From IMG/VR virus record IMGVR_UViG_3300043395_001957, positions 1 to 62,622 of that record: a stretch of 62,622 nt of DNA; one strand, 5' to 3'. Below are positions 1 through 62,622 of this stretch, one piece after another; within the stretch, counting starts at the first letter, position 1, and every line of letters begins with the position of its first letter. This DNA comes from a virus. Below the pieces are notes generated by a model. The model worked only from the letters and a program-made list of their open reading frames with translations. It made no database searches and was not told where the DNA came from. The position numbers and the translations under genes were made by a program.

Positions 1-34
1 GTTCAGTTTCGCCTGCTCTTACATTTACTGGCAT
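1..34 (-). CDS. Partial: first codons of the MPVN small protein
   Basis: The start codon (34-32) and first eleven codons, reading MPVNVRAGETE, of the small protein found whole at 31362-31694 and 62240-62539. The gene runs off the window. On the circular reading it continues into 62505 and is the same gene as 62240-62539. Confidence 0.9.
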   Translation of the reverse strand, partial: MPVNVRAGETE

Positions 35-117
35 TAGTTATCTACTTTATATGTTTTATTATTAAAACGAACTTTATATACTGTATTAAAGTCCAATGTT
101 CTCCAATCTCCATCTAA
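1..117. repeat. Terminal direct repeat, left copy
   Basis: Bases 1-117 are identical to 62506-62622, so the window overlaps itself at its ends. Identity with the internal copy (31661 onward) runs 126 bases and stops at base 127. This looks like the overlap of a circular assembly rather than a virion end, because the repeat lies inside coding sequence and there is no cos- or pac-like landmark. Confidence 0.95.
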
Positions 118-366
118 TCCAACAACGGGTACATTGTACATATCCATTGCTGCTTTTGTATCAGAACCGCCGGCAATTCCATCACCAATCGGTCCATCTA
201 TCCAATACATATCATAATATCTTTTTCTGCCAGTTTCAGTTATCCAACCTACTCTAACAGGGTTAGAAGGGGTGGCCTGATTCTTTAGAATATCTTCAAA
301 TTCAGAGAAACTTATTTCAGCTGATATGAAGTGTTGTAGTTTACTATGTACGGAGTTACTATTCAT
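34..366 (-). CDS. Conserved 110-residue protein of unknown function (A)
   Basis: No family recognised. The product is nearly identical to the one at 31694-32026, differing mainly at residue 2 (Asn here, Thr in B). The N-terminal third is helical (HSKLQHFISAEISFSEFE). The rest looks like a small beta fold ending in WRTLDFNTVYKVRFNNKTYK. The stop codon overlaps the start of the next gene (TAATG type at 32-36). It sits last in the tail and protease run, so it may be a minor virion or completion protein, but this is only positional inference. Confidence 0.85.
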   Translation of the reverse strand: MNSNSVHSKLQHFISAEISFSEFEDILKNQATPSNPVRVGWITETGRKRYYDMYWIDGPIGDGIAGGSDTKAAMDMYNVPVVGLDGDWRTLDFNTVYKVRFNNKTYKVDN

Positions 367-367
367 A

Positions 368-778
368 TTAATCAGTTATTGGGCCTCCAATGACCCATGC
401 ATCACATGTTCTTTTTGCAGCACATTTGAAATCAAAAGCGGTGCATAAAGCTATGTCACCAGCATCAATTGTATCCCATGCATCTTCACCACCAATACCA
501 CTTGCTATACAATCTAATATCTTTTGTGTTTTATCAAAAAATGCACAATTACCACAAAGTGATTTTTTTGCTGCTTCTATATCTCCACTATGAAATTGTT
601 CTGCTTTTGCTTTCCAATAATCCTCATTTGGTTCATTTGGATTTTGTGGTCCATAATGAGCAACTTCAATTGCGTTCTGTCTATTTTTTAGATTAAGAGC
701 AATATCCTGCGTTTCTGGAGGACAAGCTGCTAATCTATATTTTTTTAATTTATCTATTATGGTTTTATTACTTAGCAT
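368..778 (-). CDS. Cysteine-rich protein, probable metal-binding (A only)
   Basis: A 136-residue protein with no counterpart in unit B, where the protease runs straight into the 110-residue gene. The C-terminal half holds a CGNCAFFD motif (about residues 75-82), then single cysteines, then FKCAAKRTCDAWV near the end, an arrangement that suggests four or more cysteines binding a metal. It overlaps the end of the protease gene by 11 bases, so the two are translationally coupled. The function is not known. Confidence 0.8.
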   Translation of the reverse strand: MLSNKTIIDKLKKYRLAACPPETQDIALNLKNRQNAIEVAHYGPQNPNEPNEDYWKAKAEQFHSGDIEAAKKSLCGNCAFFDKTQKILDCIASGIGGEDAWDTIDAGDIALCTAFDFKCAAKRTCDAWVIGGPITD

Positions 779-1805
779 CTTTCTTTTTTCTTTGTGTTGA
801 TGATTGACCAGGGTATGTCGAGCTGATTGATGGTTGTGCTTCAGCCTCTTCTAATAATCCTAATTCTCTTAATTTATTTCTGCTCCATCCCAATGCTGCT
901 TTTCCACCCCACAACATATATGAAATATAGCCACAATCAGAAGTTGAATCAGCTTGGTCATAATATACCTCTGCTCTACTTAGGTATGAGTGCATTCTTT
1001 TGATGGTTTCAACTGAAATGGGTTCACCATTTGCTAATTGCTGCGCTCTTACTTTGCCCGTTTGGGTTGCACATTTATTACCATTCTTCTCATTTAATTC
1101 TATTCCCTTCTTTGCATTGTTAGATATACCACTACCATAATCAGAGTAAGATTCCATCTCTATTCTCTGCTTCGCTTTATACCTCTTATCCTTCTTTATA
1201 AGCGCTTTAATTTGTCCTAGTAATACTTCCGCTTCATTTTCGGTTAACTCCTCTATATCCTTCTCTAAAGCAAGTTTAACATCACTCTTTTTATGTTCAA
1301 AAAGTCCCTCGATTGAGAAACCCCTGAATGTACCATCTTTAACTTTCTGCCAAACTTTAGGTTCTTCTATTTTATATATTCCAAACCATGTTCCTTTTGG
1401 TAAAGTAAATCCGTATAAGTTTGATTTATCTTTTTTAGATTCTTCAATTATCCAACTTTCAGTAAGATAAACACCTGATGTTTTACTTCCATGTTCTAAT
1501 GTTACTTCATCACCATATTTGTTTTTCATAAACTTTCTGGCAACCATTTCTATGGTCTGTGGAGTGAAGAATACGTGATATCTTTTACCCTCACCATCTA
1601 TACGAAGTATCTTCTTATTCGGCACTAATATAGGACCAGCAACTAATTGCTTTTCATCTGATACTGATTGAAATGATACTTCTTTGTTTAACCAAACGAA
1701 ATCTCTTTCAATAGCCGGACTTTCTACTAAAGAATTAGCAAATACACCATCTTCATCATCTTGTAAGATTAGTTCGTATAATTCTTCTGTGTTATCTTTT
1801 ATCAT
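768..1805 (-). CDS. Prohead protease, XkdF-like, with extra C-terminal domain (A)
   Basis: Residues about 55-175 match the XkdF-type phage serine protease pattern: GPILVPNKKILRI, a YHVFFTPQTIE block, TLEHG, VYLTESWIIEES, KDKSNLYGF, PKGTW, and VKDGTFRGFSIEG. This family cleaves scaffold and capsid during head maturation. A linker rich in charged residues leads to a second conserved domain (about 225-320) with NGNKCATQTGKVRAQQLANG and a Cys-containing WGGKAALGWSRNKLRELG end. The gene lies downstream of the tape measure, far from the capsid gene, which is unusual. A TGTTAAATA element lies only 3 bases before the start codon. Confidence 0.85.
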   Translation of the reverse strand: MIKDNTEELYELILQDDEDGVFANSLVESPAIERDFVWLNKEVSFQSVSDEKQLVAGPILVPNKKILRIDGEGKRYHVFFTPQTIEMVARKFMKNKYGDEVTLEHGSKTSGVYLTESWIIEESKKDKSNLYGFTLPKGTWFGIYKIEEPKVWQKVKDGTFRGFSIEGLFEHKKSDVKLALEKDIEELTENEAEVLLGQIKALIKKDKRYKAKQRIEMESYSDYGSGISNNAKKGIELNEKNGNKCATQTGKVRAQQLANGEPISVETIKRMHSYLSRAEVYYDQADSTSDCGYISYMLWGGKAALGWSRNKLRELGLLEEAEAQPSISSTYPGQSSTQRKKKDAK

Positions 1806-1808
1806 ACC

Positions 1809-1817
1809 TATTTAACA
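1809..1817 (-). promoter_or_regulatory. TGTTAAATA element before the protease gene (A)
   Basis: The minus strand reads TGTTAAATA ending 3 bases before the ATG. Unit B has the same element at 33196-33204. No YTAC box stands 18 bases upstream. If this is a promoter, the mRNA would be nearly leaderless. Confidence 0.4.
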
Positions 1818-1830
1818 TTTAAAAATTTAT

Positions 1831-3951
1831 TTATCCACCAGTAAAGGTAGCTGCTCTGCTAGTTCTTCTATCTAAAGCCTGTTGTGAACTAACCTCTCCA
1901 CTTACTACATATGCTTTCAATGGTGCTCTTGCTACAGATATTGTTTCAGCAATTTGTGTAGTTGGATTCATACCACCTTGTGTTTGTATTTGTGGTGCTG
2001 CTGCTCCTGCTACTCTCGGTGCTGCAATTGATGGTGCAGATGAGGCACTTCCACCACCTCCACCTTGCACACCAGCTTGTGCAGCTGCTTTATTAATTTC
2101 AGATATTGATTTAACTGCTCCAGCTACTGATGCTGCAATAGATAAACCTGCTGATACGGTATTGATTGCTACCCACGGCATACCAAATGTTAATGGTGAT
2201 GCTGCTACTGCTTTAGCGTTAGCGATACCTGTTGATGCGATAATCTGTCCAATTGATGCTGCCTGTTGTATAATTACAGCAGCGATTGCTAATGCTTTAT
2301 TCTTTCCTGCTACCTGTCCTAACACATTTCCGAATTGTTGGAATAGGCCTAAGTAAGCCATATTTATTTCATGCTTAGCTTGTGTTGCTGCTTTTTCAGT
2401 TGCAATCTCTTGGTCAGTTATAGCTTTTCTAGCATCAGCATATTTCTTACGAATTTCTGTTTTGTTAAACTCTGTTAATTCTGTATTAGCTAATTCAGTT
2501 GCTTCCTGCTCTGCAAGGATACTTCTTTGTTCTGCTAAACGAGCTAAATCCTGCTCAAAATCAAATTCAACTAATTGATTTTGTCTATCTAAATCTTCTA
2601 ATTTAGCTTGTAACCCAGTAAGTATAATACCTCTTTCTTCTTCTTGCTGTTTTTTAAGTTCTTCTTTTTTCTTCTCATCAATCTCTTTTTGTTTAGCTGA
2701 ATCTTCTTCGGCAAACTTAGTTCTCATTGTTGTGAGTTCTGCCTGTCTACCTGCTTCTAATAATGCGGTATCTTGATTATATTTTACAGCAGTTGCAACT
2801 AATGATGAATACTTCTGATTGATTTCATATTCAGTTCTTTCTCTTTCAGTTAAAGTTGCTTTAAACGCATCTTCTTCACCTTTACGGATTTCAGCTAATT
2901 CACTCTCTCTTAATCTTCTTTGTTCCTCAATTTCTTTTTCTTTCTCTTGCTGATTTTTTTCTCTTTTAGCCTTTGCTCTATCAGCTGCTTCTTTAGCTGC
3001 TGCCTCTTCTTCTTTACGCTCTTCAGCTCTAGCATTATAGCCAGTTGCCAAATAATCAGCGTATGCATCTTTTGTAGCCTGCTGTCTCTTATCTAAATTA
3101 TCCTGAAGTTTCTTAAATGTTTCAGCATCTACTTTACCTAAGTTCTCATTATATGTTTTTACTGCTTCTTGCTCTGCAGCAAATGCAGCTTGATAATCTG
3201 CATAAGATTGGTCGATATTATATTTACGAATTTCAGCTTCAGATTTACCTTGCGCTTTCATTTGTGCAAGTGTAACTTTTCTTCTATTCTCTGCTGATTT
3301 TTGGTTTAAATCTAATAAAGCCTGTTGTGATTCTAATGCGGCATTTGTTTTATCAATTGCTCTTTGTAATTCCTTTTCACCCGTTGCAGTTTTATACAAC
3401 TCCGTAGCCATTTCAGATAAAGCAGATACTGCAAAACCGATAGCAACAACGATAGCACCAATACCTGTAGCGGTTAATGCTGCTGCAAATGCTCTAGCAC
3501 CAACTGCAGCCTGTCCTTCTGCTATACCAATTGCTGTAAATGATTTTGCTAAGAATCCGTTTATTACGGTATATACTTTTGTTACACCTGTAAGTTCACC
3601 AATACCCTTTGCAGTATCAACTATATCATTACCTAACTCTACAAATGATGCTTGAATGTTAGATATCTTAATACCACTAAATTGTTTTAAAGTTGCAATT
3701 GTACCACCAACTTGATTTCCAATAGCACCAATAGGACCTGGTAGTTTACCCAATACATCAGCGAAGTTACCCGCACCTGCTCTTGCCCCTACTAAAGAGT
3801 CGTTAACATCATCAATCTGTCTTTGTAGATTAATAAACTCCTGAGAACCTACCGCAGTTTCTTTCAACTGCTTTTTTAATTCTCTAAGTTGTGCTATTGA
3901 TGGTTCAATGTTGGTTTGAATATCAACTTCTACTTCAATTTTTTCTGCCAT
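1831..3951 (-). CDS. Tail tape measure protein (A)
   Basis: A 706-residue protein with the usual tape-measure layout. A helical N-terminus (LKKQLKETAVGSQEFINLQRQID) is followed by Gly/Ala-rich hydrophobic stretches around 65-180 (GATATGIGAIVVAIGFAVSAL-like). A long charged coiled coil spans about 190-520 with many KKEEL/QEEE runs, then come another hydrophobic part about 530-615 and a Ser/Ala/Gln-rich tail. Tape measures set tail length during assembly; at the usual ratio near 1.5 angstrom per residue the tail would be about 100 nm, which is inference. The start overlaps the end of the 69-residue gene upstream by 17 bases. Confidence 0.9.
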   Translation of the reverse strand: MAEKIEVEVDIQTNIEPSIAQLRELKKQLKETAVGSQEFINLQRQIDDVNDSLVGARAGAGNFADVLGKLPGPIGAIGNQVGGTIATLKQFSGIKISNIQASFVELGNDIVDTAKGIGELTGVTKVYTVINGFLAKSFTAIGIAEGQAAVGARAFAAALTATGIGAIVVAIGFAVSALSEMATELYKTATGEKELQRAIDKTNAALESQQALLDLNQKSAENRRKVTLAQMKAQGKSEAEIRKYNIDQSYADYQAAFAAEQEAVKTYNENLGKVDAETFKKLQDNLDKRQQATKDAYADYLATGYNARAEERKEEEAAAKEAADRAKAKREKNQQEKEKEIEEQRRLRESELAEIRKGEEDAFKATLTERERTEYEINQKYSSLVATAVKYNQDTALLEAGRQAELTTMRTKFAEEDSAKQKEIDEKKKEELKKQQEEERGIILTGLQAKLEDLDRQNQLVEFDFEQDLARLAEQRSILAEQEATELANTELTEFNKTEIRKKYADARKAITDQEIATEKAATQAKHEINMAYLGLFQQFGNVLGQVAGKNKALAIAAVIIQQAASIGQIIASTGIANAKAVAASPLTFGMPWVAINTVSAGLSIAASVAGAVKSISEINKAAAQAGVQGGGGGSASSAPSIAAPRVAGAAAPQIQTQGGMNPTTQIAETISVARAPLKAYVVSGEVSSQQALDRRTSRAATFTGG

Positions 3952-4144
3952 AGGTATTCTTTATTTTATCCCATATACTTGTCCAAGTAACTACCTTTCT
4001 ATTGGTTTTATTATGTCTTTTTATTTTTCTAAAAGCATCTTTCCAACCATTTGGTAGTTCATTCTTCCCCTTAGCTATATCTACTCTTTCAGATACGCCA
4101 TAATAATCGCTTAAGGATAATAGTTCAATTACATTTTTTATCAT
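3935..4144 (-). CDS. Small protein upstream of the tape measure (A)
   Basis: A 69-residue basic protein, very similar to 35325-35534 in unit B (ELLSLSDYYGVSE and KDAF-KIKRH blocks). No family recognised. It overlaps the tape measure start by 17 bases, which suggests coupled translation and a role in tail assembly, by position only. A TGTTAAG element lies just upstream of its ATG. Confidence 0.8.
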   Translation of the reverse strand: MIKNVIELLSLSDYYGVSERVDIAKGKNELPNGWKDAFRKIKRHNKTNRKVVTWTSIWDKIKNTYGRKN

Positions 4145-4148
4145 ATAG

Positions 4149-4156
4149 ACTTAACA
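4149..4156 (-). promoter_or_regulatory. TGTTAAGT element before the 69-residue gene (A)
   Basis: The minus strand reads TGTTAAGT 4 bases before the ATG, matching TGTTAAATC at 35538-35546 in unit B. No clear YTAC box; a CACT/CAAT-TATTT pattern is shared at that distance. Confidence 0.35.
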
Positions 4157-4166
4157 TTTAGTTTTA

Positions 4167-5018
4167 TTAAAATAAGTGAAGGTAGTCCGAATGATTTCCC
4201 CAATAGGGATGTGTGCTTATTAAATTATCCTTTTTATAAATCGAAAAATGTGATGTAAAGTGTGAGCCGTGATTGATGTGTATAGATTGATTTGGTGCTT
4301 CCCATTGCTTTCGTATCATATTTTGGTTTTCTATCATACCACTATTAGTTACTAAAGCATTACCTAATATGTGATGAAAGTGCTCTAACGCATCATCTAC
4401 TCTCATTATCATCTGATGCATAGGTTCATCATCTTGTCCCCTTTGTTGCCAACCATCTTTATTTATACCACCATAATTCATATTTGTCCAAATCTCACCA
4501 CTACCAAAATCAGGGTAATCAAAATATCCTTTTGGATACATTACATCATGCTCTAAAAACGAAACATATTCATAATCATTCATTGTTTTAGCAGTGTATA
4601 TACATTGTAATATCTGCAACAATTGATTTAAATGTGATGAGTTTCTATTCCAACTAATTACTTCGTGAAATGGATTAGAATCTATTCTATTCCAAACACA
4701 CGTTACAATATCAGCTTTACCTTCTGCTGCTATTTGTATAGTTTCTAATGATTTTTTTACTGCCGGATGGTTGGTTGTATCGTTTGAATACCAAATTCCT
4801 AGTCTATTTGTTTCCGATTTAGGATATACAAATGTAGAGCCTTCCATAATACGCTCTCTAACCCCATTTATTTCCATTTCTAGCCACTTTATAACGCCTG
4901 GCTTAGTATCACCTATCAAATTATTATCTGCTCTTAAAATCAATCTATCACCCTTTATAAGCGATTTAATTTTATCTAAGCAATCAACATCACCATATGT
5001 TGCATAGGTTATATTCAT
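4167..5018 (-). CDS. Glycosyltransferase-like protein with EHD motif (A)
   Basis: A 283-residue protein in two parts. Residues 1-70 form a beta-rich domain (ITYATYGD, LILRADNNLIGDTKPGVIKWLEMEI) that resembles the DUF3395 pattern. Residues 70-283 look like a GT-A type fold: NRLGIWYSND, an internal Rossmann-like region, then YVSFLEHDVMYPKGY with E156-H157-D158 where a DxD metal site would sit. The C-terminus is rich in His (HINHGSHFTSHF, YWGNHSDYLHLF). It overlaps the upstream DSD glycosyltransferase by 4 bases (ATGA). Glycosyl transfer is inferred from fold-like features only; sugar and target are unknown. Confidence 0.6.
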   Translation of the reverse strand: MNITYATYGDVDCLDKIKSLIKGDRLILRADNNLIGDTKPGVIKWLEMEINGVRERIMEGSTFVYPKSETNRLGIWYSNDTTNHPAVKKSLETIQIAAEGKADIVTCVWNRIDSNPFHEVISWNRNSSHLNQLLQILQCIYTAKTMNDYEYVSFLEHDVMYPKGYFDYPDFGSGEIWTNMNYGGINKDGWQQRGQDDEPMHQMIMRVDDALEHFHHILGNALVTNSGMIENQNMIRKQWEAPNQSIHINHGSHFTSHFSIYKKDNLISTHPYWGNHSDYLHLF

Positions 5019-5956
5019 TTCAATACTGATTTAGATGCTGTTTTTTGTATCCAATCCCAATATCTTCTACTTGCTGTATTCTCTTTGATATTTAATTCTT
5101 TATCATATGGTAATTCGCTCATCCATTGTGCTTTGTAAAATAGTCCATCATTTGGTGATGTTACACCAGCGTTATGCATAATGTTTAATCTAAAATAATC
5201 CGCTTCTGATGAAGTTCCCCAACTGAAATCAAATTCAGGCAAACAATTTGTTTTCCACCCCCTTCTCCATGCACCCCAAAGAACTGCCCACATATCCGAA
5301 CACCATATTTGTAGTTCGTGATAAGTAGGATTCTCCTTTTTGATTTCGTTATTTAATTCAGTTACCTGTTTGAATAATTGTTCACAATCTCTTTCAACTC
5401 TATCCCAAAATTCATAATCAACACCTTTCATCAAATACTGCGCACCAATAGCGTTCATTTCGTTGTCTCTAATCAATGATTCTGGCAAATCCATAATCTC
5501 ACACATCTTATCAATTATCTGCTGACCTTTGCCAACTATGTAAGAATGTGCTATATACCAACGGGTATCTGAACCATACCATTCTTCATCGTTTCTTATA
5601 TCAGTACTAATCCATTCAGAAATTGATTTAGAAAATATGATATCTGAATCGTGATAGAAGATTGCTTCATCTTTTAAATAAGGATGAGCTGCCCAATGTT
5701 GTTTAAGAATATTAGGTCTGATTGATGAAATGTAATGTTTGGTTTCTCTCGTATCGTTATAGAAAAAGAAACGAGCCGGATATCCGTTAGCCAACTTTGA
5801 CCATTCTTCAGGTATTACTCCGTTTTGTTTCCAACATACAATATCTATGAAGTTTGGATTTACACCCATCTCCATAAAATTATTTAGCATTACTTCAACT
5901 TGCCAAGCGTAATATAGTGTGGCTGGTTGTGCGCATACAAATCTTAATTCTTTCAT
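5015..5956 (-). CDS. DxD-containing glycosyltransferase-like protein (A)
   Basis: A 313-residue protein with a GT-A style layout. The N-terminal strand FVCAQPATLYYAWQVEVMLNN is followed by RPNILKQHW and then EAIFYHDSDIIFSK with D103-S-D105 as the likely metal-binding DxD. The spacing of YxxWQ, RPxxxxxxW and the acidic motif recalls the hydroxyproline arabinosyl- and peptidyl-serine galactosyl-transferase families, a resemblance I see by eye and cannot test. It lies directly downstream of the Thr-linker tail genes and overlaps the EHD protein. Unit B has a close copy at 37574-38539. Confidence 0.65.
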   Translation of the reverse strand: MKELRFVCAQPATLYYAWQVEVMLNNFMEMGVNPNFIDIVCWKQNGVIPEEWSKLANGYPARFFFYNDTRETKHYISSIRPNILKQHWAAHPYLKDEAIFYHDSDIIFSKSISEWISTDIRNDEEWYGSDTRWYIAHSYIVGKGQQIIDKMCEIMDLPESLIRDNEMNAIGAQYLMKGVDYEFWDRVERDCEQLFKQVTELNNEIKKENPTYHELQIWCSDMWAVLWGAWRRGWKTNCLPEFDFSWGTSSEADYFRLNIMHNAGVTSPNDGLFYKAQWMSELPYDKELNIKENTASRRYWDWIQKTASKSVLK

Positions 5957-5983
5957 ATAATTTAAAATATAACTTTTTACTTT

Positions 5984-7276
5984 TTAACATTGTTCTGATG
6001 AATATGCAGTTACCTGACCTGTTGATGAGTTTATATCCCAATTCGCACCATTCATAAATATGTAACTATATCCTGTCAGAGGATTAGGGAAAGTATCTAC
6101 ATAAACAAAACATCCAACACCAAAAGTACTACTATTACAGTCTGAATAGAATGTTCTACTATTTGGTGCATCATTACAAGCGGCTGCTACACTATTACCT
6201 CTACCACATCCAGTAAATTCATAAATTCCAGCAGGTAAAGTTGTAGTGGTTGTAGTCGGTGCTGCAGTTGTGGTTGTAGTGGTTGTAGTTGTTGGACAAG
6301 TTCCACAAGTCAAACTCCAATCTGCTGCATCTGATGTAGGATTGAATGGGTCTGCGTTTCCGTATTCAACTAAAACATATCTTCCAGATGTAGAATTAAA
6401 TTGATAATTAAATGAGCCATTAGGAGTTACATTAAGTGATGCTCCCCAAGGACCTGCGTAATTAGCGTATCCTACCCATCCTGATGTACCAATTAATCCA
6501 GTCGAATCGTAAAGATTAAATCTATTAGGTCTATCAATTGCATCATATACAAATGTACCACATTGTGCAGAAGTTGAACAAACATCTCTAGTCGGATATG
6601 AACCCTGCGATGTAGCAGATGTTTCAAATCTAACATTTCCATTATTACAAGAGTAGCAAGCTTGTGTTGTTGTAGTTGTAGATGTTGTTGTTGTAGTTGT
6701 AGATGTTGTAGTTGTAGTTCCGCCTGGCACATATAATACACCATTAGATGGTGCTGATTCACACCCATTTGAACATATAGTAATAATTCTATAATATGTT
6801 GATGATATAGGTGCAGGAATTGTTCTTGGAGAAGTACAACCTCCGGTATTATTTCCACCCCATGTTATATTATCAGATGAAGTTTGTATTGTAGTTGCAA
6901 TACATCCACCACAAGAACCTGTTTGGAATGCAATATTAATATTTCCACCGCCAGCATCCGTAATTGATGTTATGCTTCCTGTACAACATGGTGCGCATGT
7001 TGTTGTAGTTGTAGATGTTGTAGTAGTAGTTGTAGGATTTATAATTTGAATTTCAGAATTACTTCCACAACCAATTGTTTGGTTAACTAATTTTAAACAC
7101 TCTATATTATCAGGTACTGTTATAATCGCAGTGCTTCCTACATTTGGTAAAAATACATTACTACCATCTATACATAAGGTATAGTTTATACAATCTAATG
7201 AATAAAATACATTATATAATGGACCTGAATTAGTTCCTTTCGATGTTAATGTTATTTGTCTATTTATGTTTGGCAT
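5984..7276 (-). CDS. Modular tail protein with Thr-rich linkers (A)
   Basis: A 430-residue secreted-looking virion protein built of small Cys-containing beta domains joined by Thr runs. The N-terminal domain (1-80, MPNINRQITLT) is shared with 38581-40821 in B. Linkers lie at about 81-93, 187-204 and 329-346. Between them sit a CAPCCTG domain (94-185) and a domain at about 206-328 (ACYSC...CGTCP, with a YDAIDRPNRFNLYDSTGL core) also found in B. The last domain (347-430) has no B partner. The layout suggests an adhesin or tail-tip decoration whose domains are swapped at the linkers. Thr/Pro-rich linkers are plausible O-glycosylation sites. Confidence 0.75.
   Translation of the reverse strand: MPNINRQITLTSKGTNSGPLYNVFYSLDCINYTLCIDGSNVFLPNVGSTAIITVPDNIECLKLVNQTIGCGSNSEIQIINPTTTTTTSTTTTTCAPCCTGSITSITDAGGGNINIAFQTGSCGGCIATTIQTSSDNITWGGNNTGGCTSPRTIPAPISSTYYRIITICSNGCESAPSNGVLYVPGGTTTTTSTTTTTTSTTTTTQACYSCNNGNVRFETSATSQGSYPTRDVCSTSAQCGTFVYDAIDRPNRFNLYDSTGLIGTSGWVGYANYAGPWGASLNVTPNGSFNYQFNSTSGRYVLVEYGNADPFNPTSDAADWSLTCGTCPTTTTTTTTTAAPTTTTTTLPAGIYEFTGCGRGNSVAAACNDAPNSRTFYSDCNSSTFGVGCFVYVDTFPNPLTGYSYIFMNGANWDINSSTGQVTAYSSEQC
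6230..6300 (-). repeat. Thr-codon linker repeat 3 of the modular tail protein (A)
   Basis: Degenerate ACN repeats encoding Thr runs with AAP and LPAG breaks, between the shared Cys domain and the unit-specific last domain. Confidence 0.8.
6660..6724 (-). repeat. Thr-codon linker repeat 2 of the modular tail protein (A)
   Basis: ACA/ACT repeats with Ser breaks, directly before the ACYSC domain. The same arrangement precedes the related domain in unit B near 40000. Confidence 0.8.
6996..7034 (-). repeat. Thr-codon linker repeat 1 of the modular tail protein (A)
   Basis: Short ACN tract ending the conserved N-terminal domain; it marks where units A and B stop resembling each other. Confidence 0.75.
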
Positions 7277-7285
7277 ATTCTTATA

Positions 7286-8788
7286 TTATATACTTCCTGA
7301 ATATCTATTTCTATCTGCATTCCAGTTTTGTGATATTTCACCTGCAGATAATCTTCTATTATAAATTCTACAAATACCAACATTACCACTCCATTGTGCG
7401 TCTTGACCATCATTTCCAGGCATTAATAAACTACCTGTTCCATACAAACTCACATAATTACCTAAACCATAATTTGCAACAAAATTACCATCTATATATA
7501 TTTCATTTAGTTTTGTTACAGATGATGTAACAAATGTAGATGATGTTACAGCTGTAATTACAACCTGATGCCAATTATTTACAGATAATTCTGCATTTAA
7601 TCCGTTTTTATATAATGTAAATGAGGCTGTGTCTGGTGTTCCACCTGTTGGTGAAGTTCCTCTAATTAAAGATGATGCCGAACCTGAATAAAGTCCTAAA
7701 ACGTCAGAATATAACGCTGAATTAATTTCTCTATCATCAGGTACACCTTCTGAACCAAATATAAAGTTATTAAATATAGCAGGTGATGAAGATGTTTCAG
7801 TTCCGAAGAAAGGTCTATTAATCCATATTTCAAATGTACTTCCTGTTACTGTAGTAACATCACTAAATAATCTATTTGTTCTAATAGCAGAGCCGGTAAA
7901 GTTCATATATGATGCATTACCATTCGATACAAAATTTGTACTACCAGAAATTATACTACCAGTAACTAATGAAACTAAATCAGTAATAGATGAGCCACTA
8001 CCAGGATAAGATGGGGTTTTACCAAAATCATAATACAATTGTATAGATTGTGTTACATAATCTCCAGGTGCAGTTGTTGTAGTTGTAGTAGTTGGACCTG
8101 CTGTGGTTGTTGTGGTGCTCGTAGTCGATGTAGTACTTGTAGTGCTCGTAGTCGATGTAGTAGTTGTTGTGGTACTAGTAGTAGAAGTAGTTGTCGTTGT
8201 TGGAGCAGCAGTTGTCGTAGTTGTTGTTATGACAGACGATGTAAAATTAAAACCACACAATAATTCATTTAAAGTAAGTGTATCAGGTAATATCGGCCCT
8301 AACAATTGTAAATTACAAGTGCCATCTTTTAGAGAATAATCATTAATTGCTCTTAGATGATAATAGTTACCTCTGAAGTTGACAACATCATTCAATTCCA
8401 TTTTAGTATAATCAGCCAATGGAATAATTGCAGAGCAATTTACTAATCTCGTTTTAGGATTGTATAAAAGTGATATATAAGTTTCCCAATAATTTGTATA
8501 AAGTGAGTTCGCTGGTACTGTACCATATGATGCAGCTTCATTATTAAAAAGTAAAGATAAAGAGTTTTCGGTTGGAAAACTGCCACTTACAACATTATAA
8601 TTATCAAAATATGGAAACTTATCTTGCGCATAAGTAACACCACCGATTGCTGCTGAACCGCTTTCTAACCACCATTGTTCACACTCTACCATTCCATTAA
8701 AAAAGAATAAACGTGGTAACACTCTCGATGGTTTGTATGCTGCATCGGAGATATAAGTTGGTATGTATATAGGAATTATCTGACTCAT
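7286..8788 (-). CDS. Tail fibre/receptor-binding candidate with LamG-like domain (A)
   Basis: I start this gene at the ATG reading MSQIIPIYIPTYIS, 2 bases after the stop of the upstream gene, because it aligns with MAKNKIYIPTFIS in unit B; an earlier in-frame ATG would overlap the upstream gene by about 100 bases. The 500-residue protein has a conserved N-terminal part (YWETYISLLYNPKTRL, ELNDVVNFRGNYYHLRAINDYSL). A long Thr linker (roughly 190-255) leads to a C-terminal LamG/concanavalin-like domain (SIQLYYDFGKTPSYPGSGSS, FEIWINRPFF, NEIYIDGNF, VGICRIYNRRLSAGEI). Such lectin domains often bind cell-surface glycans, so this is a good receptor-binding candidate. Confidence 0.75.
   Translation of the reverse strand: MSQIIPIYIPTYISDAAYKPSRVLPRLFFFNGMVECEQWWLESGSAAIGGVTYAQDKFPYFDNYNVVSGSFPTENSLSLLFNNEAASYGTVPANSLYTNYWETYISLLYNPKTRLVNCSAIIPLADYTKMELNDVVNFRGNYYHLRAINDYSLKDGTCNLQLLGPILPDTLTLNELLCGFNFTSSVITTTTTTAAPTTTTTSTTSTTTTTTSTTSTTSTTSTTSTTTTTAGPTTTTTTTAPGDYVTQSIQLYYDFGKTPSYPGSGSSITDLVSLVTGSIISGSTNFVSNGNASYMNFTGSAIRTNRLFSDVTTVTGSTFEIWINRPFFGTETSSSPAIFNNFIFGSEGVPDDREINSALYSDVLGLYSGSASSLIRGTSPTGGTPDTASFTLYKNGLNAELSVNNWHQVVITAVTSSTFVTSSVTKLNEIYIDGNFVANYGLGNYVSLYGTGSLLMPGNDGQDAQWSGNVGICRIYNRRLSAGEISQNWNADRNRYSGSI
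8066..8230 (-). repeat. Long Thr-codon linker of the LamG tail protein (A)
   Basis: About 165 bases of ACN repeats with TCT/AGT and GCTCCA-like breaks, encoding Thr runs broken by Ser, AAP and AGP. In unit B the matching tract (about 41925-42240) is roughly twice as long. Confidence 0.85.
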
Positions 8789-8789
8789 A

Positions 8790-10811
8790 TTATGGGCAAT
8801 TATAGAATGAACCAATAGTACCATTGAAATCAATGAATGATGCGTACTTACTATAATAGTAAGGGAATCCCCACTTCCAATAGCTATATCCACCATTAAA
8901 TGGAGTAGTTAGGCTTGAATCGGTAAACAATTGTGTTACTGCTGCTGGATTATTTGTAGCTGCATATACAACAGTTGGATAGTAATAAGTGTTACTACAA
9001 GCAGCAGTATCACTTCCCCATCCTGCATTACCAATTACATATGCGTAAGATGTAACAGGCGGAGTAATACCACCGACAGAGCCTGATAAACCTGTTCCTG
9101 CTATTCTAACTAATGGTGTTGAAGCAAATGTTGTTTTAACTTCAAACTTACCTTGTGAGAAGAAGTTTGTTGTATCAGTATAATATGTTTTACCATATTC
9201 TCTATTTGCTTCTTTACTGAATTGTTGAGAAAGATAGTCTTGGTCTAATGTATCACCAAAGTTAAGTTGATTCACAGCTAAGTTATTCGCTGGAATTACT
9301 TCTATCTTCTCATCTAAGTTTATGTATTTATTGAAATCTTTTACTTGTCCTTTTTTGTACCAATTATTAAATGTTTCAATTATGAACTCATTTGATTTGG
9401 TTTTATTAGGGTATATTACTAAGTTAAACTTCTTTTGTAAACCTGTAATGAAATCAATCTGCTTAATTCCATTTGTACCATACGGCATATTCGATGGAAT
9501 ATCTACAATCCTACCATCAGCAGCTTGGTTTACTTGCGTAATTTGTATATACGATTTCGTAGTATTATCAGGGTCCAGAGTTACAACTGGCTGTTGAGTT
9601 GGTGCTGCAAAATTAGGTCTTTGTCTTATTTGGAAATAATATGTACCTGCAGGAATGCCATACAATTTAAATTGTGTTTGTAATTCGTATGTTTGATTTA
9701 TACCACCCGTTCTGCTATTTTGTAATTGGTCAAAGAATATAATGTAAGATTGTATAGCAGTTAAACCATATGCAGTTGAACTACCTGTTTCTACCATTTG
9801 TATCTGCCACGTACCATTAGCACTAAAAGTACCAGGCATATTATTTACAGAACAACTTACATTCACATTTAGATTTAAAATACCTTCTAAATTTGTTTTT
9901 TGTTCTACTCTATATGCACCATTCTGATAAAATCCTTGCGGGTCTGATAATGTATTATACCAAGGTAAAGTAACAAAAGTATTTGATGGTAAAGTAATAT
10001 CAGTCATACCACTACCACTAATTGCACCTACCTTTATTTTACCATAGGTTTCCAAATCAACTTCGTTGAACTCTGGGTATTTTAGTGAATGGTTACAAAT
10101 CATATATACATCATTCATAAATGGTTCATTCATAAATGATGATGAGTATGTATATCCAGCTTCTTCAAAGATTGCATCTAATACTTTTTTAACTCTGATT
10201 GCAGGTTTAAAGTTTTGTACAGTTAGTGCACCATCGTTATCATTCATTCCAAATGTTTGGAAATCACCTTGTGCGTATTGATATCCCGTACCATAATCGG
10301 CAAGTGGATAAACTATATCACCATTGAAAAGATTACCATTCCAACTTGCTGAAATATTATCGTAAGATGCAGTATGGTTATACTTTTGTAGTGATGTTAA
10401 GTTTGTTAAATAATTTCTATTGATATCTCTACCAAAAGATGATAGAGTACCATATATTGTTACTTCATATGAATCGATAAATTTATTTGCTAATACATTC
10501 ACCTTATTCAGCTGAAGATATCCGTTTGACAAATATACTGAGTCAAAATCAAAGTAAGCTGGTACTTTAATATTTGTTGCGAATAAGAATGGATTATCAA
10601 TTGATATATCATACACATGCTCAAAGAAAGCATTATTTACCTTTGTACCTGGCAAAGTAATTTGACGAGTAAAATCAGATGGTAATACTCCTATATCAAA
10701 TAAACCTGTTACATTGTTAGATAACTGAATATCCTCATCTGCAAAAAGGTCCAATTGTTGCCCATTGGCTATTAATCGAAAGGTAAATCCTTGCGTTGAT
10801 ATAACTCCCAT
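8790..10811 (-). CDS. Tail/baseplate structural protein (A)
   Basis: A 673-residue protein homologous to 42798-44912 in B. The first ~170 residues are well conserved (VTGLFDIGVLPSDFTRQITL, FFEHVYDISI, NPFLFAT, GYLQLNKVNV, FIDSYEVTI). A middle part contains IPSNMPYGTNGIKQIDFITG and KKFNLVIYPNKTK, and a block at about 500-580 has NLAVNQLNFGDTLD and REYGKTYY. The C-terminal ~100 residues differ from B. The order next to connectors and fibres suggests a tail-tip or hub component; no enzymatic motif seen. It ends 2 bases before the next start. Confidence 0.7.
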   Translation of the reverse strand: MGVISTQGFTFRLIANGQQLDLFADEDIQLSNNVTGLFDIGVLPSDFTRQITLPGTKVNNAFFEHVYDISIDNPFLFATNIKVPAYFDFDSVYLSNGYLQLNKVNVLANKFIDSYEVTIYGTLSSFGRDINRNYLTNLTSLQKYNHTASYDNISASWNGNLFNGDIVYPLADYGTGYQYAQGDFQTFGMNDNDGALTVQNFKPAIRVKKVLDAIFEEAGYTYSSSFMNEPFMNDVYMICNHSLKYPEFNEVDLETYGKIKVGAISGSGMTDITLPSNTFVTLPWYNTLSDPQGFYQNGAYRVEQKTNLEGILNLNVNVSCSVNNMPGTFSANGTWQIQMVETGSSTAYGLTAIQSYIIFFDQLQNSRTGGINQTYELQTQFKLYGIPAGTYYFQIRQRPNFAAPTQQPVVTLDPDNTTKSYIQITQVNQAADGRIVDIPSNMPYGTNGIKQIDFITGLQKKFNLVIYPNKTKSNEFIIETFNNWYKKGQVKDFNKYINLDEKIEVIPANNLAVNQLNFGDTLDQDYLSQQFSKEANREYGKTYYTDTTNFFSQGKFEVKTTFASTPLVRIAGTGLSGSVGGITPPVTSYAYVIGNAGWGSDTAACSNTYYYPTVVYAATNNPAAVTQLFTDSSLTTPFNGGYSYWKWGFPYYYSKYASFIDFNGTIGSFYNCP

Positions 10812-10812
10812 A

Positions 10813-11982
10813 TTATAAAATTAATTTGTACGATTGACCAAAATTAAATTCAAATTGGTATTGTATTAATTTATCTACAACACCTGTTTTAAATGTCATA
10901 TTTTGTGTTGCTATTGTTACTGGTCTCACTATACCATTTGTATAATCTACCCAATATAATTCATCTGAAACTAATAATTGTTTTATAATATCATTCCAAT
11001 CTTCAGTTAACCAATTGGTATTTGCTGAAAGTGATTGTTTAGAATCTGATACATAGTTTAATACCGAACTATCGGTTGATTGATATGAGAACGAAGATGC
11101 TTCCCATGTACCAATTTGTGGAGAATATGTTCTCTTTTCAGTTTGGAAAGATTGTCTACTTACTTCGTTTAAATTAATATAATCGAATTGTCCGTATCGG
11201 TTTTTAAATGCTATTCTTTGGTTTGGATATTTTGTAGGACAATCTATTTCAAATCTAATACTATTTCCTAAAGGTGTAGAGCCACTAAATGCTTGGATAC
11301 TATACCACTCTAAAGAGTTTAGCGAGCCTGAATATGGAAATCCTGCATTAGATGGTGCTTGTGCATAATTTGAAATACACAAAGATGTTGTTGTAGCGTT
11401 TTGTGAAATATTTCGTGTAGATGAACCTAAATTTGAATTATATACTACTCTATTAGCAACGATACCTGCATCATTTGCAATATATACACCCATTGTACCA
11501 ACATCAGTTAACAATGTAGATTGTGTTACAGGTCCATCAGTCATCATAGGCCAGAATGGTGTTTTAGCTGATACCTGTTGTCCGATTGGTTCAGGGAATA
11601 TACCATACCCATCTAATGCTCTATAAGTGTTTGAACGAACGTGTGAGCCTGTTACATAAGAACTACCTGAAAGATATTGCCAATAGAAATCTACTGCATA
11701 ATACATTACATTTGAACTATTATCAATTCTCAAATCAGTTAGAGTTGAGTTTATAATTCTATTCAAATCAAATATACCAACAGTTGCAGTATTAGGAAAT
11801 TTAAGTATTGTATAATCAGCTACTGATGATGATTGAAATAATGTTCCCTGCCAATAATATAATTCGCCTACATATTGAAATGAAGCTGATGTATATGCTG
11901 GTGTATTCTCACTTACCGTAAATATAATCGGTGATTGAGCCAATGAGCAGGATGCAGGAGTTTGTGTTATAGATAAAGCCAT
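10813..11982 (-). CDS. Minor tail protein, unknown family (A)
   Basis: A 389-residue protein homologous to 44912-46090 in B. Both begin MALSIxQTPA and share FDLNRIINSTLTDL, DFYWQYLSGS, ALDGYG-F-EPIGQ, FWP-MTDGP, the KNRYGQFD block and GVVDK-IQY-F-FN-GQ-YKLI at the C-terminus. The middle, around residues 160-230, is variable. It sits between the tail-completion proteins and the hub-like protein, which suggests a distal tail component. A GGTTAAATA element lies upstream. Confidence 0.65.
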   Translation of the reverse strand: MALSITQTPASCSLAQSPIIFTVSENTPAYTSASFQYVGELYYWQGTLFQSSSVADYTILKFPNTATVGIFDLNRIINSTLTDLRIDNSSNVMYYAVDFYWQYLSGSSYVTGSHVRSNTYRALDGYGIFPEPIGQQVSAKTPFWPMMTDGPVTQSTLLTDVGTMGVYIANDAGIVANRVVYNSNLGSSTRNISQNATTTSLCISNYAQAPSNAGFPYSGSLNSLEWYSIQAFSGSTPLGNSIRFEIDCPTKYPNQRIAFKNRYGQFDYINLNEVSRQSFQTEKRTYSPQIGTWEASSFSYQSTDSSVLNYVSDSKQSLSANTNWLTEDWNDIIKQLLVSDELYWVDYTNGIVRPVTIATQNMTFKTGVVDKLIQYQFEFNFGQSYKLIL

Positions 11983-11999
11983 TCGATTAAATCTTTATT

Positions 12000-12008
12000 T
12001 ATTTAACC
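12000..12008 (-). promoter_or_regulatory. GGTTAAATA element before the minor tail gene (A)
   Basis: The minus strand reads TGGTTAAATA 17 bases before the ATG, with TTAC 14 bases upstream of the TGG; the same arrangement occurs at 46108-46116 in B. Confidence 0.45.
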
Positions 12009-12034
12009 ATTCAAAATAAAAAAGTAAGTGATGG

Positions 12035-12442
12035 TTATGTTTTAGCTCTAACCGCTTCTCTTATTTCTTCAACAATTGCTTTACCAACTGCGTTTGTATA
12101 TGATTTTATTGCCTGTTTAACAGATGAATCTTTATATGCTTTATCAGCATAATCGAAGTGTTGTGGATATCTCTTGCGTAGTTTTGCAGTCTTACCATTG
12201 CCACGTCCGAATGGTGTATTCCAATACTTACCATAAGTGGCGCCAGGAGGTGCAAAATAAAATGTAATAGTCGCATCACCATTTGTATCAAATTTAACCA
12301 TTCTATCAGGCGTATTGTACTGACGTATGGTATTACGAAGATTGCCCGTATCTCGTGGTGCAAGTTGAGAACCTACATTACGAATCGTTTTAGCAACATT
12401 CTTTAATGGTTGTTTTATTTGGGATATATTCTTAATAGCCAT
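12035..12442 (-). CDS. HK97 gp10-like tail completion protein (A)
   Basis: A basic protein of 135 residues from the ATG at 12442; a TTG two codons earlier is possible, but TAATG overlap with the upstream stop favours the ATG. It carries the APRDTGNLRNTI motif typical of gp10-like neck/tail completion proteins, then YFAPPGATYGKYWNTPFG, and a helical basic C-terminus (KAIVEEIREAVRAKT). It probably joins head and tail at the neck. It is nearly identical to 46143-46550 in the first 75 residues and diverges afterwards. Confidence 0.75.
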   Translation of the reverse strand: MAIKNISQIKQPLKNVAKTIRNVGSQLAPRDTGNLRNTIRQYNTPDRMVKFDTNGDATITFYFAPPGATYGKYWNTPFGRGNGKTAKLRKRYPQHFDYADKAYKDSSVKQAIKSYTNAVGKAIVEEIREAVRAKT

Positions 12443-12987
12443 TAGCAAACAGGATTAGGATATGAGCCTGATGGTAACAAATTAAATAGACAACGAGGTC
12501 TATCATTGTGTGTTACTAAAGTAAATGTAGCTACATGTCCTGCCAATCCATTGTTAAATCTATCCATAAATGGCTCACATACAATATCTCCATCGATATC
12601 AAATGCAGCTACTGAATATTGTGTAAAAGAAGTAAGGTCATTGATAATTGCCAAAGTGTTAGCAAGAATATCAACTGTATCATCAACTCCATAAAACGGA
12701 ATCGTTTGTTCATTATTCTTATTATTTGATTCGTTATCCTTATTCTTAATCTTATCAGCAATTACTAATTGTATTTCATGTCTAGTTGTCGAATCGGATA
12801 TAGTACTACTCATTATATTTACATTTCCTAATGGATACATAGGAAACTCTCTATCATCTACTTCCTGCAATTCACCAGTTGTTACTTTAGTAATAGATGG
12901 GTGATTTGTCATTATGGTTTCGAAATAATCTAAAGCATTGTAGTACAATGTATAGTTTACTCCTTGATTATATTGTAAGTAGCTCAT
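12442..12987 (-). CDS. Neck/tail terminator candidate (A)
   Basis: A 181-residue protein close to 46550-47119 in B (YNQGVNYTLYYNALDYFETIMTNHP, EVDDREFPMYPLGNVNI, HEIQLVIADKIKNKDNES, NDRPRCLFNLLPSGSYPNPVC). Size and position between adaptor and gp10-like protein fit a tail terminator or head-closure protein; this is inference from synteny. Its stop overlaps the next ATG. Confidence 0.6.
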   Translation of the reverse strand: MSYLQYNQGVNYTLYYNALDYFETIMTNHPSITKVTTGELQEVDDREFPMYPLGNVNIMSSTISDSTTRHEIQLVIADKIKNKDNESNNKNNEQTIPFYGVDDTVDILANTLAIINDLTSFTQYSVAAFDIDGDIVCEPFMDRFNNGLAGHVATFTLVTHNDRPRCLFNLLPSGSYPNPVC

Positions 12988-12993
12988 AATTTA

Positions 12994-13506
12994 TTATAAT
13001 TGAATTCCACCAAAGTACTGATTTGTTTGGTCTGGATAAATCTGTGTTTGGTTTCCAACTGATTGTAAGTATTGAGGAATTTCGTTTGAGTAAGATATCA
13101 AATAGTTTTGTAATCTCAACGCATAGTAGTCAGCATTGTTCTGAGCTTTCGCTAGAAGGTAATCTATCTCCGCTTTCGATGGAGCGACGCCTTGCTCACT
13201 CTGTTGCTTCACAGCACCATTTGATTTGAACTGAATAGAACTGAAAGGAATGTATTCCACACAACTATACCAAATAAGAGTTGGTTTAACGTGGTCTGTC
13301 ATCAAATCAGCATAATACCCTGTAAATGGAGTTTGAGTTTCTATTTGTAAACTTAAATAATCATACAATACAGTACCTAAAAGGTTTTTTAGATACTTTA
13401 CCTGTGCAGTTTGTATAAATGGTAATAAAGCATCTGCATCAATAGCACCCTGTAATGGGGTATTCTTAATGATATCGTTTCTCGTTATAAATAATGCGGT
13501 TGCCAT
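12994..13506 (-). CDS. Head-tail adaptor (connector) candidate (A)
   Basis: A 170-residue, mainly helical protein directly downstream of the portal gene, where gp6-like adaptors lie in siphoviruses. Conserved with B: LLPFI-TAQ-KYLKNLLGTVLYDYL, CVEYIPFSSIQFKSNGAVKQQSEQGVAP-KAEIDYL and QIYPDQTNQYF. I recognise it as the type common in Bacteroidota phages next to portals, without a proven activity. Confidence 0.65.
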   Translation of the reverse strand: MATALFITRNDIIKNTPLQGAIDADALLPFIQTAQVKYLKNLLGTVLYDYLSLQIETQTPFTGYYADLMTDHVKPTLIWYSCVEYIPFSSIQFKSNGAVKQQSEQGVAPSKAEIDYLLAKAQNNADYYALRLQNYLISYSNEIPQYLQSVGNQTQIYPDQTNQYFGGIQL

Positions 13507-13509
13507 ATC

Positions 13510-14811
13510 TTATATTTTTTCTGATGTATATTCTTTTCTAAAAAATGCTCCACTCAATCCATATTCAAATCTTTCAATTGGCTCATCACCTGCTATATCT
13601 TGTGGGTCTTCATCTGCTGAATCATCCGTAGTTGCAGGATTTATCATAGCATCGTTTGTATCATCTTCAACTTCATCTACAGTCTGACCTGTTTCTTCTG
13701 CTGTTTGTGAAAGAATTACTAATGGAGTTAATTGTTCAAAGTATAATTGTGCATCATCAATACCTCCACACATTAATGCGTAATCTAATGAGTTTAAAAT
13801 AAGGCTTTGAAATGGTGCTATTGTCATTGTTTGTAAGATAGAGAAAGCCGTTTTCATTTCTTCTGATTGAGAAGAGAATCCGTTATTTGCTGTTCTGATA
13901 CCAAATAAAAGGGGTGATGTAATTCTATGTGATACTAATATTCTATCTTGTGCGTATTCTGCAACATAACTAAACTTCTCATGTAGGTTATCTATTTGTA
14001 TTACATCGATTGTTGGTTTAGTTGCTGGGTCATCATTAAATGATAACATAAACTTACCTGCATTATTAGTGCCTGTAAACTTAGCGTATAAAAGGTCCTC
14101 AATAGTTTGTCTTTCTTCTGGCGCTGGAATACCACTATTCATATTCAGCATTACCATTGGTAAGAAACCATTTAAGATATTGTTTGTATGTAAGTTACTC
14201 AATTCACCTTCTACAATTGAATACTGAAATGATGAAATCCAATCAGGTAATGAGTAGTAATATAAATTAGGAGTATAATTCTTAATCCAAAGTATTTCCA
14301 TCTTTTCAGATGATGTTTCAAAAGCAGGAATCTTTTTCTTATCTCTTACTTTTCTCTGGTCATTCCAATCAGTACAATAATAGTAGTTTTGGATACGTGG
14401 ATTATCGTATATCTTTTCAGCTCTAAGAGTTTGAACTGGCACGTGATAAAACTTAATTATCTTCGTATGCTCAGCGTTCCAATAAACTTGGAATGCAGCA
14501 TTACCAAATAGTTTTAAATCGAATGCTGCTCTTTTAACATCTTCCTGTGGTAGGATTTTTTGCAACATTAGATTTACATCTTCTCTCTTTGAGTATAATC
14601 CTTTACCATAGATTAAATCTGCAATACCTTCTACACAAGCTGCATTGGTTGTTGAATGATTGTATGCAAGATTAACTGCATCAAAGAAATCATCGTGTCC
14701 GTGGATACCAAATGGAATCCATGCATATCGTGTTCTCGTATCTTCAGTAACAACTGGCAATGCATTGTTACCACTTACATTAAAAACCGATAAATTTACT
14801 TCTTTCTTCAT
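13510..14811 (-). CDS. Portal protein (A)
   Basis: A 433-residue protein homologous to 47654-48949. Portal-type features are an N-terminal block WIPFGIHGHDDFFDAVNLAYNHSTTNAACVEGIADLIYGKGL, a central part with KLFGNAAFQVYWN and FYHVPVQTLRAEKI, and a helical stretch AEYAQDRILVSHRITSPLLFGIRT-like near residue 290, followed by an acidic tail. The portal is the dodecameric DNA gate of the head. It lies between the tube/capsid block and the connectors, and the C-terminal ~60 residues are the variable part. Confidence 0.85.
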   Translation of the reverse strand: MKKEVNLSVFNVSGNNALPVVTEDTRTRYAWIPFGIHGHDDFFDAVNLAYNHSTTNAACVEGIADLIYGKGLYSKREDVNLMLQKILPQEDVKRAAFDLKLFGNAAFQVYWNAEHTKIIKFYHVPVQTLRAEKIYDNPRIQNYYYCTDWNDQRKVRDKKKIPAFETSSEKMEILWIKNYTPNLYYYSLPDWISSFQYSIVEGELSNLHTNNILNGFLPMVMLNMNSGIPAPEERQTIEDLLYAKFTGTNNAGKFMLSFNDDPATKPTIDVIQIDNLHEKFSYVAEYAQDRILVSHRITSPLLFGIRTANNGFSSQSEEMKTAFSILQTMTIAPFQSLILNSLDYALMCGGIDDAQLYFEQLTPLVILSQTAEETGQTVDEVEDDTNDAMINPATTDDSADEDPQDIAGDEPIERFEYGLSGAFFRKEYTSEKI

Positions 14812-14812
14812 A

Positions 14813-15175
14813 TTAGTTCATTATAATATATTCGTTAGAGCTATCCGCTGAGATTGAGCCACTATTAATAGGGATTTGGTTAATGTATTCAGGCTTAGAT
14901 ACTGATTGAGAACCAAATATTTGAATACTACCATTCCATAATTCAGTAGTTCCATTTGTCAATGTAGCTCTAAACTCTTGTCCTACATAAGCACCTACAA
15001 TACTTGCTGTAAATGAAACCATACTCTCACATGCATTATATGATGCAGATGCGATTGAAGCAGTTGAATTAGTTTGTGTCAACATATCCTGTAATGACAT
15101 TGTGAACGAATTAGATGGGCTCTGACTCGTTCTAATTGTGTATCCATTGCTGCCAGATATAAAATAAGTAAGCAT
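14813..15175 (-). CDS. Small virion protein upstream of the portal (A)
   Basis: A 120-residue protein homologous to the first ~125 residues of 48953-49453 in B (MLTYF-GG-N-YTIRT, QNMLTQ-like, CESMV, SQSV-KP-Y-NQIP). The B copy has a Thr-linker tail that this one lacks. No family recognised. A two-part YTAC-like/TGTTAAATA element precedes it, downstream of the tube terminator. Confidence 0.7.
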   Translation of the reverse strand: MLTYFISGSNGYTIRTSQSPSNSFTMSLQDMLTQTNSTASIASASYNACESMVSFTASIVGAYVGQEFRATLTNGTTELWNGSIQIFGSQSVSKPEYINQIPINSGSISADSSNEYIIMN

Positions 15176-15202
15176 TATCTCGTAATAGTTTATGTTCTTC
15201 TA

Positions 15203-15233
15203 TATTTAACACATATAAAAGTAAAAATAGTTG
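15203..15233 (-). promoter_or_regulatory. Bipartite late-type promoter candidate before the portal block (A)
   Basis: The minus strand reads CAAC, 18 bases, then TGTTAAATA, starting just after the terminator that ends the tube transcript. Unit B has TTAC-N18-TGTTAAATA at the same place. Position right behind a terminator is where a new promoter is needed. Confidence 0.55.
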
Positions 15234-15235
15234 GC

Positions 15236-15270
15236 AAATAAAAAACCCCACTCAATTAAGAGTAGGGTTT
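15236..15270 (-). terminator. Rho-independent terminator after capsid/tube genes (A)
   Basis: The minus strand forms a 10-11 bp stem AAACCCTACTC / GAGTGGGGTTT with one G-U pair and a TTAATT loop, followed by T6. It ends the transcript of the tail tube and capsid genes. Unit B has the same hairpin at 49507-49540. Confidence 0.9.
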
Positions 15271-15294
15271 AATATTTTTATAATGCTATACTGA

Positions 15295-15846
15295 TTAGCT
15301 ATTAGTTCCGTACACAACAGTCGGTGCTCCTGCACCTGTTAATGCTGCGAATGGATTAGTTTGAGTTGAACCGCTGATGAATGCTGCTGGTAATTTCTCC
15401 ATACCTGTGAATGTTACAGAATAACCATAAAGGTCTCCCATAGCTGCACCTGTCTGAATTGTTCCTGCGGTTACATCTGCACCTTCTTGCTCACCAACTA
15501 ACAATGCATCTCCGTTTGTAGTCCAAACAACGATTTGAGGTCTACCATAAGCCATAAGCTTTAATTGAGTAGTCATTTCGTTAGTCAATTTCTTCAAGTT
15601 CAATACTAATTCTTGGTTGAAGAATGTAGTACCATTATCTCTTGAGCTATTCACGGTTTCAGTATATGCACTTGTTCCTTTTAACTGATAGTAGTAAACT
15701 GTGCTACCAGAAGGAAATGCGGTTATTTCGCCGCTTCCGTTCTTAGTGAAAGACCCGGTAGTATAGTTTAAGAAGTACACTCCGGCTAAACCACCGATAC
15801 TATCTTTACATACTTCGTTTCTTCCAGCTGATAAATTACAAGCCAT
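15295..15846 (-). CDS. Major tail tube protein candidate (A)
   Basis: A 183-residue beta-rich protein almost identical to 49564-50112. The GDLYGYSVTFTGMEKLPAAF segment matches the GY-TFTG-EK-PA end typical of siphovirus tube proteins, and the N-terminal MACNLSAGRNEVCKDSIGG is fully conserved. It follows the capsid gene and is capped by a strong terminator, as expected for a protein made in many copies. A head decoration role is the alternative. Confidence 0.7.
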   Translation of the reverse strand: MACNLSAGRNEVCKDSIGGLAGVYFLNYTTGSFTKNGSGEITAFPSGSTVYYYQLKGTSAYTETVNSSRDNGTTFFNQELVLNLKKLTNEMTTQLKLMAYGRPQIVVWTTNGDALLVGEQEGADVTAGTIQTGAAMGDLYGYSVTFTGMEKLPAAFISGSTQTNPFAALTGAGAPTVVYGTNS

Positions 15847-15877
15847 ATTCTGTTAAGTTTAATTTGTTAGTTAATGA

Positions 15878-16852
15878 TTAATAAGCGCCGTAGTAAACGA
15901 TATCTTGTCCGATACCGAACTGAACACCTGCAGTGTATCTCATAATGATTCTGTAGTTTTGAGAACCATCTAAGTTAGCCATGTCTAACACTCTTACTTC
16001 GTTGTGGTCAGATAAAAGACCTGTACCGAAGAATAAGTTAGATTTTTGAGCTGCTACAATCTTAGAAGAACTCATACCTGGACACAATACGATTTCGATA
16101 CCATTGAAGTTGAATGGTTTTTCACCAACGTTCATTTGGTTATTCCATCCGTTTGCACCGATAGCACCACCTGCTAATGCTTGCTGATATGCTTTAGCTA
16201 CATCAGTAGAAACATACAACAATACATCTTCTTTACCATAAACTGTATCAGGAATAGTAGATACTACTGAATCCAATTTAGATAATACGTTTGCTGAAGT
16301 TACACTACCAGAGATGATTGCTGAAGAACCACCAGTGCTTCTTGCTGGCAATACTGCTGTTGCACCACCTGCTGCGATAGAAGCAGAGAATGCAGATTCG
16401 AATCCTAAGAACTGACCATTGATGTTAGTTCCTCTCCAAATAGATTGTTCAGTTGCTTCTGCTACTTTACCACCTACATAAGAGATTAAGAAATCGTTGA
16501 AGTTAGCAGGAATAGAATCAAATGCGCTATAGCCCAATTGTAAAGCTTCCCAGCTATCTACGAATTCTTGCTTACATAATTGTAAGTTAACTTGCAATTC
16601 TTTTGGTTCTAAGATTCTTTCAGATAATACAACACTACCTGAAGTTACGAAGTCGCAAGATGCGTCTTGTACGATACCATCAACCGCTACTTTTTGTAAA
16701 ACTTCTTTAAATTTTACATTTGGGTGAATGGTAATCAATTTGTTGTCAAGCGTTCTAGCTGACAAAAGCGCTGCAGCAATATACTGACCTGCGAATTCCC
16801 CCGCATAGGTTGTAGTAATTGTAGGCTGAGCGAAATTTTGTAATTTTTTCAT
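15878..16852 (-). CDS. Major capsid protein (A)
   Basis: A 324-residue protein, nearly identical to 50143-51108 (the first ~145 residues match exactly). It has the make-up of HK97-fold capsid proteins in Bacteroidota phages: an N-arm, a helical spine region (QLCKQEFVDSWEALQLGYSAF), a central KVAEATEQSIWRGTN segment, and a beta-rich C-terminal half ending GVQFGIGQDIVYYGAY. It is preceded by an acidic scaffold gene and followed by the tube gene. Differences between A and B are concentrated at residues 165-180, a likely surface loop. Confidence 0.85.
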   Translation of the reverse strand: MKKLQNFAQPTITTTYAGEFAGQYIAAALLSARTLDNKLITIHPNVKFKEVLQKVAVDGIVQDASCDFVTSGSVVLSERILEPKELQVNLQLCKQEFVDSWEALQLGYSAFDSIPANFNDFLISYVGGKVAEATEQSIWRGTNINGQFLGFESAFSASIAAGGATAVLPARSTGGSSAIISGSVTSANVLSKLDSVVSTIPDTVYGKEDVLLYVSTDVAKAYQQALAGGAIGANGWNNQMNVGEKPFNFNGIEIVLCPGMSSSKIVAAQKSNLFFGTGLLSDHNEVRVLDMANLDGSQNYRIIMRYTAGVQFGIGQDIVYYGAY

Positions 16853-16885
16853 TGTTACCTTTTTTAAAAGATTTTTTTAATAATT

Positions 16886-17623
16886 TTATTTATAAAGTTT
16901 AGATAAGAATCTGTCTTGCGTATTCGCAACTTTCTTACCGAATTTTACTTCTGATTTTTCTGAACTCATTTTAGTTTCAACAGGAGCTCCATCTAATTTA
17001 GGTAATTCCTCTTCGATATCTGCTTCTTTGTCTACTACTTCTTCTTTAACGGCTTCCATTGATTCAATCTTCTTAGCCATTTCTTCGATACGATAAGCCA
17101 TTTCTTCCATCTTCTTTTTCATATCACCTAATTCTATTTCGATTTCAGGTGCTTCATCTTCCATTGGCTCTCCATCAGTTTCAGGCATATTAGGGTCAAC
17201 TTCTTCAGTTACCTCTGCCATCATAGATGCAGGCTTTAATCCTTTATCATTTGATGCTGGAGAATCGATATCTTTTACTTTATTAGCTTCTTCTTCGATG
17301 TTAGATTGTGGAAGGTCTTTCACTTCAGCAGTTTCTGCATCAGCCATTTCAACTTCAACATTCTCTCTTTCAACGATTTTACCGTCTTTAGTGATAACTT
17401 TGATTAAGTTTTCTTCGCCTGATTCATCTTTCAATGCTAACTCATGCTCACCATCTGGAGCTGGAGTTTTAGTACCATCTTCTGATACTACGAACAAATC
17501 TTCACCTACATCGAAAGTAGCTGATTCTACGATTGTTCCGTCTTTTAATCTAGCATAAGTTAATTCTACTTCATCTTTTGTCAAAAGTGTAATTATCTTA
17601 TTTAGGACTTGTTTTGCGTTCAT
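16886..17623 (-). CDS. Head scaffolding protein candidate (A)
   Basis: A strongly acidic 245-residue protein right upstream of the capsid gene. The N-terminal ~100 residues look like a small beta domain (TYARLKDGTIVESATFDVGEDLFVV), and the rest is a Glu-rich coiled coil (MKKKMEEMAYRIEEMAKKIESMEA) with a basic end FLSKLYK. This fits a scaffold cleaved by the prohead protease. Unit B's copy at 51142-51906 keeps the ends and the EVKDLPQSNIEEEANKVKDI core while the Glu-rich part varies. Confidence 0.75.
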   Translation of the reverse strand: MNAKQVLNKIITLLTKDEVELTYARLKDGTIVESATFDVGEDLFVVSEDGTKTPAPDGEHELALKDESGEENLIKVITKDGKIVERENVEVEMADAETAEVKDLPQSNIEEEANKVKDIDSPASNDKGLKPASMMAEVTEEVDPNMPETDGEPMEDEAPEIEIELGDMKKKMEEMAYRIEEMAKKIESMEAVKEEVVDKEADIEEELPKLDGAPVETKMSSEKSEVKFGKKVANTQDRFLSKLYK

Positions 17624-17641
17624 AATGATTAATTATTTAAT

Positions 17642-17672
17642 TATTTAACATATATTGTTTGAAAAGTTGTAA
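17642..17672 (-). promoter_or_regulatory. Bipartite late-type promoter candidate before scaffold/capsid (A)
   Basis: TTAC, exactly 18 bases, then TGTTAAATA on the minus strand, 18 bases before the scaffold ATG. Unit B has the same layout at 51925-51955. The upstream half (AAAAAAAATTACAACTTT) is also conserved. Confidence 0.6.
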
Positions 17673-17681
17673 TTTTTTTTA

Positions 17682-18494
17682 TTAAAGTGTGAAAATATAA
17701 TCATATACGGCAGTTCTTTCCAATGATGTAAGCGTTCTGTTGTATATTATTACAGTTTTTATTCTACCATTAAACCAGTTAAATACGTTGCCCAAATTAT
17801 TTATTCTAGATGCTATTGTAATTGGTGGGTCATCTGGGTCCCAATTTTCGTTTGGAACAGTTTGTGCATTCGTTATTGAAATATTATTTGCATAAACATT
17901 TTTATTTCCGCTAGAATCTACATCAAGTGTCAATATAGTTCTTACACCTCTACTTATACTATTTGAATTATTACCCGTAACACCTGTTGGGGTTGTGTTT
18001 ACAGCAGATTCTATTGTATTACCTAAACCTGCAGAATTAAGTTCAAATAAAAATTTATAAACAGTTCCTTGGTCTTTCCAACCTGCTACAATCGCTCCTT
18101 CTGGGTCTAAAAAAGAACCAGACGTAGGTGTGATATCTGCAAATAAAGTAAACCCACCTCTAACACTTCCTGTTAAATAGTTTTGCAATGCACTACCTGA
18201 TTGTAATATTGCGTATTGCTGAGAACTACTTGCAAATAAAAATCCATCAATAGAACTGAATGTTGGCGAATTTACTAATGTAAAATTATTTCCATTTCCA
18301 CTTATATCATACCATACAGTTCCACTTCCAGAATATGATGATGTTGTATTATTCAATTCCAACAATCTATTAGATGTTACGGGGTTACTACCACTTACAC
18401 CAAATACTTGAGTGCTGCCTAAGTATGCAGAACTTACAGTAGATGAACCTAAGTATATACTACTAATTGTTGAACTTGCTAATGCTATACTCAT
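17682..18494 (-). CDS. LamG-like lectin domain protein (A only)
   Basis: A 270-residue protein with an N-terminal run of short repeats (SSTISSIYLGSSTVSSAYLGS) and a C-terminal concanavalin/LamG type domain from about residue 40. Features are LELNNTTSSYSGSGTVWYDISGNGNNFTLVN, GFTLFADITP, WFNGRIKTVIIYNRTLTSLE. It starts 2 bases before the fibre's stop codon region ends and is absent from unit B, where scaffold follows the fibre directly. It is probably a glycan-binding cap or accessory of the 1044-residue fibre, gained or lost as a cassette. Confidence 0.7.
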   Translation of the reverse strand: MSIALASSTISSIYLGSSTVSSAYLGSTQVFGVSGSNPVTSNRLLELNNTTSSYSGSGTVWYDISGNGNNFTLVNSPTFSSIDGFLFASSSQQYAILQSGSALQNYLTGSVRGGFTLFADITPTSGSFLDPEGAIVAGWKDQGTVYKFLFELNSAGLGNTIESAVNTTPTGVTGNNSNSISRGVRTILTLDVDSSGNKNVYANNISITNAQTVPNENWDPDDPPITIASRINNLGNVFNWFNGRIKTVIIYNRTLTSLERTAVYDYIFTL

Positions 18495-18495
18495 A

Positions 18496-21400
18496 TTAAA
18501 CTATTATGTATAATGTATTTGGGTCTTTAGTTACTATTGCTAAATATTCAGCAGAACTCAATGAAATTATTTTTGTTACTGCTGCCGTACCTGTAAATGT
18601 ATCACCAACGTTTGTTACAACACTGCCACTTGCACTTCCAGATAAGAAGTTCATAGAGCCTGTAAATGATGAATCTCCAGCTACGTTTAAACTTCCGCTT
18701 AAGAAAGCGTTAGAGCCCGAATCAATTAATAATCCGTTTCTTCTGCTTGAAGTTGAAGTACCTGTACCTACAACGAACACAGTGTTGTTTGATAATACAT
18801 CGGTATTAAATCTACCAACGATTACAGTTCCTCTATCTGCTGCCTGTGTTGCTGCAGTTTGTAATGCTGATGAGCCTGTTACGTTTAAGCCATGTCCGAT
18901 TAAAGCAACACTATTTAAGTTTGAGTTATCTCCTAATAAGTTTGCTGATGCAGAGTGTGCTGAACCTAACATTACATTATTTGCAAATTGTCTAGGTGTA
19001 GTCAATGTAGTATTACTACCACTTGCAACTAATGAATAGTTAGAACCAACAAATAAACCATTTGCAACACTTACAAAATTACCAGCTGCAGTTGAGCCAC
19101 TATATAAGTTATTTATAGTTAAATTACCTTGTAAGTTATTACTAGCAAATCCAATAGATGAACTATCCATATTAAGGACTAGTGCTCCGCCTAAGTTATT
19201 CAGCTGAATATTAGGTGCGTTTACTAATGTAGTTTTATTTGCAACTGCTTGTATTGTTGCATTACTAAAGTTATTTGTAAAGTTTAATCCTGCTGATGCT
19301 GAAACAAAAGATGTTGCTGCTGCAGAACCAAAGTTTATATTACCACCATTTATAGTATTATGTGATATAGTATATGCTGATGAACTAACAGGTGTTCTCA
19401 TAAAGATAGTACCTGCTCCATTAATTATATTTGCGTTCATTACAGGCGATATACTCAACGAGCCAGTCAATTGTGGAACGGAGCCTGAAGTAATAAAAAT
19501 ATTATTACCACCACCAACGTATCTATTGAATGTAGCAGTTGCTGCACCTGGTGATTGGAATATGTTTGAACTACCACTAACAATAGTTGCAGTAGTTAAT
19601 GCGTTGTTTTTAAATATTAAGTTTGAATTACTTCCACTTACTGATGCGGTTACATATGCTAATGATGATGTGAATCCATCAGCAATCATCCATACGTTTC
19701 TACCATAGAATGATGCGGTTGTATTTACTTTAAATCCACCAAATGCTGATGGAGCGATTTCAACTGCACCACTTTCAGCAAGAGTTACTTTGTTATCTCT
19801 CCAATCCATTTGAATTGGTTTAGCATTATCCGATTCTCTTGTAATCAATAATACTGGCTCAAAAGGATTTGATTTAAGTGTATAGTTAGAGCCTGTTGTA
19901 GAACTTAATCCAAATGTAATAGCTGAGCCCGAATAGTTTTGTACGCCTGATGTGTTTTGGAATACAATAGGAGTAAAAAATGTAGTTAGTCCATTAATGA
20001 ATGTATTACTACCATCAAATAAGTTTGAGCCTGTTGTTGCGAATCTAGCATTTAATAATTGTTGTGATGCAGTAAATGCATTAAATGTATCTGCTTTAGC
20101 AAATGATGAAGATGGTTGGTTTTTCCATAAAGAAGAACTTGCTTCATATACCAATACATCACCTTGCTGTTCTGATACTATTCTAACGTTATGTAATTCG
20201 TTTAATTCCCATCCATTACTAACATTAACAAATATTGAACCATTGTTTGATTGTACTCTTAGTACTTCACCAAGGGTTACTATGTTTAAAGGTGCTTGTG
20301 GTGCTACGTTTGTAAATTGACCTGAAGAAGATAGGTAAATTAAATCACCTGCATTCATTCCGGCAGTATTCACACCAATTACTTTACCAATTACAGTAAT
20401 ATCAGCGTAATCACCACTAACCGCAGTGTTTGCTAATATACCTAGTGTATTAGATGAATTTGCTTCACTATCATAAGATGCGGTATTGAATCTCGGATTA
20501 TCTCCTGTTGCTCCACTAATTCTTACAACAGTACCAATAGGTAGAGTTGATTGGTTAGCGTTTATAGCTGAAACAATTACATCTCTAGCGAATGATGCGG
20601 TTGCTGCATTTTCAGCGTATGATGCACTAACTGCACTACCTGTTGCTACAGTTACACTAAATGTACTTGCATCTCCTTTTGTAAATGTGATTGTTGCGTT
20701 ATTAGCAGATGCAGTTACTATTGTTGATGCGGTAATAGAAGAACTAACAAATCCTAAATTAGTTATTTGCTGTGAACCTGAAATAGTTCCTGCTGGCAAT
20801 ATAGAGCCTGTGATATCAGGTATATTTACTGCGAATGTAGAGTTATCACCTTTTGTGAATGTAAGGTTACGAGTTCCATTATTAAATGATGCAGTTATCA
20901 ATGATGATGCAGTAATTGCTGCAGTTACCCAACTTCCACTTTGTGCTTCAATTGAGTTTAATCTTTGATTTGCTGATTGTGTGAATGCGTTAGTACCTGC
21001 TATCGAAGCAGTAAACGATTCTATTGAATCTACTCTACCATCTATTGATTGTGTGAATGCGTTAAATTCAGTTTGTGATGCAAAGTTTGTATCTAATGAA
21101 GTACTGAATGCTTCTAATGCATCTACTCTACTATCAAATGATGCACTAGCATTTATGTATGATTGTGTAAATGCGTTGAAAGAAGAAGTATTTAATTTTG
21201 TATCAATACTATTTTGCAATGCCCCTGTTGCTGCTGCTAATTCAGTTTGAGTTACATATGTTACATCTAATGATGCAGTAAATGATTCTAATGAATTCAA
21301 TCTTTGATTTTGTGCATTATCTACCGCTGCTACTGAAGCAGAGTTTGCGTATGATGATGTTGCTGCTTCTAAAGCATCTAAACGAGCATCTGCTGATGCA

Positions 21401-21630
21401 CTAAATAACTCTAAGTTATTAATTGCTTCTGCTGATGCAGATGGGTCTAATTCAAGTATTCTCTGATTAAACGAAGCACTATCAGCATTATATGATATCT
21501 CATCAACTAATGAGTCTATCATATCTGTATTGAATCCCCTTAATCGTGATGGAGTAATCTGTCCATTATTATTATTAGGAAATTGCGTATTGTTTTCTAC
21601 CTTTAAGGCCTGTTTTGAAATTTCTGCCAT
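18496..21630 (-). CDS. Long repetitive tail fibre (A)
   Basis: A 1044-residue protein very rich in Ser, Ala, Thr and Asn. The N-terminal ~55 residues (MAEISKQALKVENNTQFPNNNNGQITP) are shared with 51962-55096 and probably anchor it. Residues about 60-240 hold coiled-coil-like repeats of the QRLNSLESFTAS / NAFTQS type. Further on are beta-repeat stretches, and a region about 690-1000 related to B (NRYVGGGNNIF, GTGTSTSSRRNGLLIDSGSN). The extreme end, ADPNTLYIIV-like (KDPNTLYIIV), is unit-specific. It looks like a trimeric fibre of beta-helical and coiled-coil segments. Equal length in both units despite different middles is notable. Confidence 0.75.
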   Translation of the reverse strand: MAEISKQALKVENNTQFPNNNNGQITPSRLRGFNTDMIDSLVDEISYNADSASFNQRILELDPSASAEAINNLELFSASADARLDALEAATSSYANSASVAAVDNAQNQRLNSLESFTASLDVTYVTQTELAAATGALQNSIDTKLNTSSFNAFTQSYINASASFDSRVDALEAFSTSLDTNFASQTEFNAFTQSIDGRVDSIESFTASIAGTNAFTQSANQRLNSIEAQSGSWVTAAITASSLITASFNNGTRNLTFTKGDNSTFAVNIPDITGSILPAGTISGSQQITNLGFVSSSITASTIVTASANNATITFTKGDASTFSVTVATGSAVSASYAENAATASFARDVIVSAINANQSTLPIGTVVRISGATGDNPRFNTASYDSEANSSNTLGILANTAVSGDYADITVIGKVIGVNTAGMNAGDLIYLSSSGQFTNVAPQAPLNIVTLGEVLRVQSNNGSIFVNVSNGWELNELHNVRIVSEQQGDVLVYEASSSLWKNQPSSSFAKADTFNAFTASQQLLNARFATTGSNLFDGSNTFINGLTTFFTPIVFQNTSGVQNYSGSAITFGLSSTTGSNYTLKSNPFEPVLLITRESDNAKPIQMDWRDNKVTLAESGAVEIAPSAFGGFKVNTTASFYGRNVWMIADGFTSSLAYVTASVSGSNSNLIFKNNALTTATIVSGSSNIFQSPGAATATFNRYVGGGNNIFITSGSVPQLTGSLSISPVMNANIINGAGTIFMRTPVSSSAYTISHNTINGGNINFGSAAATSFVSASAGLNFTNNFSNATIQAVANKTTLVNAPNIQLNNLGGALVLNMDSSSIGFASNNLQGNLTINNLYSGSTAAGNFVSVANGLFVGSNYSLVASGSNTTLTTPRQFANNVMLGSAHSASANLLGDNSNLNSVALIGHGLNVTGSSALQTAATQAADRGTVIVGRFNTDVLSNNTVFVVGTGTSTSSRRNGLLIDSGSNAFLSGSLNVAGDSSFTGSMNFLSGSASGSVVTNVGDTFTGTAAVTKIISLSSAEYLAIVTKDPNTLYIIV

Positions 21631-21644
21631 GTTATATTTTTATT

Positions 21645-21917
21645 TTAATCTAAAACGATATCAAATCCATCAGAGTAACCATCACTAAATGCACCACCTT
21701 TAGTTCTGTTTGGTGATTCTATTTGTCCAATACCCTGTTGCATTAATGCACCTTGACAACATCTAACATCATACGTGTCAGAATCTAAACACAAACACGC
21801 TCTTCTGCTATTCTTAGGAGAAGATAAACCACGTGTTGGCCCGATATAGTAGCCAGAGTTATTCTCCCTGTTTACTGAATATCTTAAAGCACCATTTCTA
21901 CTATTTGACCAAGGCAT
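21645..21917 (-). CDS. Conserved small Cys protein between frameshift gene and fibre (A)
   Basis: A 90-residue protein almost identical to 55113-55385. Conserved Cys pattern RRACLCLDSDTYDVRCCQGAL, Arg/Asn-rich N-terminus (MPWSNSRNGALRYSVNRENNSGYY), and a GGAFSDGYSDGFDIVL end. The four cysteines may bind metal or cross-link. It probably belongs to the virion or its assembly, by position. Function not known. Confidence 0.75.
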   Translation of the reverse strand: MPWSNSRNGALRYSVNRENNSGYYIGPTRGLSSPKNSRRACLCLDSDTYDVRCCQGALMQQGIGQIESPNRTKGGAFSDGYSDGFDIVLD

Positions 21918-21933
21918 AATAAATTCTTTATAG

Positions 21934-21963
21934 ACTTAACAATGTTTAGATTAAAAATGGTAG
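21934..21963 (-). promoter_or_regulatory. Bipartite late-type promoter candidate (A)
   Basis: CTAC, 18 bases, then TGTTAAGT on the minus strand, 16 bases before the ATG of the 90-residue gene. Unit B keeps the two boxes and the 18-base spacer at 55401-55431 while the spacer sequence differs. Confidence 0.6.
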
Positions 21964-21969
21964 AAGTAT

Positions 21970-22233
21970 TTAACCGCTTATCTTTTTCATTGCTTCTTTG
22001 TGTAATAAAGTTTCTAACTGAGCTTTATCAGATTTATACGCTAGATACAATAAACACTTCTCAAGCGGTTCTTTTACTACTTCATCGATTTCCTTAATCT
22101 TTCCATCGGCGAGTTGAATGATAGTTGAATAAGCTCTCCACTTCTTTGAAAAATTGACCTCATGTTGTGAGGAAGCTCCACTTCCTTCAAAGAGTTCAGC
22201 ATATCTTTCAGTAAGTCCGTTTGTAAATGAACA
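21970..22233 (-). CDS. -1 frame extension of the frameshift protein (A)
   Basis: Open frame reached by a -1 slip on the T9 run (22241-22233). It continues CSFTNGLTERYAEL and ends KAQLETLLHKEAMKKISG. It has no ATG of its own at the right place (only a TTG upstream of the run) and is better conserved with B than the zero-frame tail is (NFSKKWRAYSTII-LADG, PLEKCLLYL, LHKEAMK). It should exist only as the C-terminus of a 255-residue fusion. Confidence 0.7.
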   Translation of the reverse strand, partial: CSFTNGLTERYAELFEGSGASSQHEVNFSKKWRAYSTIIQLADGKIKEIDEVVKEPLEKCLLYLAYKSDKAQLETLLHKEAMKKISG

Positions 22234-22736
22234 AAAAAAAACAGCGCTCCCCAATGAACTTCCATATTAACACCTAACCATTTAGTTTCCTCTATATCTC
22301 CATCATATGGACGGATGGAATACATCTTACCTTTCTTATTTGTAACTGGTCTATATAATATGGACATTATCTTTGCCCAATTCTTATCGATTTGTATAGT
22401 ATCGTATTGAGTAATATCAGCATAAGCACCATAAGCCATCTTACTTAAATTAGGTTCGAATCCATATTCAGTTCCATCTATTGTAACAAATGGTTGTAAT
22501 TCAATAGTTTCAGGTGATATAAATTCAGCTAATCTGCTTTTTAACTTTAAGTATGATTCAGATGATAACCCCTTTATATATTCAGGTTCTAGTCCGCATA
22601 GGTGATGTAACATTAATGCAACTTGTGCTTCTTCCTCATCTCTATATGCTTCTAAATCTGCTTGCAATGCAAGATATTGTTTAAGAGTTACATCTTTCCA
22701 CGTTGTTGGTATCTCTAATGTTAATGTTTGTTTCAT
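22077..22736 (-). CDS. Frameshift-site protein, zero-frame product (tail assembly chaperone candidate, A)
   Basis: A 219-residue protein starting in an ATGA overlap with the coiled-coil peptide gene. Conserved blocks are PTTWKDVTLKQYLALQAD, LMLHHLCGL, IKGLSSESYLKLKSRLAEFISP, NLSKMAYGAYADITQYDTI, IMSILYRPVTNKKG-MYSIRPYDGDI and HWGALFFFV. At residues 166-168 the mRNA holds CUG-U9-GUU, a slippery run. Slipping back one base fuses residues 1-168 to the 87-residue -1 frame, giving 255 residues. Siphovirus tail assembly chaperones (lambda G/GT type) use such a shift; the position after the terminase instead of before the tape measure is unusual, so the role is tentative. Confidence 0.7.
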   Translation of the reverse strand: MKQTLTLEIPTTWKDVTLKQYLALQADLEAYRDEEEAQVALMLHHLCGLEPEYIKGLSSESYLKLKSRLAEFISPETIELQPFVTIDGTEYGFEPNLSKMAYGAYADITQYDTIQIDKNWAKIMSILYRPVTNKKGKMYSIRPYDGDIEETKWLGVNMEVHWGALFFFVHLQTDLLKDMLNSLKEVELPHNMRSIFQRSGELIQLSFNSPMERLRKSMK

Positions 22737-22906
22737 GCTGTGTATGTATTTAATATTTGTTTTAATTGTTTGTTTTTAGCCATTTCGTTTTTCAGCATTG
22801 CATCCATAGCAATGATTTTGGCTTTCAACTCTTCGTTTTGTTGTTGAGTTTGTGCTACATATAATAGTAGTTCTCTTATTTCTTCTGATGTGTATATTTG
22901 ACTCAT
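22733..22906 (-). CDS. 57-residue coiled-coil peptide between terminase and frameshift gene (A)
   Basis: Short gene joined to both neighbours by ATGA overlaps (22903-22906 and 22733-22736). The product reads MSQIYTSEEIRELLLYVAQT and continues as a heptad-like helix (NEELKAKIIAMDAMLKNEMAKNKQLKQIL in parts). Unit B encodes the same peptide at 56200-56373 with an identical IIAMDAMLKNEMAKNKQLK core. The overlaps and conservation make it a real gene. Role unknown; perhaps a partner of terminase or of the frameshift protein. Confidence 0.85.
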   Translation of the reverse strand: MSQIYTSEEIRELLLYVAQTQQQNEELKAKIIAMDAMLKNEMAKNKQLKQILNTYTA

Positions 22907-24057
22907 CGTATTGATATTGAATATTGTCCTTTGTTAACTGCTTTTTGTGATAGTTTCATCATACAACAATATCGTGCTGCATCGATTAAGTGGTCTAAGC
23001 CCCCTTCTGGTGTATCCGTAACATAACCATATTTGTCAGTTGCATATTGATATGAGTATAATTCATTGATTAGGTTTTGGGATTTATTATGCACAAATAT
23101 CTTATAGTTGTTCATTACATTAATACCAAACTTAATACTATCCTTTCCTTTTGTTACAGGCTTTATATTAAAACCCATACGATATAATTCCTCAATTAGC
23201 CTTGGTTCTGCTGAATCAGCCCATATCTCTTCACTCTTTGTAATATCTAACTTCCTTAACCTATCAGCAATATCAGATGTTACTAATCCCTTTTCGTATA
23301 AATGCTCTTCTAAATAGATTCTATCGCCTGTCCTATATACTGCTACTAATGCAGTTGGGTCATTACTAAAACCAAAGTCTATTCCGAATCCAACGAAATC
23401 AGATTCAAAATGTCCGCATGTTTCAAATTGGAATATGGCTTTATCATTGGGTGCGTATTCACCTTTACCATATATCAACCATTTCTTTTGGTTTGTGTGT
23501 TGTAAATCTTCAATTGCTTTGACTACTGATTCTTCTAAGAATGGGTTATCCTTATATGTTGTTACAAATCTTTCGCAATCCTTCATTTGTCTTACCCAAT
23601 GATATGGTGATACCGTTGGATTCAATGCCATTATAATTTGACCTGTTGTTCTAATCATTAATTGGAATGCTGATTCTTCATCTATTTCAGAACACTCTTC
23701 TAAGAATAGTATAGATGATTTAATACCTCTAAGCTTTTCAGCATCATCAGTAGATACAAACTGAATGATTGAATCACCATATCGCCATATTCTGTCCGTT
23801 ATGTTGAAATCATCTTCTCTAAAGATATTCAGGCTTTTAAGTATATCGCTGAAATCCTTCATTACAGTCCTTTTAAGCGATGGAATTGTTTTCCTTACTA
23901 TTGTTATGGTCTGCGTACTTTCAATCGCTTTAACGATAAGATATTGAAGAATAGCGTATGTCTTACCGCTACGTGTTCCACCAATGTGTTGAGTGACACG
24001 ATGTTTACTTTCTAATAGATTCTCAAATGTTACAGTAGTATTAATCTTTACTTCCAC
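22903..24057 (-). CDS. terL: Terminase large subunit (A)
   Basis: A 384-residue packaging motor. The N-terminal ATPase has Walker A GGTRSGKT at 26-33 and a Walker B-like LFLEE at about 117-121. The C-terminal nuclease shows GIDFGFSNDPTALVAV, WADSAEPRLIEELYRMGF and DHLIDAARY, holding the usual acidic metal ligands. The start overlaps terS by 17 bases. Compared with unit B the nuclease half is much better conserved than the ATPase half, a sign of mosaic descent. Confidence 0.92.
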   Translation of the reverse strand: MEVKINTTVTFENLLESKHRVTQHIGGTRSGKTYAILQYLIVKAIESTQTITIVRKTIPSLKRTVMKDFSDILKSLNIFREDDFNITDRIWRYGDSIIQFVSTDDAEKLRGIKSSILFLEECSEIDEESAFQLMIRTTGQIIMALNPTVSPYHWVRQMKDCERFVTTYKDNPFLEESVVKAIEDLQHTNQKKWLIYGKGEYAPNDKAIFQFETCGHFESDFVGFGIDFGFSNDPTALVAVYRTGDRIYLEEHLYEKGLVTSDIADRLRKLDITKSEEIWADSAEPRLIEELYRMGFNIKPVTKGKDSIKFGINVMNNYKIFVHNKSQNLINELYSYQYATDKYGYVTDTPEGGLDHLIDAARYCCMMKLSQKAVNKGQYSISIR

Positions 24058-24334
24058 TCTTCGTAATGTTTACTGATATAGATTGTATCCTTTGGTCAAT
24101 CTCTGCTCTCATCTCTGTTCTACTCAACTTAGGTAAAGTAAATTCCATTAACTTCAGTGCTAATTCGATTGCACGTTCCGGGTCGTCTTTTCTGATTTTC
24201 TCTAAGTCTGCTGATAGTGTGTTCAATGTATTATCTACTGCTCTTGCAATTGTCAGCTTCATCATTTCAGTTGAACGATTGATTGCGCCTTTTGGTCTGC
24301 CAGTTGCCAGTTTATGTCCTTTTTGAAATCCCAT
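24041..24334 (-). CDS. terS: Terminase small subunit (A)
   Basis: A 97-residue basic protein beginning GFQKGHKLATGRPKGAINRSTE, the pattern of short small terminases, with a helical middle (LEKIRKDDPERAIELALKLMEF) and a polar tail. It lies immediately upstream of terL with overlapping ends and would recognise viral DNA for packaging. A TGTTAAAC element and AT-rich leader precede it. Confidence 0.8.
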   Translation of the reverse strand: MGFQKGHKLATGRPKGAINRSTEMMKLTIARAVDNTLNTLSADLEKIRKDDPERAIELALKLMEFTLPKLSRTEMRAEIDQRIQSISVNITKSGSKD

Positions 24335-24364
24335 ATTAAATCCTATTATTTAAATATCATAACA

Positions 24365-24372
24365 GTTTAACA
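24365..24372 (-). promoter_or_regulatory. TGTTAAAC element before terS (A)
   Basis: The minus strand has CTAC, 16 bases, TGTTAAAC, about 30 bases before the terS ATG. B has CTAC, 15 bases, TGTTACAT at 57843-57850. The spacing is shorter than at the best sites. Confidence 0.35.
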
Positions 24373-24414
24373 TCTACCTATTGGGTTTGTAGTTGATGGA
24401 TATATATGTATATA

Positions 24415-24549
24415 TTATTCAAAGAGCCCTTTCCAAACTGTCAATAGCATATCCATAGCCATTGCTAATATACTAAATCCAAATAGTAATCCTATATACG
24501 CTAATATTAATTCCCATAGTGGGTCTCTTTCCTTTTTATTATCTTTCAT
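24415..24549 (-). CDS. 44-residue single-membrane-span protein (A)
   Basis: ATG at 24549, stop TAA at 24415. The product reads MKDNKKERDPLWELILAYIG and then LLFGFSILAMAMDMLLTVWKGLFE: a charged N-terminus and one hydrophobic segment of about 22 residues. Unit B encodes a related 35-residue peptide at 57900-58007 in the same place before terS. Conservation in place and composition supports a real gene. A small membrane protein of this kind could serve lysis or membrane signalling, but nothing shows which. Confidence 0.7.
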   Translation of the reverse strand: MKDNKKERDPLWELILAYIGLLFGFSILAMAMDMLLTVWKGLFE

Positions 24550-24682
24550 CCCTTTCTACTCTTTCTAATAACCAAAATCCACATATGTTATCATCTTCGT
24601 CTACTACGACTATGTGATGGTTATGTGTATATGGTATTGTGTTCATATAAATCCTTTTATCTTTTACCCACATCCAGTCCAT
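24539..24682 (-). CDS. 47-residue hypothetical protein (A only)
   Basis: Starts 6 bases after the glycosyltransferase stop and overlaps the 44-residue membrane gene by 11 bases. Product MDWMWVKDKRIYMNTIPYTH followed by HHIVVVDEDDNICGFWLLERVERDER. A later in-frame ATG would give 35 residues. Good fit into the gene chain is the only evidence. Confidence 0.55.
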   Translation of the reverse strand: MDWMWVKDKRIYMNTIPYTHNHHIVVVDEDDNICGFWLLERVERDER

Positions 24683-24687
24683 TTGTA

Positions 24688-25296
24688 TTACTGGTATTTG
24701 CTGAACCATAATCTTTTATCTTCTTCCTTTATTGGATTGAATTCTGCTCTTCCGCTTGTTTGTTCGGATTCTCCACTCATTTTCCAATGCGTTATTTCAT
24801 AGTTCTGCTTTCCGCTTTTGTTGAACAACCAATCATCTCCGTAATGTACTTTTAAATCTTCAGGTATTTCTACATAAGAGTTTTTATGGATAGCAAATAC
24901 ACAACCATAACAATTAGGTCTATTCTTAATCGGTGCTACTCCACCACTACGATGTGGTCCTTGCCAACAGGTCACACCTGCTCCTATCATTCCTCTATCT
25001 TCCGTAATGTATTCTTCTAACTTATCTACAAAACTCCAATCGGTTTCCACATCATCGTTTACAAAAAGAAGTTTGTCGAACTTTGCTAATCGGTATCCTT
25101 TGTTCCATGCAGGGTTTACATAGGTGTTCTTACCTTCTCTTATGTGTACTACCTTTTTGAAATCTTCTAAATGTATTTCATCTGGTGTGTTATCTATTAC
25201 GATTATCTCTCCTACGGATTTGATTTCGTTTAGTGCTCTTATTGTTTCTATCCCTTCTCTTCCTTGCCACATTGTGGGCATTATTACTGATATCAT
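24688..25296 (-). CDS. GT2-like glycosyltransferase (A only)
   Basis: A 202-residue protein with a GT-A layout: MISVIMPTMWQGREGIETIRAL, EIIVIDNTPD, NPAWNKGYRLA, LLFVNDDVETDW (DDV as the metal motif) and GDDWLFNK with a likely catalytic acidic pair. It would transfer a sugar from a nucleotide donor; acceptor unknown. It sits 1 base behind the methyltransferase as a two-gene insert between the zinc-finger protein and terS, where unit B has a different small gene. Confidence 0.8.
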   Translation of the reverse strand: MISVIMPTMWQGREGIETIRALNEIKSVGEIIVIDNTPDEIHLEDFKKVVHIREGKNTYVNPAWNKGYRLAKFDKLLFVNDDVETDWSFVDKLEEYITEDRGMIGAGVTCWQGPHRSGGVAPIKNRPNCYGCVFAIHKNSYVEIPEDLKVHYGDDWLFNKSGKQNYEITHWKMSGESEQTSGRAEFNPIKEEDKRLWFSKYQ

Positions 25297-25297
25297 A

Positions 25298-25843
25298 TTA
25301 GTCGATTTTAGATTTGCTTCTTATTCCCCAAAAGTAAAGGTCATCAGGGTTTCTATTTTCTTTAAATTCGTATTCACTAAACCATATATCCAATGGAAAG
25401 TGTTCGAAATCTTCTCTATTTAAATTTTTATAATAATCGTTTTCGATTTGTGATGTGAATGGTGAATCTTGCGGTGATGTTCTTCTCGTTCCATGCTCTG
25501 GTCTATTTGCTGATGCACAACTGAATACTACCATACCGCCTTCCTTTGTTAATCTTACCATATTTGCGAATGTCAAAACCCAATACTCATCGTGCTCAAA
25601 ACATTCTGATGAAATGGTTACATCGAATAGTTTGTTTGATTTGAATTCGTGTCCTCTACTTACTACATCTACATTTGGTCCATTACCAATATCAATGCCA
25701 GTATATTCCGCATTGGTAAAAAGATATCTATTGTTTCCATTGATGTCCAAAGAGCCTACATCTAATACTCTTACACCACTAAATTTGTGTGGGAATCTAT
25801 CCCTTACGCTTTGCATAAATGCTTGTTGTTGCGAATGCGCCAT
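25298..25843 (-). CDS. SAM-dependent methyltransferase (A only)
   Basis: A 181-residue class I methyltransferase. Motif I is VRVLDVGSLDINGNNRY, the acidic strand-2 end is YTGIDIGNGPNVDVV, and FDVTISSECFEHDEYW and MVRLTKEGGMVVFSCA follow. No DNA-recognition domain is visible. Its coupling to the GT2 gene suggests modification of a sugar or host surface molecule rather than DNA, which is inference. Confidence 0.8.
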   Translation of the reverse strand: MAHSQQQAFMQSVRDRFPHKFSGVRVLDVGSLDINGNNRYLFTNAEYTGIDIGNGPNVDVVSRGHEFKSNKLFDVTISSECFEHDEYWVLTFANMVRLTKEGGMVVFSCASANRPEHGTRRTSPQDSPFTSQIENDYYKNLNREDFEHFPLDIWFSEYEFKENRNPDDLYFWGIRSKSKID

Positions 25844-25854
25844 AATTGTTTGTT

Positions 25855-26271
25855 TTATTCTTCGTAATAGTTTCTTGTATCAGGATAATCCAATTTTATC
25901 TTTGTTTCTCTTTTATTCTTTGGTTTATCATCGTTGTGAGCAAATATCCAATGACATAACTCATCATTTTTGAATACTTCTTCTAATCTTTCTTTCATCA
26001 ATGCTCTCCATTCATCTCTAGTCTTACATTTAAATGTTTTACTAGCCATTGCTTTGAATAGTGGACCTGTTAAGGTATATCCATCTCTTAACGGATAAGG
26101 CCTTCTGCCTGTTGTGCCTGGTCTTCTACCATTTTTCAGTGCTCTTATCTTATTGTATTCATTAGCTGCTTTATTTCTACACTGCTTACATATTTTTGTT
26201 GTATGTTTGTGTTTCTGCTCAATCTCTTTTGTTTCACCGCAGTGAATACAAGTTAGGATTTCTATTCTCAT
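25855..26271 (-). CDS. Zinc-finger protein (A)
   Basis: A 138-residue basic protein with two CxxC pairs at the N-terminus (CIHCGE...ICKQCRNKAANEYNKIRAL), then RRPGTTGRRPYPL and a helical C-terminal half ending KIKLDYPDTRNYYEE. Unit B's 58286-58762 shares the finger, the GRxPYPL turn and the end. It looks like a small nucleic-acid-binding protein; some HNH-type nucleases start this way, but I see no HNH residues. Next to the sigma gene, so perhaps a regulator. Confidence 0.65.
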   Translation of the reverse strand: MRIEILTCIHCGETKEIEQKHKHTTKICKQCRNKAANEYNKIRALKNGRRPGTTGRRPYPLRDGYTLTGPLFKAMASKTFKCKTRDEWRALMKERLEEVFKNDELCHWIFAHNDDKPKNKRETKIKLDYPDTRNYYEE

Positions 26272-26280
26272 TATAACTGA

Positions 26281-26835
26281 TTAATCTATAAATGGATTGT
26301 TTATTATCTTCTTTAAGTGTGCTCTTATTTTTTTAATGTTTATGAATACAGTCGATTTACTTATTCCTATCTTATCTGCTACTTCTTGCAGAGTATCATC
26401 TGAAGTCCAATAGATTTCGTATATCATAGCAGGTGCGAAATGTTTTGTTTTCTTTAACCTTTCTATTTCACTCATCACTGCTTCATGTGCTTTCATTATA
26501 GCCACATCTCTTTCAACATCATATTCTTCAACAGGTCCATCAGCTGTAATCTCTTCCTGATATTGTAATCGGTTTAACTTCTTTGTTTTATTTATCCATC
26601 TGTGTTTCAAAAACGCCATACAATACATTAGATTATATGAGTTCAAATAGAATAACTTAGTGTTCTTTTTTCTATGTAGATATTCATAAAGTTCGCCTAC
26701 TAAATCTTCAGCTTCCTCTCTATTCTTTGTAATATTGTAACTAACTTGCGATAGCCACGTATGAGATTCTTTGAAAAGGATTTCTAATCTTCTATTACAT
26801 TCCAATGCCACACTGCTAGTCACTTCGTTACTCAT
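26281..26835 (-). CDS. ECF-like RNA polymerase sigma factor (A)
   Basis: A 184-residue protein with sigma region 2-like sequence at about 25-85 (VSYNITKNREEAEDLVGELYEYL, then YNLMYCMAFLKHRWINKTKK). A region 4 helix-turn-helix lies at 147-172 (DTLQEVADKIGISKSTVFINIKKIRAHLKK). The linker is acidic, as in ECF sigmas. Such a factor would redirect host RNA polymerase to phage promoters; the TGTTAAATA-type elements ahead of the structural genes are candidates. Unit B's copy is 58755-59309; the HTH is nearly the same in both. Confidence 0.75.
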   Translation of the reverse strand: MSNEVTSSVALECNRRLEILFKESHTWLSQVSYNITKNREEAEDLVGELYEYLHRKKNTKLFYLNSYNLMYCMAFLKHRWINKTKKLNRLQYQEEITADGPVEEYDVERDVAIMKAHEAVMSEIERLKKTKHFAPAMIYEIYWTSDDTLQEVADKIGISKSTVFINIKKIRAHLKKIINNPFID

Positions 26836-27099
26836 TTATAATAATGATTCTTTTGATGTGATAAATCCTCTTATTCCATCTGCTGCTCTTCTCCAATGTC
26901 CTGCAGCTGAGCCACAACTGCAAGGTTGAGGTTCTCTAGTTCCACTTATCTTTAGATAATTACTCCATACCCAACTCATCTTATCGTGAGGAATGTGAGT
27001 TGTAATATTCATCATTGTATTTCTTAAATCAATGAATTCAGACTCACTATATGGATAAAACCTATCAGTTGGTGGTAATGTAGTTGCTGTTGTTTCCAT
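26836..27099 (-). CDS. Conserved 87-residue protein with CSCGSAAGHWRRA motif (A)
   Basis: Homologous to 59306-59575. Both keep FYPYSESEF-like N-terminus, DITTHIPHDKMSWVWSNYLK, and PQPCSCGSAAGHWRRA. The CxC plus His motif could bind zinc. It lies 1 base ahead of the sigma gene, so it may act with it (anti-sigma or transcription accessory), by position only. Confidence 0.75.
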   Translation of the reverse strand: METTATTLPPTDRFYPYSESEFIDLRNTMMNITTHIPHDKMSWVWSNYLKISGTREPQPCSCGSAAGHWRRAADGIRGFITSKESLL

Positions 27100-27362
27100 T
27101 ACTTATCTACTCTTTTTAATTTAGGTAATTTAATTTCTGCTTGCTTTGGTTGTTGTGGCATATTAATTGGAATAGGATTATCCAATGCTAAGAATTGTTT
27201 GATGTTCTGAAACTGCGGATGTTTGGGTGAGAAACTAAACCCTACTGATGCTAAGATTAACACCAGGTCATTTACTGATGTGATTTTTGTAAAATCAATG
27301 AGATATACACTATTCTCATCGATGTTTTCTGTTCCGTCTAAATTTCCTTTTACTAATTCCAT
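27099..27362 (-). CDS. Conserved 87-residue early protein (A)
   Basis: Homologous to 59565-59843: VYLIDFTKI, LILASVGFSFSPKHPQF, and a C-terminal Pro/Gln-rich linker ending EIKLPKLK. Small alpha/beta protein with a flexible basic tail. No family recognised. One-base overlap with the next gene. Confidence 0.75.
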   Translation of the reverse strand: MELVKGNLDGTENIDENSVYLIDFTKITSVNDLVLILASVGFSFSPKHPQFQNIKQFLALDNPIPINMPQQPKQAEIKLPKLKRVDK

Positions 27363-27379
27363 TTGTTTTGTTTTTATGT

Positions 27380-27574
27380 TTATAACTTAATTGCATTACA
27401 TTCCCCATCATATTGTGGGTTAGTTAATCGATTTAACCACTGCTTCCTTTCGCAGCACCCGCATGAGTTCTTTCCGAATAGTTTAGCAATTGCTAATGCA
27501 ATATGCTCACCCATTCCAAAAGTAACAACATATATAAGCGCTTCTACCCAATCACCTATTTTAATTCTTTTCAT
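27380..27574 (-). CDS. Small protein with CGCCERK motif (A)
   Basis: A 64-residue protein with a hydrophobic N-terminal helix (VEALIYVVTFGMGEHIALAIAKLFG) and NSCGCCERKQWLN. Unit B's 59853-60065 keeps GHGKSAAYWVARKLGYSNCGCDRRR. The CxC(C) motif next to a hydrophobic helix suggests a membrane-associated or metal-binding peptide. Function not known. Confidence 0.7.
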   Translation of the reverse strand: MKRIKIGDWVEALIYVVTFGMGEHIALAIAKLFGKNSCGCCERKQWLNRLTNPQYDGECNAIKL

Positions 27575-27575
27575 A

Positions 27576-27722
27576 TTATCTTTTTTTATCTTTTAATGCC
27601 TGACGAACTAATGCCTGAATAAAACCTTTTATTTGGAATCCGTGTCTTTGGCAATATTCTTTTAAATAACGATGCAGTTCTTCATCTAATTGAACCATCT
27701 TATATTGTTTCTTTTCTTTCAT
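27576..27722 (-). CDS. 48-residue ribbon-helix-helix-like protein (A)
   Basis: ATG at 27722, two bases after the GIY-YIG stop region; TAA at 27576. Product MKEKKQYKMVQLDEELHRYL then KEYCQRHGFQIKGFIQALVRQALKDKKR. The pattern VQLDEELHxxLKxYCxxHGF...FIxxLVR matches the 63-residue protein at 60426-60617 and the layout of small Arc/CopG-type DNA-binding proteins: one strand, then two helices. It may regulate the early region. Confidence 0.75.
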   Translation of the reverse strand: MKEKKQYKMVQLDEELHRYLKEYCQRHGFQIKGFIQALVRQALKDKKR

Positions 27723-27723
27723 A

Positions 27724-28248
27724 TTATTTTAATCTTTTATTCAAACTCATTCCTAACTGATGGAAGTGGTTAATCATTGTGTATTCAATATTTCTAAGTG
27801 TTTCCTTATCAGTACCAGCCATGTCCAATATAACCCACTTATGTTTATCATAACCATAAACATCAAATGAATGATGTAAGTATGGCATTACTCCATTGTT
27901 TAGTTTATATTCTTTCTTATGTGCATTTCTTCTATAACTGAAAAGAGTTTGGGTGCTCCCCACATATACACGTTGCTCTGGGTTGATTATCAAATACACT
28001 GCTGATTTACTATCATCTGCACATACATTCTCTTTAGCCCATTGATTACAATATGCTGACCACTTCTTATGATTCTTTCTTTGCCAATCAATTTGGTAAG
28101 TAGGCTTTGTTTGTCTAAAATTTTTATTGTTTTCTTTTACACAACTTTTGCAGTTTGTTTGCAATAAATCAGGAGATGCTGCTCTTTTGTGAAATTGTGT
28201 TAGTGGTTGATGCTTACCACACTTTGAACATTGTTTTGTTGTTGCCAT
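27724..28248 (-). CDS. Zinc-finger GIY-YIG endonuclease (A)
   Basis: A 174-residue protein with an N-terminal CSKCGKHQPLTQFHKR...CKSC finger and a C-terminal GIY-YIG domain (VYLIINPEQRVYVGSTQTLFSYRRNAHKKEYK, then a Glu-containing NIEYTMINHF near the end). This is the architecture of phage homing or intron-type nucleases. It occupies the early region where unit B has a different GIY-YIG gene, consistent with independent insertion. Confidence 0.8.
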   Translation of the reverse strand: MATTKQCSKCGKHQPLTQFHKRAASPDLLQTNCKSCVKENNKNFRQTKPTYQIDWQRKNHKKWSAYCNQWAKENVCADDSKSAVYLIINPEQRVYVGSTQTLFSYRRNAHKKEYKLNNGVMPYLHHSFDVYGYDKHKWVILDMAGTDKETLRNIEYTMINHFHQLGMSLNKRLK

Positions 28249-28301
28249 TTTGTTTACTTTTATATACAGATATATATAAATAAATTTTTGAAAGCGCTGT
28301 T

Positions 28302-28511
28302 TTACTTAGCTTTTTTAAAATTTTGTTTTAATTCTGTAAGTTTTTTGATTAGATAATCAGTATCATCGGCATCTAAATCAATGTATTCTGATGAATAATA
28401 ATTAGAAGGGTCTTCACTATCTGAAATATACAATCTAATTGTGCTTTTTTCTGTAAACCAAACTTCTAATTGTGCAGTTGTGTTGTTGTCTACTAATGTT
28501 TCTTTTATCAT
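28302..28511 (-). CDS. First gene of the minus-strand operon, hypothetical (A)
   Basis: I choose the ATG at 28511 (MIKETLVDNNTTAQLEVWF), giving 69 residues, because the promoter -7 box lies at 28532-28539 and the longer reading would start upstream of it. Product is acidic (SDSEDPSNYY, DLDADDTDYLIKKLTEL). No homolog in B. Unknown function. Confidence 0.65.
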   Translation of the reverse strand: MIKETLVDNNTTAQLEVWFTEKSTIRLYISDSEDPSNYYSSEYIDLDADDTDYLIKKLTELKQNFKKAK

Positions 28512-28531
28512 AGCATTTATTTTTATTACTA

Positions 28532-28562
28532 CAAATATAGTAATAATAATTGATATTTCCAA
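28532..28562 (-). promoter_or_regulatory. Bacteroidota-type promoter of the minus operon (A)
   Basis: The minus strand shows TTG (28562-28560), 20 bases, then TATATTTG (28539-28532), matching the TTTG-N19-21-TAnnTTTG promoter. Transcription would start near 28525, just ahead of the first gene. Confidence 0.8.
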
Positions 28563-29083
28563 TAAATTGTATGATTATTTAGTATTGCAGTAATTGCAAT
28601 TATGCTGTCTGCTTATGCTATATGCTTTCTCTGTGTCGTCTTACTTCCAAAAGGATACACTACACCTCCTGACACTACGGATTAAAAAAAAAATAATCAA
28701 TAGTGAAACGAAGTGTAGTGTAGTGAATTACTTCCAATGAGGAGTAACACTCTGCTTATTCACACTATTCGCAGTATCCATAAGTTATTTACCTTCATAT
28801 GCACCCTATGGATAACACCTACCTATCTGATGAGTATCTCAACTCTGGCATAGATTTCCATTTATTCCTTATCAATGCTATTGGCGGAGGTGTAGTTCAA
28901 AGTTCCAATAGAAAATCAAAAGAGCTGTTGTATGATTAAGTTTAAAGTTTAGATTACAAATGTAATGATAAAAATTGAAAGTTCCAAATAAATTGTAAAA
29001 AAAGTTTAGAGTTCAGAGTTTATATGGACATTTACATTAAATATAAGAAAGATTTTTGAAAAAGCAAAATGCTTAAAAAAATA
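28563..29083. other. Non-coding region, possible origin/regulatory region (A)
   Basis: About 520 bases between divergent promoters with no convincing gene. It holds a 9-base inverted repeat ACACTACAC (28657-28665) / GTGTAGTGT (28713-28721) flanking an A10 run. A direct repeat TTACTTCCAA occurs at 28641-28650 and 28728-28737. A 46-codon plus-strand frame (28799-28939) looks like chance. Repeats and AT-rich tracts are compatible with a replication origin but do not prove one. Confidence 0.45.
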
Positions 29084-29115
29084 TTTGGAAAATGTAAAAC
29101 TTTTTCGTACATTTA
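29084..29115 (+). promoter_or_regulatory. Promoter of the small RNA (A)
   Basis: TTTG (29084-29087), 20 bases ending TTTTTCG, then TACATTTA (29108-29115). The same layout with TTTCG directly before the -7 box drives the B small RNA and the plus-strand genes at 29376. Confidence 0.8.
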
Positions 29116-29120
29116 TGTTA

Positions 29121-29238
29121 AGTAAGGAGAAGGACTTAATTAATACTGATATTTACTACACTTTTTGCATCAGTGTCCTTCAACTTTCATATAAATAGCC
29201 CCCCTGCGGTTGGTGCCATCTCCGAGGGGGGCTTTCTT
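29121..29238 (+). ncRNA. Structured small RNA with terminator (A)
   Basis: About 118 bases from promoter to terminator with no open frame. Helix 1 pairs AAGGAC (29130-29135) with GTCCTT (29175-29180). A 9-base 5' bulge TTAATTAAT follows. Helix 2 pairs ACTGAT (29145-29150) with ATCAGT (29169-29174), directly adjacent on the 3' side, closing an 18-base loop. The RNA ends in a 9 bp hairpin AGCCCCCCT (29197-29205) / AGGGGGGCT (29225-29233) plus a T-rich tail, with GTGCCAT in its loop. Unit B has the same architecture at 61678-61788 with changed but still paired bases. Function unknown. Confidence 0.8.
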
Positions 29239-29261
29239 ATGCCCAAAATACCCCATTTTCA

Positions 29262-29290
29262 TAACTCATTGATAATCAACACGTTATAAA
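29262..29290. repeat. Operator-like dyad repeat, copy 1
   Basis: A 29-base exact direct repeat of 29311-29339. Its first 25 bases form the dyad TAAC-N3-TTGAT-N-ATCAA-N3-GTTA, the size of a dimeric repressor site. It stands upstream of the plus-strand promoter at 29376. Not found in unit B. Confidence 0.65.
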
Positions 29291-29310
29291 TTAAGCAAAA
29301 AGTTGCTGCG

Positions 29311-29339
29311 TAACTCATTGATAATCAACACGTTATAAA
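29311..29339. repeat. Operator-like dyad repeat, copy 2
   Basis: Second identical copy, 49 bases (about 4.7 helical turns) downstream of the first, 37 bases ahead of the -33 box of the plus-strand promoter. The spacing allows cooperative binding. Confidence 0.65.
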
Positions 29340-29375
29340 AAACTTGCTCAATTTTGAAAAAAACTTGCTAAAATA

Positions 29376-29407
29376 TTTGGCTACTTGCTAACTTTTTCGT
29401 ATATTTG
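29376..29407 (+). promoter_or_regulatory. Promoter of the plus-strand accessory genes (A)
   Basis: TTTG (29376-29379), 20 bases ending TTTTTCG, then TATATTTG (29400-29407), a full match to the Bacteroidota pattern. It precedes the three-gene plus-strand cluster by about 95 bases of leader. Confidence 0.8.
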
Positions 29408-29500
29408 TTCTGTTAGGTTGATAGAGTATCAGTTCCTAACACATAAACTTTAAACTTTAACAAACCTCCGGAATGGGAGAAAATCCAAACAAAAACAGTT

Positions 29501-29881
29501 ATGAGTACTTTATTACTTAACAAAAACGGAAACGAAGTCGTTAATCAAAAAGACATTGTGTTTCCATTATCAGTTCTTTTTTCTTCAAAAGAAGAAATGG
29601 AAAGTAATCAATCTTTAGTAGATGATATCCTTATTACTACATTTACTCACGTGTTACATTCTAAAATTAATAATCCTTCTTTATTAGAAGATTTAAAAGT
29701 AGGAGATTCGCTTTTCAATATCTTAATTGATAAGTGTGATGAATACTTTTCACTAAATTATTCAGAGAATTGGGCTGATATCACATACCCAATTATTTTA
29801 CAAACATTAATAGATAAAGAAGAATATGAAGAGTGTTCAGCTTTACAAAAATTGTATGACCAATATAAATCTATTAAATAA
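29501..29881 (+). CDS. Hypothetical plus-strand protein (A only)
   Basis: A 126-residue acidic, mainly helical protein (MSTLLLNKNGNEVVNQKDIV, LFSSKEEMESNQSLVDDIL, DKEEYEECSALQKLYDQYKSIK). No family recognised. First gene of the cluster under the dyad-controlled promoter, transcribed against the structural genes; such clusters often encode early or host-interaction functions. Confidence 0.75.
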   Translation: MSTLLLNKNGNEVVNQKDIVFPLSVLFSSKEEMESNQSLVDDILITTFTHVLHSKINNPSLLEDLKVGDSLFNILIDKCDEYFSLNYSENWADITYPIILQTLIDKEEYEECSALQKLYDQYKSIK

Positions 29882-29906
29882 TAATTAACTTTAAAATCAA
29901 AACAAA

Positions 29907-30164
29907 ATGGTACAAAACATCCCAACAACAACAGAATCTTTAATGATGTATCTCGCAGATAGTATCATTGATACACGTGGTAACATTGCCAGAATCAACA
30001 ACACCCTCAACCGTTTACAAAACGATTTACATTCAGCTCAAAGTAAAGAAGCCAGAATGGGGTGGTATGAACTTATAGATGATAATAGATTAGAATTAGA
30101 GAACTATGAGTTCCGATTAGATTGGTTACGAAGTCGATTAGATGAATTACACAATTTAGTATAA
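29907..30164 (+). CDS. Hypothetical helical plus-strand protein (A only)
   Basis: An 85-residue protein, predicted mostly coiled coil (IARINNTLNRLQNDLHSAQS, RLELENYEFRLDWLRSRLDEL). The start MVQ and leader ACTTTAAAATC-AAAACAAA resemble those of the next gene (MVQKH), suggesting shared translation signals. No known family. Confidence 0.75.
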   Translation: MVQNIPTTTESLMMYLADSIIDTRGNIARINNTLNRLQNDLHSAQSKEARMGWYELIDDNRLELENYEFRLDWLRSRLDELHNLV

Positions 30165-30182
30165 ACCTTAAACTTTAAAACA

Positions 30183-30383
30183 ATGGTACAAAAACACACA
30201 TCACAATTAATTGAGCAATTCAGATTTAATTTAAGAAAACGATTAGATACACTTTGGGAGTTAGAAGATATTCTAGCAGATAAGGAAGAAAATGATGATG
30301 TAATCACATTCAAACATATAGTCAAAGATGAAATACAAAGGATTCTCAATATTTGCAAACTAATAGAAAAAGGTAAGATATAA
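30183..30383 (+). CDS. Hypothetical helical plus-strand protein (A only)
   Basis: A 66-residue charged helical protein (MVQKHTSQLIEQFRFNLRKR, LEDILADKEENDD, IQRILNICKLIEKGK). Last gene before the bidirectional terminator at 30382-30420. No known family; the leader repeats the AACTTTAAAACA pattern. Confidence 0.7.
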   Translation: MVQKHTSQLIEQFRFNLRKRLDTLWELEDILADKEENDDVITFKHIVKDEIQRILNICKLIEKGKI

Positions 30384-30420
30384 AAAAGAAAGGGTAGCTG
30401 TTATGGCTACCCTTCTTTAT
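30382..30420. terminator. Bidirectional terminator (A)
   Basis: A 9 bp perfect stem AAGGGTAGC (30390-30398) / GCTACCCTT (30406-30414) with a 7-base loop, A-rich on one side and T-rich on the other. It ends the plus-strand cluster and the minus-strand late operon, which converge here. Confidence 0.85.
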
Positions 30421-30442
30421 TTTCGGTTTGGCTATTCTCTGA

Positions 30443-30571
30443 TTAACGGCCTTGTCCTCTATACTTTTTTGGTCTTTGGTCCTTTGGACCGTAGGATTTT
30501 CTGGCCTTACCAGTTACCTTTTTACCAAACGATATCTTTTGTATGCTACTAGAGCCCTTTCCCTTTGCCAT
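30443..30571 (-). CDS. 42-residue basic protein, last gene of the late operon (A)
   Basis: ATG at 30571 lies inside the end of the membrane coiled-coil gene (23-base overlap, other frame). Product MAKGKGSSSIQKISFGKKVT followed by GKARKSYGPKDQRPKKYRGQGR: very Lys/Arg/Gly rich. Unit B encodes the same peptide at 61851-61979 with five or so changes. Composition suggests nucleic-acid or membrane binding; the site right behind a holin-like gene makes a lysis or late role possible. Function not known. Confidence 0.85.
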   Translation of the reverse strand: MAKGKGSSSIQKISFGKKVTGKARKSYGPKDQRPKKYRGQGR

Positions 30572-30827
30572 CTGTTAGATATTGTACTTGTGTTTGTAAT
30601 TTAGCTACCTCTGCTGTAAGGTGTAATATAGTTGCACGCATTTCATCTTTCTCTTTACTACTCTGCTCTAATAGAGCTTCTAACTTCATTATACGAGTTT
30701 GACAATCGTGTCTGATGAATCTCTCATCATCCTCTCTATTTTGTGCACGCTTCTCATAGTATCTCCATGCAGCTGCACCACCTAAAGTTGTGATTGCAGT
30801 TATTAATACTGAATACAAATTTTCCAT
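30549..30827 (-). CDS. Membrane-anchored coiled-coil protein, holin/spanin candidate (A)
   Basis: A 92-residue protein with one N-terminal membrane segment (about 5-22, YSVLITAITTLGGAAAW), a basic region and a long coiled coil (RIMKLEALLEQSSKEKDEMRATILHLTAEVAKLQTQV). This layout is seen in small phage lysis proteins and in other anchored proteins; lysis is inference. Nearly identical to 61957-62235. Its 3' end overlaps the basic peptide gene. Confidence 0.75.
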   Translation of the reverse strand: MENLYSVLITAITTLGGAAAWRYYEKRAQNREDDERFIRHDCQTRIMKLEALLEQSSKEKDEMRATILHLTAEVAKLQTQVQYLTDGKGKGL

Positions 30828-30883
30828 TTGGTAATTACAATTTTTTTCCTTATCTTTAACAAATAAAAAACCAAAAGTTAGTT

Positions 30884-31372
30884 ATGTTTTACATTTATCA
30901 CATACCAGGAGTTAAAATAGGTTGCTCTACACAACCAAAAACGAGAGTAAAGAGACAAGGATACGATTATTATGAATTATTAGAAACTCATAATGATATC
31001 AATATTGCTTCTCAAAGAGAATTAGAATTACAAAAAGAATATGGATATAAAATAGATTCAACTCCATATAAACAAAGTTATGAGTGGGTAACAAAAGGTA
31101 ACCCATCAATTGAACCAATGTTAGATGGTTATAGAAAATGGGTAAAAGAGAACCCAGAAAAAGTAAAAGAAAATGCTAGAAATGGTGGATTAAAGCAAGG
31201 TCCAATTCAAGGTAAAAAAAATGTTGAAAGTGGTCACATATCAGCATTAGGTAAAAAAAATTCAGAATTTAATAATCGCATTAGAACATGTCCTCATTGT
31301 AATATTGTAACTAGAGGTGTTGGTTATGAAAGATGGCATGGTGATAAATGCCGAAATAAATCTAATCCTTAA
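30884..31372 (+). CDS. GIY-YIG homing-type endonuclease inserted on the plus strand (A only)
   Basis: A 162-residue protein: N-terminal GIY-YIG-like part (MFYIYHIPGVKIGCSTQPKT, then RVKRQGYDYYELLET, a Glu in RELELQKEYG), a middle with KENPEKVKENARNGGLKQG repeats, and a C-terminal CPHCNIVTRGVGYERWHGDKC finger. It is opposite in strand to its neighbours, sits between two genes that are adjacent in unit B, and overlaps the MPVN gene tail to tail by 11 bases. All this points to a mobile homing gene. Confidence 0.8.
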   Translation: MFYIYHIPGVKIGCSTQPKTRVKRQGYDYYELLETHNDINIASQRELELQKEYGYKIDSTPYKQSYEWVTKGNPSIEPMLDGYRKWVKENPEKVKENARNGGLKQGPIQGKKNVESGHISALGKKNSEFNNRIRTCPHCNIVTRGVGYERWHGDKCRNKSNP

Positions 31373-31694
31373 AATCAGGATGGTCTTCTTCCGGAATACA
31401 GTTTGGCACAGAAACTCCACCCATATCCTTCATACCCAATTGGCGGTATCCACTTTGGCACGGGTCTTCACCTTCTTCAGCTAATAAATTAATACCTTTG
31501 AATTTAGTATCATAAGCTACTCTAGCCATTACTTTAGCTGATGTATCTTTTATCTTACTCATATTTTCTTTTTCCCAATATGAGTAGCAAATAGCAGCTG
31601 AAACATCTTGTTCTTTACCTGATGCTATTTCTTCTCCTATACAACGGCTGATGAACTCTTGTTCAGTTTCGCCTGCTCTTACATTTACTGGCAT
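31362..31694 (-). CDS. MPVN small protein (A side)
   Basis: A 110-residue protein: MPVNVRAGETEQEFISRCIG then EE-AAICYSYW, a pattern of small structural-region proteins in Bacteroidota phages. The C-terminal half (DPCQSGYRQLGMKD...VPNCIPEED) has two Cys like the B copy (DACWEGYEAIG...VPNCVP). Its first codons lie in the shared 136-base stretch. Function not known; the AAICYSYW motif is sometimes attached to structural or protease-associated proteins. Confidence 0.8.
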   Translation of the reverse strand: MPVNVRAGETEQEFISRCIGEEIASGKEQDVSAAICYSYWEKENMSKIKDTSAKVMARVAYDTKFKGINLLAEEGEDPCQSGYRQLGMKDMGGVSVPNCIPEEDHPDFKD

Positions 31695-31786
31695 TAGTTA
31701 TCTACTTTATATGTTTTATTATTAAAACGAACTTTATATACTGTATTAAAGTCCAATGTTCTCCAATCTCCATCTAATCCAACAAC
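31651..31786. repeat. 136-base stretch shared exactly by units A and B (internal copy)
   Basis: This stretch spans the start of the 110-residue MPVN gene and the end of the next 110-residue gene. It matches 62496-62622 and continues as 1-126. Mismatches flank it: base 31650 is g where 62495 is t, and base 31787 is a where base 127 is g. It is the point at which unit A sequence changes into unit B sequence. Confidence 0.9.
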
Positions 31787-32026
31787 AGGAACATTATACA
31801 TGTCCATTGCTGCTTTTGTATCAGAACCGCCGGCAATACCATCACCAATCGGTCCATCTATCCAATACATATCATAATATCTTTTTCTACCTGTTTCAGT
31901 TATCCAACCTACTCTAACAGGGTTAGAAGGGGTTGCCTGATTCTTTAGGATATCTTCAAATTCAGAGAAACTAATTTCAGCTGATATAAAGTGTTGTAAT
32001 TTGCTATGTACGGAATTACTTGTCAT
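31694..32026 (-). CDS. Conserved 110-residue protein of unknown function (B)
   Basis: Near-identical twin of the unit A protein at 34-366 (MTSNSVHSK here). The last 85 or so bases are identical in sequence, being part of the shared stretch. It overlaps the protease end by 11 bases and the MPVN start by TAATG. Confidence 0.85.
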   Translation of the reverse strand: MTSNSVHSKLQHFISAEISFSEFEDILKNQATPSNPVRVGWITETGRKRYYDMYWIDGPIGDGIAGGSDTKAAMDMYNVPVVGLDGDWRTLDFNTVYKVRFNNKTYKVDN

Positions 32027-33191
32027 CTTTTTTCTTTCTTTGTGTTGATGATTGACCTGGATAGCTTGATGATATAGATGGTTGTGCTTCTAATTCCTCT
32101 ATATGATATAAGGGTTTACTATCTGCTGTATGTTCTATACCTGTCATTAATCTACCATCAGGTCCTTTATGTGTAGGTCCTTCGTATAGTTTACCATCTT
32201 TTGTATAATGTGGTACACCTTCTTTTCCTTCTACTAACTCACCTAATTCTCTTAATTTATTTCTGCTCCATGCTAAACCTGCTTTTCCTCCCCAGAGTAA
32301 AAAACTGATTGTCCCGCATGCATTCATATCAGTTTCATCGTAGTATGCTTCTGCTCTACTTAAATAAGAATACATTCTCTTTATTGTTTCCAGGCTAATT
32401 GCTTCGCCTGCTTCTAATTGTGCGCTTCTAACTTTTCCAACCTGCGTAGCGCATTTATTACCATTTTTCTCATTTAACTCTCTACCTCTCTTTGCATTTC
32501 CACGAACTCCTGAGCCATAGTCTTGGAATGATTCCATCTCTATTCTCTGCTTCGCTTTATACCTCTTATCCTTCTTTATAAGCGCTTTAATTTGTCCGAG
32601 TAATACTTCTGCTTCAATTTCAGTTAACTCCTCTATATCCTTCTCTAAAGCAAGTTTAACATCACTCTTCTGGTGCTCAAAAAGTCCCTCTATCGAGAAA
32701 CCGTTAAATTCGCCAGATTTTACTCTCTCCCATACTTTAGGATTATCTTCTGCAGAATATACTGCAAACCAACTTCCTTTAGGTAAAGTAAAACCATATA
32801 GATTTGATTTATCTTTTGTAGGATGTTCTACTATCCAGCTCTCCACCATATGAACGCCTGATGTTTTATTACCATGCTCTAAAGTTACTTCAGAAAGTAA
32901 TTTATTCTTCATAAACTTTCTTGCAACCTTTTCAATTGTTTGTGGAGTAAAGAAAACATGGTATGGAGAACCATCCTCTTTTAATCTTAATATCTTTTTA
33001 TTAGGAATAAGCATTGGGCCTGCAATTAACATTTTTTCTTCATTAACTGCTGCAAATGTATATTCCTGATTGAAGTAAACGAAATCACGCTCAATAGCGC
33101 CTGCGGCTACTAATGAGTTTGCAAACACACCATCCTCTTCGTCAACTAAAACAAGCTCAAAAAGCTCTTCTATATTTTCGTTCTTTATCAT
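32016..33191 (-). CDS. Prohead protease, XkdF-like (B)
   Basis: A 391-residue copy of the unit A protease. The XkdF part is conserved (GPMLIPNKKILRL, TPQTIEKVARKFMKNK, TLEHGNKTSGVHMVESWIVE, KDKSNLYGFTLPKGSWF, VKSGEFNGFSIEG). The C-terminal NGNKCATQVGKVRSAQLEAGE domain is also kept. Near the end it carries an extra ~45-residue segment (GVPHYTKDGKLYEGPTHKGP) that A lacks and that looks like a short inserted repeat module, before the shared AQPSISS-YPGQSSTQRKKK tail. Confidence 0.85.
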   Translation of the reverse strand: MIKNENIEELFELVLVDEEDGVFANSLVAAGAIERDFVYFNQEYTFAAVNEEKMLIAGPMLIPNKKILRLKEDGSPYHVFFTPQTIEKVARKFMKNKLLSEVTLEHGNKTSGVHMVESWIVEHPTKDKSNLYGFTLPKGSWFAVYSAEDNPKVWERVKSGEFNGFSIEGLFEHQKSDVKLALEKDIEELTEIEAEVLLGQIKALIKKDKRYKAKQRIEMESFQDYGSGVRGNAKRGRELNEKNGNKCATQVGKVRSAQLEAGEAISLETIKRMYSYLSRAEAYYDETDMNACGTISFLLWGGKAGLAWSRNKLRELGELVEGKEGVPHYTKDGKLYEGPTHKGPDGRLMTGIEHTADSKPLYHIEELEAQPSISSSYPGQSSTQRKKKDDK

Positions 33192-33195
33192 AATC

Positions 33196-33204
33196 TATTT
33201 AACA
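33196..33204 (-). promoter_or_regulatory. TGTTAAATA element before the protease gene (B)
   Basis: TTGTTAAATA on the minus strand, 4 bases before the ATG, matching the unit A site at 1809-1817. Confidence 0.4.
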
Positions 33205-33217
33205 ATTTAATTTAGGT

Positions 33218-35341
33218 TTATCCACCACTTAGCGTAGCAGCAACATTTGTACGGCGGTCTAAAGCCTGTTGTGAACTAACTTGTTGTGATACAACATAGG
33301 TTTGAATAGGCCTTTGTTGAGACATTGCTATACTTTGTGCGATTTGTGATGATGGATTTGCTCCTGTTGTTGTTTGTATTTGAGGTGTTGCCATTGCTGC
33401 AGGTGCTCCACCATACGATGGAGGTGGTGCAGATGGAGATGCAGCTGCGCCTGATGATGATGGATTATCAGTATTAGTAGAATTAATTTGTTGTATTGAT
33501 TTAACTGCTGATGCAACAGTTGATGCAATACTTAAACCTGCTGATATCGTGTTTATTGCGACCCATGGCATACCACCTGTTAATGGAGATGCCGCTACTG
33601 ATTTAGCATTTGCTATTGCAGTATTTGCAATAATCTGCCCAATTGCTGCTGCCTGTTGTATAATTACACCAGCGATTGCTATACCTTTTGATTTACCTGC
33701 AACTTGTTGTAATAGAGAACCGAATTGTGAGAACAATCCTAAATAAGCCATATTGATTTCGTGCTTAGCTGCTGCTGCCGCTTTTTCGGTTGCTATTTCA
33801 CCATCGGTAATTTTACGTCTTTCATCTGCAAATTTCTTACGGATTTCAGTACGCTGAAATTCTGTTAATTCAGTATTTTCTAATTCTATTCTTTCTTGCT
33901 CTGCAAGTATTTCTCTTTGTTGTTTGAATCTCTCTAAATCCTGCTCAAAATCAAAATCAACCAATTGATTTTGTCTATCTAAATCTTCTAAACGAGTTTC
34001 TAAACCTACAAGTAAGATACCTCTTTCTTCTTCTTGTCTTTTAAGAAGTTCTTCTTTCTTCTTATCATCAATTTCTTTTTGTTTATCGGCATCTTCTTTT
34101 GCAAACTTATCTTTCATTGAAGTAAGTTCAGCCTGTCTACCTGCTTCTAATAATGCAGTATCTTGATTGTATTTTGTAGCAGTTGCAACTAATGCTGAAT
34201 ACTTTTGGTTTATTTCATATTCAGTTCTTTCTCTTTCGGTTAAAGTTGCTTTAAATGCATCTTCTTCACCTTTACGAATCTCACCTAATTCACTCTCTCT
34301 TAATCTTCTTTGTTCTTCAATCTCTTTTTCTTTTTGCTCTCTTTTCTTATCAGCAGCTTGTTGATTCTTATCAGCTATTTCTTTATTTTTAGCTGCTTCT
34401 TCTTTAATCTCTTCTGCTCTAGCATTATAACCAGTTTCTTGATAAGTAGCATAAGCATCTTTTGTAGCCTGTTGTCTCTTGTCTAAATTATCTGATACTT
34501 TCTTAAATGCTTCTGCATCTAACTTACCTAAACTTTCATTATACAATTTTACAGCCTCTTGCTCTGCAGCAAATGCAGCTTGATAATCTGCGTATGATTG
34601 GTCAATATTATATTTACGGATTTCGGCTTCAGATTTACCTTGCGCTTTCATTTGAGCAATGGTAACCTTTCTTCTATTCTCTGCTGATTTTTGGTTTAAA
34701 TCTAATAAAGCCTGTTGTGATTCTAATGCGGCATTTGTTTTATCAATTGCTCTTTGTAATTCTTTTTCACCTGTTGCAGTTTTATATAACTCCGTAGCCA
34801 TTTCAGATAAAGCACTTACTGCTAAACCGATAGCAACAACGATAGCACCAACACCAGTAGCGGTTAATGCTGCTGCGAATGCTCTAGCACCAACTGCAGC
34901 CTGTCCTTCTGCTATACCAACTGCTGTAAATGATTTGGCTAAAAATCCATTTATAACTGAATATACTTTGGTTACACCCGTAAGTTCACCAATACCTTTA
35001 GCAATATCAGTAATATCATTACCCAATTCAACGAATGAGGCTTGGATATTATTTAATTTAAGACCTGAAAATTGTTTTAATGTTGCAATTGTACCACCAA
35101 CTTGTCCGCCGATAGCACCAATTGGACCAGGTAATTTACCTAATACATCAGCAAAGTTACCAGCACCTGCTCTAGCTCCTGCTAAAGAGTCCTGAATATC
35201 ATCAATCTGTCTTTGTAAGTTGATGAACTCCTGCGAACCAGCGGCAGTTTCTTTTAGCTGCTTTTTTAATTCTCTAAGCTGCGCTAACGATGGTTCAATA
35301 TTGGTTTGTATATCAACCTCTACATCAATTTTTTCTGCCAT
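33218..35341 (-). CDS. Tail tape measure protein (B)
   Basis: A 707-residue copy of the unit A tape measure, one residue longer, so tail length should be the same. Same order: helical start, hydrophobic Gly/Ala part, long charged coiled coil, second hydrophobic part, and a Ser/Pro/Gln-rich C-terminal region that is the least conserved piece (SSSGAAASPSAPPPSYGGA) before SQQALDRRT. Confidence 0.9.
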   Translation of the reverse strand: MAEKIDVEVDIQTNIEPSLAQLRELKKQLKETAAGSQEFINLQRQIDDIQDSLAGARAGAGNFADVLGKLPGPIGAIGGQVGGTIATLKQFSGLKLNNIQASFVELGNDITDIAKGIGELTGVTKVYSVINGFLAKSFTAVGIAEGQAAVGARAFAAALTATGVGAIVVAIGLAVSALSEMATELYKTATGEKELQRAIDKTNAALESQQALLDLNQKSAENRRKVTIAQMKAQGKSEAEIRKYNIDQSYADYQAAFAAEQEAVKLYNESLGKLDAEAFKKVSDNLDKRQQATKDAYATYQETGYNARAEEIKEEAAKNKEIADKNQQAADKKREQKEKEIEEQRRLRESELGEIRKGEEDAFKATLTERERTEYEINQKYSALVATATKYNQDTALLEAGRQAELTSMKDKFAKEDADKQKEIDDKKKEELLKRQEEERGILLVGLETRLEDLDRQNQLVDFDFEQDLERFKQQREILAEQERIELENTELTEFQRTEIRKKFADERRKITDGEIATEKAAAAAKHEINMAYLGLFSQFGSLLQQVAGKSKGIAIAGVIIQQAAAIGQIIANTAIANAKSVAASPLTGGMPWVAINTISAGLSIASTVASAVKSIQQINSTNTDNPSSSGAAASPSAPPPSYGGAPAAMATPQIQTTTGANPSSQIAQSIAMSQQRPIQTYVVSQQVSSQQALDRRTNVAATLSGG

Positions 35342-35534
35342 AGCTATGTTTTATTTTATCCCAAATACTTTTCCAAGTTACTACTTCTTTATTAGATTTT
35401 CTATGTCTTTTAATTTTAGTAAAAGCATCCTTCCAACTATTTGGTAGTTCGTTTTTTCCTTTGGCTATATCTATTGTTTCAGATACGCCATAATAATCGC
35501 TTAGGGACAGTAGTTCAATTACATTCTTTATCAT
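35325..35534 (-). CDS. Small protein upstream of the tape measure (B)
   Basis: A 69-residue twin of 3935-4144 (MIKNVIELLSLSDYYGVSET). It overlaps the tape measure start by 17 bases, exactly as in unit A. Function not known. Confidence 0.8.
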   Translation of the reverse strand: MIKNVIELLSLSDYYGVSETIDIAKGKNELPNSWKDAFTKIKRHRKSNKEVVTWKSIWDKIKHSYGRKN

Positions 35535-35537
35535 ATA

Positions 35538-35546
35538 GATTTAACA
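35538..35546 (-). promoter_or_regulatory. TGTTAAATC element before the 69-residue gene (B)
   Basis: TTGTTAAATC on the minus strand, 3 bases before the ATG; partner of the unit A site at 4149-4156. Confidence 0.35.
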
Positions 35547-35584
35547 ATTCGAATGTAATAAATAATTGATACTATGGTAATTTA

Positions 35585-36457
35585 TTAAAACAAGTGGATG
35601 TAATCCGAATGATTTCCCCAATATGGGTGTTCAGTAAATAAATTATCTTTTTTGTAGATAGAATAGTGTGATGTAAAGTGTGAGCCGTGATTGATATGAA
35701 TATTAGGATGTTCTGCATTCCACTCATTCATTTTTAATTGTGGTTCTAATAATCCACTATTAGTTACCAATGCATTTGGTAGAAGCGATTCAAAATGCTT
35801 TATAGCATCATCAAACAACATTGTTAATTGTGATGTAGGTTTATCGTTTTGTCCACGTGGCTGAAATCCATCTTTATTCATTCCTATATAATTCATATTA
35901 GCAAGAATACCCTCATCAAAATCAGGGTAATCAAAATATCCTTCAGCATAAACTAAATCATGCTCTAAAAAACTTACATATTTGTAATCACCACTTTGTC
36001 TTGCTGTATATAGTAATTGTAGTACTTGCAGTATTTGATTCAAATGTGATGATGTTTGTGTCCAAGCAATACACTCATAAAATGGATTGTGTGGTTCGTG
36101 TTTCCACATACACGTTAATATATCTGCTTTACCTTCTGCTGCTTTACGAATACTTTCTAACGATGCTCTAATAGCAGGATAGATTCTTTCGTTTATATTG
36201 TTTGAATAGAATATACCTAAACGATTTGTTTTAGGTTTAGGTATTGTAAGTAAAGAACCTTCTCTAACTTCTTCAGTTACTAATTCACCATCTATTTCTG
36301 CTTCAATTTTTAAATACTTAACAGTACCAACTTGCGGGTCTCCGCATATGTTATTATCGGCTCTAACTAATAAACGGCCGTTTACTACTTTATCACGTAT
36401 TTGTTGTGTGCAATCTCTATCACCATATACTGCTGATTTTATCTCCATAGATGCCAT
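35585..36457 (-). CDS. Glycosyltransferase-like protein with EHD motif (B)
   Basis: A 290-residue copy of the unit A EHD protein: N-terminal DUF3395-like domain (KSAVYGDRDCTQQI, LLVRADNNICGDPQVGTVKYL), NRLGIFYSNN, YVSFLEHDLVYAEGYFDYPDF, and the His-rich end HINHGSHFTSHYSIYKKDNL. It is the last gene of a four-gene overlapping cassette and overlaps the FkbM gene by 19 bases. Confidence 0.6.
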   Translation of the reverse strand: MASMEIKSAVYGDRDCTQQIRDKVVNGRLLVRADNNICGDPQVGTVKYLKIEAEIDGELVTEEVREGSLLTIPKPKTNRLGIFYSNNINERIYPAIRASLESIRKAAEGKADILTCMWKHEPHNPFYECIAWTQTSSHLNQILQVLQLLYTARQSGDYKYVSFLEHDLVYAEGYFDYPDFDEGILANMNYIGMNKDGFQPRGQNDKPTSQLTMLFDDAIKHFESLLPNALVTNSGLLEPQLKMNEWNAEHPNIHINHGSHFTSHYSIYKKDNLFTEHPYWGNHSDYIHLF

Positions 36458-36963
36458 ACGCCTACTCTGTTTATATCTTCGTTACCTAACTGATAAAGTT
36501 GATGATTAGTAAATCCCCATTCAACCATCTTTTGTTCACATAAGATACGAGTAGGGTCATTATGATATTCAATTGCTATTTCATCTACAAATTCAATCAT
36601 TTCTTTTGTAACATTTTGAAAGTGTATTTCAGCACCTTCAATATCACATTTGATAACCTGTGGTTTATAATGTTCTAATAAATCTTCTATTTGCTTATCA
36701 GCATTAACACATAATTGAAATGTATAATATATACCTTTGTTTCCATACAATTGATGATACTTCTCAATATCATGTGCAGCGCAATCAAATCCAATTAATT
36801 TACTTGCACCTTTAGAAACAAAATATTCAGATGATGATAACCATCCTTCATTCCATGTACTATCCCAAAATGAACAGCCCATGTCCATTACAATTTTGTT
36901 TTCACAATTTAGAAATCTCCAATGGATTTCAGGGTTTTCTGATGTTATTTTTTCTATTTGCAT
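36439..36963 (-). CDS. FkbM-family methyltransferase (B only)
   Basis: A 174-residue methyltransferase. Residues 24-33 (IVMDMGCSFW) form the SAM-binding strand and loop. VIKCDIEGAEIHF at 103-115 is the FkbM hallmark, followed by FVDEIAIEYH. FkbM enzymes usually O-methylate sugars or small molecules. It sits between the oxygenase and the EHD glycosyltransferase with overlapping ends, so it probably works on the same glycan or protein target. Confidence 0.8.
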   Translation of the reverse strand: MQIEKITSENPEIHWRFLNCENKIVMDMGCSFWDSTWNEGWLSSSEYFVSKGASKLIGFDCAAHDIEKYHQLYGNKGIYYTFQLCVNADKQIEDLLEHYKPQVIKCDIEGAEIHFQNVTKEMIEFVDEIAIEYHNDPTRILCEQKMVEWGFTNHQLYQLGNEDINRVGVWHLWR

Positions 36964-37577
36964 AATTCGTAGTATCCTCCTATATCAAATTTTACTTTTG
37001 TATTAATCGCTTCACCTTCTTGCACACTCCACTTACTAAATGGAACAATTCTAAAATCCACAGAAACCCTACTCCTGTTCGTTTGGTTGAGTTTATTTCC
37101 GTGAGTTAACCGAACACCTTCCCACATAATAAACTCTCCGTATTGAGCTTCTAATGGGGTATAATCACCCTTATCTTCTTCACTCTCTGCCCAAATAGTA
37201 TTGGTATCAAAAGCATCAGTAAAAGGTAAAAAGAAATTAATCTCTGCTTGGTTATGATTATATTGTTTATCCTTATGCCATTCACCAACACCTACATTGT
37301 TTGGTGCTTGTATTCTGAATGTTGGTATTTTTTGATACACAATTGGTTCGCCGAATAGTGGCATTACCTGTTCTTTAACAAAATCATCGTATATTGGTTT
37401 CATATACTGAAAATTATCATAGTATTTTCTATGCACTTCAGTTTTTTGGTCATTTTCTCTTTTAAGTAAGTCAAATTGATATTGTTTATGCAACATATTT
37501 AACTCCTTTGTACCATAAATCAACCCTAATACTTCCAAAAATGGATAAGTTTGGGTATTATAATCTAATTTTATCAT
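36954..37577 (-). CDS. 2-oxoglutarate/Fe(II) oxygenase-like protein (B only)
   Basis: A 207-residue protein with the iron triad spacing of 2OG dioxygenases: WHKDKQYNH (H101, D103), distal LTHGN (H159) and a 2OG-binding Arg in RSRVSVDFR (about R168/R170). A jelly-roll reading is supported by alternating strands (AEINFFLPFTDAF, FIMWEGVRLTHG). Such enzymes hydroxylate amino acids, peptides or sugars. Overlaps of 4 bases upstream and 10 bases downstream tie it to the glycosyltransferase and FkbM genes. Confidence 0.75.
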   Translation of the reverse strand: MIKLDYNTQTYPFLEVLGLIYGTKELNMLHKQYQFDLLKRENDQKTEVHRKYYDNFQYMKPIYDDFVKEQVMPLFGEPIVYQKIPTFRIQAPNNVGVGEWHKDKQYNHNQAEINFFLPFTDAFDTNTIWAESEEDKGDYTPLEAQYGEFIMWEGVRLTHGNKLNQTNRSRVSVDFRIVPFSKWSVQEGEAINTKVKFDIGGYYELCK

Positions 37578-38539
37578 AACAATTTACTTTTTTGTGCTGT
37601 TTTTTGAATCCATTCCCAATATTTTTTACTTGCAGTTTCATTTTTTATATCTAATTCAACATTATATGGTAAAGAGTTCATATATTCAGCTTTATAAAAA
37701 AATCCATCTTTTGAAGATGTTACGCCTGCATTGTGCATTATATTCATTCTATTGAAATCTAATTCACCTGATGTACCCCAACTGAAATCAAATTCAGGTA
37801 AACAATTTGTTTTCCATTCTCTTCTCCATGCTCCCCATAATACTGCCCACATATCAGCGCACCATATTTGTAATTCGTGGTAAGTAGGATTATCTTTTTT
37901 GATTTCGTTGTTTAAATCAGTTACCTGTTTAAATAATTGTTCACAATCTCTTTCAACTCTATCCCAAAATTCATAATCAACATTTTTCATCAAATATTGC
38001 GCACCAATAGCGTTCATTTCGTTGTCTTTAATCAACGATTCTGGCAAATCGGTAATCTCACACATTTTATCAATTATCTGCTGACCTTTGCCAACTATGT
38101 AAGAATGCGCTATATACCAACGGGTGTCTGAACCATACCAATCATCATCTATGATAATTTGTTTGTTTATCCACTCATTTATTGGTTTAGAAAATATGAT
38201 ATCTGAATCGTGATAGAATATAGCATCATCTTTTAGATAAGGATGTGCTGCCCAATGTTGTTTAAGAATGTTAGGTCTGATTGATGAAATGTAATGTTTA
38301 GTTTCTCTCGTATCATCATAGAAAAAGAAACGTGCTGGATACCCGTTAGCCAATTTAGACCATTCTTCGGGTATCACTCCATTTTGCTTCCAACATACTA
38401 TATCAATGAAATTTGGGTTAACACCCATCTCCATAAAGTTGTTTAACATTACTTCTACTTGCCACGCATAGTAGAGTGTTGCAGGCTGTGCGCAAATAAA
38501 TCTTAATTGCTTATCCGCATAAATTTGTATGCCATTCAT
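37574..38539 (-). CDS. DxD-containing glycosyltransferase-like protein (B)
   Basis: A 321-residue copy of 5015-5956, with the same FICAQPATLYYAWQVEVMLNN start, RPNILKQHW and AIFYHDSDIIFSK DxD motif. The N-terminus is seven residues longer (MNGIQIYADKQL). A TGTTAAATA element stands upstream, so the four-gene modification cassette could be expressed on its own. It is preceded by the Thr-linker tail gene. Confidence 0.65.
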   Translation of the reverse strand: MNGIQIYADKQLRFICAQPATLYYAWQVEVMLNNFMEMGVNPNFIDIVCWKQNGVIPEEWSKLANGYPARFFFYDDTRETKHYISSIRPNILKQHWAAHPYLKDDAIFYHDSDIIFSKPINEWINKQIIIDDDWYGSDTRWYIAHSYIVGKGQQIIDKMCEITDLPESLIKDNEMNAIGAQYLMKNVDYEFWDRVERDCEQLFKQVTDLNNEIKKDNPTYHELQIWCADMWAVLWGAWRREWKTNCLPEFDFSWGTSGELDFNRMNIMHNAGVTSSKDGFFYKAEYMNSLPYNVELDIKNETASKKYWEWIQKTAQKSKLL

Positions 38540-38554
38540 ATATCATTCGTTTAT

Positions 38555-38563
38555 TATTTAACA
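38555..38563 (-). promoter_or_regulatory. TGTTAAATA element before the modification cassette (B)
   Basis: GTTGTTGTTAAATA on the minus strand, 15 bases before the ATG. No clear YTAC box at 18 bases. Unit A has no matching site before 5956. Confidence 0.35.
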
Positions 38564-38580
38564 ACAACAAACGATTTTGT

Positions 38581-40821
38581 TTATAAACAACCACCATCAC
38601 ATTGAACTTGCAAGTCCATATATAAGTTAGTTCCAACATCACCTGATACAACTGTATATCCAGGAGAAACATACGATGGTATTGAACCATTGTTTTGACA
38701 AGCTGCGTCTGTTATTTCACCTGTTACAACAATATTCGTATAAGTGCTTCCACCACCAGTACATTGGTCAGCATTACATCCAACACTAATCACATCACCA
38801 ACATAGACAGTATAGGTTCCAGATGCCGTATTATTTCTTGTTTCAACAGATACAGAATTTATATATAAATCGTATATACCTTGCCCACCAGCAACTTCAC
38901 TAAAACTCCAATATAAAGTAGCAGATGCACCAGTAGTTGTTGTAGTAGTCGGTGGTACAGTCGTAGTGGTAGTAGTTGGTGGTACAGTGGTTGTTGTAAC
39001 ACAATTACACGAAGTTCCACCATATGTTACGAATGAAATAGTTGCACCTACACCAAATAGTGAGCCGTTTTGTAAACAATCATTAATAACTTGTGGTCCT
39101 ATACCAAATGTTAAGTAAATAGTATTTCCACAGCAATCTACATATCTTACATCACCTGCTGAATCAACTTCAAAACTTACTGATGTTACACAAGCAGATG
39201 TTGTAGTGGTTGTAGTTGGTGCTAGTGTTGTAGTTGTAGTAGTCGGCGCTGCGGTTGTAGTGGTAGTAGTCGGTGCTGCAGTTGTGGTTGTTGTAGTTAC
39301 ACCACATGCAGTATTACAATTTATAGAATTACCAACAGTTGTCATTATAATTGCAGGTGAACAAGGACTAAATAATTGTGTAAAGTTTTTATATACAAAA
39401 CCAGTTATTGATTGTGGTTTATAATATCTGTTTGATGTTACAATTGAACTACCTGCAGGGAATGCAACACATACGGCACTTTGTACAAAAGTACAAGGGT
39501 CACAACTATATTCATCTGCCTCATAATAATCATATGGTGATGCAGTAGTTGTAGTAGTTGTAGGTACTTGTGTAGTTGTTGTTGTAGTTGGAGCTTGTGT
39601 AGTTGTTGTTGTACTTGTAGTAGTACTTGGACAAGTTCCACAAGTTAAACTCCATTGAGCGGTATCAGATGTTGGGTTTTCCGGGTCCGCTGGTCCATAC
39701 TCAACCATTACATATCTTCCGCTTGTTGATGCGAAATCATATGTGAAGTTTCCGCTTGGTGAAACATTCAATGATACTCCCCACGGACCTGGCCACGTTG
39801 CGTATCCAACCCAACCTGATGTTGCTATTAAACCAGTTGAATCGTAAAGATTGAATCTATTAGGTCTATCAATTGCATCATAAGTAAATGTACCACACTC
39901 ATTTGAAGTAGAACATACAACCTGTGTTGGGTACTGACCATATGCAGTATCAGATGTATTAAATGTTATCGTTCCATCACCACAAGAATAACAAGCTTCT
40001 GTTGTAGTAGTTGTAGTAGTTGCAGCTGTTGTAGTAGTTGTAGTAGGTGCAGCTGTTGTAGTAGTCGTAGTAGTAGTTGTACTTGTAGTGCTTGTTGTAG
40101 ATGTTGTAGTTGTGGTAGTTGTTACACAATCACAATCACTATTTTTAGTTACACTAAACCAAGTATTATTTGGAACTATTATACTTCCACTAACTAAACA
40201 AGATGTTAAACTTTTTGGATTAAAATAACTTAATAATTCAGCTTGAGGTTCACCAGTTTCACAATTTAGATAATATACAAATGCAGTATTAACTCCGTTA
40301 ATTTGTACAGTATCATTATCACAATTACATATATTGAACGAGCCTGTTCCGCATGGTACACCTAAATTTGGTATAGTGCTACAATTTCCTTGCGGTGCTA
40401 CACTACAATTTATAGTTTCTATAATTTCTCTTGCGCAAATATATCTTATTACTCCTGATGAGAAAACATGTACTCTTTGAACACCATAGCAATCTATGTA
40501 AGTAAGAGTAGCTGGATTTGCATTTCTTACTACTGAATAATTTATACATGTCGGACATAATGTTGTAGTTGTACTTGTAGTTGCTATTATATCAACAACA
40601 CTATTTCCATTACATTCAGCACCACCATTTACAACTTTTAAACAAGCAGCATTATCGGGAACAGTGACTACTACCGATGAGCCAACTGATGGCAAATAAA
40701 CATTATTACCATCTATACAAATGGTATAGTTTACACAATCCGTAGAATAGTAGACATCAAATAAAGGACCAGCATCTGCTCCTTTACCTGTTAATGTTAT
40801 TTGTTTATTTATGTTTGGCAT
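38581..40821 (-). CDS. Long modular tail protein with Thr-rich linkers (B)
   Basis: A 746-residue version of 5984-7276. The N-terminal ~80 residues match (MPNINKQITLTGKGADAGPL). Then come five or six small Cys-containing domains separated by Thr runs with AAP, QAP, VPP and LAP breaks. One domain (ACYSC...CGTCP, core DAIDRPNRFNLYDSTGLI) is shared with A but sits at another place in the chain; the others are not. The C-terminus (SATLYWSFSEVAGGQGIYDL) is new. This is direct evidence of domain gain and shuffling at linker repeats. Confidence 0.75.
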   Translation of the reverse strand: MPNINKQITLTGKGADAGPLFDVYYSTDCVNYTICIDGNNVYLPSVGSSVVVTVPDNAACLKVVNGGAECNGNSVVDIIATTSTTTTLCPTCINYSVVRNANPATLTYIDCYGVQRVHVFSSGVIRYICAREIIETINCSVAPQGNCSTIPNLGVPCGTGSFNICNCDNDTVQINGVNTAFVYYLNCETGEPQAELLSYFNPKSLTSCLVSGSIIVPNNTWFSVTKNSDCDCVTTTTTTTSTTSTTSTTTTTTTTTAAPTTTTTTAATTTTTTTEACYSCGDGTITFNTSDTAYGQYPTQVVCSTSNECGTFTYDAIDRPNRFNLYDSTGLIATSGWVGYATWPGPWGVSLNVSPSGNFTYDFASTSGRYVMVEYGPADPENPTSDTAQWSLTCGTCPSTTTSTTTTTQAPTTTTTTQVPTTTTTTASPYDYYEADEYSCDPCTFVQSAVCVAFPAGSSIVTSNRYYKPQSITGFVYKNFTQLFSPCSPAIIMTTVGNSINCNTACGVTTTTTTAAPTTTTTTAAPTTTTTTLAPTTTTTTSACVTSVSFEVDSAGDVRYVDCCGNTIYLTFGIGPQVINDCLQNGSLFGVGATISFVTYGGTSCNCVTTTTVPPTTTTTTVPPTTTTTTGASATLYWSFSEVAGGQGIYDLYINSVSVETRNNTASGTYTVYVGDVISVGCNADQCTGGGSTYTNIVVTGEITDAACQNNGSIPSYVSPGYTVVSGDVGTNLYMDLQVQCDGGCL
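38925..39005 (-). repeat. Thr/Pro linker repeat (B, last linker)
   Basis: ACN tracts with two VPP breaks encoding TTTTVPPTTTTTTVPPTTTT. Pro-containing unlike most A linkers. Confidence 0.8.
39195..39303 (-). repeat. Thr/Pro linker repeat (B, fourth linker)
   Basis: Three to four near-identical units of six Thr plus AAP or LAP, the most regular linker in the window. Confidence 0.85.
39540..39640 (-). repeat. Thr/Pro linker repeat (B, third linker)
   Basis: Units of Thr runs with QAP and QVP breaks between the shared ACYSC domain and a YEADEYSCDPC domain. Confidence 0.8.
39990..40125 (-). repeat. Thr linker repeat (B, second linker)
   Basis: Longest linker of this gene, about 45 residues with Ser, AAP and AA breaks, directly before the shared ACYSC domain. 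Confidence 0.85.
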
Positions 40822-40830
40822 AATATTATA

Positions 40831-42798
40831 TTATATACTTCCCGAATATCTTGTTTTGTCTGCGTACCAGTTTTGTGATATTTCAGCATCACTTAATGCT
40901 CTATTATATGCTCTACAAATACCAACTTTTCCACTCCAGTTTCCAGCGGGTAAATCATTACCAGGCATCATTAAACTTGCAGTTGAATATAATGATGGAG
41001 AAGATGTTTCAAATTTAGTAAATCTACCAGCTTTAACACCATCAACATAGCTATATATATTTCCATCTGAATCATCCCACTTAACAACAAATTGATGCCA
41101 ACTTCCTGTTGGTGTTAAAGCAGTTTGCAATCCATCTTGATAAGTTGTTCCGAATCCAGGATTATTAAAACCTGTAACTAAAGCTGATGAGCTATATGGT
41201 GCAGTTAATTGGTCTGTATATGTAGCTATTGCATATTCAACAGGAGAAATTGTACCATTTGAGCCAACTATAAAGTTATCAAAATCAGGTGAAGGGCTTC
41301 CATAAAAAGGTCTATTAAACCAAATTTCAAATGTAGTTGCTCTAGAACTACTTACTACATTACTAAATAATCTATTAGTTAAAATAGCAGAACCCGTGAA
41401 ATCCATATACGATGAACTACTATTTGATACAAAGTTTGTACTACCAGAAATTATACTACCTGTAACTAATGAAATTAAATCAGTAATAGATGAGCCACTT
41501 CCAGGATATGATTGTGTTTTACCGAAATCGTAATATAATTGTAATGATTGCGTAACAGCAGTAGTATTAAAATTCCATATTACTTTTATTGAAGAATACA
41601 AATCAGTATTAACCAAATTACTTACACCAATTTGATTAGAAGTTTGGCTTCCAGATGCAATCGCAAATAATAAAGTTGAATCGCCATAATACGATGCAGT
41701 CCAACTAAAATTATATGTATTATCAAATTTCACATCAGTTGCAATAGTTTGAGTTCCAGTTACATATGTGGAGCCAGTAAATAAATTATTACCTGTACCT
41801 ACTGGCGATTTATTAATCACATATAATGAAGATGGAGGAGATGTTAAATCACCCATACTACCTGTTATCACATTTAAACTACTACTTAATTCCAAAATAT
41901 ATGTTTTATTAGGTGGATTAATAGTAGTAGTTGTTGTAGTAGGTGCTACAGTTGTTGTACTAGTCGTTGTAGTTGCTGCGGTAGTCGTAGTAGTTGTACC
42001 AGCAGCAGTAGTTGTTGTTGTAGTAGGAGCAGCAGTAGTAGTTGTACTAGTAGTACTCGTAGTACTTGTAGTAGTTGTACTAGTGGTGCTCGTTGTTGTT
42101 GTAGTTGGCGCAGCTGTTGTTGTTGTGCTCGTAGTACTTGTTGTAGATGTTGTAGTAGTAGTAGGAGCAAGTGTTGTAGTAGTAGTTGGACCTGCAGTTG
42201 TAGTAGTAGTAGGGCCAGCTGTTGTAGTTGTTGTTGTTACAGTTTGTGAATCAAAATCAAACAAACAAGTTATTGTTTTATTAGCTGATGCAATTACATC
42301 TTCTAATATTGGACCTAATAATTGAATCTTACACTCACCATTAGATAAGTTGTAATCATTGATTGCACGAAGGTGATAGTAATTTCCTCTCCACTCAACA
42401 ATATCATTAAGTTCCATTTTAAAATAATCAGCAAGAGGAATAATACCTTCGCAGTTTATTAAACGAGTTTTTGGATTATAAAGTAAAGATACATATGTTT
42501 CCCAATAATTTGTATAAAGAGAACCTGTTGGAGTTGTACCATATACTGCTGGTTCATTGAAGAAAAGAAGTGAACGAGAGCCCGATGTAGGGTCTTGTCC
42601 TTCATAGTTATCAAAATAAGGAAATGAAGTTACTTCTGTAGATACAACACTACCTGTATTACCGTTTGAATATCCTTGAATATAATATGTTTCACATGCT
42701 TTTAATCCATTATAGAAATAAATGTGCGGCAGGACTCTAGCAGGTGCGTAATTCACACTACTAATAAATGTCGGTATGTATATCTTATTCTTCGCCAT
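40831..42798 (-). CDS. Tail fibre/receptor-binding candidate with LamG-like domain (B)
   Basis: A 655-residue copy of the unit A LamG tail protein. The N-terminal ~190 residues are conserved (IYIPTFIS, YWETYVSLLYNPKTRLINCEGIIPLADY). The Thr linker is about twice as long (near 190-300). An extra ~110-residue domain (TYILELSSSLNVITGSMGDL onward) lies before the LamG part (SLQLYYDFGKTQSYPGSGSS, WFNRPFYG, VGICRAYNRALSDAEISQNW). The upstream gene's stop overlaps this start by one base. Probably binds host surface glycans. Confidence 0.75.
   Translation of the reverse strand: MAKNKIYIPTFISSVNYAPARVLPHIYFYNGLKACETYYIQGYSNGNTGSVVSTEVTSFPYFDNYEGQDPTSGSRSLLFFNEPAVYGTTPTGSLYTNYWETYVSLLYNPKTRLINCEGIIPLADYFKMELNDIVEWRGNYYHLRAINDYNLSNGECKIQLLGPILEDVIASANKTITCLFDFDSQTVTTTTTTAGPTTTTTAGPTTTTTLAPTTTTTSTTSTTSTTTTAAPTTTTTSTTSTTTTSTTSTTSTTTTAAPTTTTTTAAGTTTTTTAATTTTSTTTVAPTTTTTTINPPNKTYILELSSSLNVITGSMGDLTSPPSSLYVINKSPVGTGNNLFTGSTYVTGTQTIATDVKFDNTYNFSWTASYYGDSTLLFAIASGSQTSNQIGVSNLVNTDLYSSIKVIWNFNTTAVTQSLQLYYDFGKTQSYPGSGSSITDLISLVTGSIISGSTNFVSNSSSSYMDFTGSAILTNRLFSNVVSSSRATTFEIWFNRPFYGSPSPDFDNFIVGSNGTISPVEYAIATYTDQLTAPYSSSALVTGFNNPGFGTTYQDGLQTALTPTGSWHQFVVKWDDSDGNIYSYVDGVKAGRFTKFETSSPSLYSTASLMMPGNDLPAGNWSGKVGICRAYNRALSDAEISQNWYADKTRYSGSI
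41925..42240 (-). repeat. Very long Thr-codon linker of the LamG tail protein (B)
   Basis: About 315 bases of ACN repeats with TCN, GCN-CCN and AGP breaks encoding over 100 residues, the largest low-complexity tract in the window. Confidence 0.9.
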
Positions 42799-44912
42799 TA
42801 TTCACTTGCTATTGATTCAGCATTAAATACCAAGACTGTGCTTGAAATATCTGCAGTTGTTATTGTATAATAAAATGTTTTAGTATATGCTAAACCTGAA
42901 TCCAAATTGGTTACTCCACTATCGGTTGTTTTAGTGAAAGAATAAGCCACTTGAGATGAATAAGGCCCTAAAGCAGTAAATATTAATGTATCACCGGCAG
43001 CAACAGGGTATTGTAAGGTTAAACAACTTGGTGGTGAACAATCAGTTACAAGTCCTTCACCCTGTATTGCACTTGCTTGCGCAGATACAACATATGTAGT
43101 AAAGTGTCTAATAGAAGCAACTGCATCAATTCTTCTTTGGTCAATTGCAGTAGCTTGAGCTTGTGCACCAAATTCTGCATTTCTAGAAGCAAAACTACCT
43201 GAAAGACCTGTTCCTTCAAGATATATTAATGGAGAAGAAGCAAATGTAGTTTTAACATTAAACTCTCCCTGTGAGAAGAAGTTTTCAGTATCTACATAAT
43301 ATGTTTTACCATATTCTCTATTGTTTGCTTTTTGGAATTGTTGTGAAATATAATCACCATCCAATGTATCTCCAAAATTTAGTTTATTAACCGCTAAGTT
43401 GTTAGCTGGAATTACTTCAATCTTTTTATCAAGGTTAATGTATCTGTTAAAATCTTTTACTTGTCCTTCTTTGTACCATTTATTAAATTCCTCTACGATA
43501 AACTCTCTAGGTTTAGTTTTATTTGGATATATTACTAAATTAAACTTCTTTTGTATGCCCGTTATAAAATCAACTTGCTTAATACCTGTTGTTCCATATG
43601 GCATATTTGATGGTATATCTAAAACAAGGTTATCTCCACCTTGATTTACCTTTTTAATTTCTAAATAAGTATTAGAGACAGTATTGCCAGGGTTTAAAAT
43701 AACTTGGAAGTTAGAACCCCCATAGTTATCATAATCTAAATAAAATTTATATTGACCAGCTGGTAAAAGCGATGTATTAAACTCCGTTACCAATTGGAAT
43801 TTTTCAGTTTTAGTTTGTGTTGCGTTATATGTTTGTATTGTTCGCATATAACTATTAAAGTTTACTAATGCAGTTGTAGATACCAATGCTGCAGTAGTAG
43901 CATCTTTAACATGTAAATACCAAACAGGAACACCATTACCTGCGCCTGTTGATTTAACTTCAAAGTTTAATGCTAATTCACCTCTTAATCTCGATGGAAA
44001 TGCTAGAGTATATGTGCCAGCAGAATCTATATTATTTTGTGGATTATACTGAACATTATACCAAGGGAATTGTAAATCAACTGCAGCAGACATTGTGAAA
44101 TCAGTTTGTCCACTACCACTAATTGGTGCTATTCTAAACAAGCCATATGTTTCTAAATCATATTGGTCATATACAGGGTATCTCAATTGGTTATTACATA
44201 ACATATACACATTATCTAACCATTGTTGATTCCAAAAATCGCCTGTATATGTGTATCCATATGTTTCAAAGATTGCATCCCATACTTCTTTTATTCGGAT
44301 AGCAGGTTTGAAATCTTGCACACAAAGAGCACCTTCATTTGAATCTATACCAAAGAAAGATTCTTCAGGTGTAAATTGTATCTTCTGTCCATATTCTGCT
44401 AAAGGATAAACAATACTTCCACTAAAAAGATTACCACCCCAACTTGCTGATATATTAGCATAAGATGATGTGTGATTGAATTGTGCAAGTGATGCAGTTA
44501 AATCAGTAAGATAAAATCTATTAATATCTCTTGCAAATGAAGATAAACCACCAAAGATAGTTACTTCATATGAATCAATAAATTTATTTGCTATTACATT
44601 TACTTTATTAAGTTGTAAATAGCCTTGAGATAAATAAATACCATCAAAGTCCAAATAGCATGGTACTTTAGAATTGGTAGCAAATAGAAAAGGATTCTGA
44701 ATTGATATATCATACACATGCTCAAAGAATGCGTTATTCTTCTTTGTGCCAGGTACTGTAATCTGACGTGTGAAATCAGAAGGTAATACACCTAAATCAA
44801 ATAGACCTGTTACATTATCTGATATTAGTATTTCTTCATCATCAAACAAGTCCAATTGAGTTCCATTGGCAACTAACTTAAACGCAAATCCTTGTGTACT
44901 TATTATCCCCAT
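42798..44912 (-). CDS. Tail/baseplate structural protein (B)
   Basis: A 704-residue copy of 8790-10811, conserved in the first ~170 residues (VTGLFDLGVLPSDFTRQITV) and in the IPSNMPYGTTGIKQVDFITG and NLAVNKLNFGDTLD blocks. Its last ~110 residues (AQATAIDQRRIDAVASIRHF onward, ending VLVFNAESIASE) have no A counterpart and look like a separate beta domain. Ends overlap neighbours by one base. Confidence 0.7.
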   Translation of the reverse strand: MGIISTQGFAFKLVANGTQLDLFDDEEILISDNVTGLFDLGVLPSDFTRQITVPGTKKNNAFFEHVYDISIQNPFLFATNSKVPCYLDFDGIYLSQGYLQLNKVNVIANKFIDSYEVTIFGGLSSFARDINRFYLTDLTASLAQFNHTSSYANISASWGGNLFSGSIVYPLAEYGQKIQFTPEESFFGIDSNEGALCVQDFKPAIRIKEVWDAIFETYGYTYTGDFWNQQWLDNVYMLCNNQLRYPVYDQYDLETYGLFRIAPISGSGQTDFTMSAAVDLQFPWYNVQYNPQNNIDSAGTYTLAFPSRLRGELALNFEVKSTGAGNGVPVWYLHVKDATTAALVSTTALVNFNSYMRTIQTYNATQTKTEKFQLVTEFNTSLLPAGQYKFYLDYDNYGGSNFQVILNPGNTVSNTYLEIKKVNQGGDNLVLDIPSNMPYGTTGIKQVDFITGIQKKFNLVIYPNKTKPREFIVEEFNKWYKEGQVKDFNRYINLDKKIEVIPANNLAVNKLNFGDTLDGDYISQQFQKANNREYGKTYYVDTENFFSQGEFNVKTTFASSPLIYLEGTGLSGSFASRNAEFGAQAQATAIDQRRIDAVASIRHFTTYVVSAQASAIQGEGLVTDCSPPSCLTLQYPVAAGDTLIFTALGPYSSQVAYSFTKTTDSGVTNLDSGLAYTKTFYYTITTADISSTVLVFNAESIASE

Positions 44913-46090
44913 TAGATTATCAATTTATATGCTTGACCCCAATTGAAATCAAATGAATATTGTATTACTTTATCTACAACACCAGTTTTAAATGTAATTG
45001 AAGATGTGTTTATAGTAATAGGTCTTAACTTAACAGGGTTAGTGCTTTCATCGTATATCCAATATACTTCATCAGCTACTAACAATTGTTTGAATATTTC
45101 GTTGTATGCTTCATCAACCCAATCGGTTTGAACTGATATTGCTTGTTTGGAGTCGGCTATATAATTGAGAACCGAACTATCGTAATTATTGTAACTCAAA
45201 GTAGATGCTCCCCAAGTACCTAATTGTGGCTGGTAAGTTCTTCTTTCAGTATTGAATGATTGTCTATTAACCATATTAAAGTTAAACCAATCAAATTGTC
45301 CGTATCTATTTTTCCATTTAATACGGATATTAGGATACTTTTGATTACAAACTATATCGTAAGTCATTGGACTACCAATAGCCAATCCGCCTGCTGCATA
45401 TGGTTGTACAGTAAAATATGTTAAACCTGATGTAGATAATGGGAATCCACTTTGTTGTGGTCCTATTGGGTATTGTTTAATCTGACCAGTTGTTGCAGAA
45501 GTTGCACTTAACGAAAAATCAGCCGTACCTAAATTTGATGTATATGTAATTTTAACTGGTATATCACCACCTCCAGTAGTGCCTACATAAACACCTGCAG
45601 TACCTTTGTTTTCAGCTAATACTGATTGTGATGCTGGTCCATCAGTCATTAATGGCCAAAATTCAGTTTTTGAGAATATAGCTTGTCCTATTGGTTCTTG
45701 AAACAAACCATAACCATCTAATGCTTTATATGTAGATGATTTAACATGCGAACCGGTTGTATATGTACTTCCTGAAAGATATTGCCAATAGAAATCACAA
45801 GCAAAGTATTCAACGCTTGATGTGTTTGCTTGTGCTAAATCAGTTAAGGTAGAATTGATGATTCTATTTAAATCAAAAATACCATTCAGTGCAAGATTAG
45901 GATACTTTGTTAAAGTATAATCTGCAACCGAACCCGAATCAGTAAGTGAACCAGTCCAATAATATAATTCTGCAACATACTGAAATCCTTCACTAGCAAC
46001 TATCGCAGTATTACTTTCATTTAATGAAAATATTATTGGTGATTGCGCCAATGATACAGTAGCTGGTGTTTGTACAATAGATAAAGCCAT
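44912..46090 (-). CDS. Minor tail protein, unknown family (B)
   Basis: A 392-residue copy of 10813-11982 with the same MALSIVQTPA start, FDLNRIINSTLTDL, DGYGLFQEPIGQ, FWPLMTDGP, KNRYGQFDW and GQAYKLII ends; the residues around 170-235 differ. A GGTTAAATA element precedes it. Confidence 0.65.
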   Translation of the reverse strand: MALSIVQTPATVSLAQSPIIFSLNESNTAIVASEGFQYVAELYYWTGSLTDSGSVADYTLTKYPNLALNGIFDLNRIINSTLTDLAQANTSSVEYFACDFYWQYLSGSTYTTGSHVKSSTYKALDGYGLFQEPIGQAIFSKTEFWPLMTDGPASQSVLAENKGTAGVYVGTTGGGDIPVKITYTSNLGTADFSLSATSATTGQIKQYPIGPQQSGFPLSTSGLTYFTVQPYAAGGLAIGSPMTYDIVCNQKYPNIRIKWKNRYGQFDWFNFNMVNRQSFNTERRTYQPQLGTWGASTLSYNNYDSSVLNYIADSKQAISVQTDWVDEAYNEIFKQLLVADEVYWIYDESTNPVKLRPITINTSSITFKTGVVDKVIQYSFDFNWGQAYKLII

Positions 46091-46107
46091 TAGATTTAAA
46101 TCTTTAC

Positions 46108-46116
46108 TATTTAACC
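46108..46116 (-). promoter_or_regulatory. GGTTAAATA element before the minor tail gene (B)
   Basis: TGGTTAAATA on the minus strand 17 bases before the ATG, with TTAC 14 bases upstream, as in unit A at 12000-12008. Confidence 0.45.
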
Positions 46117-46142
46117 ATCTAAAATCGTTTTGTAATTGATGA

Positions 46143-46550
46143 TTATGTTTTAGCTCTAACTGCTTCTCTTATTTCTTCAGCAATTGCTTTACCAACTGCT
46201 TTTGTATATGATTTTATAGCGTTTTTGACAGCACTATCTTTATATGCTTTTTCAGCGTAATCAAAGTGTTGTGGATATCTTCTTTTAAGTTTTGCAGTCC
46301 TACCATTACCGCTTCCGTATGGTTTATTCCAATACTTACCATAAGTAGCTCCAGGAGGTGCAAAATAAAATGTAATAGTCGCATCACCATTTGTATCAAA
46401 TTTAACCATTCTATCAGGCGTATTGTACTGACGTATGGTATTACGAAGATTGCCCGTATCTCGTGGTGCAAGTTTAGAACCTACATTACGAATTGTTTTA
46501 GCAACATTCTTTAATGGTTGTTTTATTTGGGATATGTTTTTAATAGCCAT
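46143..46550 (-). CDS. HK97 gp10-like tail completion protein (B)
   Basis: A 135-residue copy of 12035-12442 from the ATG at 46550 (TAATG overlap). APRDTGNLRNTIRQY and YFAPPGATYGKYW are identical to A; differences lie at GNGRTAKLKRRYPQHF and in the helical tail. Confidence 0.75.
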   Translation of the reverse strand: MAIKNISQIKQPLKNVAKTIRNVGSKLAPRDTGNLRNTIRQYNTPDRMVKFDTNGDATITFYFAPPGATYGKYWNKPYGSGNGRTAKLKRRYPQHFDYAEKAYKDSAVKNAIKSYTKAVGKAIAEEIREAVRAKT

Positions 46551-47119
46551 TAGCAAACAGGATTAGGATACGAGCCCGATGGTAATAAGTTAAATAAGCA
46601 ACGAGGTCTATCGTTGTGTGTTACCAATGTGAATGTAGCTACATGTCCTGCTAATCCGTTATTAAATCTTTCTATAAATGGCTCACATACAATATCACCT
46701 TCAATATCAAATGCTGAAACTGAATATGCTGTGTAAGAAGTTAAATCATTTATAATTGCCAATGAGTTTGCAAGAATATCTACATAATCATTAACACCAT
46801 AAAAATCTATGGTTTGCTTATTGTATGTGGTTTCCGTAACATTTGCCGGTCTACCACTTTCGTTATCTTTATTTTTAATTTTGTCAGCAATTACTAATTG
46901 TATCTCATGTCTAGTCGTGCTATCCGTAATTGTAGTAGATAGAATGTTTACATTTCCTAATGGATACATAGGAAACTCTCTATCATCTACTTCTTGAATA
47001 TCACCCGTAGTTACTTTAGTAATCTGCGGATGGTTAGTCATTATTGTTTCAAAATAATCTAACGCATTATAGTAGAGTGTATAGTTTACTCCTTGGTTGT
47101 ATCTTAAATAATTTGACAT
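46550..47119 (-). CDS. Neck/tail terminator candidate (B)
   Basis: A 189-residue copy of 12442-12987. It is eight residues longer because of an insert (GRPANVTETTYN) in the loop after NKDNES, the only clearly variable part. Confidence 0.6.
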   Translation of the reverse strand: MSNYLRYNQGVNYTLYYNALDYFETIMTNHPQITKVTTGDIQEVDDREFPMYPLGNVNILSTTITDSTTRHEIQLVIADKIKNKDNESGRPANVTETTYNKQTIDFYGVNDYVDILANSLAIINDLTSYTAYSVSAFDIEGDIVCEPFIERFNNGLAGHVATFTLVTHNDRPRCLFNLLPSGSYPNPVC

Positions 47120-47128
47120 ATTCTAAAT

Positions 47129-47641
47129 TTAAAGTTGGACCCCAGAAAAGTACTGATTGGTTTGGTCTGGATAAATCTGTGTTTGATTTCCAACACTTTC
47201 CAAATATTGTGGAAGGTCTTGCGAATATGAAATACAGAAGTTTTGTAATCTCAACGCCCAATAGTCAGCATTCGTTTGTGCTTGTTGTTTAAGGTAATCT
47301 ATCTCCGCTTTAGTTGGAGCGACGCCTTGCTCACTCTGTTGCTTCACAGCACCATTTGATTTGAACTGAATAGAACTGAATGGAATATATTCTACGCAAG
47401 TGTACCATACAAGTGATGGTTTTACATAATCTTCCATTAATTCGTAATATCTGCCAGTAAATGGATTACCTGCTTCAATTTCTGCTGCAAGATAATCGTA
47501 AAGAACTGTACCTAAAAGGTTTTTCAAATACTTTATTTGTGCAGTATAAATAAACGGAAGTAATGCATCTGCATCCAATGAACCCTGTAAAGGTGTTGTC
47601 TTTATAATATCGTTACGAGATATAAATAGCGCTATTGCCAT
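47129..47641 (-). CDS. Head-tail adaptor (connector) candidate (B)
   Basis: A 170-residue copy of 12994-13506, same length, with the CVEYIPFSSIQFKSNGAVKQ core identical. Lies directly after the portal gene. Confidence 0.65.
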   Translation of the reverse strand: MAIALFISRNDIIKTTPLQGSLDADALLPFIYTAQIKYLKNLLGTVLYDYLAAEIEAGNPFTGRYYELMEDYVKPSLVWYTCVEYIPFSSIQFKSNGAVKQQSEQGVAPTKAEIDYLKQQAQTNADYWALRLQNFCISYSQDLPQYLESVGNQTQIYPDQTNQYFSGVQL

Positions 47642-47653
47642 GTCTTAATAATT

Positions 47654-48949
47654 TTAATTTTCAGTTGTATATTCTCTTGAGAAGAAAGCTGGTTTAACAA
47701 ACTTTTCAATTGGTTGGTCGGGCTTTATCTCTTGCACATCGGTTGTTGTTTCATCTTTAGTAGTTGCAGGATTCTCCATAGCATCATTTGTATCTTCTTC
47801 AACTTCTGCTACAGTCTGACCTGTTTGTTCTGCTTGCTCTGAAAGGATAGCCAATGGAGTTAATTGCTCAAAGTATAATTCTATTTCACTACCATATCCA
47901 CCTTCTCTTAAAATATAATCTAATGAATTAAGAATTAGATTTTGGAAAGGTGCAATTGTCATTGTTTGTAAGATACTAAATGCAGTTTTCATTTCTTCTG
48001 ATTGAGAAGAGAATCCGTTTGATTGAGTTCTGATACCAAATAATAATGGTGATGTAATTCTATGTGCTACGAGTATTCTATCTTGTGCGTATTCTGCTAC
48101 ATATCTAAACTTCTCATGCAGATTATCAATATTTACTACATCAATTGTTGGTTTAGTAGCAGGGTCATCGTTAAATGATAACATAAACTTACCGGCGTTA
48201 TTTGTACCTGTAAATTTAGCGTATAGTAAATCTTCTATTGTTTGTCTTTCTTCAGGAGCAGGTACACCATTGTTCATATTCAACATTACCATTGGTAAGA
48301 AACCATTCTCTATGTTGTTTATGTGTAAGTTAGATAATTCTGCTTCTACTAATGAGAACTGCATCGCAGATACCCAATCAGGCAAACTATAATAATATAA
48401 GTTAGGCGAATAATTCTTTAACCAAAACAATTCCATCTTTTCTGATGATGTTCCGAAAGCAGGAATCTTTTTCTTATCTCTAATCTTTCTTTGGTCACTC
48501 CAATCTACACAATAGTAATAGTTTTGGATACGAGGTGTATCATATATCTTTTCAGCACGAAGTGTTTGAACTGGCACATGATAAATCTTAATTATTTTTG
48601 TATGTTCATCATTCCAATAAATTTGAAATGCTGCATTACCAAATAGTTTTAAATCAAATGCTGCTCTCTTAACATCTTCCTGTGGTAATAAGCGATTTAG
48701 AGTATCATTAAACGCTTCATCTTTGGAATATAAACCTTTACCATAGATTAAATCAGCAATACCTTCTATACATGCCGCATTCGTTGTAGATGTATTGTAG
48801 CAAAGGTTAACTGCTTGAAAGAAATCATCTTGTCCATAGACACCGAATGGCACCCATGTGTAACGGCTTTTAATATCCTCTGTGATTATCGGCAGTGTGT
48901 TTTGTCCGTTGCCTACATTTACTACTGAAAAATTTGTTTGTCCTTTCAT
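47654..48949 (-). CDS. Portal protein (B)
   Basis: A 431-residue copy of 13510-14811. Conserved WVPFGVYGQDDFFQAVNLCYN, ADLIYGKGLYSKDE, EDVKRAAFDLKLFGNAAFQIYWND, AEYAQDRILVAHRITSPLLFGIRT and the SSQSEEMKTAFSILQTMTIAPFQ helix. Variation is limited to the termini. Confidence 0.85.
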   Translation of the reverse strand: MKGQTNFSVVNVGNGQNTLPIITEDIKSRYTWVPFGVYGQDDFFQAVNLCYNTSTTNAACIEGIADLIYGKGLYSKDEAFNDTLNRLLPQEDVKRAAFDLKLFGNAAFQIYWNDEHTKIIKIYHVPVQTLRAEKIYDTPRIQNYYYCVDWSDQRKIRDKKKIPAFGTSSEKMELFWLKNYSPNLYYYSLPDWVSAMQFSLVEAELSNLHINNIENGFLPMVMLNMNNGVPAPEERQTIEDLLYAKFTGTNNAGKFMLSFNDDPATKPTIDVVNIDNLHEKFRYVAEYAQDRILVAHRITSPLLFGIRTQSNGFSSQSEEMKTAFSILQTMTIAPFQNLILNSLDYILREGGYGSEIELYFEQLTPLAILSEQAEQTGQTVAEVEEDTNDAMENPATTKDETTTDVQEIKPDQPIEKFVKPAFFSREYTTEN

Positions 48950-48952
48950 ATA

Positions 48953-49453
48953 TTATGGTATTGTCGTTGTTGTTGTAGTCGGTGCTAATGTGGTTGTAGT
49001 AGTTGGTGAAGCAGTTGTAGTTGTAGTAGCTGGTGCTGCTTGGTCCCAATACTTAAATGTATTATTAGTATCCGCACTTATAAATGTTTCCTCATATGGT
49101 ATTTGGTTTACATAATCAGGTTTTTCTACTGATTGTGATGCAAATACTTGCAAAGAACCATGCCATACCGGGTCTAAATAAGTAAATGGTGTTGTTGATG
49201 ATGTAATAGCAGGTGTTAAGAACATTCTATACTCATCACCTATATTTACAGTCAATGCAATATCCAAATCAAAAGATATATCAACCATGCTTTCGCATTG
49301 GTTATAAGACCATTGACCAGGACTATTTAAAAAAGAATAGTTCTCTTGCGTAAGCATGTTTTGAACATCAACTCTTAAATAGTTACTGCCAGACGGTATT
49401 TGAGCCGTTCTTATCGTGTAATTATTGTATCCTCCGAGAAAATATGTTAGCAT
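48953..49453 (-). CDS. Small virion protein with Thr-linker tail (B)
   Basis: A 166-residue version of 14813-15175. The first ~125 residues are homologous (MLTYFLGGYNNYTIRTAQIP, CESMVDI, SQSVEKPDYVNQIPYEE). After that it adds KYWDQAAPATTTTTASPTTT-type repeats and stops inside the repeat, with no domain after it. The A copy ends before the repeat. Acquisition of a linker without a cargo domain is unusual. Confidence 0.7.
   Translation of the reverse strand: MLTYFLGGYNNYTIRTAQIPSGSNYLRVDVQNMLTQENYSFLNSPGQWSYNQCESMVDISFDLDIALTVNIGDEYRMFLTPAITSSTTPFTYLDPVWHGSLQVFASQSVEKPDYVNQIPYEETFISADTNNTFKYWDQAAPATTTTTASPTTTTTLAPTTTTTTIP
48958..49040 (-). repeat. Terminal Thr/Pro repeat of the small virion protein (B)
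   Basis: ACN tract with ASP and LAP breaks forming the very C-terminus of the gene; same sequence type as the linkers near 39200 and 42000. Confidence 0.8.
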
Positions 49454-49471
49454 TATCTTTATGTTATCTGG

Positions 49472-49502
49472 TATTTAACAATCAATTATGTGGAAATAGT
49501 AA
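49472..49502 (-). promoter_or_regulatory. Bipartite late-type promoter candidate before the portal block (B)
   Basis: TTAC, exactly 18 bases, TGTTAAATA on the minus strand, immediately downstream of the tube terminator, as in unit A. Confidence 0.6.
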
Positions 49503-49506
49503 GCAA

Positions 49507-49540
49507 ATAAAAAACCCCACTCAATTAAGAGTAGGGTTTA
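49507..49540 (-). terminator. Rho-independent terminator after capsid/tube genes (B)
   Basis: Same stem AAACCCTACTC / GAGTGGGGTTT, TTAATT loop and T tail as in unit A. The surrounding ~45 bases are identical between the units. Confidence 0.9.
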
Positions 49541-49563
49541 ATATTTTTATAATGCTATACTGA

Positions 49564-50112
49564 TTAGCTATTAGTTCCGTACACAACGGTTGGGTTTGAA
49601 CCACCCAATCCTGCGAATGGATTTGTTTGAGTTGAACCGCTGATGAATGCTGCTGGTAATTTCTCCTGACCAGTGAATGTTACAGAATAACCATAAAGGT
49701 CTCCCATAGCTGCACCTGTCTGAATTGTTCCTGCGGTTACATCTGCACCTTCTTGCTCACCAACTAACAAAGCATCTCCGTTCATAGTGTGAACTACGAT
49801 TTGAGGTCTACCGTATGCCATCAATTTCAATTGAGTGGTCATTTCGTTAGTCAACTTCTTTAAGTTCAATACTAACTCCTGATTGAAGAATGTAGTTCCA
49901 TTCTCTCTAGAAGTATTCACGGTTTCAGTATATGCACTAGTACCTTTTAATTGGTAATAATAAACTGTACTTCCCGATGGGAACGCAGTTACTTCACCAC
50001 TTCCGTTTTTAGTGAAAGACCCGGTAGTATAGTTTAAGAAGTACACGCCGGCTAAGCCACCGATACTATCTTTACATACTTCGTTTCTTCCAGCTGATAA
50101 GTTACAAGCCAT
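49564..50112 (-). CDS. Major tail tube protein candidate (B)
   Basis: A 182-residue near-copy of 15295-15846. The only notable change is at the C-terminus (FAGLGGSNPTVVYGTNS here). Same GYSVTFTGQEKLPAAF segment and downstream terminator. Confidence 0.7.
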   Translation of the reverse strand: MACNLSAGRNEVCKDSIGGLAGVYFLNYTTGSFTKNGSGEVTAFPSGSTVYYYQLKGTSAYTETVNTSRENGTTFFNQELVLNLKKLTNEMTTQLKLMAYGRPQIVVHTMNGDALLVGEQEGADVTAGTIQTGAAMGDLYGYSVTFTGQEKLPAAFISGSTQTNPFAGLGGSNPTVVYGTNS

Positions 50113-50142
50113 ATTCTGTTAATTTAAAATGTTAGTTAATGA

Positions 50143-51108
50143 TTAATAAGCGCCGTAGTAAACGATATCTTGTCCGATACCGAATTGTACACCAGCTGTG
50201 TATCTCATTATGATACGATAGTTTTGAGAACCATCCAAATTAGCCATGTCTAATACTCTAACTTCGTTATGGTCAGATAATAAACCTGTACCGAAGAATA
50301 AGTTAGATTTTTGAGCTGCTACGATTTTAGATGCACTCATACCTGGACACAATACGATTTCGATACCATTGAAGTTGAATGGTTTTTCACCAACGTTCAT
50401 TTGGTTGTTCCAACCATTTGCTCCGATAGCACCACCTGCTAATGCTTGCTGATATGCTTTTGCTACGTTAGTAGATACATACAACAATACATCTTCCTTA
50501 CCATATACGGTATCAGGGATTGTGTTTACAACAGAGTTTAATTTGTCCAATACGTTTGCTGAAGTTACGCTACCAGAGATAACGATACTTCCAGATTTTG
50601 CTGCTAATACTGCAGTTGCACCACCTGCTGCGATAGATGCAGAGAATGCTGATTCAAATCCAAGGAATTGACCATTGATGTTAGTACCTTGCCAAATAGA
50701 TTGTTCAGTTGCTTCTGCTACTTTACCACCTACATAAGAGATTAAGAAATCGTTGAAGTTAGCAGGAATAGAATCAAATGCAGAGTATCCTAATTGCAAT
50801 GCTTCCCAGCTATCTACGAACTCTTGCTTACATAATTGTAAGTTAACTTGAAGTTCTTTTGGTTCAAGGATTCTTTCAGATAATACTACACTACCTGATG
50901 TTACGAAGTCGCAAGATGCGTCTTGTACGATACCATCAACTGCTACCTTTTGTAAAACTTCTTTGAACTTTACATTAGGGTGGATGGTAATCAATTTGTT
51001 GTCAAGCGTTCTAGCTGACAAAAGCGCTGCAGCAATATACTGACCTGCGAATTCCCCCGCATAGGTTGTAGTAATTGTAGGCTGAGCGAAATTTTGTAAT
51101 TTTTTCAT
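50143..51108 (-). CDS. Major capsid protein (B)
   Basis: A 321-residue near-copy of the unit A capsid protein. A three-residue difference at about 165-180 (VLAAKSGSIVISG against VLPARSTGGSSAIISG) marks a loop free to change. The rest is nearly invariant, consistent with strict assembly constraints or recent exchange. Confidence 0.85.
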   Translation of the reverse strand: MKKLQNFAQPTITTTYAGEFAGQYIAAALLSARTLDNKLITIHPNVKFKEVLQKVAVDGIVQDASCDFVTSGSVVLSERILEPKELQVNLQLCKQEFVDSWEALQLGYSAFDSIPANFNDFLISYVGGKVAEATEQSIWQGTNINGQFLGFESAFSASIAAGGATAVLAAKSGSIVISGSVTSANVLDKLNSVVNTIPDTVYGKEDVLLYVSTNVAKAYQQALAGGAIGANGWNNQMNVGEKPFNFNGIEIVLCPGMSASKIVAAQKSNLFFGTGLLSDHNEVRVLDMANLDGSQNYRIIMRYTAGVQFGIGQDIVYYGAY

Positions 51109-51141
51109 TGTTACCTTTTTTAAAAGATTTTTTTAATAATT

Positions 51142-51906
51142 TTATTTATAAAGTTTAGATAAGAATGCTGATTGTGAGTTTTGAGCTTTCTTACCATAAT
51201 TTGTTTTTGATTTGTCAGTAGAGAACTTAACACCGGATTCAACAGGAGCACCATCTAATTTTGCTAACTCCTCTTCTTCATCCATAGTTGGTAACATCTC
51301 TTCTTCATCTTTTTCTTTTTCTACTTCAATAGAGATTTCAGCCATCTTAGCCATCTTTTTCTCCATTTCTTCAATGCGGTATGACATCTCTTCCATTTTC
51401 TTAGCCATATCAGCCATATCCATTGGAGTATCTTCACCCTCTTTGATATCAGCAGGAACGCCATCACCAACTTGTGGGATATCTGATTCTGCTTCTTCAG
51501 TTACTTCTGCTAACATAGATGATGGTTTTAAACCTTTATCATCAGATGCTGGAGATTTGATGTCTTTTACTTTGTTAGCTTCTTCTTCGATGTTAGATTG
51601 AGGAAGGTCTTTTACTTCAGCAGTTTCTGCTTCAAATTCAACATTCTCTCTTTCAACGATTTTACCGCCTTCTGATTTTACTTTGATGTACACTTCTTGT
51701 CCCTCTTCACCTACTAATTTAAGGTCGTGGAAACCATCTGGTGCTGGTGTTTTTTCACCATCTTCACCGATAATCATAAGGTCTTCGCCTACATCAAAAG
51801 TAGGAGATTCTACGATTGTACCGTCTGCTAATTTTGCATAAGTTAATGATACTTCATCTTTAGAAAGTAATGTCATTATCTTATTAAGAACTTGTTTTGC
51901 GTTCAT
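51142..51906 (-). CDS. Head scaffolding protein candidate (B)
   Basis: A 254-residue acidic copy of 16886-17623: similar N-terminal beta domain (TYAKLADGTIVESPTFDVGEDL), EVKDLPQSNIEEEANKVKDI, Glu-rich coiled coil (MAKKMEEMSYRIEEMEKKMAKMAE) and FLSKLYK end. Nine residues longer in the Glu-rich part. Confidence 0.75.
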   Translation of the reverse strand: MNAKQVLNKIMTLLSKDEVSLTYAKLADGTIVESPTFDVGEDLMIIGEDGEKTPAPDGFHDLKLVGEEGQEVYIKVKSEGGKIVERENVEFEAETAEVKDLPQSNIEEEANKVKDIKSPASDDKGLKPSSMLAEVTEEAESDIPQVGDGVPADIKEGEDTPMDMADMAKKMEEMSYRIEEMEKKMAKMAEISIEVEKEKDEEEMLPTMDEEEELAKLDGAPVESGVKFSTDKSKTNYGKKAQNSQSAFLSKLYK

Positions 51907-51924
51907 AGTTTTTCTAATTTATAT

Positions 51925-51955
51925 TATTTAACAATTTGAGTTACTAAAGTTGTAA
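51925..51955 (-). promoter_or_regulatory. Bipartite late-type promoter candidate before scaffold/capsid (B)
   Basis: TTAC, 18 bases, TGTTAAATA on the minus strand, 18 bases before the ATG; partner of 17642-17672. Confidence 0.6.
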
Positions 51956-51961
51956 TTTTTT

Positions 51962-54900
51962 TTATAATGATGGATTTATAATCATATAGCCTACAATATC
52001 AGTATCACCATTACCTGTTGATTGAATTGTAAATGTTCCACTTCCTTTTGAAAGGATTGCTGGGCTATGTGCGTTTGTAAGTGTTTGTTTAGTTACTATA
52101 ATAATTGAATTTGCAGTTACTAATGAGTTAGAAACAACTGCCTGTGATGGAGATGCTCCATCAAGCGTTGCAGTTCCAACTTGTTGATTACTTCCTGTTG
52201 CAAAACGATGTTCAAATCCTTGTGCTATATTTGTACTTCCTGTAAATGCTGTGCTACCACTTACATTAAGAGTTCCCTCTACAAATGTGTTACTACCACT
52301 ATCAATTAAGAAACCAGTCTTTCTCGTAGAAGTTCCCGTACCTGTACCTACTGCAAAAACAGTTTCTGCAGTATATGCTTTTGTACCACCTAAATCATTC
52401 CATCTACCTGCGAATACTGAACCCCAATCTGCGCCTGTTGGACCAGCTACTCTACTGTTAGTACCATATACAGTTAACGATTGACCGATTAGGTTTGTAG
52501 AGTTAACATTAGTATTGTCACCATTGAAAGATGCAGATATCACATTAGAACCACCAAACATAGTACTATTTGAAATTACTCTTGGTGATGTAAATGTTGC
52601 GTTGGAGCCTGATGCGTATATTGTACTACCACCTATGAATACTCCTGAATTAATACCTAATGCAGCGTTTGTATTAACCGTTGATGGGAAGTATGAGTTA
52701 TTAACAATTAAAGTACCTTGAACAGTAGCACCATTTAAATTAATAGATGAACTATCGTAATTTAAAGTAACTGTTCCACCTATCGTATTAGCGCTCATAT
52801 TACTTGATGCAGATAGTGGAGTTTTAGCTGCTACTGCACTTATAGTACCTGCTATAATATTATTTGTAACATTAAGACCTGATACTGCTCTTTCAAAATT
52901 ATTAGCTGCGCTTGTTCCAAAAGATAAAGCAGTACTTGCACCATTCATAAGTAAGTTACTACTTACCGTATATGTTGATGAAGAAACAGGTGCTCTAAAT
53001 ATTACTCCGGCATTTGAAATGTTGTTAGCCATTGTAATTGGGAATGCTGCGGAGCCTGTTATCTGTGGTAATACGTTTGTATAAATGTTACCACTACCAC
53101 CAACATATCTATTAAATCCAGCAGTTACACCTGAAGGATTTGCGAATATATTACCACTACCACTTACGATAGTTGTTGGATTACCTGTATTTGTTTTAAA
53201 TATTAAGTTTGTGTTTGCGTTTACTTGTGATGAACTTATATGCGATAATGATGCATATGTAGGCGTTACACTTGAGTTAGTTAGTACTAATGAGCCGCTT
53301 TTACCTAATAAATAAACTTCACCTTGTCCGCTACCTACTACATCACCTATTGATTCAACACCTCTAAAGTTATTTGAGCCCGTTGTTGCGAAGTAAGAAT
53401 TAGAAACATATTGTGATGCTGTAAATGAGTTTAGTGAAGATAAATCAGTTGTTCCACCAAATGATGATGTTGCTACAGTTGTTGTTCTACCACTAGCATC
53501 TCCAACCCAAACATATCCTTGAGCTAAAGGTGCATCAAATGTTGAACTTATTTTTAAACTACCTGTAATATCTACGTTAGTATTTATTCCAGAATTAACT
53601 GAAACAGGTGTTTGAAATGTTACACCACCAACAGTACTTTGGAATTGAACCGGGTTATTTTGGAATGTTGTATTATTTCCTGCAGCACCTGCTAAAGTAA
53701 ATGTTTTAGTATTACTTACACCATCTCTACTAAATGCAATATCACCAACACCTGGTACTAATTGTATATTATAGAAATTAGAGGAGCCTGTCAAGAAACG
53801 GATATTACTTCCATCACCTATTTCCAATGCGTTTGCACTACCACCTACTCTAAATCCGTTAGATGCAGATACATATCCGCTTACAACTTGATTTCCGTTA
53901 AATGTATTACTTCCGGTTGTTGCAAAACTACCTGTATTAATTACACTACCTGTTTGGATATATGGTTGTAATGCTGATGCTATATTTTGAAAATTATCAT
54001 ATTGTGTTACACCATTATTATTAGTTGTAAGAATATATGAGCCCGTACCTAGTTGTATTGAACTACTAATCCAATCAACTACATCAGGGTAAAATGTTCC
54101 TGATTGATTTAATGCACCACTTATAGTTTGGTTTCCAACAAATGAGTTACTTCCTGTTGTTGCGAAACTACCTGTATTAATACCACTACCTGTGATTGCG
54201 TTTATTCTTGCGTCTACCGATGCCGAAAATGTAGAATCAATTGGTGATTGTCCTAACCAAGTAATTGCTGCACTACTATTTAATGTTAATCCACCACCTA
54301 TATAAAGAAAACTTCCTACATCTGTATTTCCATTTAATTTTGTAGATGTAGTCGGGTTTACAACTAAATCACCACTAATAAGTGTATTACTTGCAGTTAT
54401 TTGGTTTGATACAATTAAACTACCTGTCAATTGTAATGTGTTACTTCCTGTTGGAACATTTATTGTAACTGCTCCTGCACCAATTCCATTTCCAACTGCG
54501 TTTGTTTGTCCTAATTGGAATCCACCATCTGCAGCTAAAATTATATTATTGCTTTTAGCTAATATTTTTATGCTACCGCTACCACCATATTGACCATTAT
54601 TATTAATATTAAAATCACCATATGCGGTAAAGTTATTATTAGGTGCTTGGAACTCTACGTTAGCTTGTCCACCACCTGTTGATATAATATTCAATTGAGT
54701 GTTACCACTTGTTGTTATAGTTTGATTACCCGTAAATGTGTTACTGCCTGTTGTAGCGAAACTACCTGTATTAAATGTGCTTCCACTTACATCAGGTATG
54801 TTTACTGAAAATGTAGAAGCATCCCCTTTTGTAAATGTTAAGTTACGAGTACTATTATTAAACGATGCAGTGATTAGTGAACTTCCAGTTATTGCTGAAG

Positions 54901-55096
54901 TTACACTACCTGTTGCGTTATTTATTCTAGTGTTAAAAGATGCACTATCTGCAGTATATATGGTTTGATTCACTGTAGAATCAATCATATCTTCATTGAA
55001 TGTCCTTAATCTTACTGGCGTAATCTGACCATTATTATTATTAGGAAATTCGGTATTGTTTTCAACCTTTAAGGCCTGTTTTGATAATTCTGCCAT
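51962..55096 (-). CDS. Long repetitive tail fibre (B)
   Basis: A 1044-residue fibre of the same length as in unit A. The first ~55 residues match A. The middle differs: it lacks the QRLNSLESFTAS coiled-coil repeats and has repeated NTGSFATTGSNTFTGNQ modules (at least five). The region about 660-960 is again related to A (NRYVGGSGNIYTNVLPQITGS, GTGTGTSTRKTGFLIDSGSN). The last ~90 residues (FEHRFATGSNQQVGTATLDG...YMIINPSL) are a separate C-terminal domain. It is followed directly by the scaffold gene. Confidence 0.75.
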   Translation of the reverse strand: MAELSKQALKVENNTEFPNNNNGQITPVRLRTFNEDMIDSTVNQTIYTADSASFNTRINNATGSVTSAITGSSLITASFNNSTRNLTFTKGDASTFSVNIPDVSGSTFNTGSFATTGSNTFTGNQTITTSGNTQLNIISTGGGQANVEFQAPNNNFTAYGDFNINNNGQYGGSGSIKILAKSNNIILAADGGFQLGQTNAVGNGIGAGAVTINVPTGSNTLQLTGSLIVSNQITASNTLISGDLVVNPTTSTKLNGNTDVGSFLYIGGGLTLNSSAAITWLGQSPIDSTFSASVDARINAITGSGINTGSFATTGSNSFVGNQTISGALNQSGTFYPDVVDWISSSIQLGTGSYILTTNNNGVTQYDNFQNIASALQPYIQTGSVINTGSFATTGSNTFNGNQVVSGYVSASNGFRVGGSANALEIGDGSNIRFLTGSSNFYNIQLVPGVGDIAFSRDGVSNTKTFTLAGAAGNNTTFQNNPVQFQSTVGGVTFQTPVSVNSGINTNVDITGSLKISSTFDAPLAQGYVWVGDASGRTTTVATSSFGGTTDLSSLNSFTASQYVSNSYFATTGSNNFRGVESIGDVVGSGQGEVYLLGKSGSLVLTNSSVTPTYASLSHISSSQVNANTNLIFKTNTGNPTTIVSGSGNIFANPSGVTAGFNRYVGGSGNIYTNVLPQITGSAAFPITMANNISNAGVIFRAPVSSSTYTVSSNLLMNGASTALSFGTSAANNFERAVSGLNVTNNIIAGTISAVAAKTPLSASSNMSANTIGGTVTLNYDSSSINLNGATVQGTLIVNNSYFPSTVNTNAALGINSGVFIGGSTIYASGSNATFTSPRVISNSTMFGGSNVISASFNGDNTNVNSTNLIGQSLTVYGTNSRVAGPTGADWGSVFAGRWNDLGGTKAYTAETVFAVGTGTGTSTRKTGFLIDSGSNTFVEGTLNVSGSTAFTGSTNIAQGFEHRFATGSNQQVGTATLDGASPSQAVVSNSLVTANSIIIVTKQTLTNAHSPAILSKGSGTFTIQSTGNGDTDIVGYMIINPSL

Positions 55097-55112
55097 GTTA
55101 TATTTTTATATT

Positions 55113-55385
55113 TTATTCTAATACGATATCAAATCCATCAGAGTAACCATCAGAGAATGCACCACCTTTAGTTCGTGTTGCTGATTCTATCTGTCCAATA
55201 CCCTGTGACATCAATGCACCTTTACAGCAGTTTACATCATAGGTATCTTTATCAACGCAGAGACATGCTCTTCTACTATTCTTTGGAGATGATAGTCCGC
55301 GTGTTGGTCCGATGTAATAGCCAGAGTTGTTCTCTCTATTCACCGAATATCTTAACGCACCATTTCTACTATTTGACCAAGGCAT
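55113..55385 (-). CDS. Conserved small Cys protein (B)
   Basis: A 90-residue near-copy of 21645-21917 with the Cys pattern RRACLCVDKDTYDVNCCKGAL kept. Function not known. Confidence 0.75.
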   Translation of the reverse strand: MPWSNSRNGALRYSVNRENNSGYYIGPTRGLSSPKNSRRACLCVDKDTYDVNCCKGALMSQGIGQIESATRTKGGAFSDGYSDGFDIVLE

Positions 55386-55400
55386 ACTGATTGTTTTATG

Positions 55401-55431
55401 TATTTAACAATCATAAAGTTATAAATCGTAG
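55401..55431 (-). promoter_or_regulatory. Bipartite late-type promoter candidate (B)
   Basis: CTAC, exactly 18 bases, TGTTAAATA on the minus strand, 15 bases before the ATG of the 90-residue gene; partner of 21934-21963. Confidence 0.6.
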
Positions 55432-55433
55432 AG

Positions 55434-55700
55434 TTATTTAACACCAATGCCCTTCATCGCTTCCTTATGTAGTAAAGAATCTAATCTTGCTTTATCAGAT
55501 TTGAAGGATAGGTATAGCAAACACTTCTCTAATGGGTATTTTACTACTTCTTCAATTTTGGCAAGTTCACCATCTGCGAGCTCAATGATAGTCGAATAAG
55601 CTCTCCACTTTTTGCTAAAATTTGCCTGATGTTGTGAGGAAGGTCCATCTCCATCGTAGATTTCAGGGTATCTTTCAGTAAGTCCGTTTGTAAACGAACA
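55434..55700 (-). CDS. -1 frame extension of the frameshift protein (B)
   Basis: Open frame of 88 residues entered by a -1 slip: CSFTNGLTERYPEIYDGDG, NFSKKWRAYSTIIELADG, PLEKCLLYLSFKSDKARL, LLHKEAMKGIGVK. Closely related to the unit A extension, including 35 or so residues past the zero-frame stop. Confidence 0.7.
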   Translation of the reverse strand, partial: CSFTNGLTERYPEIYDGDGPSSQHQANFSKKWRAYSTIIELADGELAKIEEVVKYPLEKCLLYLSFKSDKARLDSLLHKEAMKGIGVK

Positions 55701-56203
55701 AAAAAAAACAGCGCTCCCCAATGTAGTTCCATATTTACATCCAACCATTTCTCTTCATCTATATCTCCATCGTATGGACGGATGGAATACATACTACCTT
55801 TCTTATTTGTAACAGGCCTGTATAGTATGGACATTATCTTTGCCCAATTCTTATCAATTGTAATTGTATCGTATTGTGTGATATCAGCGTAAGCACCATA
55901 AGCCATCTTACTTAAATTTGGTTCAAAGCCGTATTCAATCCCATCTATTGTTACGAATTTTTGCAAATCAATAGTATCAGGTGATATAAATTCTGCTAAT
56001 CTGCTTTTCAATTTTAAATAGGATTCAGATGATAATCCCTTTATGTATTCTGGGTTTAATCCACATAAGTGATGTAGCATAAGTGCAACCTGTGCTTCTT
56101 CATCATCTCTATATGCTTCCATATCTGCTTGTAATGCAAGATATTGTTTAAGAGTTACATCTTTCCATGTAGTTGGTATCTCTAATGTTAATGTTTGTTT
56201 CAT
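55544..56203 (-). CDS. Frameshift-site protein, zero-frame product (tail assembly chaperone candidate, B)
   Basis: A 219-residue copy of 22077-22736, same length. The U9 run again falls exactly after codon 165 (55708-55700), preceded by GCGCUG and followed by GUUC. A -1 slip gives a 256-residue fusion. Keeping the run while neighbouring third positions have changed argues that it is selected. Confidence 0.7.
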   Translation of the reverse strand: MKQTLTLEIPTTWKDVTLKQYLALQADMEAYRDDEEAQVALMLHHLCGLNPEYIKGLSSESYLKLKSRLAEFISPDTIDLQKFVTIDGIEYGFEPNLSKMAYGAYADITQYDTITIDKNWAKIMSILYRPVTNKKGSMYSIRPYDGDIDEEKWLDVNMELHWGALFFFVRLQTDLLKDTLKSTMEMDLPHNIRQILAKSGELIRLSLSSQMVNLPKLKK

Positions 56204-56373
56204 GCTGTATAGTTTTGTAATATGTTTTTTAATTGTTTGTTTTTAGCCATTTCGTTTTTCAGCATTGCATCCATAGCTATTATCTTTGCTCTTAACTCTT
56301 CGTTATCCTTTTGTGTTTGCTGCACATATAGGAGTAAATCTTTTATCTCTTCTGATGTATATGTTTGACTCAT
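56200..56373 (-). CDS. 57-residue coiled-coil peptide (B)
   Basis: Same peptide as 22733-22906 (MSQTYTSEEIKDLLLYVQQT start, core IIAMDAMLKNEMAKNKQLK) with ATGA overlaps on both sides. Role unknown. Confidence 0.85.
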   Translation of the reverse strand: MSQTYTSEEIKDLLLYVQQTQKDNEELRAKIIAMDAMLKNEMAKNKQLKNILQNYTA

Positions 56374-57542
56374 CGTATTGATATTGTGTAGTTTCCTGCT
56401 TTAATCTTTTTAGCATTTAATCTTTCCATACATACATAGCGGATTGCGTCAATTGCGTGGTTTGAATAATCAACGGGGATATTCTCAAAGTTTCCGTTTT
56501 TATCAACCATCCAAACATACTCTCCAAATTCCTTCACTATATTGCTGCTTCTTTTTGTCACTATTAAGCGATATTGCATCATAAGGTCAATACCTAGCTT
56601 AATCGAATCCTTTCCTTTCCTGACAGGTTTAACATTAAATCCGAGCCTATATAGCTCTTCATTCAAACGAGGTTCTGCACTATCAGCCCAAATCTCTTCT
56701 CTACCTACTTCTAATTCTCTTAATCGGTTTGCAATATCAGATGTTACCATTCCTTTCTGATATACCAATTCATCTATGAAAAGGTCTTTATCTCTTTTCC
56801 AAATCGCTACTAATGCAGTTGGGTCTACGGTAAATCCATAGTCTAATCCGAATGCAACAAACTCTGCATTCTCCGGCACTTCCTCTACTAAATTGATTGA
56901 GAAGATTGTTCCTACATTATTGCCTGGCAATCCCATACCATATATCTTATAGTATTCAGGGTTGATTTCTTTTAATCTTTCAATCTCTTCTACTAACTGC
57001 TTTTCTAAATAAGGGTTATCACGAAAGGTACTTATATAAAGGTCTGCTTCAGGGTGTGTTTGTATTTCGTTGAAGATATAGTTGTTAGTACCAAAGGATG
57101 GGTTGTATGCTATAATTGTTTTCTTACGTGTTCTGATAAACAATTGGAAATAATCTTCTTGTGATAACTCATTACACTCATCTACAAATAAGTAATCTCT
57201 TGCACTACCTTTTCTTTTTTCCGCACTATCGATGGACATAAACTCAACCATACTTCCATTATCAAATGAATAAACGTGTTCGGTTGCTGACCATCTTTCT
57301 TCTTCCCAAATTCCTAATTCTTTTAATATGCTTATCCAATCTCTCATAATAGAGACACGCATAGATGGAAATGATTTTCTTACTACTGATATTACTATGT
57401 TTGGTTCGGATAGTGCTTTAACCAATATCCATTGTAGTGCTGAGTAAGACTTACCGCTACGCGTTCCACCCTGAAGAATACAAATCCTTCTACTGCTCTC
57501 AATATCTCTATATGTCTTTGATGTGTTGATTTGCAGTTCCAT
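56370..57542 (-). CDS. terL: Terminase large subunit (B)
   Basis: A 390-residue packaging motor. Walker A GGTRSGKS at 25-32, Walker B YLFVDE at about 117-122 (a canonical DE, unlike the LFLEE of A), nuclease motifs GLDYGFTVDPTALVAI, WADSAEPRLNEELYRLGF and NHAIDAIRY. The ATPase half differs strongly from A while the nuclease half is close. Overlaps terS by 35 bases. Confidence 0.92.
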   Translation of the reverse strand: MELQINTSKTYRDIESSRRICILQGGTRSGKSYSALQWILVKALSEPNIVISVVRKSFPSMRVSIMRDWISILKELGIWEEERWSATEHVYSFDNGSMVEFMSIDSAEKRKGSARDYLFVDECNELSQEDYFQLFIRTRKKTIIAYNPSFGTNNYIFNEIQTHPEADLYISTFRDNPYLEKQLVEEIERLKEINPEYYKIYGMGLPGNNVGTIFSINLVEEVPENAEFVAFGLDYGFTVDPTALVAIWKRDKDLFIDELVYQKGMVTSDIANRLRELEVGREEIWADSAEPRLNEELYRLGFNVKPVRKGKDSIKLGIDLMMQYRLIVTKRSSNIVKEFGEYVWMVDKNGNFENIPVDYSNHAIDAIRYVCMERLNAKKIKAGNYTISIR

Positions 57543-57816
57543 CTTGTATGTTTACGCTGATTTGCTGTATTCTCTGATTAATCTCACCAGTCAATTCTAT
57601 TGATGCTTTCTTTGGCACAATGTATTCTAATAGTTTAAGATATATCTTTGCGGCTTCTATTGGGTCTTGCTTTCTAATCTTTTCCAAATCTTCACGAAGG
57701 GCATCCAATCCGCTATTAGCCAAACGGGCAACAGCAAGTTTAGCCTGCTCCGTAGAACGATTAATTGCTCCTACTGGCCTTCCTTTACTTAATTTATTTC
57801 CTTTTGCGAATGGCAT
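57508..57816 (-). CDS. terS: Terminase small subunit (B)
   Basis: A 102-residue protein with MPFAKGNKLSKGRPVGAINR, related to the unit A start (KGxxLxxGRPxGAINRSTE), followed by DLEKIRKQDPIEAAKIYLKLLEY. Overlaps terL. Confidence 0.8.
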   Translation of the reverse strand: MPFAKGNKLSKGRPVGAINRSTEQAKLAVARLANSGLDALREDLEKIRKQDPIEAAKIYLKLLEYIVPKKASIELTGEINQRIQQISVNIQDGTANQHIKDI

Positions 57817-57842
57817 ATATGTTTAGCGATGTTATTTAATCA

Positions 57843-57850
57843 TGTAACAA
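57843..57850 (-). promoter_or_regulatory. TGTTACAT element before terS (B)
   Basis: CTAC, 15 bases, TGTTACAT on the minus strand; aligned with the TGTTAAAC site of unit A but poorer. Confidence 0.25.
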
Positions 57851-57899
57851 CGCTTTCAGGTTTTGTAGTTGATGATATATTTGTATATACATATATATG

Positions 57900-58007
57900 T
57901 TAGTTGAGTAGGGCGTTCCATATAGTCCACAACATATTGAAACCAAAACTTAAAACGAATAGGATTCCTAAATAGGCTATAAACAATATCCAAGTTTCAT
58001 CACTCAA
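57900..58007 (-). CDS. 35-residue single-membrane-span protein with TTG start (B)
   Basis: Frame from TTG (58007-58005) inside the end of the upstream gene to TAA at 57900. Product reads MSDETWILFIAYLGILFVLS then FGFNMLWTIWNALLN. It aligns with the 44-residue protein of unit A (WELILAYIGLLFGFS...LLTVWKGLFE). No ATG or GTG is available in frame near the start, so TTG is the likely start. Conservation supports it despite the short length. Confidence 0.6.
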   Translation of the reverse strand: MSDETWILFIAYLGILFVLSFGFNMLWTIWNALLN

Positions 58008-58293
58008 TAGGGATTTGGTATTTCTCCACAATAATATCAATAGCTTTTTCATATAGTGTTGATTCCTTTATTCTTTTGTTCTTATATTTGTTTTCTAATC
58101 TGATTAGTTCTTTTTGTACTTGCTGATATATTCCTTTGTTTATTATCCATTGAGTCAAAATTACTACCTTTAACCCATCCGGTATTTTGGCTACATTGGA
58201 ATGATAACCATAAAGAGGCTCACTCCATTCTGCAATTCCTATTCCTACCGCAAACTCATTTGCTAATCGGTGATATGTTTCTTCCCTAATCAT
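58000..58293 (-). CDS. Hypothetical 97-residue protein (B only)
   Basis: Helical protein (MIREETYHRLANEFAVGIGI, LKVVILTQWIINKGIYQQVQKELIRLENKYKNKR). It fills the place of the methyltransferase and GT2 genes of unit A, overlapping both neighbours by 8 bases. No family recognised. Confidence 0.75.
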   Translation of the reverse strand: MIREETYHRLANEFAVGIGIAEWSEPLYGYHSNVAKIPDGLKVVILTQWIINKGIYQQVQKELIRLENKYKNKRIKESTLYEKAIDIIVEKYQIPIE

Positions 58294-58762
58294 CTTCTTC
58301 CATTCCGTATCCTAGCTTTTCCCAATCTTCCCATGTCATATTGCGAGTATCAGGATAATCTTTATTTATTTTTCCTTGTATTTTATTTCCTTTATCTTTT
58401 TCTTTATGAGAATTAATCCAAGCCATTAACTCTTCGTTGTTTTCAGTCTCTTCTAAATTCTTTTTTATTTGTTCTATCCATTTATCTCTATCCTTTATCT
58501 TACTCATTATACTTCTTGTCTTATAAAACTTTTGCTGATAATATTCCCATTCTCCTAATGGATATGGCAATCTTCCCATTAGTCCTGCTCTTCTACCTTC
58601 TTTCTCCGCTTGTATTCTAGCATATTCTCTTTGTCTAGCTCTTTGACAATCTAAACATACGCTAGTTTTATGTCCTACCTTTTGTGGTATTTCTTTTATC
58701 TCTCCGCAATGTAAACATTCCAATAGTAATGTTGGATATTTCTTTGTAACCTTTTTAGTCAT
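58286..58762 (-). CDS. Zinc-finger protein (B)
   Basis: A 158-residue version of 25855-26271: CLHCGEIKEIPQKVGHKTSVCLDCQRARQREYARI, GRRAGLMGRLPYPL, and KDYPDTRNMTWEDWEKLGYG at the end. Eight-base overlap with the sigma gene. Confidence 0.65.
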   Translation of the reverse strand: MTKKVTKKYPTLLLECLHCGEIKEIPQKVGHKTSVCLDCQRARQREYARIQAEKEGRRAGLMGRLPYPLGEWEYYQQKFYKTRSIMSKIKDRDKWIEQIKKNLEETENNEELMAWINSHKEKDKGNKIQGKINKDYPDTRNMTWEDWEKLGYGMEEDD

Positions 58763-59309
58763 TTATAAATGGGTTCTTAATAATTTGTTTTAGGTGTTGC
58801 CTAACTCTTTTTAGGTGTGTGAATACAGTGCTTTTAGATATACCAATTTTATCTGCTACTTCTTGTAGGGTATCATCGCCAGTCCAATATATCTCATATA
58901 TCATTGCGGAACTAAATCCTTTTGTTTTCTTTAATCGGTTTATCTCATCCATTACTGCTTTATGCGCTTCCATTATCTGAATATCTGCATCTACATTGTA
59001 TTCTATATCACAATCTTCCGATTGAACCATACCAATGTATTGTATCTTCTTTGCTCTTTTAGTACGATTTATCCATCTTGATTTAATGAACGAATGGCAG
59101 TACATAAGATTATAGGAATTATCGTAGTATAGTTTTGGACTACATTTTTCTGCTAAATACAGGTATAGGTCTTGAACGAGCTCCTCACTTTCTAATCTGC
59201 TTTTGCAAATATTGTATGAGACTTGCAAAAGCCACGTGTTAGATTGCCTGTATAAGTTATCTAATCTCTCATTACATTCAAATCTAACACTAGCCGTTAC
59301 TTCACTCAT
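58755..59309 (-). CDS. ECF-like RNA polymerase sigma factor (B)
   Basis: A 184-residue copy of 26281-26835, same length: VSYNICKSRLESEELVQDLYLYLAEK, HSFIKSRWINRTKR, acidic linker, and DTLQEVADKIGISKSTVFTHLKRVRQHLKQII as region 4. The recognition helix is almost unchanged, which predicts that both phages read the same promoter sequence. Confidence 0.75.
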   Translation of the reverse strand: MSEVTASVRFECNERLDNLYRQSNTWLLQVSYNICKSRLESEELVQDLYLYLAEKCSPKLYYDNSYNLMYCHSFIKSRWINRTKRAKKIQYIGMVQSEDCDIEYNVDADIQIMEAHKAVMDEINRLKKTKGFSSAMIYEIYWTGDDTLQEVADKIGISKSTVFTHLKRVRQHLKQIIKNPFIND

Positions 59310-59575
59310 ATCAATGCTTCTACTTTAGTTACAAATTCTCTTAATCCTTCTACTGCTCTTCTCCAATGTCCGGCAGCCGAGCCGCAGCTACAGGGTTGTG
59401 GTTCGGTTGTCTTTGTAACCTTCAAATAGTTAGACCATACCCAACTCATCTTATCATTAGGAATATGGGTTGTAATATCGTTTAAAACCCTTTTCACTTC
59501 ATTATACTCATCTTGCGTATATGGGTAATACGGGTTAACGTGTTCTGGTGGTATTGTAGTTATATTATTCTCCAT
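59306..59575 (-). CDS. Conserved 89-residue protein with CSCGSAAGHWRRA motif (B)
   Basis: Copy of 26836-27099 with DITTHIPNDKMSWVWSNYLK and PQPCSCGSAAGHWRRA unchanged. Four-base overlap with the sigma gene. Confidence 0.75.
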   Translation of the reverse strand: MENNITTIPPEHVNPYYPYTQDEYNEVKRVLNDITTHIPNDKMSWVWSNYLKVTKTTEPQPCSCGSAAGHWRRAVEGLREFVTKVEALI

Positions 59576-59843
59576 CTTTCAATACTTTTAGTTTAGGTAA
59601 TTTAATTTCCTTTTGCTGAGATTGCTGAGGATTTCCTATTTGAATAGGTCTACTTAAATCTAATAAGTGTTGAATATTTGAGAATTGCGGGTGTTGCGGG
59701 GAAAAACTAAACCCGACTGCTGCTAACAACATTATCAAATCCTCTACTCTTTGCATCTTTGAGAAATCTACTAAATACACCGCATCTTTTTGAATTTGTG
59801 GTACTGCGTTAGTGCCATCTAAATTTGCTTTAATTGTTTCCAT
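59565..59843 (-). CDS. Conserved 92-residue early protein (B)
   Basis: Copy of 27099-27362 (VYLVDFSKMQ, MLLAAVGFSFSPQHPQF, EIKLPKLK end). Function not known. Confidence 0.75.
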   Translation of the reverse strand: METIKANLDGTNAVPQIQKDAVYLVDFSKMQRVEDLIMLLAAVGFSFSPQHPQFSNIQHLLDLSRPIQIGNPQQSQQKEIKLPKLKVLKDGE

Positions 59844-59852
59844 AATTGTTTT

Positions 59853-60065
59853 TTATAAAATTGAAATTGTTTCTGAATAATCTTTACACGTCCATTGATT
59901 CATTGTAACTCGACGTCTATCGCAGCCACAATTTGAATAACCTAACTTTCTAGCTACCCAATATGCCGCTGATTTTCCGTGGCCTAATGTAACTAATCCA
60001 ATGATGTGTTCTAATATGCTTCCTAATCTGATGAAGCATCCTACTTTGTATAATATCTTTTTCAT
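59853..60065 (-). CDS. Small protein with NCGCDRRR motif (B)
   Basis: A 70-residue relative of 27380-27574: hydrophobic helix (LGSILEHIIGLVTLGHGKSAAYWVARKLG) and CGCDRRR. Overlaps the GIY-YIG gene by 4 bases. Confidence 0.7.
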   Translation of the reverse strand: MKKILYKVGCFIRLGSILEHIIGLVTLGHGKSAAYWVARKLGYSNCGCDRRRVTMNQWTCKDYSETISIL

Positions 60066-60424
60066 GCTAGTCCTAATTCTTTTAATTTTCTTAATTTTTC
60101 TTGTCTTGCTCTTCCGCCTTTTCCTGATTTACCTAACTCTGCAACCAAACCTGATGCAACATTTACTTCAGCTGCTTTCTTTCCACCTTTGTATGATTTC
60201 TCTAATGCAACTCTATAATCACGAGATGGATTCCAACCATAACCATATTTCAGATTAAGTTCCTTTTCCGTATCTGCTGCTTCATCAATATCGGTAAATG
60301 TAAGGATTTGTGTTACATCATTAATTGTGTAACCTCTTCTATTATATAGAGCTTTCAATCTCCTTTCTAAATTTGCTGTGCAACCCCATTGCTTTCTTTT
60401 GGGTATGTGATATACATAAAACAT
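60062..60424 (-). CDS. GIY-YIG-type nuclease (B only)
   Basis: A 120-residue protein starting MFYVYHIPKRKQWGCTANLE, then RRLKALYNRRGY and a Glu in ADTEKELNLKYGYGWN, a compact GIY-YIG pattern. The C-terminal KGGRARQEKLRKLKELG is basic. The start resembles that of the plus-strand nuclease at 30884 in unit A (MFYIYHIP), so the two are probably related and have inserted at different places. Confidence 0.7.
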   Translation of the reverse strand: MFYVYHIPKRKQWGCTANLERRLKALYNRRGYTINDVTQILTFTDIDEAADTEKELNLKYGYGWNPSRDYRVALEKSYKGGKKAAEVNVASGLVAELGKSGKGGRARQEKLRKLKELGLA

Positions 60425-60425
60425 A

Positions 60426-60617
60426 TTACTGATTTGCTTTAAAATGTTTTCTAATTAGATTAGTTACAAAGCGACTCATTACAAAGCCGTGGTCCTCGCA
60501 GTAAATCTTTAATTCCGCATGAAGGTCTTTGGGTAATTGAACGAATGCATATTTGGCTCTATACTTTGCCATTGCTTCGTTGTGTCTTTGTTGCCATTCT
60601 TTATCTGATTTTTTCAT
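60426..60617 (-). CDS. Ribbon-helix-helix-like protein (B)
   Basis: A 63-residue protein with a basic N-terminus and FVQLPKDLHAELKIYCEDHG followed by FVMSRFVTNLIRKHFK. Related to the 48-residue unit A protein at 27576-27722, with 15 more residues at the N-terminus. Probable small DNA-binding regulator of early genes. Confidence 0.75.
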   Translation of the reverse strand: MKKSDKEWQQRHNEAMAKYRAKYAFVQLPKDLHAELKIYCEDHGFVMSRFVTNLIRKHFKANQ

Positions 60618-60666
60618 AATATTCTCGTTTATATAAATATACTAAAATTTTTTTTTATTAACAAAT

Positions 60667-61242
60667 TTAATTTTCTGTGTTAAATAATTCATCAAAGCTT
60701 TGTGATATCTCTTGTTTAGTCATTTTATTAATATCTCTTGCTTTATCCATTTCCAGGACAATGTCCCTAACATTGTCCGTTGCTTTATCCTTATCAATAT
60801 CCATATCCTTATCCTTAGCCCTTACGTTACCATTATCATAGGGTATAGTAATGGTTGTATAAGGGTTATCTAACCCTTTACTAACAATTGGTAAAGTGTT
60901 ATCATTTGGTTTAATAATGCTATGGGATAGTAATAATTCTCTTGCTGATTTTACAGCAGGTGCATTATTAGTAAAGAAATTCTTATACTGAAATGTAACA
61001 AACTTTGGTATAAACCATTTGTTATTATCAGCAATGTAAATTCTTTCTTTAAGATATTCAATGATATCTTCTAAACTTCTATCAGTCCCTGTGTAGAACT
61101 TAATAGTTTTTAAACTTGGTTTATAAACACCTGCATGGTCACAAGCATCTAATAAGTACAACCATACTAATTTCATATCAGCTGGTAGTTCAGTAAACCA
61201 TTCATCATTCCATTTGTTGGAGTCTGTTAATCTTTTTGCCAT
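60667..61242 (-). CDS. Replication organiser, DnaD/phage_rep_org-like (B only)
   Basis: A 191-residue protein. Residues 1-110 match the winged-helix start of phage replisome organisers (NKWNDEWFTELPADMKLVWLYLLDACDHAGVY, LEDIIEYLKERIYIADNNKWFIPKFVTFQY). The rest is a charged tail with alternating KDKDMDIDKDK, normal for these proteins. It would load host replication proteins at the phage origin. Unit A has nothing similar. Confidence 0.8.
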   Translation of the reverse strand: MAKRLTDSNKWNDEWFTELPADMKLVWLYLLDACDHAGVYKPSLKTIKFYTGTDRSLEDIIEYLKERIYIADNNKWFIPKFVTFQYKNFFTNNAPAVKSARELLLSHSIIKPNDNTLPIVSKGLDNPYTTITIPYDNGNVRAKDKDMDIDKDKATDNVRDIVLEMDKARDINKMTKQEISQSFDELFNTEN

Positions 61243-61260
61243 ATCTCTATTTGTTTAAGT

Positions 61261-61278
61261 GGGGAGGTTTCCCTCCCC
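61261..61278 (-). promoter_or_regulatory. GNRA-capped GC hairpin before the replication gene (B)
   Basis: The minus-strand RNA forms a 7 bp stem GGGGAGG / CCTCCCC with a GAAA tetraloop, 18 bases before the replication gene ATG and just after the upstream stop. No T tail follows on this strand, so it is more likely a stability or translation element than a terminator. It stands out in this AT-rich sequence. Confidence 0.5.
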
Positions 61279-61285
61279 TTTTGTT

Positions 61286-61486
61286 TTACTTTTGTTTTGA
61301 TTGTTTTTCCATTACATCTGCAATTCTTCCGATGTTCATTGCTAATGTCATTACTGCTTCTGTCATTGATACCCCAATCATTCCACATTGTTTGTTAGGT
61401 CCGTGTAGGTCTGCGTAATCTAATACATTTACTAGATTGTCAATTGCTTCAGCGATTTCGTTTGGTGTTTGGTTTTTTGTAGCCAT
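61286..61486 (-). CDS. First gene of the minus operon, hypothetical (B)
   Basis: A 66-residue helical protein (MATKNQTPNEIAEAIDNLVN, MTEAVMTLAMNIGRIADVMEKQ) with one Cys. Lies about 40 bases behind the promoter at 61525. No homolog in A. Confidence 0.7.
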   Translation of the reverse strand: MATKNQTPNEIAEAIDNLVNVLDYADLHGPNKQCGMIGVSMTEAVMTLAMNIGRIADVMEKQSKQK

Positions 61487-61524
61487 TGTTTTTGTTTTTT
61501 AAGTTATTGTTTTTGTTTACTATG

Positions 61525-61556
61525 TAAATATAAGAAATTAAATCCATAAAACCAAA
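61525..61556 (-). promoter_or_regulatory. Bacteroidota-type promoter of the minus operon (B)
   Basis: TTTG (61556-61553), 20 bases, TATATTTA (61532-61525) on the minus strand. Same job as 28532-28562 in unit A. Confidence 0.75.
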
Positions 61557-61639
61557 TTTATTTTTATTTATATTTTAATCTCTATTGTATATAAGTATCA
61601 AACCAATTTTAAAAAAGCCCATTTTTCTAAACTTTTTTT

Positions 61640-61671
61640 TTTGGAAATACGGAAATTATTTCGTAAGTTTG
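61640..61671 (+). promoter_or_regulatory. Promoter of the small RNA (B)
   Basis: TTTG (61640-61643), 20 bases ending TTTCG, TAAGTTTG (61664-61671). Full match to the Bacteroidota pattern. Confidence 0.85.
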
Positions 61672-61677
61672 TTAAAT

Positions 61678-61788
61678 GAGTAGGAGCTTAAAGAATACCG
61701 ATACATTTTTTTAATCTATTGTCGGTGCTCCTCATATATCTCTATATAACCGCCCTCCTTCGTGCCATTTGGGGGGCGGTATTTTTTT
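61678..61788 (+). ncRNA. Structured small RNA with terminator (B)
   Basis: Counterpart of the unit A RNA. Helix 1 pairs AGGAGC (61682-61687) with GCTCCT (61727-61732). The 5' bulge is TTAAAGAAT (9 bases). Helix 2 pairs ACCGATA (61697-61703) with TGTCGGT (61720-61726), closing a 16-base loop. The terminator hairpin is ACCGCCCTCC (61749-61758) / GGGGGGCGGT (61771-61780) with one U-G pair, GTGCCAT in the loop and T7 after. Four paired positions differ from A by double changes that keep pairing, while bulge ends and the GTGCCAT loop are kept. Confidence 0.82.
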
Positions 61789-61791
61789 GCT

Positions 61792-61830
61792 AAAAAAAAA
61801 GGATAGCTGTTATGGCTACCCTTCTTTATT
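61792..61830 (-). terminator. Terminator of the late operon (B)
   Basis: On the minus strand AAGGGTAGC pairs with GCTATCCTT (one G-U) over a 7-base loop, followed by T9. On the plus strand the same place has an A-C mismatch, so here it acts mainly for the minus operon. Confidence 0.85.
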
Positions 61831-61850
61831 TCGGTTTGGTTATTCTCTGA

Positions 61851-61979
61851 TTAACGGCCTTGGCCTCTATATTTTTTCGGTTTTTGGTCCTTTGGACCGT
61901 AGGCTTTTCTGGCCTTACCAGTTACCTTTTTACCAAACGATATCTTTTGTATGCTGCTAGAGCCCTTTACCTTTGGCAT
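61851..61979 (-). CDS. 42-residue basic protein, last gene of the late operon (B)
   Basis: Twin of 30443-30571: MPKVKGSSSIQKISFGKKVT then GKARKAYGPKDQKPKKYRGQGR, overlapping the membrane coiled-coil gene by 23 bases in another frame. Amino acids are kept while silent positions differ, supporting selection on the protein. Confidence 0.85.
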   Translation of the reverse strand: MPKVKGSSSIQKISFGKKVTGKARKAYGPKDQKPKKYRGQGR

Positions 61980-62235
61980 CAGTTAAATATTGAACTTGTG
62001 TTTGTAGTTTAGCTACTTCAGCAGTTAAGTGAAGTATAGTTGCACGCATTTCATCTTTCTCTTTACTACTCTGCTCTAATAGAGCTTCTAACTTCATTAT
62101 ACGAGTCTGGCAATCGTGTCTGATAAATCTCTCATCATCCTCTCTATGTTGTGCACGCTTCTCATAGAATCTCCATGCAGCAGCACCACCTAAAGTTGTT
62201 ATTGCCGTTATTAATACTGAATAAAAGTTTTCCAT
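61957..62235 (-). CDS. Membrane-anchored coiled-coil protein, holin/spanin candidate (B)
   Basis: A 92-residue near-copy of 30549-30827 with four or so changes (YFYSVL-type N-terminus, same coiled coil). One membrane span then cytoplasmic or periplasmic coiled coil. Function inferred only from layout and late position. Confidence 0.75.
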   Translation of the reverse strand: MENFYSVLITAITTLGGAAAWRFYEKRAQHREDDERFIRHDCQTRIMKLEALLEQSSKEKDEMRATILHLTAEVAKLQTQVQYLTDAKGKGL

Positions 62236-62239
62236 TATC

Positions 62240-62539
62240 TTATTCCTTTATAGGTACACAATTGGGAACTTCTCTACCATCTAAAATCTTTGTACCTATG
62301 GCTTCATATCCTTCCCAACAGGCATCCTCTAATCCTTCTAATAAGTTTATACCTTTCCAAGCATCTTGTCTTAATTTAGATGCTACTTTACCTTGAGTAC
62401 TCATATTGGTATCTTTTCTCCAATAGGAGTAACAGATAGCAGCTGCTTGCTCTTGTTCGTATCCACCTGATACTTCTTCTCCTATACAACGGCTTATGAA
62501 CTCTTGTTCAGTTTCGCCTGCTCTTACATTTACTGGCAT
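62240..62539 (-). CDS. MPVN small protein (B side)
   Basis: A 99-residue relative of 31362-31694. The first 14 residues are identical, AAAICYSYWRKD is kept, and the C-terminal half has DACWEGYEAIG and VPNCVPIKE. In this unit it directly precedes the membrane coiled-coil gene, with no nuclease inserted. Confidence 0.8.
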   Translation of the reverse strand: MPVNVRAGETEQEFISRCIGEEVSGGYEQEQAAAICYSYWRKDTNMSTQGKVASKLRQDAWKGINLLEGLEDACWEGYEAIGTKILDGREVPNCVPIKE

Positions 62540-62622
62540 TAGTTATCTACTTTATATGTTTTATTATTAAAACGAACTTTATATACTGTATTAAAGTCCA
62601 ATGTTCTCCAATCTCCATCTAA
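62506..62622. repeat. Terminal direct repeat, right copy
   Basis: Identical to bases 1-117. The shared stretch starts 10 bases earlier, at 62496, and is cut by the end of the window. Confidence 0.95.
62539..62622 (-). CDS. Partial: 3' end of the 110-residue protein gene
   Basis: Last 27 codons and stop of the gene found whole at 34-366; cut by the window end. The sequence is the same as 34-117. Confidence 0.9.
   Translation of the reverse strand, partial: LDGDWRTLDFNTVYKVRFNNKTYKVDN

What the first reader, a model, noticed from the sequence alone, without database searches (positions are those of the whole stretch)
22077..22241. Conserved U9 slippery site with -1 extension after the terminase (A)
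The 219-residue frame carries U9 directly after codon 165. A -1 slip reads into an 87-residue frame without its own ATG. That frame is more conserved with B than the zero-frame end is, and continues about 35 codons past the zero-frame stop. This is the lambda G/GT principle, but placed between terL and the fibre gene rather than before the tape measure.
Basis: partly seen in the sequence, partly recalled or inferred. Interest (0 to 1): 0.7.

Follow-up and report, generated by a model that had tools for sequence, protein, structure and literature searches.

The report
Phage gene read in two frames
A gene in a large family of uncultured tailed phages, next to their DNA-packaging motor gene, carries a fixed run of nine or ten T's where reading slips back one base, so that one gene makes a short and a long protein, probably the pair of helper proteins that build the phage tail.

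Summary
In both window copies (A, B) and in 185 distinct sequences of relatives from viral contigs, the gene after terL carries a T run followed by an 80-94-codon domain in the -1 frame. The run is T9 in 123, T10 in 60, T7 in 2, never T8. No relative fuses the frames, and about half have no start codon in the -1 frame. Elsewhere in ~700 kb of ORFs, T>=8 occurs once.

The overlap is doubly constrained: substitutions at -1-frame third positions are halved there (36 of 39 pairs), and the zero frame stays open ~48 codons against ~9 in a synonym-shuffled null. Sequencing error and two independent genes are both excluded as far as sequence allows.

Best reading: a G/GT-type tail assembly chaperone pair, 18-20 kb from the tape-measure gene. 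The frameshift itself is close to certain. The chaperone role rests on weak profile hits and architecture; direct comparison with P2 gpE failed.

The mechanism is open between ribosomal -1 slippage and RNA polymerase slippage. Run length is held at 9-10 while the run changed codon register at least 12 times, which leans towards polymerase slippage. One T7 clade, keeping exactly the in-frame U_UUU_UUU, suggests ribosomal slippage suffices there.

The parts
22077..22736 (-). Copy A, zero-frame ORF (219 codons), the G-like product
   Evidence: matches phrog_32199 at 4.5e-15
22233..22241 (-). Copy A, T9 slippery run (codons 166-168, TTT TTT TTT, then G)
22233..22239 (-). Copy A, in-frame heptamer U_UUU_UUU inside the T9 run
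   Evidence: an in-frame heptamer is present in 185/185 relatives, although any run of 9 or more contains one by necessity
21970..22232 (-). Copy A, remainder of the -1-frame extension with its stop (the first of its 87 codons begins on the last T, 22233): the T-like domain
   Evidence: phrog_38404 matches 50 of 73 members of the domain alignment
22080..22232 (-). Copy A, doubly coding overlap (zero frame and -1 frame)
   Evidence: synonymous suppression
55544..56203 (-). Copy B, zero-frame ORF (219 codons)
   Evidence: 85% identical to A
55700..55708 (-). Copy B, T9 slippery run
55434..55699 (-). Copy B, remainder of the -1-frame extension with its stop (the first of its 88 codons begins on the last T, 55700)
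22903..24057 (-). terL of copy A, directly upstream of the slip gene
   Evidence: PF04466 7.7e-25, phrog_2 1.3e-37; terL upstream in 110 of 113 relatives with enough upstream DNA
56370..57542 (-). terL of copy B
   Evidence: 42% identical to terL of A
18496..21630 (-). Fibre gene of copy A (neighbour), C-terminal Phage_tail_C
   Evidence: PF24243 6.5e-6
1831..3951 (-). Tape-measure-like gene of copy A, about 18 kb downstream
   Evidence: phrog_1538 4.1e-4; sequence
33218..35341 (-). Tape-measure-like gene of copy B, about 20 kb downstream
   Evidence: phrog_339 1.3e-4; 80% identical to A

Best explanation
One gene makes two proteins through a programmed -1 frame change at a fixed U9 or U10 run. 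Reading the zero frame gives the 219-residue product. In a fraction of expression events the frame moves by -1 in effect, either because a ribosome moves back one base on U_UUU_UUU or because RNA polymerase adds one U (or drops two). This gives the roughly 255-residue product with an all-helical C-terminal domain. Shown by sequence: the run, the second frame, their conservation, and selection on both frames. Inferred: that both proteins are made, and that they are the tail assembly chaperone pair (G and GT type), with the short form binding the tape-measure protein and the long form bringing in the tail tube protein. The gene lies not before the tape-measure gene but after terL. I lean slightly to RNA polymerase slippage as at least a contributor, because run length, not codon register, is what is kept.
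For: Run and -1 domain are in 185/185 distinct relatives, including the isolates P12024S/L at 30% identity. There is never a fused frame or a +1 arrangement. Substitution rate at -1-frame third positions is 0.17 in the overlap and 0.34 after the zero-frame stop, lower in the overlap in 36 of 39 pairs; -1-frame dS is 0.34 against 1.09. The zero frame stays open 48 codons on average against 8.9 in the synonym-shuffled null. Chaperone role: Phage_TAC_7 matches 6 of 14 members (best 0.0021), phrog_166 'tail protein' 7.2e-5 and 7 of 14 members, phrog_3140 'tail assembly chaperone' 0.0092. P2 gpE hits phrog_166 over the same profile stretch. No frameshift pair was seen before the tape-measure gene. 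Polymerase slippage: T9 or T10 in 183/185, T8 never; at least 12 register changes on the tree with length held; T>=8 otherwise almost absent from ORFs; no RNA structure signal around the site. Literature: Tn with n>8 is associated with transcriptional realignment (PMC3711429) and the RNA:DNA hybrid is 9-10 bp (PMC5009743).
Against: The T7 clade (L069, L147) keeps the -1 domain with a run shorter than the usual threshold for polymerase slippage, in the register that a ribosome needs. Direct profile comparison with the P2 gpE family gave probability 1.9%. All chaperone profile hits are weak and below curated cut-offs where these exist. No solved structure resembles either part. No protein or RNA data exist for any member. 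The tape-measure assignment is itself based on weak hits.
Confidence: 0.72

Rival explanations
1. Purely ribosomal -1 frameshifting on U_UUU_UUU, as in P2 E/E' and lambda G/GT; the extra T's merely raise efficiency or reflect Phe codons.
For: An in-frame heptamer is present in all 185; the T7 clade keeps exactly that heptamer in the right register; the P2 gene E site is GGT TTT TTG, a very similar context; ribosomal slippage is the established mechanism for this kind of gene (PMC5009743).
Against: It does not require 9-10 T: the register changed at least 12 times while the length did not, and T8 is absent from 185. Any run of 9 or more contains an in-frame heptamer, so its presence in 183 of the 185 carries no information. 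No downstream structure was detected and an SD-like motif is present in only 37 of 128.
Confidence: 0.4
2. Homopolymer sequencing or assembly error: the true run has one more T and the gene is one ordinary ORF.
For: Long homopolymers are error-prone in some sequencing methods (general knowledge).
Against: T9, T10 and T7 alleles across 185 sequences in three registers would all need an error of the same sign; two sequenced isolate phages agree. The zero-frame tail is itself under selection and kept open about 48 codons, which an error could not produce.
Confidence: 0.02
3. Two separate genes: the -1-frame domain is translated on its own by re-initiation or coupling.
For: Copy B has an ATG and copy A a TTG in the -1 frame upstream of the run; PHROGs and the P12024S annotation list two genes.
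Against: 97 of 185 have no ATG, GTG or TTG in the -1 frame before the domain. The conserved -1 domain begins at the run. The invariant run would be unexplained.
Confidence: 0.03
4. A real recoded gene, but not a tail chaperone: a terL-associated packaging or head protein with two C-termini.
For: The gene directly follows terL in 110 of 113 relatives; the link to known chaperones fails in a direct profile comparison.
Against: phrog_166, phrog_3140 and Phage_TAC_7 all point weakly to tail chaperones; no other frameshifted pair was seen near the tape-measure gene.
Confidence: 0.2

Closest known systems
Lambda gpG/gpGT tail assembly chaperone pair
   Same: One gene, a shared N-terminal part and a -1-frame C-terminal extension; both products expected.
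   Different: Not next to the tape-measure gene but after terL, 18-20 kb away; a bare U9/U10 run; no sequence comparison with gpG was made here.
P2 E/E+E' (Phage_TAC_7, PF10109; phrog_103, phrog_166)
   Same: -1 frameshift on a U-rich site (GGT TTT TTG in P2, GGT TTT TTT ATC in the T7 clade); weak profile links through phrog_166 and PF10109.
   Different: P2 gpE is 91 residues and lies just before the tape-measure gene T; here 219 residues with an extra beta-hairpin part. hhalign found no relation.
Programmed transcriptional realignment genes (Thermus dnaX, Shigella mxiE and spa13)
   Same: Homopolymer of nine or so as slip site; dnaX relatives also vary between 10, 9, 8 and 7 A's (PMC3711429).
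   Different: Not phage tail genes; slippage is shown there by experiment and not here.
phrog_32199 and phrog_38404 (Nonlabens phage P12024S gp38 and gp39)
   Same: These are the zero-frame part and the -1 domain of this gene.
   Different: They are listed as two separate families of unknown function; here they are joined as one recoded gene.

Membership tests
G/GT-type recoded tail chaperone | Slippery site and a long overlapping frame giving a C-terminal extension | tested here: met
   185/185 relatives
G/GT-type recoded tail chaperone | Both the short and the extended product under selection | tested here: met
   Third-position suppression in the overlap in 36/39 pairs, zero frame kept open
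G/GT-type recoded tail chaperone | Position directly upstream of the tape-measure gene | tested here: not met
   Gene follows terL; tape-measure-like gene about 18 kb (A) and 20 kb (B) away. Works like, but does not sit like, the family
G/GT-type recoded tail chaperone | Short form binds tape-measure protein, long form binds tube protein; neither in the virion | not testable with these tools
   Needs biochemistry
Phage_TAC_7 (PF10109, P2 gpE) | Sequence homology to the family | tested here: inconclusive
   6 of 14 members hit, best 0.0021; the two scores shown are 15 and 17 bits against a cut-off of 25; hhalign with nine P2-type sequences probability 1.9%
Programmed ribosomal -1 frameshift | In-frame X_XXY_YYZ heptamer | tested here: met
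   In all 185, informative only in the two T7 sequences
Programmed ribosomal -1 frameshift | Stimulator: downstream structure or upstream SD | tested here: inconclusive
   Mean folding z about 0, SD-like motif in 37 of 128; pseudoknots not tested, and U-run sites may need none
Programmed transcriptional realignment | T run longer than 8 | tested here: met
   183 of 185, window copies included; two relatives at T7 fail it
Programmed transcriptional realignment | Heterogeneous run length in RNA | not testable with these tools
   No RNA data

The most novel reading that the evidence does not exclude
A large clade of phages makes its tail chaperone pair through RNA polymerase slippage on a T9/T10 run held at the length of the polymerase's RNA:DNA hybrid, so that the product ratio is set in transcription rather than in translation; one clade has since switched to a minimal ribosomal site.
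Probability: 0.4. Interest if true: 0.7.

Novelty: new variant of a known kind. Interest (0 to 1): 0.5.

Why it matters
Recoding of the tail chaperone gene is among the best-conserved tricks of tailed phages, and is thought of as ribosomal and tied to a place just before the tape-measure gene. Here it is kept in a family of several hundred contigs (555 in one scan) with the gene elsewhere and with a run of fixed length, so gene order alone would miss it. It joins two 'unknown' families (phrog_32199 and phrog_38404) into one gene, and it points to an isolate phage (P12024S) in which polymerase and ribosome slippage can be told apart.

Tried and rejected
Sequencing error and separate-gene explanations were tested and dropped (see rivals). 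RNA stem-loops up- and downstream: no signal (mean folding z between 0.1 and 0.5). Search of 84,980 bacterial and archaeal genomes with the zero-frame profile: no relative confirmed. P2 gpE single and profile comparison: nothing. Foldseek and VIA-align against the PDB for both models, and HMM search of PDB sequences: no convincing match. BFVD gave 33 matches at E up to 1e-3, all uncharacterised or unnamed; the nearest named one is a tail assembly chaperone at E 0.036. Flavobacterium phage 6H, a weak fold hit: its candidate (gp10, chosen by its 191-residue length) lies upstream of an annotated tape-measure gene, but its -1 frame stops at once, so it was not used.

Full report
What is there. On the minus strand of the window the gene after terL (22736..22077, 219 codons) contains nine T's, 22241..22233, as codons 166-168. 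A -1 shift there enters a frame open for 87 codons, ending 35 codons past the zero-frame stop. The second phage in the window has the same arrangement (56203..55544, T9 at 55708..55700, 88 codons). A and B are 59% identical in the zero-frame tail and 74% in the -1 frame.

Relatives. Six scans of viral contigs gave 185 distinct sequences that cover the site (window copies included, duplicates removed on 300 bases of context; a few loci end before the site). Analysis used separate HMMs for the zero-frame part and the -1 domain, found in three-frame translations, so that neither a run nor a shift was required for the domains to be found; the reported run is the longest T stretch near the end of the zero-frame part. 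Every one has the -1 domain in the -1 frame. Run lengths: T9 123, T10 60, T7 2. Nothing is fused into one frame. The only isolates found in the phage collection, Nonlabens phages P12024S and P12024L, have T9 in a different codon register and were annotated as hypothetical genes, gp38 and gp39 in P12024S. gp38 is phrog_32199 and gp39 is phrog_38404, two families without function that are thus two halves of one gene.

Both frames are real. Between close relatives, the third position of the -1 frame changes at 0.17 per codon in the overlap and 0.34 after the zero-frame stop, lower in 36 of 39 pairs with each sequence used once (binomial p about 4e-8; the pairs may share tree branches, so the p-value is approximate). 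-1-frame dS is 0.34 in the overlap and 1.09 after it (pooled over 244 non-independent pairs). The zero frame stays open for 48 codons on average, against 8.9 when synonymous codons of the -1 frame are shuffled. The zero-frame end is therefore not a by-product of the -1 frame. Suppression could in principle come from RNA structure, but none was seen.

What makes the slip. In ORFs of at least 100 codons in the fetched loci, runs of T8 or more on the sense strand occur once outside this site and 116 times at it. On a tree of 120 sequences the combined state of run length and codon register changed at least 13 times and the register at least 12 times, while length stayed 9 or 10 except in one clade at T7. 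A ribosomal site would need only T7 in register. Runs of nine are a length at which bacterial RNA polymerase slips with high efficiency in vivo, and the hybrid is 9-10 bp (PMC5009743); Tn with n>8 is the recorded range for transcriptional realignment (PMC3711429). These facts favour polymerase slippage. Against it, the T7 clade keeps the minimal in-frame heptamer and the domain, so ribosomal slippage suffices at least there. PMC3711429 notes that the two mechanisms look interchangeable in dnaX. Amino acid demand for Phe could contribute, but other registers put Gly, His or Leu in the same place. The mechanism stays open.

What it does. The zero-frame product is predicted as a helical N-terminal part, beta hairpins, and a long helix across the slip site (AlphaFold2, mean pLDDT 81.7); the -1 domain is all helical (81.1). 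Weak hits point to tail assembly chaperones: PF10109, phrog_166 and phrog_3140. P2 gpE hits phrog_166 over the same stretch, but direct profile comparison with nine P2-type sequences fails. No frameshift pair was seen before the tape-measure-like gene in A or B. terL precedes the gene in 110 of 113 relatives. I take the tail chaperone role as likely (about 0.75) but inferred.

Novelty. The kind (recoded tail chaperone) is known. The placing after terL, the fixed run length with moving register, and the joining of two unnamed families are new as far as the searches went; the literature searches returned no report of transcriptional slippage in a phage tail chaperone in their listed titles and abstracts, but subscription journals are mostly not held and most listed papers were not opened.

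Noticed in passing
window 1-117 and 62506-62622; A about 1-31 kb, B about 31-62 kb: The record has a 117-bp direct terminal repeat and holds two related phage genomes head to tail (28 gene pairs alike, 34-99% identical). Phage A's slip gene is also found, 100% identical, on a separate contig (L005). The record may be an assembly chimera of two circular or permuted genomes of about 31 kb.
   Followed up: partly
window 22903-24057 and 56370-57542: terL of A and B is only 42% identical while the slip gene and the next small gene are 85-91% identical, which suggests exchange of terL by recombination beside a conserved slip gene.
   Followed up: no
window 18496-21630 and 51962-55096: The fibre genes of A and B are both 1044 codons long yet BLAST aligns only 352 residues at 47% identity; the C-terminal Phage_tail_C domain was found in A.
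   Followed up: no
window 12994-13506: The 170-residue protein near the portal gene matches DUF6712 (1e-17), also found in gp11 of Flavobacterium phage 6H.
   Followed up: no
L191 10352-10927 (Flavobacterium phage 6H gp10): The zero frame ends soon after TGT TTT TTC; the -1 frame stops at once, but a long open stretch continues in that frame further on. Possibly another recoding arrangement upstream of the tape-measure gene.
   Followed up: partly

Follow-up and report, generated by a model that had tools for sequence, protein, structure and literature searches.

Structured Small RNAs of Bacteroidota Phages with a Predicted Antisense Role at the Start Codons of Homing-Type Endonuclease Genes

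Results

Genomic Setting of the RNA Genes

The DNA analyzed here, referred to as the window (the whole stretch, positions 1–62622), consists of two related phage genomes of ~31 kb, termed A and B, which are joined in one record and are 77–85% identical in many structural genes. This 62.6-kb record carries a 117-bp direct terminal repeat. Since related records with end repeats have lengths of 29.8–33.6 kb and L002 (L numbers denote related phage loci) contains A alone, the joined 62.6-kb sequence is probably an artefact, either of assembly or of dimer formation. Across these phages, the RNA gene is located beside an endonuclease/replication operon, in either orientation, and the adjoining operon encodes an endonuclease, a ribbon-helix-helix-like protein, several unknown proteins and a sigma-like protein, followed by the terminase. 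In some clades the RNA lies directly upstream of the endonuclease gene and is co-oriented with it (tandem arrangement), and in A and other clades it points away from the endonuclease gene (divergent arrangement). In relation to the operon, the RNA is divergent in A, B, L003, L083, L108, L130, L138 and others, and its orientation flips between clades; in phage B, the flanking genes on both sides are encoded on the opposite strand. In many tandem loci, we found a separate promoter of the form TTTGG...TATATT between the RNA terminator and the endonuclease gene. Owing to the divergent arrangements and this separate endonuclease promoter, the RNA is best described as a gene of its own and not as a leader.

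The sigma-like protein (26281–26835, minus strand) and its homologs show weak similarity to sigma-70 regions 2/4 in Pfam and PHROGs, and its gene is found near the RNA in nearly all family members. The type of the RNA promoter varies by clade, and a TGTTA motif is kept ~12 nt upstream of helix 1. A putative phage sigma-specific promoter, AAAACTTTTT-N-TGTTA, is present at a few RNA genes and at one other place.

Structure of RNA A and RNA B

RNA A is a small RNA gene of ~119 nt (29121..29239, plus strand; 5′ end estimated from the promoter), delineated by its fold and by the covariance model R1, which matches A at 29126–29239 with 77.6 bits. It is preceded by a predicted host-type promoter of the Bacteroidota sigma-A kind (29085..29116, plus strand), composed of TTTG (29085–29088), a spacer of 20 nt and TACATTTA (29109–29116), the Bacteroidota consensus being TTTG/TAnnTTTG (PMC7366714). 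Hairpin 1 (29129..29181), defined by pair-by-pair covariation, contains helix 1 (GAAGGAC/GTCCTTC, 29129–29135/29175–29181), a conserved 5′ bulge of 9 nt (TTAATTAAT, 29136–29144) and helix 2 (ACTGAT/ATCAGT, 29145–29150/29169–29174), which is stacked on the 3′ side and carries an 18-nt loop. An AU-rich linker leads to hairpin 2 (29198..29238, hairpin proper 29198–29232), recognized from sequence and fold as an intrinsic terminator, the 12-nt loop of which (29210–29221) contains the seed GTGCCAT (29213–29219). The second member, RNA B (61675..61790, plus strand; R1 match 61678–61788, 72.2 bits), has a predicted promoter at 61640..61671 (TTTG 61640–61643, 20-nt spacer, TAAGTTTG 61664–61671), hairpin 1 at 61682–61732 (helices AGGAGC/GCTCCT and ACCGAT/GTCGGT) with the bulge TTAAAGAAT (61688–61696), and the seed GTGCCAT at 61762–61768 in its terminator hairpin, all on the plus strand. 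The promoter and the plan of helices, bulge, loop and terminator described in the first-pass annotation could be read directly in both A and B, and the four compensatory differences that it reported at paired positions are all present. Both RNAs folded better than their dinucleotide shuffles, with z −4.1 for A and z −3.8 for B.

Just downstream of RNA A, there are two perfect 29-nt repeats of TAACTCATTGATAATCAACACGTTATAAA, at 29262–29290 and 29311–29339, and a motif resembling them is found after the RNA in G062. These repeats are iteron-like and perhaps mark an origin.

Homologs and Covariation

The starting set comprised 80 loci from terminase relatives in IMG/VR. Further members were collected using a structure descriptor and then a gapped DNA pattern, and a covariance model, together with a search around the neighboring sigma-like protein, gave the final match set. 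We found 69 matches, 58 of them distinct, in related uncultivated phage contigs, mostly at 40–100 bits. In a MAFFT-based alignment of 21 diverse sequences, 96.7% of the cells were paired, two-sided changes occurred at 11 of the 13 pairs, and the double-change cells amounted to 78, as compared with 24.2 in shuffles. In the alignment of all 58 distinct sequences, 97.0% of the expected pairs were formed, with two-sided changes at 12/13 pairs, 266 double-change cells as compared with 80.4, and a covariation score of 0.876 as compared with 0.227 (0/500 shuffles). The covariation signal was lost when the partner columns were slid by 1–3. Since the 58-sequence alignment was fitted to the model, the MAFFT-based test of 21 sequences is the cleaner evidence. 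The RNA is a structured family with conserved secondary structure, as the compensatory changes exceed those in both the shuffles and the shifted controls. The nearly invariant parts are the bulge UUAA(U/A)nAAU, the start of helix 2 (ACU/AGU) and UGYCA in the second loop, and the motif GUGCCAU/UGYCAU is kept family-wide in the loop of hairpin 2. When 22 long related records were searched whole, 17 had one clear copy each at E < 1e-5, a further one had a weak match (0.0066), and four had no match by this model.

No match was obtained in Rfam 15 at the gathering score for the window or for eight member loci, a relaxed Rfam scan gave chance-level matches only, and the family models of 6S RNA, tRNA and tmRNA did not match the RNA. 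The proposal, made from the A and B copies, that the small RNAs represent a new family whose helices covary is borne out by these matches, by the strong paired changes and by the absence of an Rfam entry; dozens of further homologs with paired changes were found by the covariance model and the other searches. Among isolated phages, we detected no relative of the sigma-like protein and, for the RNA, a 31-nt chance DNA match only; the exact DNA pattern for B gave no match among viral contigs. The sole strict-pattern match in 84,980 cellular genomes, L142 in a betaproteobacterial MAG, is without a proper helix 1, scores ~20 bits and is probably due to chance. A third helix, formed by TGTTA with the AU-rich linker, is good in L012–L017 and L126, but is not universal.

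A sister clade (L048, L054, L058, L060, L061, L064, L067, L069, L074 and L077), the terminase of which is ~60% identical, carries a different RNA in the same place, with another first hairpin followed by a terminator hairpin with the loop UGUCAUU. Most often, it lies ~70 nt upstream of an HNH-like gene with the start ATGGCA, the match including a G·U wobble. L036 (7080–7225, plus strand) contains a permuted relative, in which a promoter is followed by a GTGCCAT hairpin, then by a hairpin whose loop includes TTAAATAATA, and by a terminator; an endonuclease gene with the start ATGGCAC lies downstream.

Complementarity between the Hairpin 2 Loop and Endonuclease Starts

The start regions of gene families were ranked by complementarity to the loop of hairpin 2. 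The top two families were a GIY-YIG-like endonuclease and an HNH endonuclease replacing it at the same site; the endonuclease was chosen as the target class after this ranking, on a partly overlapping phage set. The labels 'homing' and 'GIY-YIG' are predictions from PHROGs matches, HNH_3/NUMOD4 Pfam matches and visible motifs. When the window was searched by itself for ATGGCAC, the matches did not exceed expectation, and the target becomes visible only through the comparison of many phages.

In the tests that followed, ORFs were barred from beginning inside the RNA, as some true starts are otherwise hidden. For the 44 distinct loops and the starts of nearby genes, the value with the own loop was −12.69, as compared with −11.20 ± 0.29 for permuted loops (0/5000), and genes 2.5–8 kb away showed no own-loop effect (826/2000). 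At the endonuclease starts, the own loop gave −12.08 kcal/mol and permutation of the loops −9.43 ± 0.35 kcal/mol (z −7.7, 0/4000), the GIY-YIG-like and HNH genes each giving 0/4000 when taken separately. No own-loop effect was found for replication-type genes (1050/4000) or for other nearby genes (1740/4000), and the bulge and the loop of hairpin 1 showed no such effect against endonuclease starts. The signal was retained with GCCA loops only (0/4000), with permutation restricted to relatives having a similar hairpin 1 (5/10000), and with one representative for each of 24 groups (own value reached in 0/3000 draws), permutation tests of this kind lessening the effect of relatedness without fully removing it. 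It peaked at z −7.2 in the tandem arrangement and was weak in the divergent arrangement, that of A (155/4000, p about 0.04).

Loops with GUGCCAU face AUGGCA starts, and loops with UGUCAU face AUGACA starts (L017, L160, L166, L174 and L189). The second codon followed the loop accordingly, with 25 ATGGCA to 1 ATGACA for GCCA loops and 0 to 5 for GUCA loops (Fisher p 3.5e-5, loci treated as independent). When codon 2 encodes Ala, it is GCA in 25 of the 26 endonuclease genes, as compared with 108/175 Ala starts over all genes. Comparative evidence shows a specific complementarity between the predicted loop and the start codon, with co-variation of the two, which is weak in the divergent arrangement. 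The first-pass annotation assigned no function to the RNA; the comparative data point to pairing of its GUGCCAU loop with the endonuclease start codon.

Natural Swaps and Exceptions

The predicted pairing extends over 12 nt in L110, 11 nt in L015 and in L024, and 10 nt in L008 and in L218. In L012/L015, L013 and L017, hairpin 1 is nearly identical, and the terminator hairpins and their loops differ; the endonuclease genes start with accgATGGCA (L012/L015), aaagATGGCA (L013) and aaaATGACA (L017), such that the loop change from C to U goes with a matching change in the start codon context. The L017 start gave −9.9 with its own UGUCAU loop, as compared with −3.0 with the L015 loop and −5.3 with the L013 loop, and the L015 start gave −20.2 with its own loop, as compared with −13.0 (L013 loop) and −8.7 (L017 loop). 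We also found that L085 (319–700) and L087 (613–1000) are identical in the RNA, the spacer and the first five codons, and that the nuclease bodies behind them are unrelated (HNH vs. GIY-YIG-like). On sequence comparison, this is an exchange of the nuclease behind a fixed start region, and a complementary start is common to unrelated GIY-YIG-like and HNH nucleases at the same site. As exceptions, the endonuclease starts of L083 and L182 are unpaired, L022 has GCT, and L224 pairs only by way of a wobble and with a non-standard second codon; no endonuclease was found within 3 kb of the RNA in L181 and L192.

The candidate target of RNA A is the endonuclease gene at 27724..28248 (minus strand, start ATGGCAACAAC), which has an endonuclease-VII-like N-terminus and a homing-endonuclease-like C-terminus in PHROGs. 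Its start (28248, minus strand) can pair with the loop GUUGGUGCCAU through 6+4 bp with one mismatch, at −13.5 kcal/mol with the own loop as compared with a median of −11.7 with the loops of other phages, and ranks 2 among 53 starts. The top-ranked start in A (13506, −18.2) is found beside the portal, among the structural genes, and belongs to a class without covariation support. The B half contains no recognizable endonuclease. A possible, unproven target of RNA B is the nearest upstream operon gene (60667..61242, minus strand), which starts ATGGCA and has no Pfam or PHROGs match; by position and sequence it resembles the replication-organizer genes, a class without loop-specific covariation.

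Discussion

We consider it likely that this RNA of freshwater Bacteroidota phages is a trans-acting antisense RNA that blocks the translation of a homing-type endonuclease. It is predicted, on the basis of the sequences alone, to have its own promoter and terminator and to be made apart from the target transcript. It probably switches off endonuclease production, since the loop of hairpin 2 matches the endonuclease start codon and changes together with it. In the proposed mechanism, hairpin 1 with its conserved bulge may provide stability or a platform for protein binding, and hairpin 2 would have a double role as a terminator and a targeting element, the 6–12 nt presented by its large loop being complementary to the sequence around the start codon of the neighboring homing-type endonuclease gene. 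Pairing between loop and start would cover the AUG and thereby block translation initiation, so that the nuclease would be kept low or delayed during infection. We infer that the RNA is expressed, pairs directly with its target in cells, represses rather than activates it, and benefits the phage.

A cis-acting leader would also fit the tandem clades, where the RNA immediately precedes the endonuclease gene in the same orientation and the pairing signal reaches its maximum. Such an RNA would be the 5′ segment of an endonuclease mRNA made by read-through, and its loop would fold back on the start codon ~60–120 nt downstream; there are precedents in phage homing endonucleases that are silenced by a hairpin formed within the mRNA over the start (PMC3014915). 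However, the RNA is separated from the gene by its terminator hairpin and, at many of the tandem loci, by the separate promoter as well, and many phages, including A and B, keep the promoter and terminator of an RNA that is divergent from the operon. The RNA is thus not always upstream of, and co-transcribed with, the regulated gene, as a leader or riboswitch should be, and a cis-acting leader appears quite unlikely to us. Trans action is favored by the separate promoter in many tandem loci and by the flips of orientation between clades. Trans action would also allow the main targets to be other mRNAs, either of host genes or of several phage AUGGCA genes such as the replication organizers, with the endonuclease as one of many. 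Replication-organizer genes adjoining the RNA often begin with ATGGCA, and B, L181 and L192 retain the RNA without a nearby endonuclease. Nevertheless, the own-loop effect seen at the endonuclease starts was not found at replication genes or other nearby phage genes, and a multi-gene AUGGCA regulon including replication genes is unsupported by covariation; we regard other main targets as unlikely.

The most conserved part of the RNA is the bulge UUAAWnAAU with the flanking ACU/AGUG, for which no pairing partner was found. This would suit an RNA that mainly binds a protein or machine (RNA polymerase, a nuclease or the packaging apparatus) through the bulge, the loop match being secondary or a product of linked inheritance. 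However, linkage does not generate complementarity, matched pairs occur with both nuclease types and both states of codon 2, and neither 6S RNA nor any other Rfam family matched, making such a role decidedly improbable as the main one. Intergenic DNA is AU-rich, and promoter and terminator motifs are presumably common in it, so that a functionless chance hairpin with a terminator might be imagined; this is refuted by a covariation score and double changes beyond all shuffles over 58 distinct sequences, and by the finding that 17 of the 22 long related records carry one copy each that is clear, leaving it a negligible probability.

The antisense reading favored here might be extended to anti-homing immunity, in which the RNA would silence the homing-type endonuclease of its own phage and those of co-infecting relatives. 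The loop/start pairs would then diverge, as from GCCA/AUGGCA to GUCA/AUGACA and in the flanks, in the manner of plasmid antisense incompatibility groups, and phage B, which keeps the RNA and has no recognizable endonuclease, would be a protected non-carrier. We consider this extension unlikely.

Antisense regulators of translation start are an already known kind. The c4 RNA of P1/P7 is a phage-encoded antisense RNA controlling phage genes. The present RNA would share the control of phage genes with c4, OOP and sar, which lack the terminator-loop pairing to endonuclease start codons predicted here, and its layout is analogous, and only analogous, to type I toxin–antitoxin systems, in which an antisense RNA acts against the mRNA of a killing or arresting toxin. 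OOP of lambda and sar of P22 are phage-encoded antisense RNAs on lysis/lysogeny genes (PMC12197685). GibS of Bacteroides has been shown experimentally to pair over start codons and to repress; GibS and other trans-encoded Bacteroides sRNAs resemble the phage RNA as short intergenic RNAs with a Bacteroidota-type promoter and with pairing, predicted in the phage RNA, at the translation start of the target, in hosts without obvious Hfq or ProQ (PMC7366714). In contrast to GibS, a cellular regulator of metabolism that uses a long unstructured 5′ seed, the RNA described here is phage-borne, with the terminator hairpin loop as its predicted seed and a neighboring endonuclease gene as its predicted target. 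CfrI of cyanophage S-PM2 is likewise a phage antisense RNA adjoining a homing endonuclease gene (F-ChpI), but is described in a review as linked to psbA (PMC12197685), whereas the present RNA has a conserved structured hairpin and a short loop predicted to pair with the endonuclease start itself. I-TevI, mobE and segB of T4-type phages have their start region sequestered in hairpins, and no small trans-acting regulatory RNA has been functionally characterized from T4 according to a review (PMC3014915). The common feature, predicted in the present case, is a repression of translation that acts at the start of a phage homing endonuclease gene, and the intramolecular cis hairpins are the difference.

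The RNA family is new, being absent from Rfam 15, and, in the literature searched and to our knowledge, an endonuclease start would be a new type of target for a trans-acting phage RNA. Little is known so far about small RNAs of lytic phages that act in trans. The present data reveal an RNA family without a database entry that is widespread in uncultivated Bacteroidota phages, and suggest that its function can be read from natural compensatory mutations that link the RNA with the start codon of a nuclease gene beside it. The natural loop/start pairs are ready-made mutants for testing. If true, sRNA control of homing-type endonucleases would constitute a new layer in the conflict of phages with mobile elements.

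Follow-up and report, generated by a model that had tools for sequence, protein, structure and literature searches.

A 62.6-kb metagenomic virus record as a probable assembly chimera of two related phages of about 31 kb

Introduction

An IMG/VR virus entry of 62,622 bp, analysed here over its whole length (the window), splits at 31660/31661 into two units which both look like phage genomes and which meet in a short run of identical DNA. This raises the question of whether the entry represents a real molecule in which every gene is present in two diverged versions or two related phages brought together by a short-read assembler.

The parameters of the assemblers in use bear directly on this question. 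JGI-type metaSPAdes assemblies are built with k up to 127 (PMC7171226, PMC12697132). Where regions are shared, metaSPAdes contigs are interrupted and keep end sequences of maxK length (PMC10914622). When a circular template assembles into a cleanly closed circle, its terminal repeat has the length k (CheckV, PMC8116208).

Results

Unit A (1–31660) is a complete, circularly closing phage genome of 31,660 bp with its late genes on the minus strand, and unit B (31661–62505) is a homologous phage genome of 30,845 bp. Their GC contents are 0.338 and 0.343, respectively. The alignment of the two is co-linear and in one orientation over most of its length, with about 70–96% DNA identity in the alignable parts, and the marker genes follow a common order: terminase large subunit, small-terminase-like protein, portal, capsid-like protein, protease, tape measure, and tail proteins. 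This bears out the preliminary description, in which A and B were taken for complete homologous genomes of the same orientation. Most genes of both units lie on the minus strand. The capsid and small-terminase labels were given from gene order and size, as their PHROG matches are families of unknown function. No tRNAs were found in the window, and neither a DNA polymerase nor a helicase was recognised among the unit A proteins searched (unit B being annotated only partly).

The divergence between the two units is, by protein comparison, of a mosaic pattern. The capsid-like proteins are 97% identical and the products of the junction gene J1 (described below) 99%, whereas the large terminases (22903–24057 in A and 56370–57542 in B, both on the minus strand) share only 43% of residues. 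Proteins of a putative tail or receptor type, in which long threonine runs (TTTTTT, AAPTTTTTT) lie between other modules, are encoded at 5984–8896 and 38581–42798; A and B differ strongly in the length of this region, which holds internal DNA repeats. A sigma-factor-like protein (26281–26835 and 58755–59309) has a weak match to PHROG 1740 and a Pfam HTH match just below the cut-off, and it was detected in all fully read relatives of at least 30 kb. Possible homing endonucleases are encoded at 27724–28248, where there are matches to endonuclease families, and at 60062–60424, where a GIY-YIG look was noted by eye only.

The run identical in A and B at the internal junction spans 136 bp (31651–31786). 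The window starts with the last 126 bases of this run (1–126, identical to 31661–31786) and ends with its first 127 bases (62496–62622, identical to 31651–31777), which gives a terminal direct repeat of 117 bp. Thus the earlier observation that the units meet at 136 identical bases, and that the ends of the window overlap in the same place, holds. For this pair of genomes the run is neither unique nor exceptional, given that a run of 183 bp, located mostly within the major-capsid-like gene, is shared by 16728–16910 in A and 50984–51166 in B, and that a third run of 124 bp begins at 12243 and 46351. If the 14 differences found in the surrounding ~370 bp were placed randomly, a clean run of at least 136 bp would have a probability of ~0.02.

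The 136-bp run is almost wholly coding and covers the 3′ end of one gene, J1, and the 5′ start of another, J2, both on the minus strand. J1 encodes a 110-aa protein of unknown function; its B copy (31694–32026) has its 3′ end inside the run, and its A copy lies at 34–366. J2 encodes a protein of 110 aa in A (31362–31694, with its 5′ end inside the run) and of 99 aa in B (62240–62539). J1 gave no Pfam match, and its A copy no PHROG match. At ~300 bp from the junction (30884–31372), there is one more possible homing endonuclease gene, the product of which has a GIY-YIG look by eye and no PHROG or Pfam match.

The J1 proteins of A and B are identical in 109 of 110 residues. Over J1 and the run surrounding it, the DNA identity is 95% and synonymous differences affect 13% of unchanged codons, while in the nearby genes prot345, TMP, and J2 the corresponding values are 70–80% and 26–39%. 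Since the synonymous divergence of J1 is low in comparison with its neighbours, the identity of A and B over the 136 bp probably reflects a recent exchange of alleles. We also considered the run as a functional conserved DNA element (an origin, a packaging site, or a recombination site) and rejected this because of its coding location and the lack of strong conservation: in the nearest relatives it shows 81–89% identity over 101–136 bp, and in the remaining ones there are either short matches of 72–79% or none.

Relatives of A and B among viral contigs are numerous: the terminase of A retrieved 106 (the best 80 of which were listed), the terminase of B 48, and an early protein of B 11. The longest relative among the matches listed in these three protein searches is 33,924 bp. 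The fully read relatives, of 24.8–33.9 kb, have one gene order with the ends cut at differing points, as expected of a circular gene map. In those of at least 30 kb (30–34 kb), each detected phage marker occurs once, with the exception that long diverged proteins (e.g., p1044) may be split and that genes may be cut by contig ends. No relative with a two-unit architecture occurs among the matches listed from independent samples. It was also observed that two terminase types circulate within one phage group, each with many relatives.

The order of J1 and J2 is kept inside most of the single-unit relatives, where they are directly adjacent in several cases and separated by 1–1.5 kb in others; in G012 and G022 J1 was undetected, and the J2 match in G012 is weak. 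Therefore, what lies at the window junction is, in this family, ordinary internal sequence of a single genome.

Exact-pattern scans revealed three other contigs containing the 136-bp run or most of it: G001 (3300028103; 23,229 bp), G016 (3300049846; 19,339 bp), and G017 (3300047546; 19,507 bp). The first two have zero mismatches to circular A, cover the whole A circle jointly, and both run from the end of A through the 136 bp into the start of A. Closure of A on itself is thus shown in two other samples. G001 also traverses the 183-bp run with A sequence on either side, so that A is correctly phased in the window at this point; mis-phasing of A there was rejected for the same reason, and the phase of B follows by exclusion alone. 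It should be kept in mind that both of these contigs are themselves assembly products, and that the graph of a pure A–B dimer would look alike at the 136-bp node. G017 is identical to positions 31660–51166 of the window, i.e., to unit B. As for the closure of B, the exact B-end pattern gave no match, and the searches with the B terminase and the B early protein returned relatives and no identical contig for B2, the part of B beyond the 183-bp run.

A simulated k = 127 graph of the circles A and B consists of six unitigs: the nodes of 136 and 183 bp, which both circles share, and four edges. Through these the window follows the path A1+183+A2+136+B1+183+B2. The join thus lies inside a stretch identical in both genomes and at least as long as k (136 bp against 127). 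The last base of the window, 62622, coincides exactly with the end predicted for edge B2. At the head, edge A1 is predicted to begin 127 bases before the point of divergence and begins 126 bases before it, and this shortfall of one base counts against the chimera; the fit to within about one base that had been proposed for the window start is confirmed, and the tail now adds an exact one. The terminal repeat of 117 bp is not the 127 bp of a closed circle. It equals 126 + 127 − 136, which fits a path stopped on either side of a shared node.

Contig ends in the other samples fall on the same graph. G017 spans 31660 to 51166, beginning where the last 127-mer of the 136-bp node begins and finishing together with the 183-bp node; one end of G016, at 16854, coincides with the end of the first 127-mer of the 183-bp node. 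For three of four such ends to lie on predicted points, the chance is ~7e-11. As G016 (L118) and G017 (L119) end at boundaries of nodes shared at k = 127, it is probable that phages like A and B occur together in at least two further samples.

Discussion

The presented data make it very probable that the join from A to B is an unresolved-repeat chimera of short-read assembly, formed from two related phages of ~31 kb. The preliminary description had left the choice between a chimera and a heterodimer, attributing the internal junction to the assembler; this choice is now strongly in favour of the chimera owing to the A-to-A contigs, the boundaries of G017, and the single-unit relatives.

We suggest the following scenario. 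Two phages, A with 31,660 bp and B with 30,845 bp, probably co-occurred in one sample, and the genome of each would assemble as a circle. In a k = 127 de Bruijn graph, the two stretches over which they are identical for more than 127 bp (the 136-bp run at the junction and the 183-bp run near the capsid gene) would collapse into shared nodes. The assembler would have passed the 183-bp node with the correct pairing (A1 with A2, B1 with B2), left A for B at the 136-bp node, and presumably halted where both ends return to the latter. We infer that the A-to-B join is false, that both phages were present in the source sample, that the assembler took a wrong turn at the 136-bp node, and that B closes on itself.

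It is very unlikely that A and B recombine at this node in nature, that the sample thereby contained true mixed A/B molecules, either recombinants or transient heterodimeric concatemers from co-infected cells, and that the assembly captured them. Also very unlikely is a real junction in some molecules, produced when co-infecting A and B recombined within the 136 identical bases, in which case the assembler would have followed true A2-to-B1 reads from one-unit, single-crossover recombinants. The much lower divergence of the J1 region in comparison with most nearby genes does make past exchange probable, but such past exchange is sufficient for explaining the shared stretch, and both contigs that cross the node elsewhere (G001 and G016) lead from A to A. 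A true heterodimeric concatemer, or a composite phage genome of 62.5 kb with two diverged copies of every gene, is scarcely credible: the window does form one continuous sequence with overlapping ends, but self-closure of A is seen in two other samples, the relatives among the matches listed do not exceed 33.9 kb and those of 30–34 kb that were fully read are single-unit, and the end overlap differs from k, unlike that of a closed circle.

The chimera is comparable to artefacts described previously. Like the multi-copy viral contigs of IMG/VR flagged by CheckV, it has about twice the unit length and is probably an assembly artefact; however, in the published cases one genome is repeated 2.0 to 6.8 times (PMC8116208), whereas here the copies are diverged. 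The k-mer frequency check of CheckV targets repeats of the same genome (PMC8116208). In the window the frequency by our own count, which is not that of CheckV, is near 1 (1.048 for 15-mers and 1.032 for 20-mers), so a chimera whose diverged copies keep it at ~1.03–1.05 can slip past this check. The rules on which COBRA is based, according to which metaSPAdes contigs end at regions shared between genomes (PMC10914622), are obeyed by the G017 end at the 136-bp node and by the window tail, at exactly 127 bases. The difference is that the assembler normally breaks at a shared node, while here it also crossed into the other genome.

As the terminal repeat of 117 bp is above the CheckV minimum of 20 bp and the k-mer frequency is close to 1, the record could pass as one complete phage of 62.6 kb. 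The warning signs of such a chimera are two diverged terminases, portals, and capsids per contig combined with an end repeat unequal to k.

Among named phages, the nearest by portal protein are the Nonlabens phages P12024S and P12024L (35.7 kb), with 35% identity over 80% of the protein. They resemble A and B in having single-unit genomes of similar size; however, they are distant, and no named phage is close to A or B. The best named terminase matches are to Bacteroides and Flavobacterium phages at ~35–36% identity. A host from Bacteroidota is likely; a search of genome contigs with the capsid protein found no relative.

We consider the record to be the product of an ordinary assembly error and ordinary biology, valuable mainly as a case of data quality. 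Its two units, A and B, are members of a widespread group of phages with genomes of 30–34 kb which has no close named relative.

Follow-up and report, generated by a model that had tools for sequence, protein, structure and literature searches.

Why would a phage encode a set of putative sugar-modifying enzymes directly beside tail genes whose products carry long runs of threonine? We asked this of a viral record of 62,622 nucleotides (IMG/VR record IMGVR_UViG_3300043395_001957), referred to here in its entirety as the window. The window probably combines the genomes of two distinct phages (A and B), each of ~31 kb and with its own cassette, that were joined in assembly. In B, four overlapping minus-strand ORFs occupy positions 35585–38539, with successive overlaps of 4, 10 and 19 bp, and two tail-region genes with Thr runs lie directly upstream; here the original prediction was accurate, down to the motifs it had named. 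The relevant features of B are as follows.

33218–35341, minus strand: tape-measure-like protein (phrog_339, E 1e-4), downstream border of cassette B
35585–36457, minus strand: EHD glycosyltransferase, 290 aa, GT2-like domain behind an N-terminal beta domain; proposed glycan extension
36439–36963, minus strand: FkbM-like methyltransferase, 174 aa, CDIEGAE; optional, proposed sugar O-methyltransferase
36954–37577, minus strand: 2OG-Fe(II) oxygenase-like protein, 207 aa, H101-x-D103 and H159; optional, putative sugar tailoring
37574–38539, minus strand: DxD glycosyltransferase, PHROG 4417, 321 aa; constant gene, putative transfer of the first sugar to Thr
38581–40821, minus strand: tail-region protein, 15 Thr runs; putative acceptor
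40831–42798, minus strand: tail-region protein, 12 Thr runs; putative acceptor
48953–49453, minus strand: Thr-tagged protein, 166 aa, adjoining the portal gene, C-terminal TTTTTASPTTTTTLAPTTTTTTIP; proposed acceptor

The tape-measure-like gene keeps its place downstream of the cassette in relatives. Cassette A consists of two glycosyltransferase genes only, the oxygenase and FkbM genes being absent between them.

4167–5018, minus strand: EHD glycosyltransferase of cassette A, 57% identity to its B counterpart
5015–5956, minus strand: DxD glycosyltransferase of cassette A, 86% identity to its B counterpart
5984–7276, minus strand: Thr-linker protein with 7 Thr runs
7286–8896, minus strand: Thr-linker protein with 5 Thr runs

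The Thr runs, counted in B as stretches of at least four residues, reach a length of 9, compared to a mean of 4.4 and a maximum of 7 for the longest run in composition-preserving shuffles. Neighboring Thr codons within the tracts are mixed (ACA, ACT, ACC and ACG), and hence triplet slippage alone does not account for the runs. The linkers had been described as rich in both Thr and Pro. The first half of that description holds, whereas Pro is a minor component (12 of the 138 tract residues in 38581–40821). In relatives, homologues of 38581–40821 immediately precede the DxD gene, and the product of 40831–42798 weakly matches phrog_8510, a family of virion structural proteins (E 4e-9). We discarded an assignment of 38581–40821 to PHROG 14018, 'major tail protein', because the match is confined to the Thr tract and is thus no evidence of homology. 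The Thr-tagged gene at 48953–49453 had been overlooked earlier; its homologue in A (14813–15175) lacks the C-terminal Thr tail. Tags in relatives take one of two forms: Thr linkers like those of the window, or C-terminal tails of the TTTTTTKPTTTTTTT type, which occur on major capsid and tail proteins. Pro-free tags such as TTTTTTTTSA are common.

The gene next to these tracts encodes a protein that matches phrog_4417, an unannotated family, over residues 13–314 of 321 (E 1e-59). It had been called glycosyltransferase-like, and structure prediction bears this out: the model (pLDDT 94.7, pTM 0.90) has a GT-A fold that is GT8-like, matching glycogenin with Z 15.1 and an rmsd of 3.4 over 223 residues. 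The nearest solved folds are the GT8 enzymes glycogenin, LgtC and GlyE, with which the protein shares a conserved DxD; a distal invariant His is a candidate for the third metal ligand. Identity to these enzymes is ~10%, and no Pfam glycosyltransferase family matched the window protein or the reference members. D111 and D113 of the HDSD motif are invariant in 36 relatives, as are H269 and K283, and H269, the distal His in question (H243 in the Enterococcus protein), is invariant in all aligned members. A sequence search of the PDB with the DxD profile returned nothing useful.

The EHD protein, likewise predicted to be glycosyltransferase-like, also models as a GT-A fold (pLDDT 90.6), with GT2-type matches (Z 14.9, rmsd 2.5, 163 residues) across model residues 74–256; the GT2-like domain is placed at residues 76–258. 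E165, H166 and D167, which form the EHD motif, are invariant in 22 relatives. Neither this protein nor the DxD protein has a Pfam family among those searched. The model of the EHD protein marks it as the second glycosyltransferase of the cassette, one that is GT2-like.

If the Thr runs are acceptors for the DxD enzyme, tract and enzyme should travel together. In Bacillota and Bacteroidota phages, relatives of the DxD protein do adjoin virion genes with poly-Thr tags, and we compared homologous virion proteins in four controls. Tag and enzyme were jointly present or jointly absent, with one exception. In an Enterococcus capsid family, 55 members have both and 11 have neither, although the enterococcal loci include many near-copies and dereplication at 98% leaves 2 and 3. 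The corresponding counts are 3 and 11 for an enterococcal tail family, and 24 and 5 for a Bacilli tail family (Fisher 8e-6), whose tree contains a single well-supported independent contrast. For the Bacteroidota tail module, 43 loci have both, 13 have neither, one has the tag only and none has the enzyme only; on the tree, 6–7 independent pairs change together and none against (sign test, p 0.016–0.031). In these controls, the proposed acceptor tract and the enzyme are inherited together, and the predicted co-occurrence extends to unrelated phages. Among whole records 24 kb or longer, 17 of 19 with the enzyme encoded a Thr7 run, compared to 0 of 19 relatives without it (Fisher 1e-8). Two enzyme-bearing records of 24–30 kb lack a Thr7 tract. 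Of 40 loci with the enzyme in bacterial genomes, 37 encode between one and three tagged proteins. Among the 50 IMG/VR loci that contain a Thr-rich ORF, 42 have no more than 125 bp between the end of that ORF and the enzyme gene.

The coupling has exceptions. One locus, L132, is a clean case of Thr linkers without the enzyme, on a 13.3 kb fragment with no other glycosyltransferase nearby. Several contigs with internal TTTTTTKPTTTT motifs are without the DxD enzyme, some relatives have the cassette at a distance from the tail genes, and three distant DxD homologues, without tags, fall outside recognizable phage loci. These last three lend something to the view that the glycosyltransferases alter a host surface glycan, as in superinfection exclusion or receptor change, with the Thr linkers serving as mere flexible spacers. 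Phage glycosyltransferases that modify host surface glycans are common. Serotype conversion by phages is summarised in PMC12619734. This view, however, leaves unexplained both the joint gain and loss of tag and enzyme in four virion protein families and the total absence of Thr7 tracts in enzyme-less relatives, and we regard it as very unlikely. By contrast, the companion glycosyltransferase very probably attaches sugars to the Thr runs.

What, then, do the oxygenase and the FkbM-like protein contribute? Their motifs are present as claimed: WHKD (H101, D103) and H159 supply the iron ligands of the former, and CDIEGAE, conserved in 11 relatives, marks the latter. The closest profile to the oxygenase is TIGR04324, 'sporadic carbohydrate cluster 2OG-Fe(II) oxygenase' (E 3e-14); at 53.1 bits against a curated cut-off of 150, the protein is a relative of this family rather than a member. 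A sequence search of the PDB with the oxygenase profile gave nothing useful. The FkbM-like protein scores 18.7 bits against TIGR01444 (E 0.0018), under the cut-off of 37.7, and matches AdoMet methyltransferases in the PDB (best E 0.00025). The oxygenase gene turned up in only six relatives and is missing from nearly all the others; cassette A and most relatives also lack the FkbM gene. As tblastn searches with the EHD, oxygenase and FkbM proteins matched no isolated phage, support for these three comes from IMG/VR contigs only. Among relatives, the slot after the DxD gene holds GT2, GT6, GT25, FkbM and other methyltransferase, radical SAM and epimerase genes. We read the oxygenase and FkbM genes as probable sugar-tailoring genes that occupy a variable slot.

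In the original prediction, the oxygenase instead acted first. Its substrate would be Pro or Thr within the linkers, which it would hydroxylate; the DxD protein, likened to plant and algal enzymes that glycosylate hydroxyproline or serine, would be a relative of plant Hyp-O-arabinosyltransferases that glycosylates the new hydroxyl. The oxygenase gene does directly follow the DxD gene in B, its iron ligands are intact, and the tracts contain some Pro. Nevertheless, enzyme and tags occur without an oxygenase in cassette A and in nearly all relatives, many tags have no Pro to hydroxylate, and the HPAT profile PF23452 found no match, even at E 10, in the L001 (identical to B), L002, L003 (identical to A) and phiFL2B records. 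Given also the resemblance of the oxygenase to carbohydrate-cluster enzymes, residue hydroxylation is unlikely, and we give this pathway as a whole only a slim chance. Glycosylation of the Thr linkers, for which the GT-A folds and the co-occurrence argue, survives without this chemistry.

We therefore strongly favor a dedicated virion O-glycosylation system, in which the Thr tags are acceptors, the DxD enzyme primes and the other enzymes extend or decorate. The poly-Thr tags and linkers of capsid, tail and neck-region proteins would receive, from a nucleotide-sugar donor, a first sugar placed on Thr hydroxyls by the DxD enzyme. In Bacteroidota phages, the EHD enzyme, together with a varying complement of methyltransferases, oxygenases and further glycosyltransferases, would then extend or decorate this sugar, whatever its identity. 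The outcome would be a mucin-like particle coat that differs from phage to phage and may serve in masking or adhesion. One caveat here is that fold similarity does not distinguish a peptide from a sugar acceptor, and GlyE, which we take to be an O-glycan-extending GT8 enzyme, is among the fold matches. Thus, a host enzyme could start the glycan on Thr, leaving the DxD enzyme, working with the tags, to act only in extension. We consider this quite improbable, since the pairing of DxD enzyme and tag in Bacillota phages spans many host genera, making a shared host primer unlikely, and since a constant primer with variable followers better fits the data. We also think it fairly likely that priming by the DxD enzyme belongs to a portable tag, a short poly-Thr tail and a constant GT8-like primer that have spread among Bacillota and Bacteroidota phages, the tail being grafted onto varied capsid, neck and tail proteins, with a fast-changing tailoring slot yielding a phage-specific glycan coat.

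This reading proposes a function for PHROG 4417, which occurs in dozens of sequenced isolates, including Enterococcus and Lacticaseibacillus phages and prophages. Prophage PLE3 of the laboratory strain Lacticaseibacillus casei BL23 has the DxD gene, and Thr tags were seen in other phages of Lacticaseibacillus. It predicts glycosylated particles in many tailed phages outside mycobacteria, and it provides a signature to search for, Thr6–8 close to the C-terminal end of a capsid or tail protein. The virion glycans of mycobacteriophages change antibody recognition, so such coats would be relevant to gut phage ecology and phage therapy. The enzyme–tag pair could also serve as a simple tool for protein O-glycosylation in bacteria.

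It had been claimed that no such system was described. In fact, virion glycosylation is known in mycobacteriophages; what we did not find in the literature searched is a description of a poly-Thr virion tag. According to PMC12363180 and PMC12619734, the capsid and tail tube of Che8, Corndog and Myrna are glycosylated (Freeman et al. 2023, cited therein), with phage-encoded glycosyltransferases acting near the C-terminus of the subunits. The structural operon of Corndog includes an O-methyltransferase and glycosyltransferases (PMC4351075). The likeness lies in phage glycosyltransferases acting on capsid and tail, an acceptor role that is predicted here from sequence and models. In Che8, gp108–gp110 did not match the profile of the DxD family, and a poly-Thr tail is missing from the capsid and major tail proteins, whereas here one constant enzyme and a repeated Thr tag recur across Bacillota and Bacteroidota. 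Serine-rich-repeat adhesin and mucin-type O-glycosylation combine a low-complexity Ser/Thr tract, a priming enzyme and variable extension enzymes, the same arrangement of acceptor tract, primer and variable extension that we propose. Those systems act on cellular surface proteins, whereas the system proposed here would have a phage-encoded enzyme modify a virion protein.

The record contains two homologous halves, A (1–31660) and B (31661–62505), and an exact repeat of 117–126 bp:

1–126, first copy of the repeat
31661–31786, second copy
62506–62622, third copy

In contigs from other samples (L002 and L003), the left end of A continues directly into ~32020–28681, the right end of A, with 99.5% identity. 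Contig L001, which is identical to B, ends at 31660, exactly at the repeat. Because A closes on itself in other contigs and the B contig ends at the repeat, the record is best read as two co-occurring phage genomes of ~31 kb, joined in assembly via the shared repeat. From their relatives only, we infer that the host is a member of the Bacteroidota. Only half A has genes for a GT2-like glycosyltransferase and a methyltransferase near the terminase gene (24688–25296 and 25298–25843), possibly a second glycan-related pair. ORFs at 30884–31372 and 27724–28248, on opposite strands, resemble by eye GIY-YIG-type homing endonucleases.

The original prediction described four overlapping genes in B, each with a characteristic motif, and all are present within 35585–38539, neighbours overlapping by 4–19 bp:

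37574–38539, minus strand, DxD protein, putative glycosyltransferase
36954–37577, minus strand, oxygenase
36439–36963, minus strand, FkbM-like protein
35585–36457, minus strand, EHD protein, second putative glycosyltransferase

Here the oxygenase and FkbM genes sit between the two glycosyltransferase genes; cassette A contains Thr-linker proteins, DxD and EHD only. The two genes upstream of cassette B (38581–40821 and 40831–42798) encode 15 and 12 runs of at least four Thr, far above composition-preserving shuffles, with Thr codons mixed within runs. These linkers had been called Thr/Pro-rich; the runs bear out the Thr part, but Pro is a minor share of the tracts. An additional tagged protein (48953–49453) has the C-terminal end TTTTTASPTTTTTLAPTTTTTTIP, and its counterpart in the other half has no such Thr tail.

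The DxD protein hits PHROG 4417, a family without assigned function (E 1e-59), and no Pfam family. The solved structures nearest its AlphaFold2 model (pLDDT 94.7, pTM 0.90) are GT8-type GT-A enzymes.

Solved structures compared with the DxD model
Glycogenin: Z 15.1, rmsd 3.4 over 223 residues
LgtC: Z 14.2, rmsd 3.7 over 237 residues
GlyE: Z 13.3, rmsd 3.4 over 211 residues

The nearest predicted viral structures, an uncharacterised phage protein and Orf49 of Lactobacillus phage LP65, have no assigned name. GT8 enzymes hold Mn2+ by a DxD pair and a distal His. Residues D111, D113, H269 and K283 are invariant among 36 close relatives; in an alignment that takes in Enterococcus, Staphylococcus, Lactococcus, Lactobacillus and Chryseobacterium phages, the corresponding D95, D97, H243 and K257 do not vary either. 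In the EHD model (pLDDT 90.6), a GT2-like GT-A domain spans residues ~76–258 (Z 14.9), and the β-rich N-terminal domain (residues 1–75) is barely covered by the fold search. Thus, both predicted models have the glycosyltransferase fold that had been anticipated.

The family closest to the oxygenase is TIGR04324, sporadic carbohydrate gene cluster oxygenase (E 3e-14, below cut-off); the FkbM-like protein matches TIGR01444 weakly and AdoMet methyltransferases in the PDB. Both genes are optional. The slot that follows the DxD gene varies in content across 80 loci, with representatives matching GT2, GT6, GT25, DXD sugar-binding transferases, FkbM and other methyltransferases, radical SAM/SPASM proteins and an NAD-dependent epimerase. 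Such variety fits a model in which a constant, putative priming enzyme is succeeded by tailoring enzymes that can be swapped. The radical SAM/SPASM protein directly after the DxD gene (L016:1319–2401 and a group of related loci) is an unexpected companion in a glycan cassette.

By tblastn, the DxD gene occurs in 74 phage records, most of whose hosts are Gram-positive, and also in one Chryseobacterium phage. In all nine phage records read, a protein adjoining or near the DxD gene has a tail or linker rich in Thr: capsid proteins end in TTTTTTKPTTTTTTTQA or TTTTTTKAPTTTTTSSHA, tail proteins in TTTTSTTTTTTSSTTTTTTTQASSK or TTTTTTTTTTRHD, and SAC12B has the looser repeat TTVAPTTVKP. Among bacterial-genome loci with the gene, 37/40 encode between one and three proteins with poly-Thr tags (for three of the 37, tails under threshold were counted by reading); the other three (L393, L395 and L398) are not phage-like. 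Those three, from Mucilaginibacter, Dysgonomonas and a delta-proteobacterium MAG, encode distant DxD homologues, two of them much longer, and no Thr tags. A protein of ~100–110 aa whose gene immediately follows that of the capsid often shares the Thr tail (L372, L374, L377, L379, L384, L388, L396); the tag is therefore common to at least three virion genes. For IMG/VR loci with room upstream, a Thr-rich ORF was found in 50 of 68, ending within 125 bp of the enzyme gene in 42 of the 50.

Co-occurrence with Thr-linker proteins, proposed as a check on the cassette genes, was borne out for the DxD enzyme in control families. In an Enterococcus capsid family with bodies 55–85% identical, all 55 enzyme-bearing loci are tagged and all 11 without the enzyme are untagged, although many are near-copies and dereplication leaves 2 (both) versus 3 (neither). 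An enterococcal tail family has 3 with both and 11 with neither; a Bacilli tail family has 24 and 5 (Fisher 8e-6), its untagged homologues terminating in PEGA or PEGV. For the Bacteroidota tail module, 43 have both, 13 neither, none the enzyme only, and one the tag only (L132, a real exception within its fragment). Its tree gives 8 changes per trait, with 6–7 independent pairs changing together and none against (sign test p 0.016–0.031). IMG/VR records are mostly fragments; an (ACN)7 tract is present in 17/19 enzyme-bearing records of at least 24 kb, chosen conservatively, mainly from loci with no tract seen near the gene, and in 0/30 whole records of relatives lacking the enzyme.

In the favoured reading, the DxD enzyme would attach the first sugar to Thr residues in the tags while these proteins are in the cytoplasm, either ahead of assembly or as it proceeds, and EHD and the tailoring genes would then extend it. 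Residue hydroxylation by the oxygenase, originally proposed as a step, is not needed, because Pro-free tags and oxygenase-free cassettes are the rule. The proposed coat may serve masking, adhesion or stability.

The mycobacteriophages Che8, Corndog and Myrna have a glycosylated capsid and tail tube (Freeman et al. 2023, cited in PMC12363180 and PMC12619734). Between its portal and protease genes, Corndog has genes for an O-methyltransferase and for glycosyltransferases (PMC4351075). The original claim that no phage tail system of this kind had been described thus needs tempering as regards virion glycosylation; within the literature searched, it holds for this tag–enzyme pair. The kind of system is known and the pair, as far as shown, undescribed. 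The Che8 components differ: none of its three enzymes matches the DxD profile, and a Thr tail is missing from both capsid and tail proteins, whereas the system in the window combines a Thr tag with the DxD enzyme.
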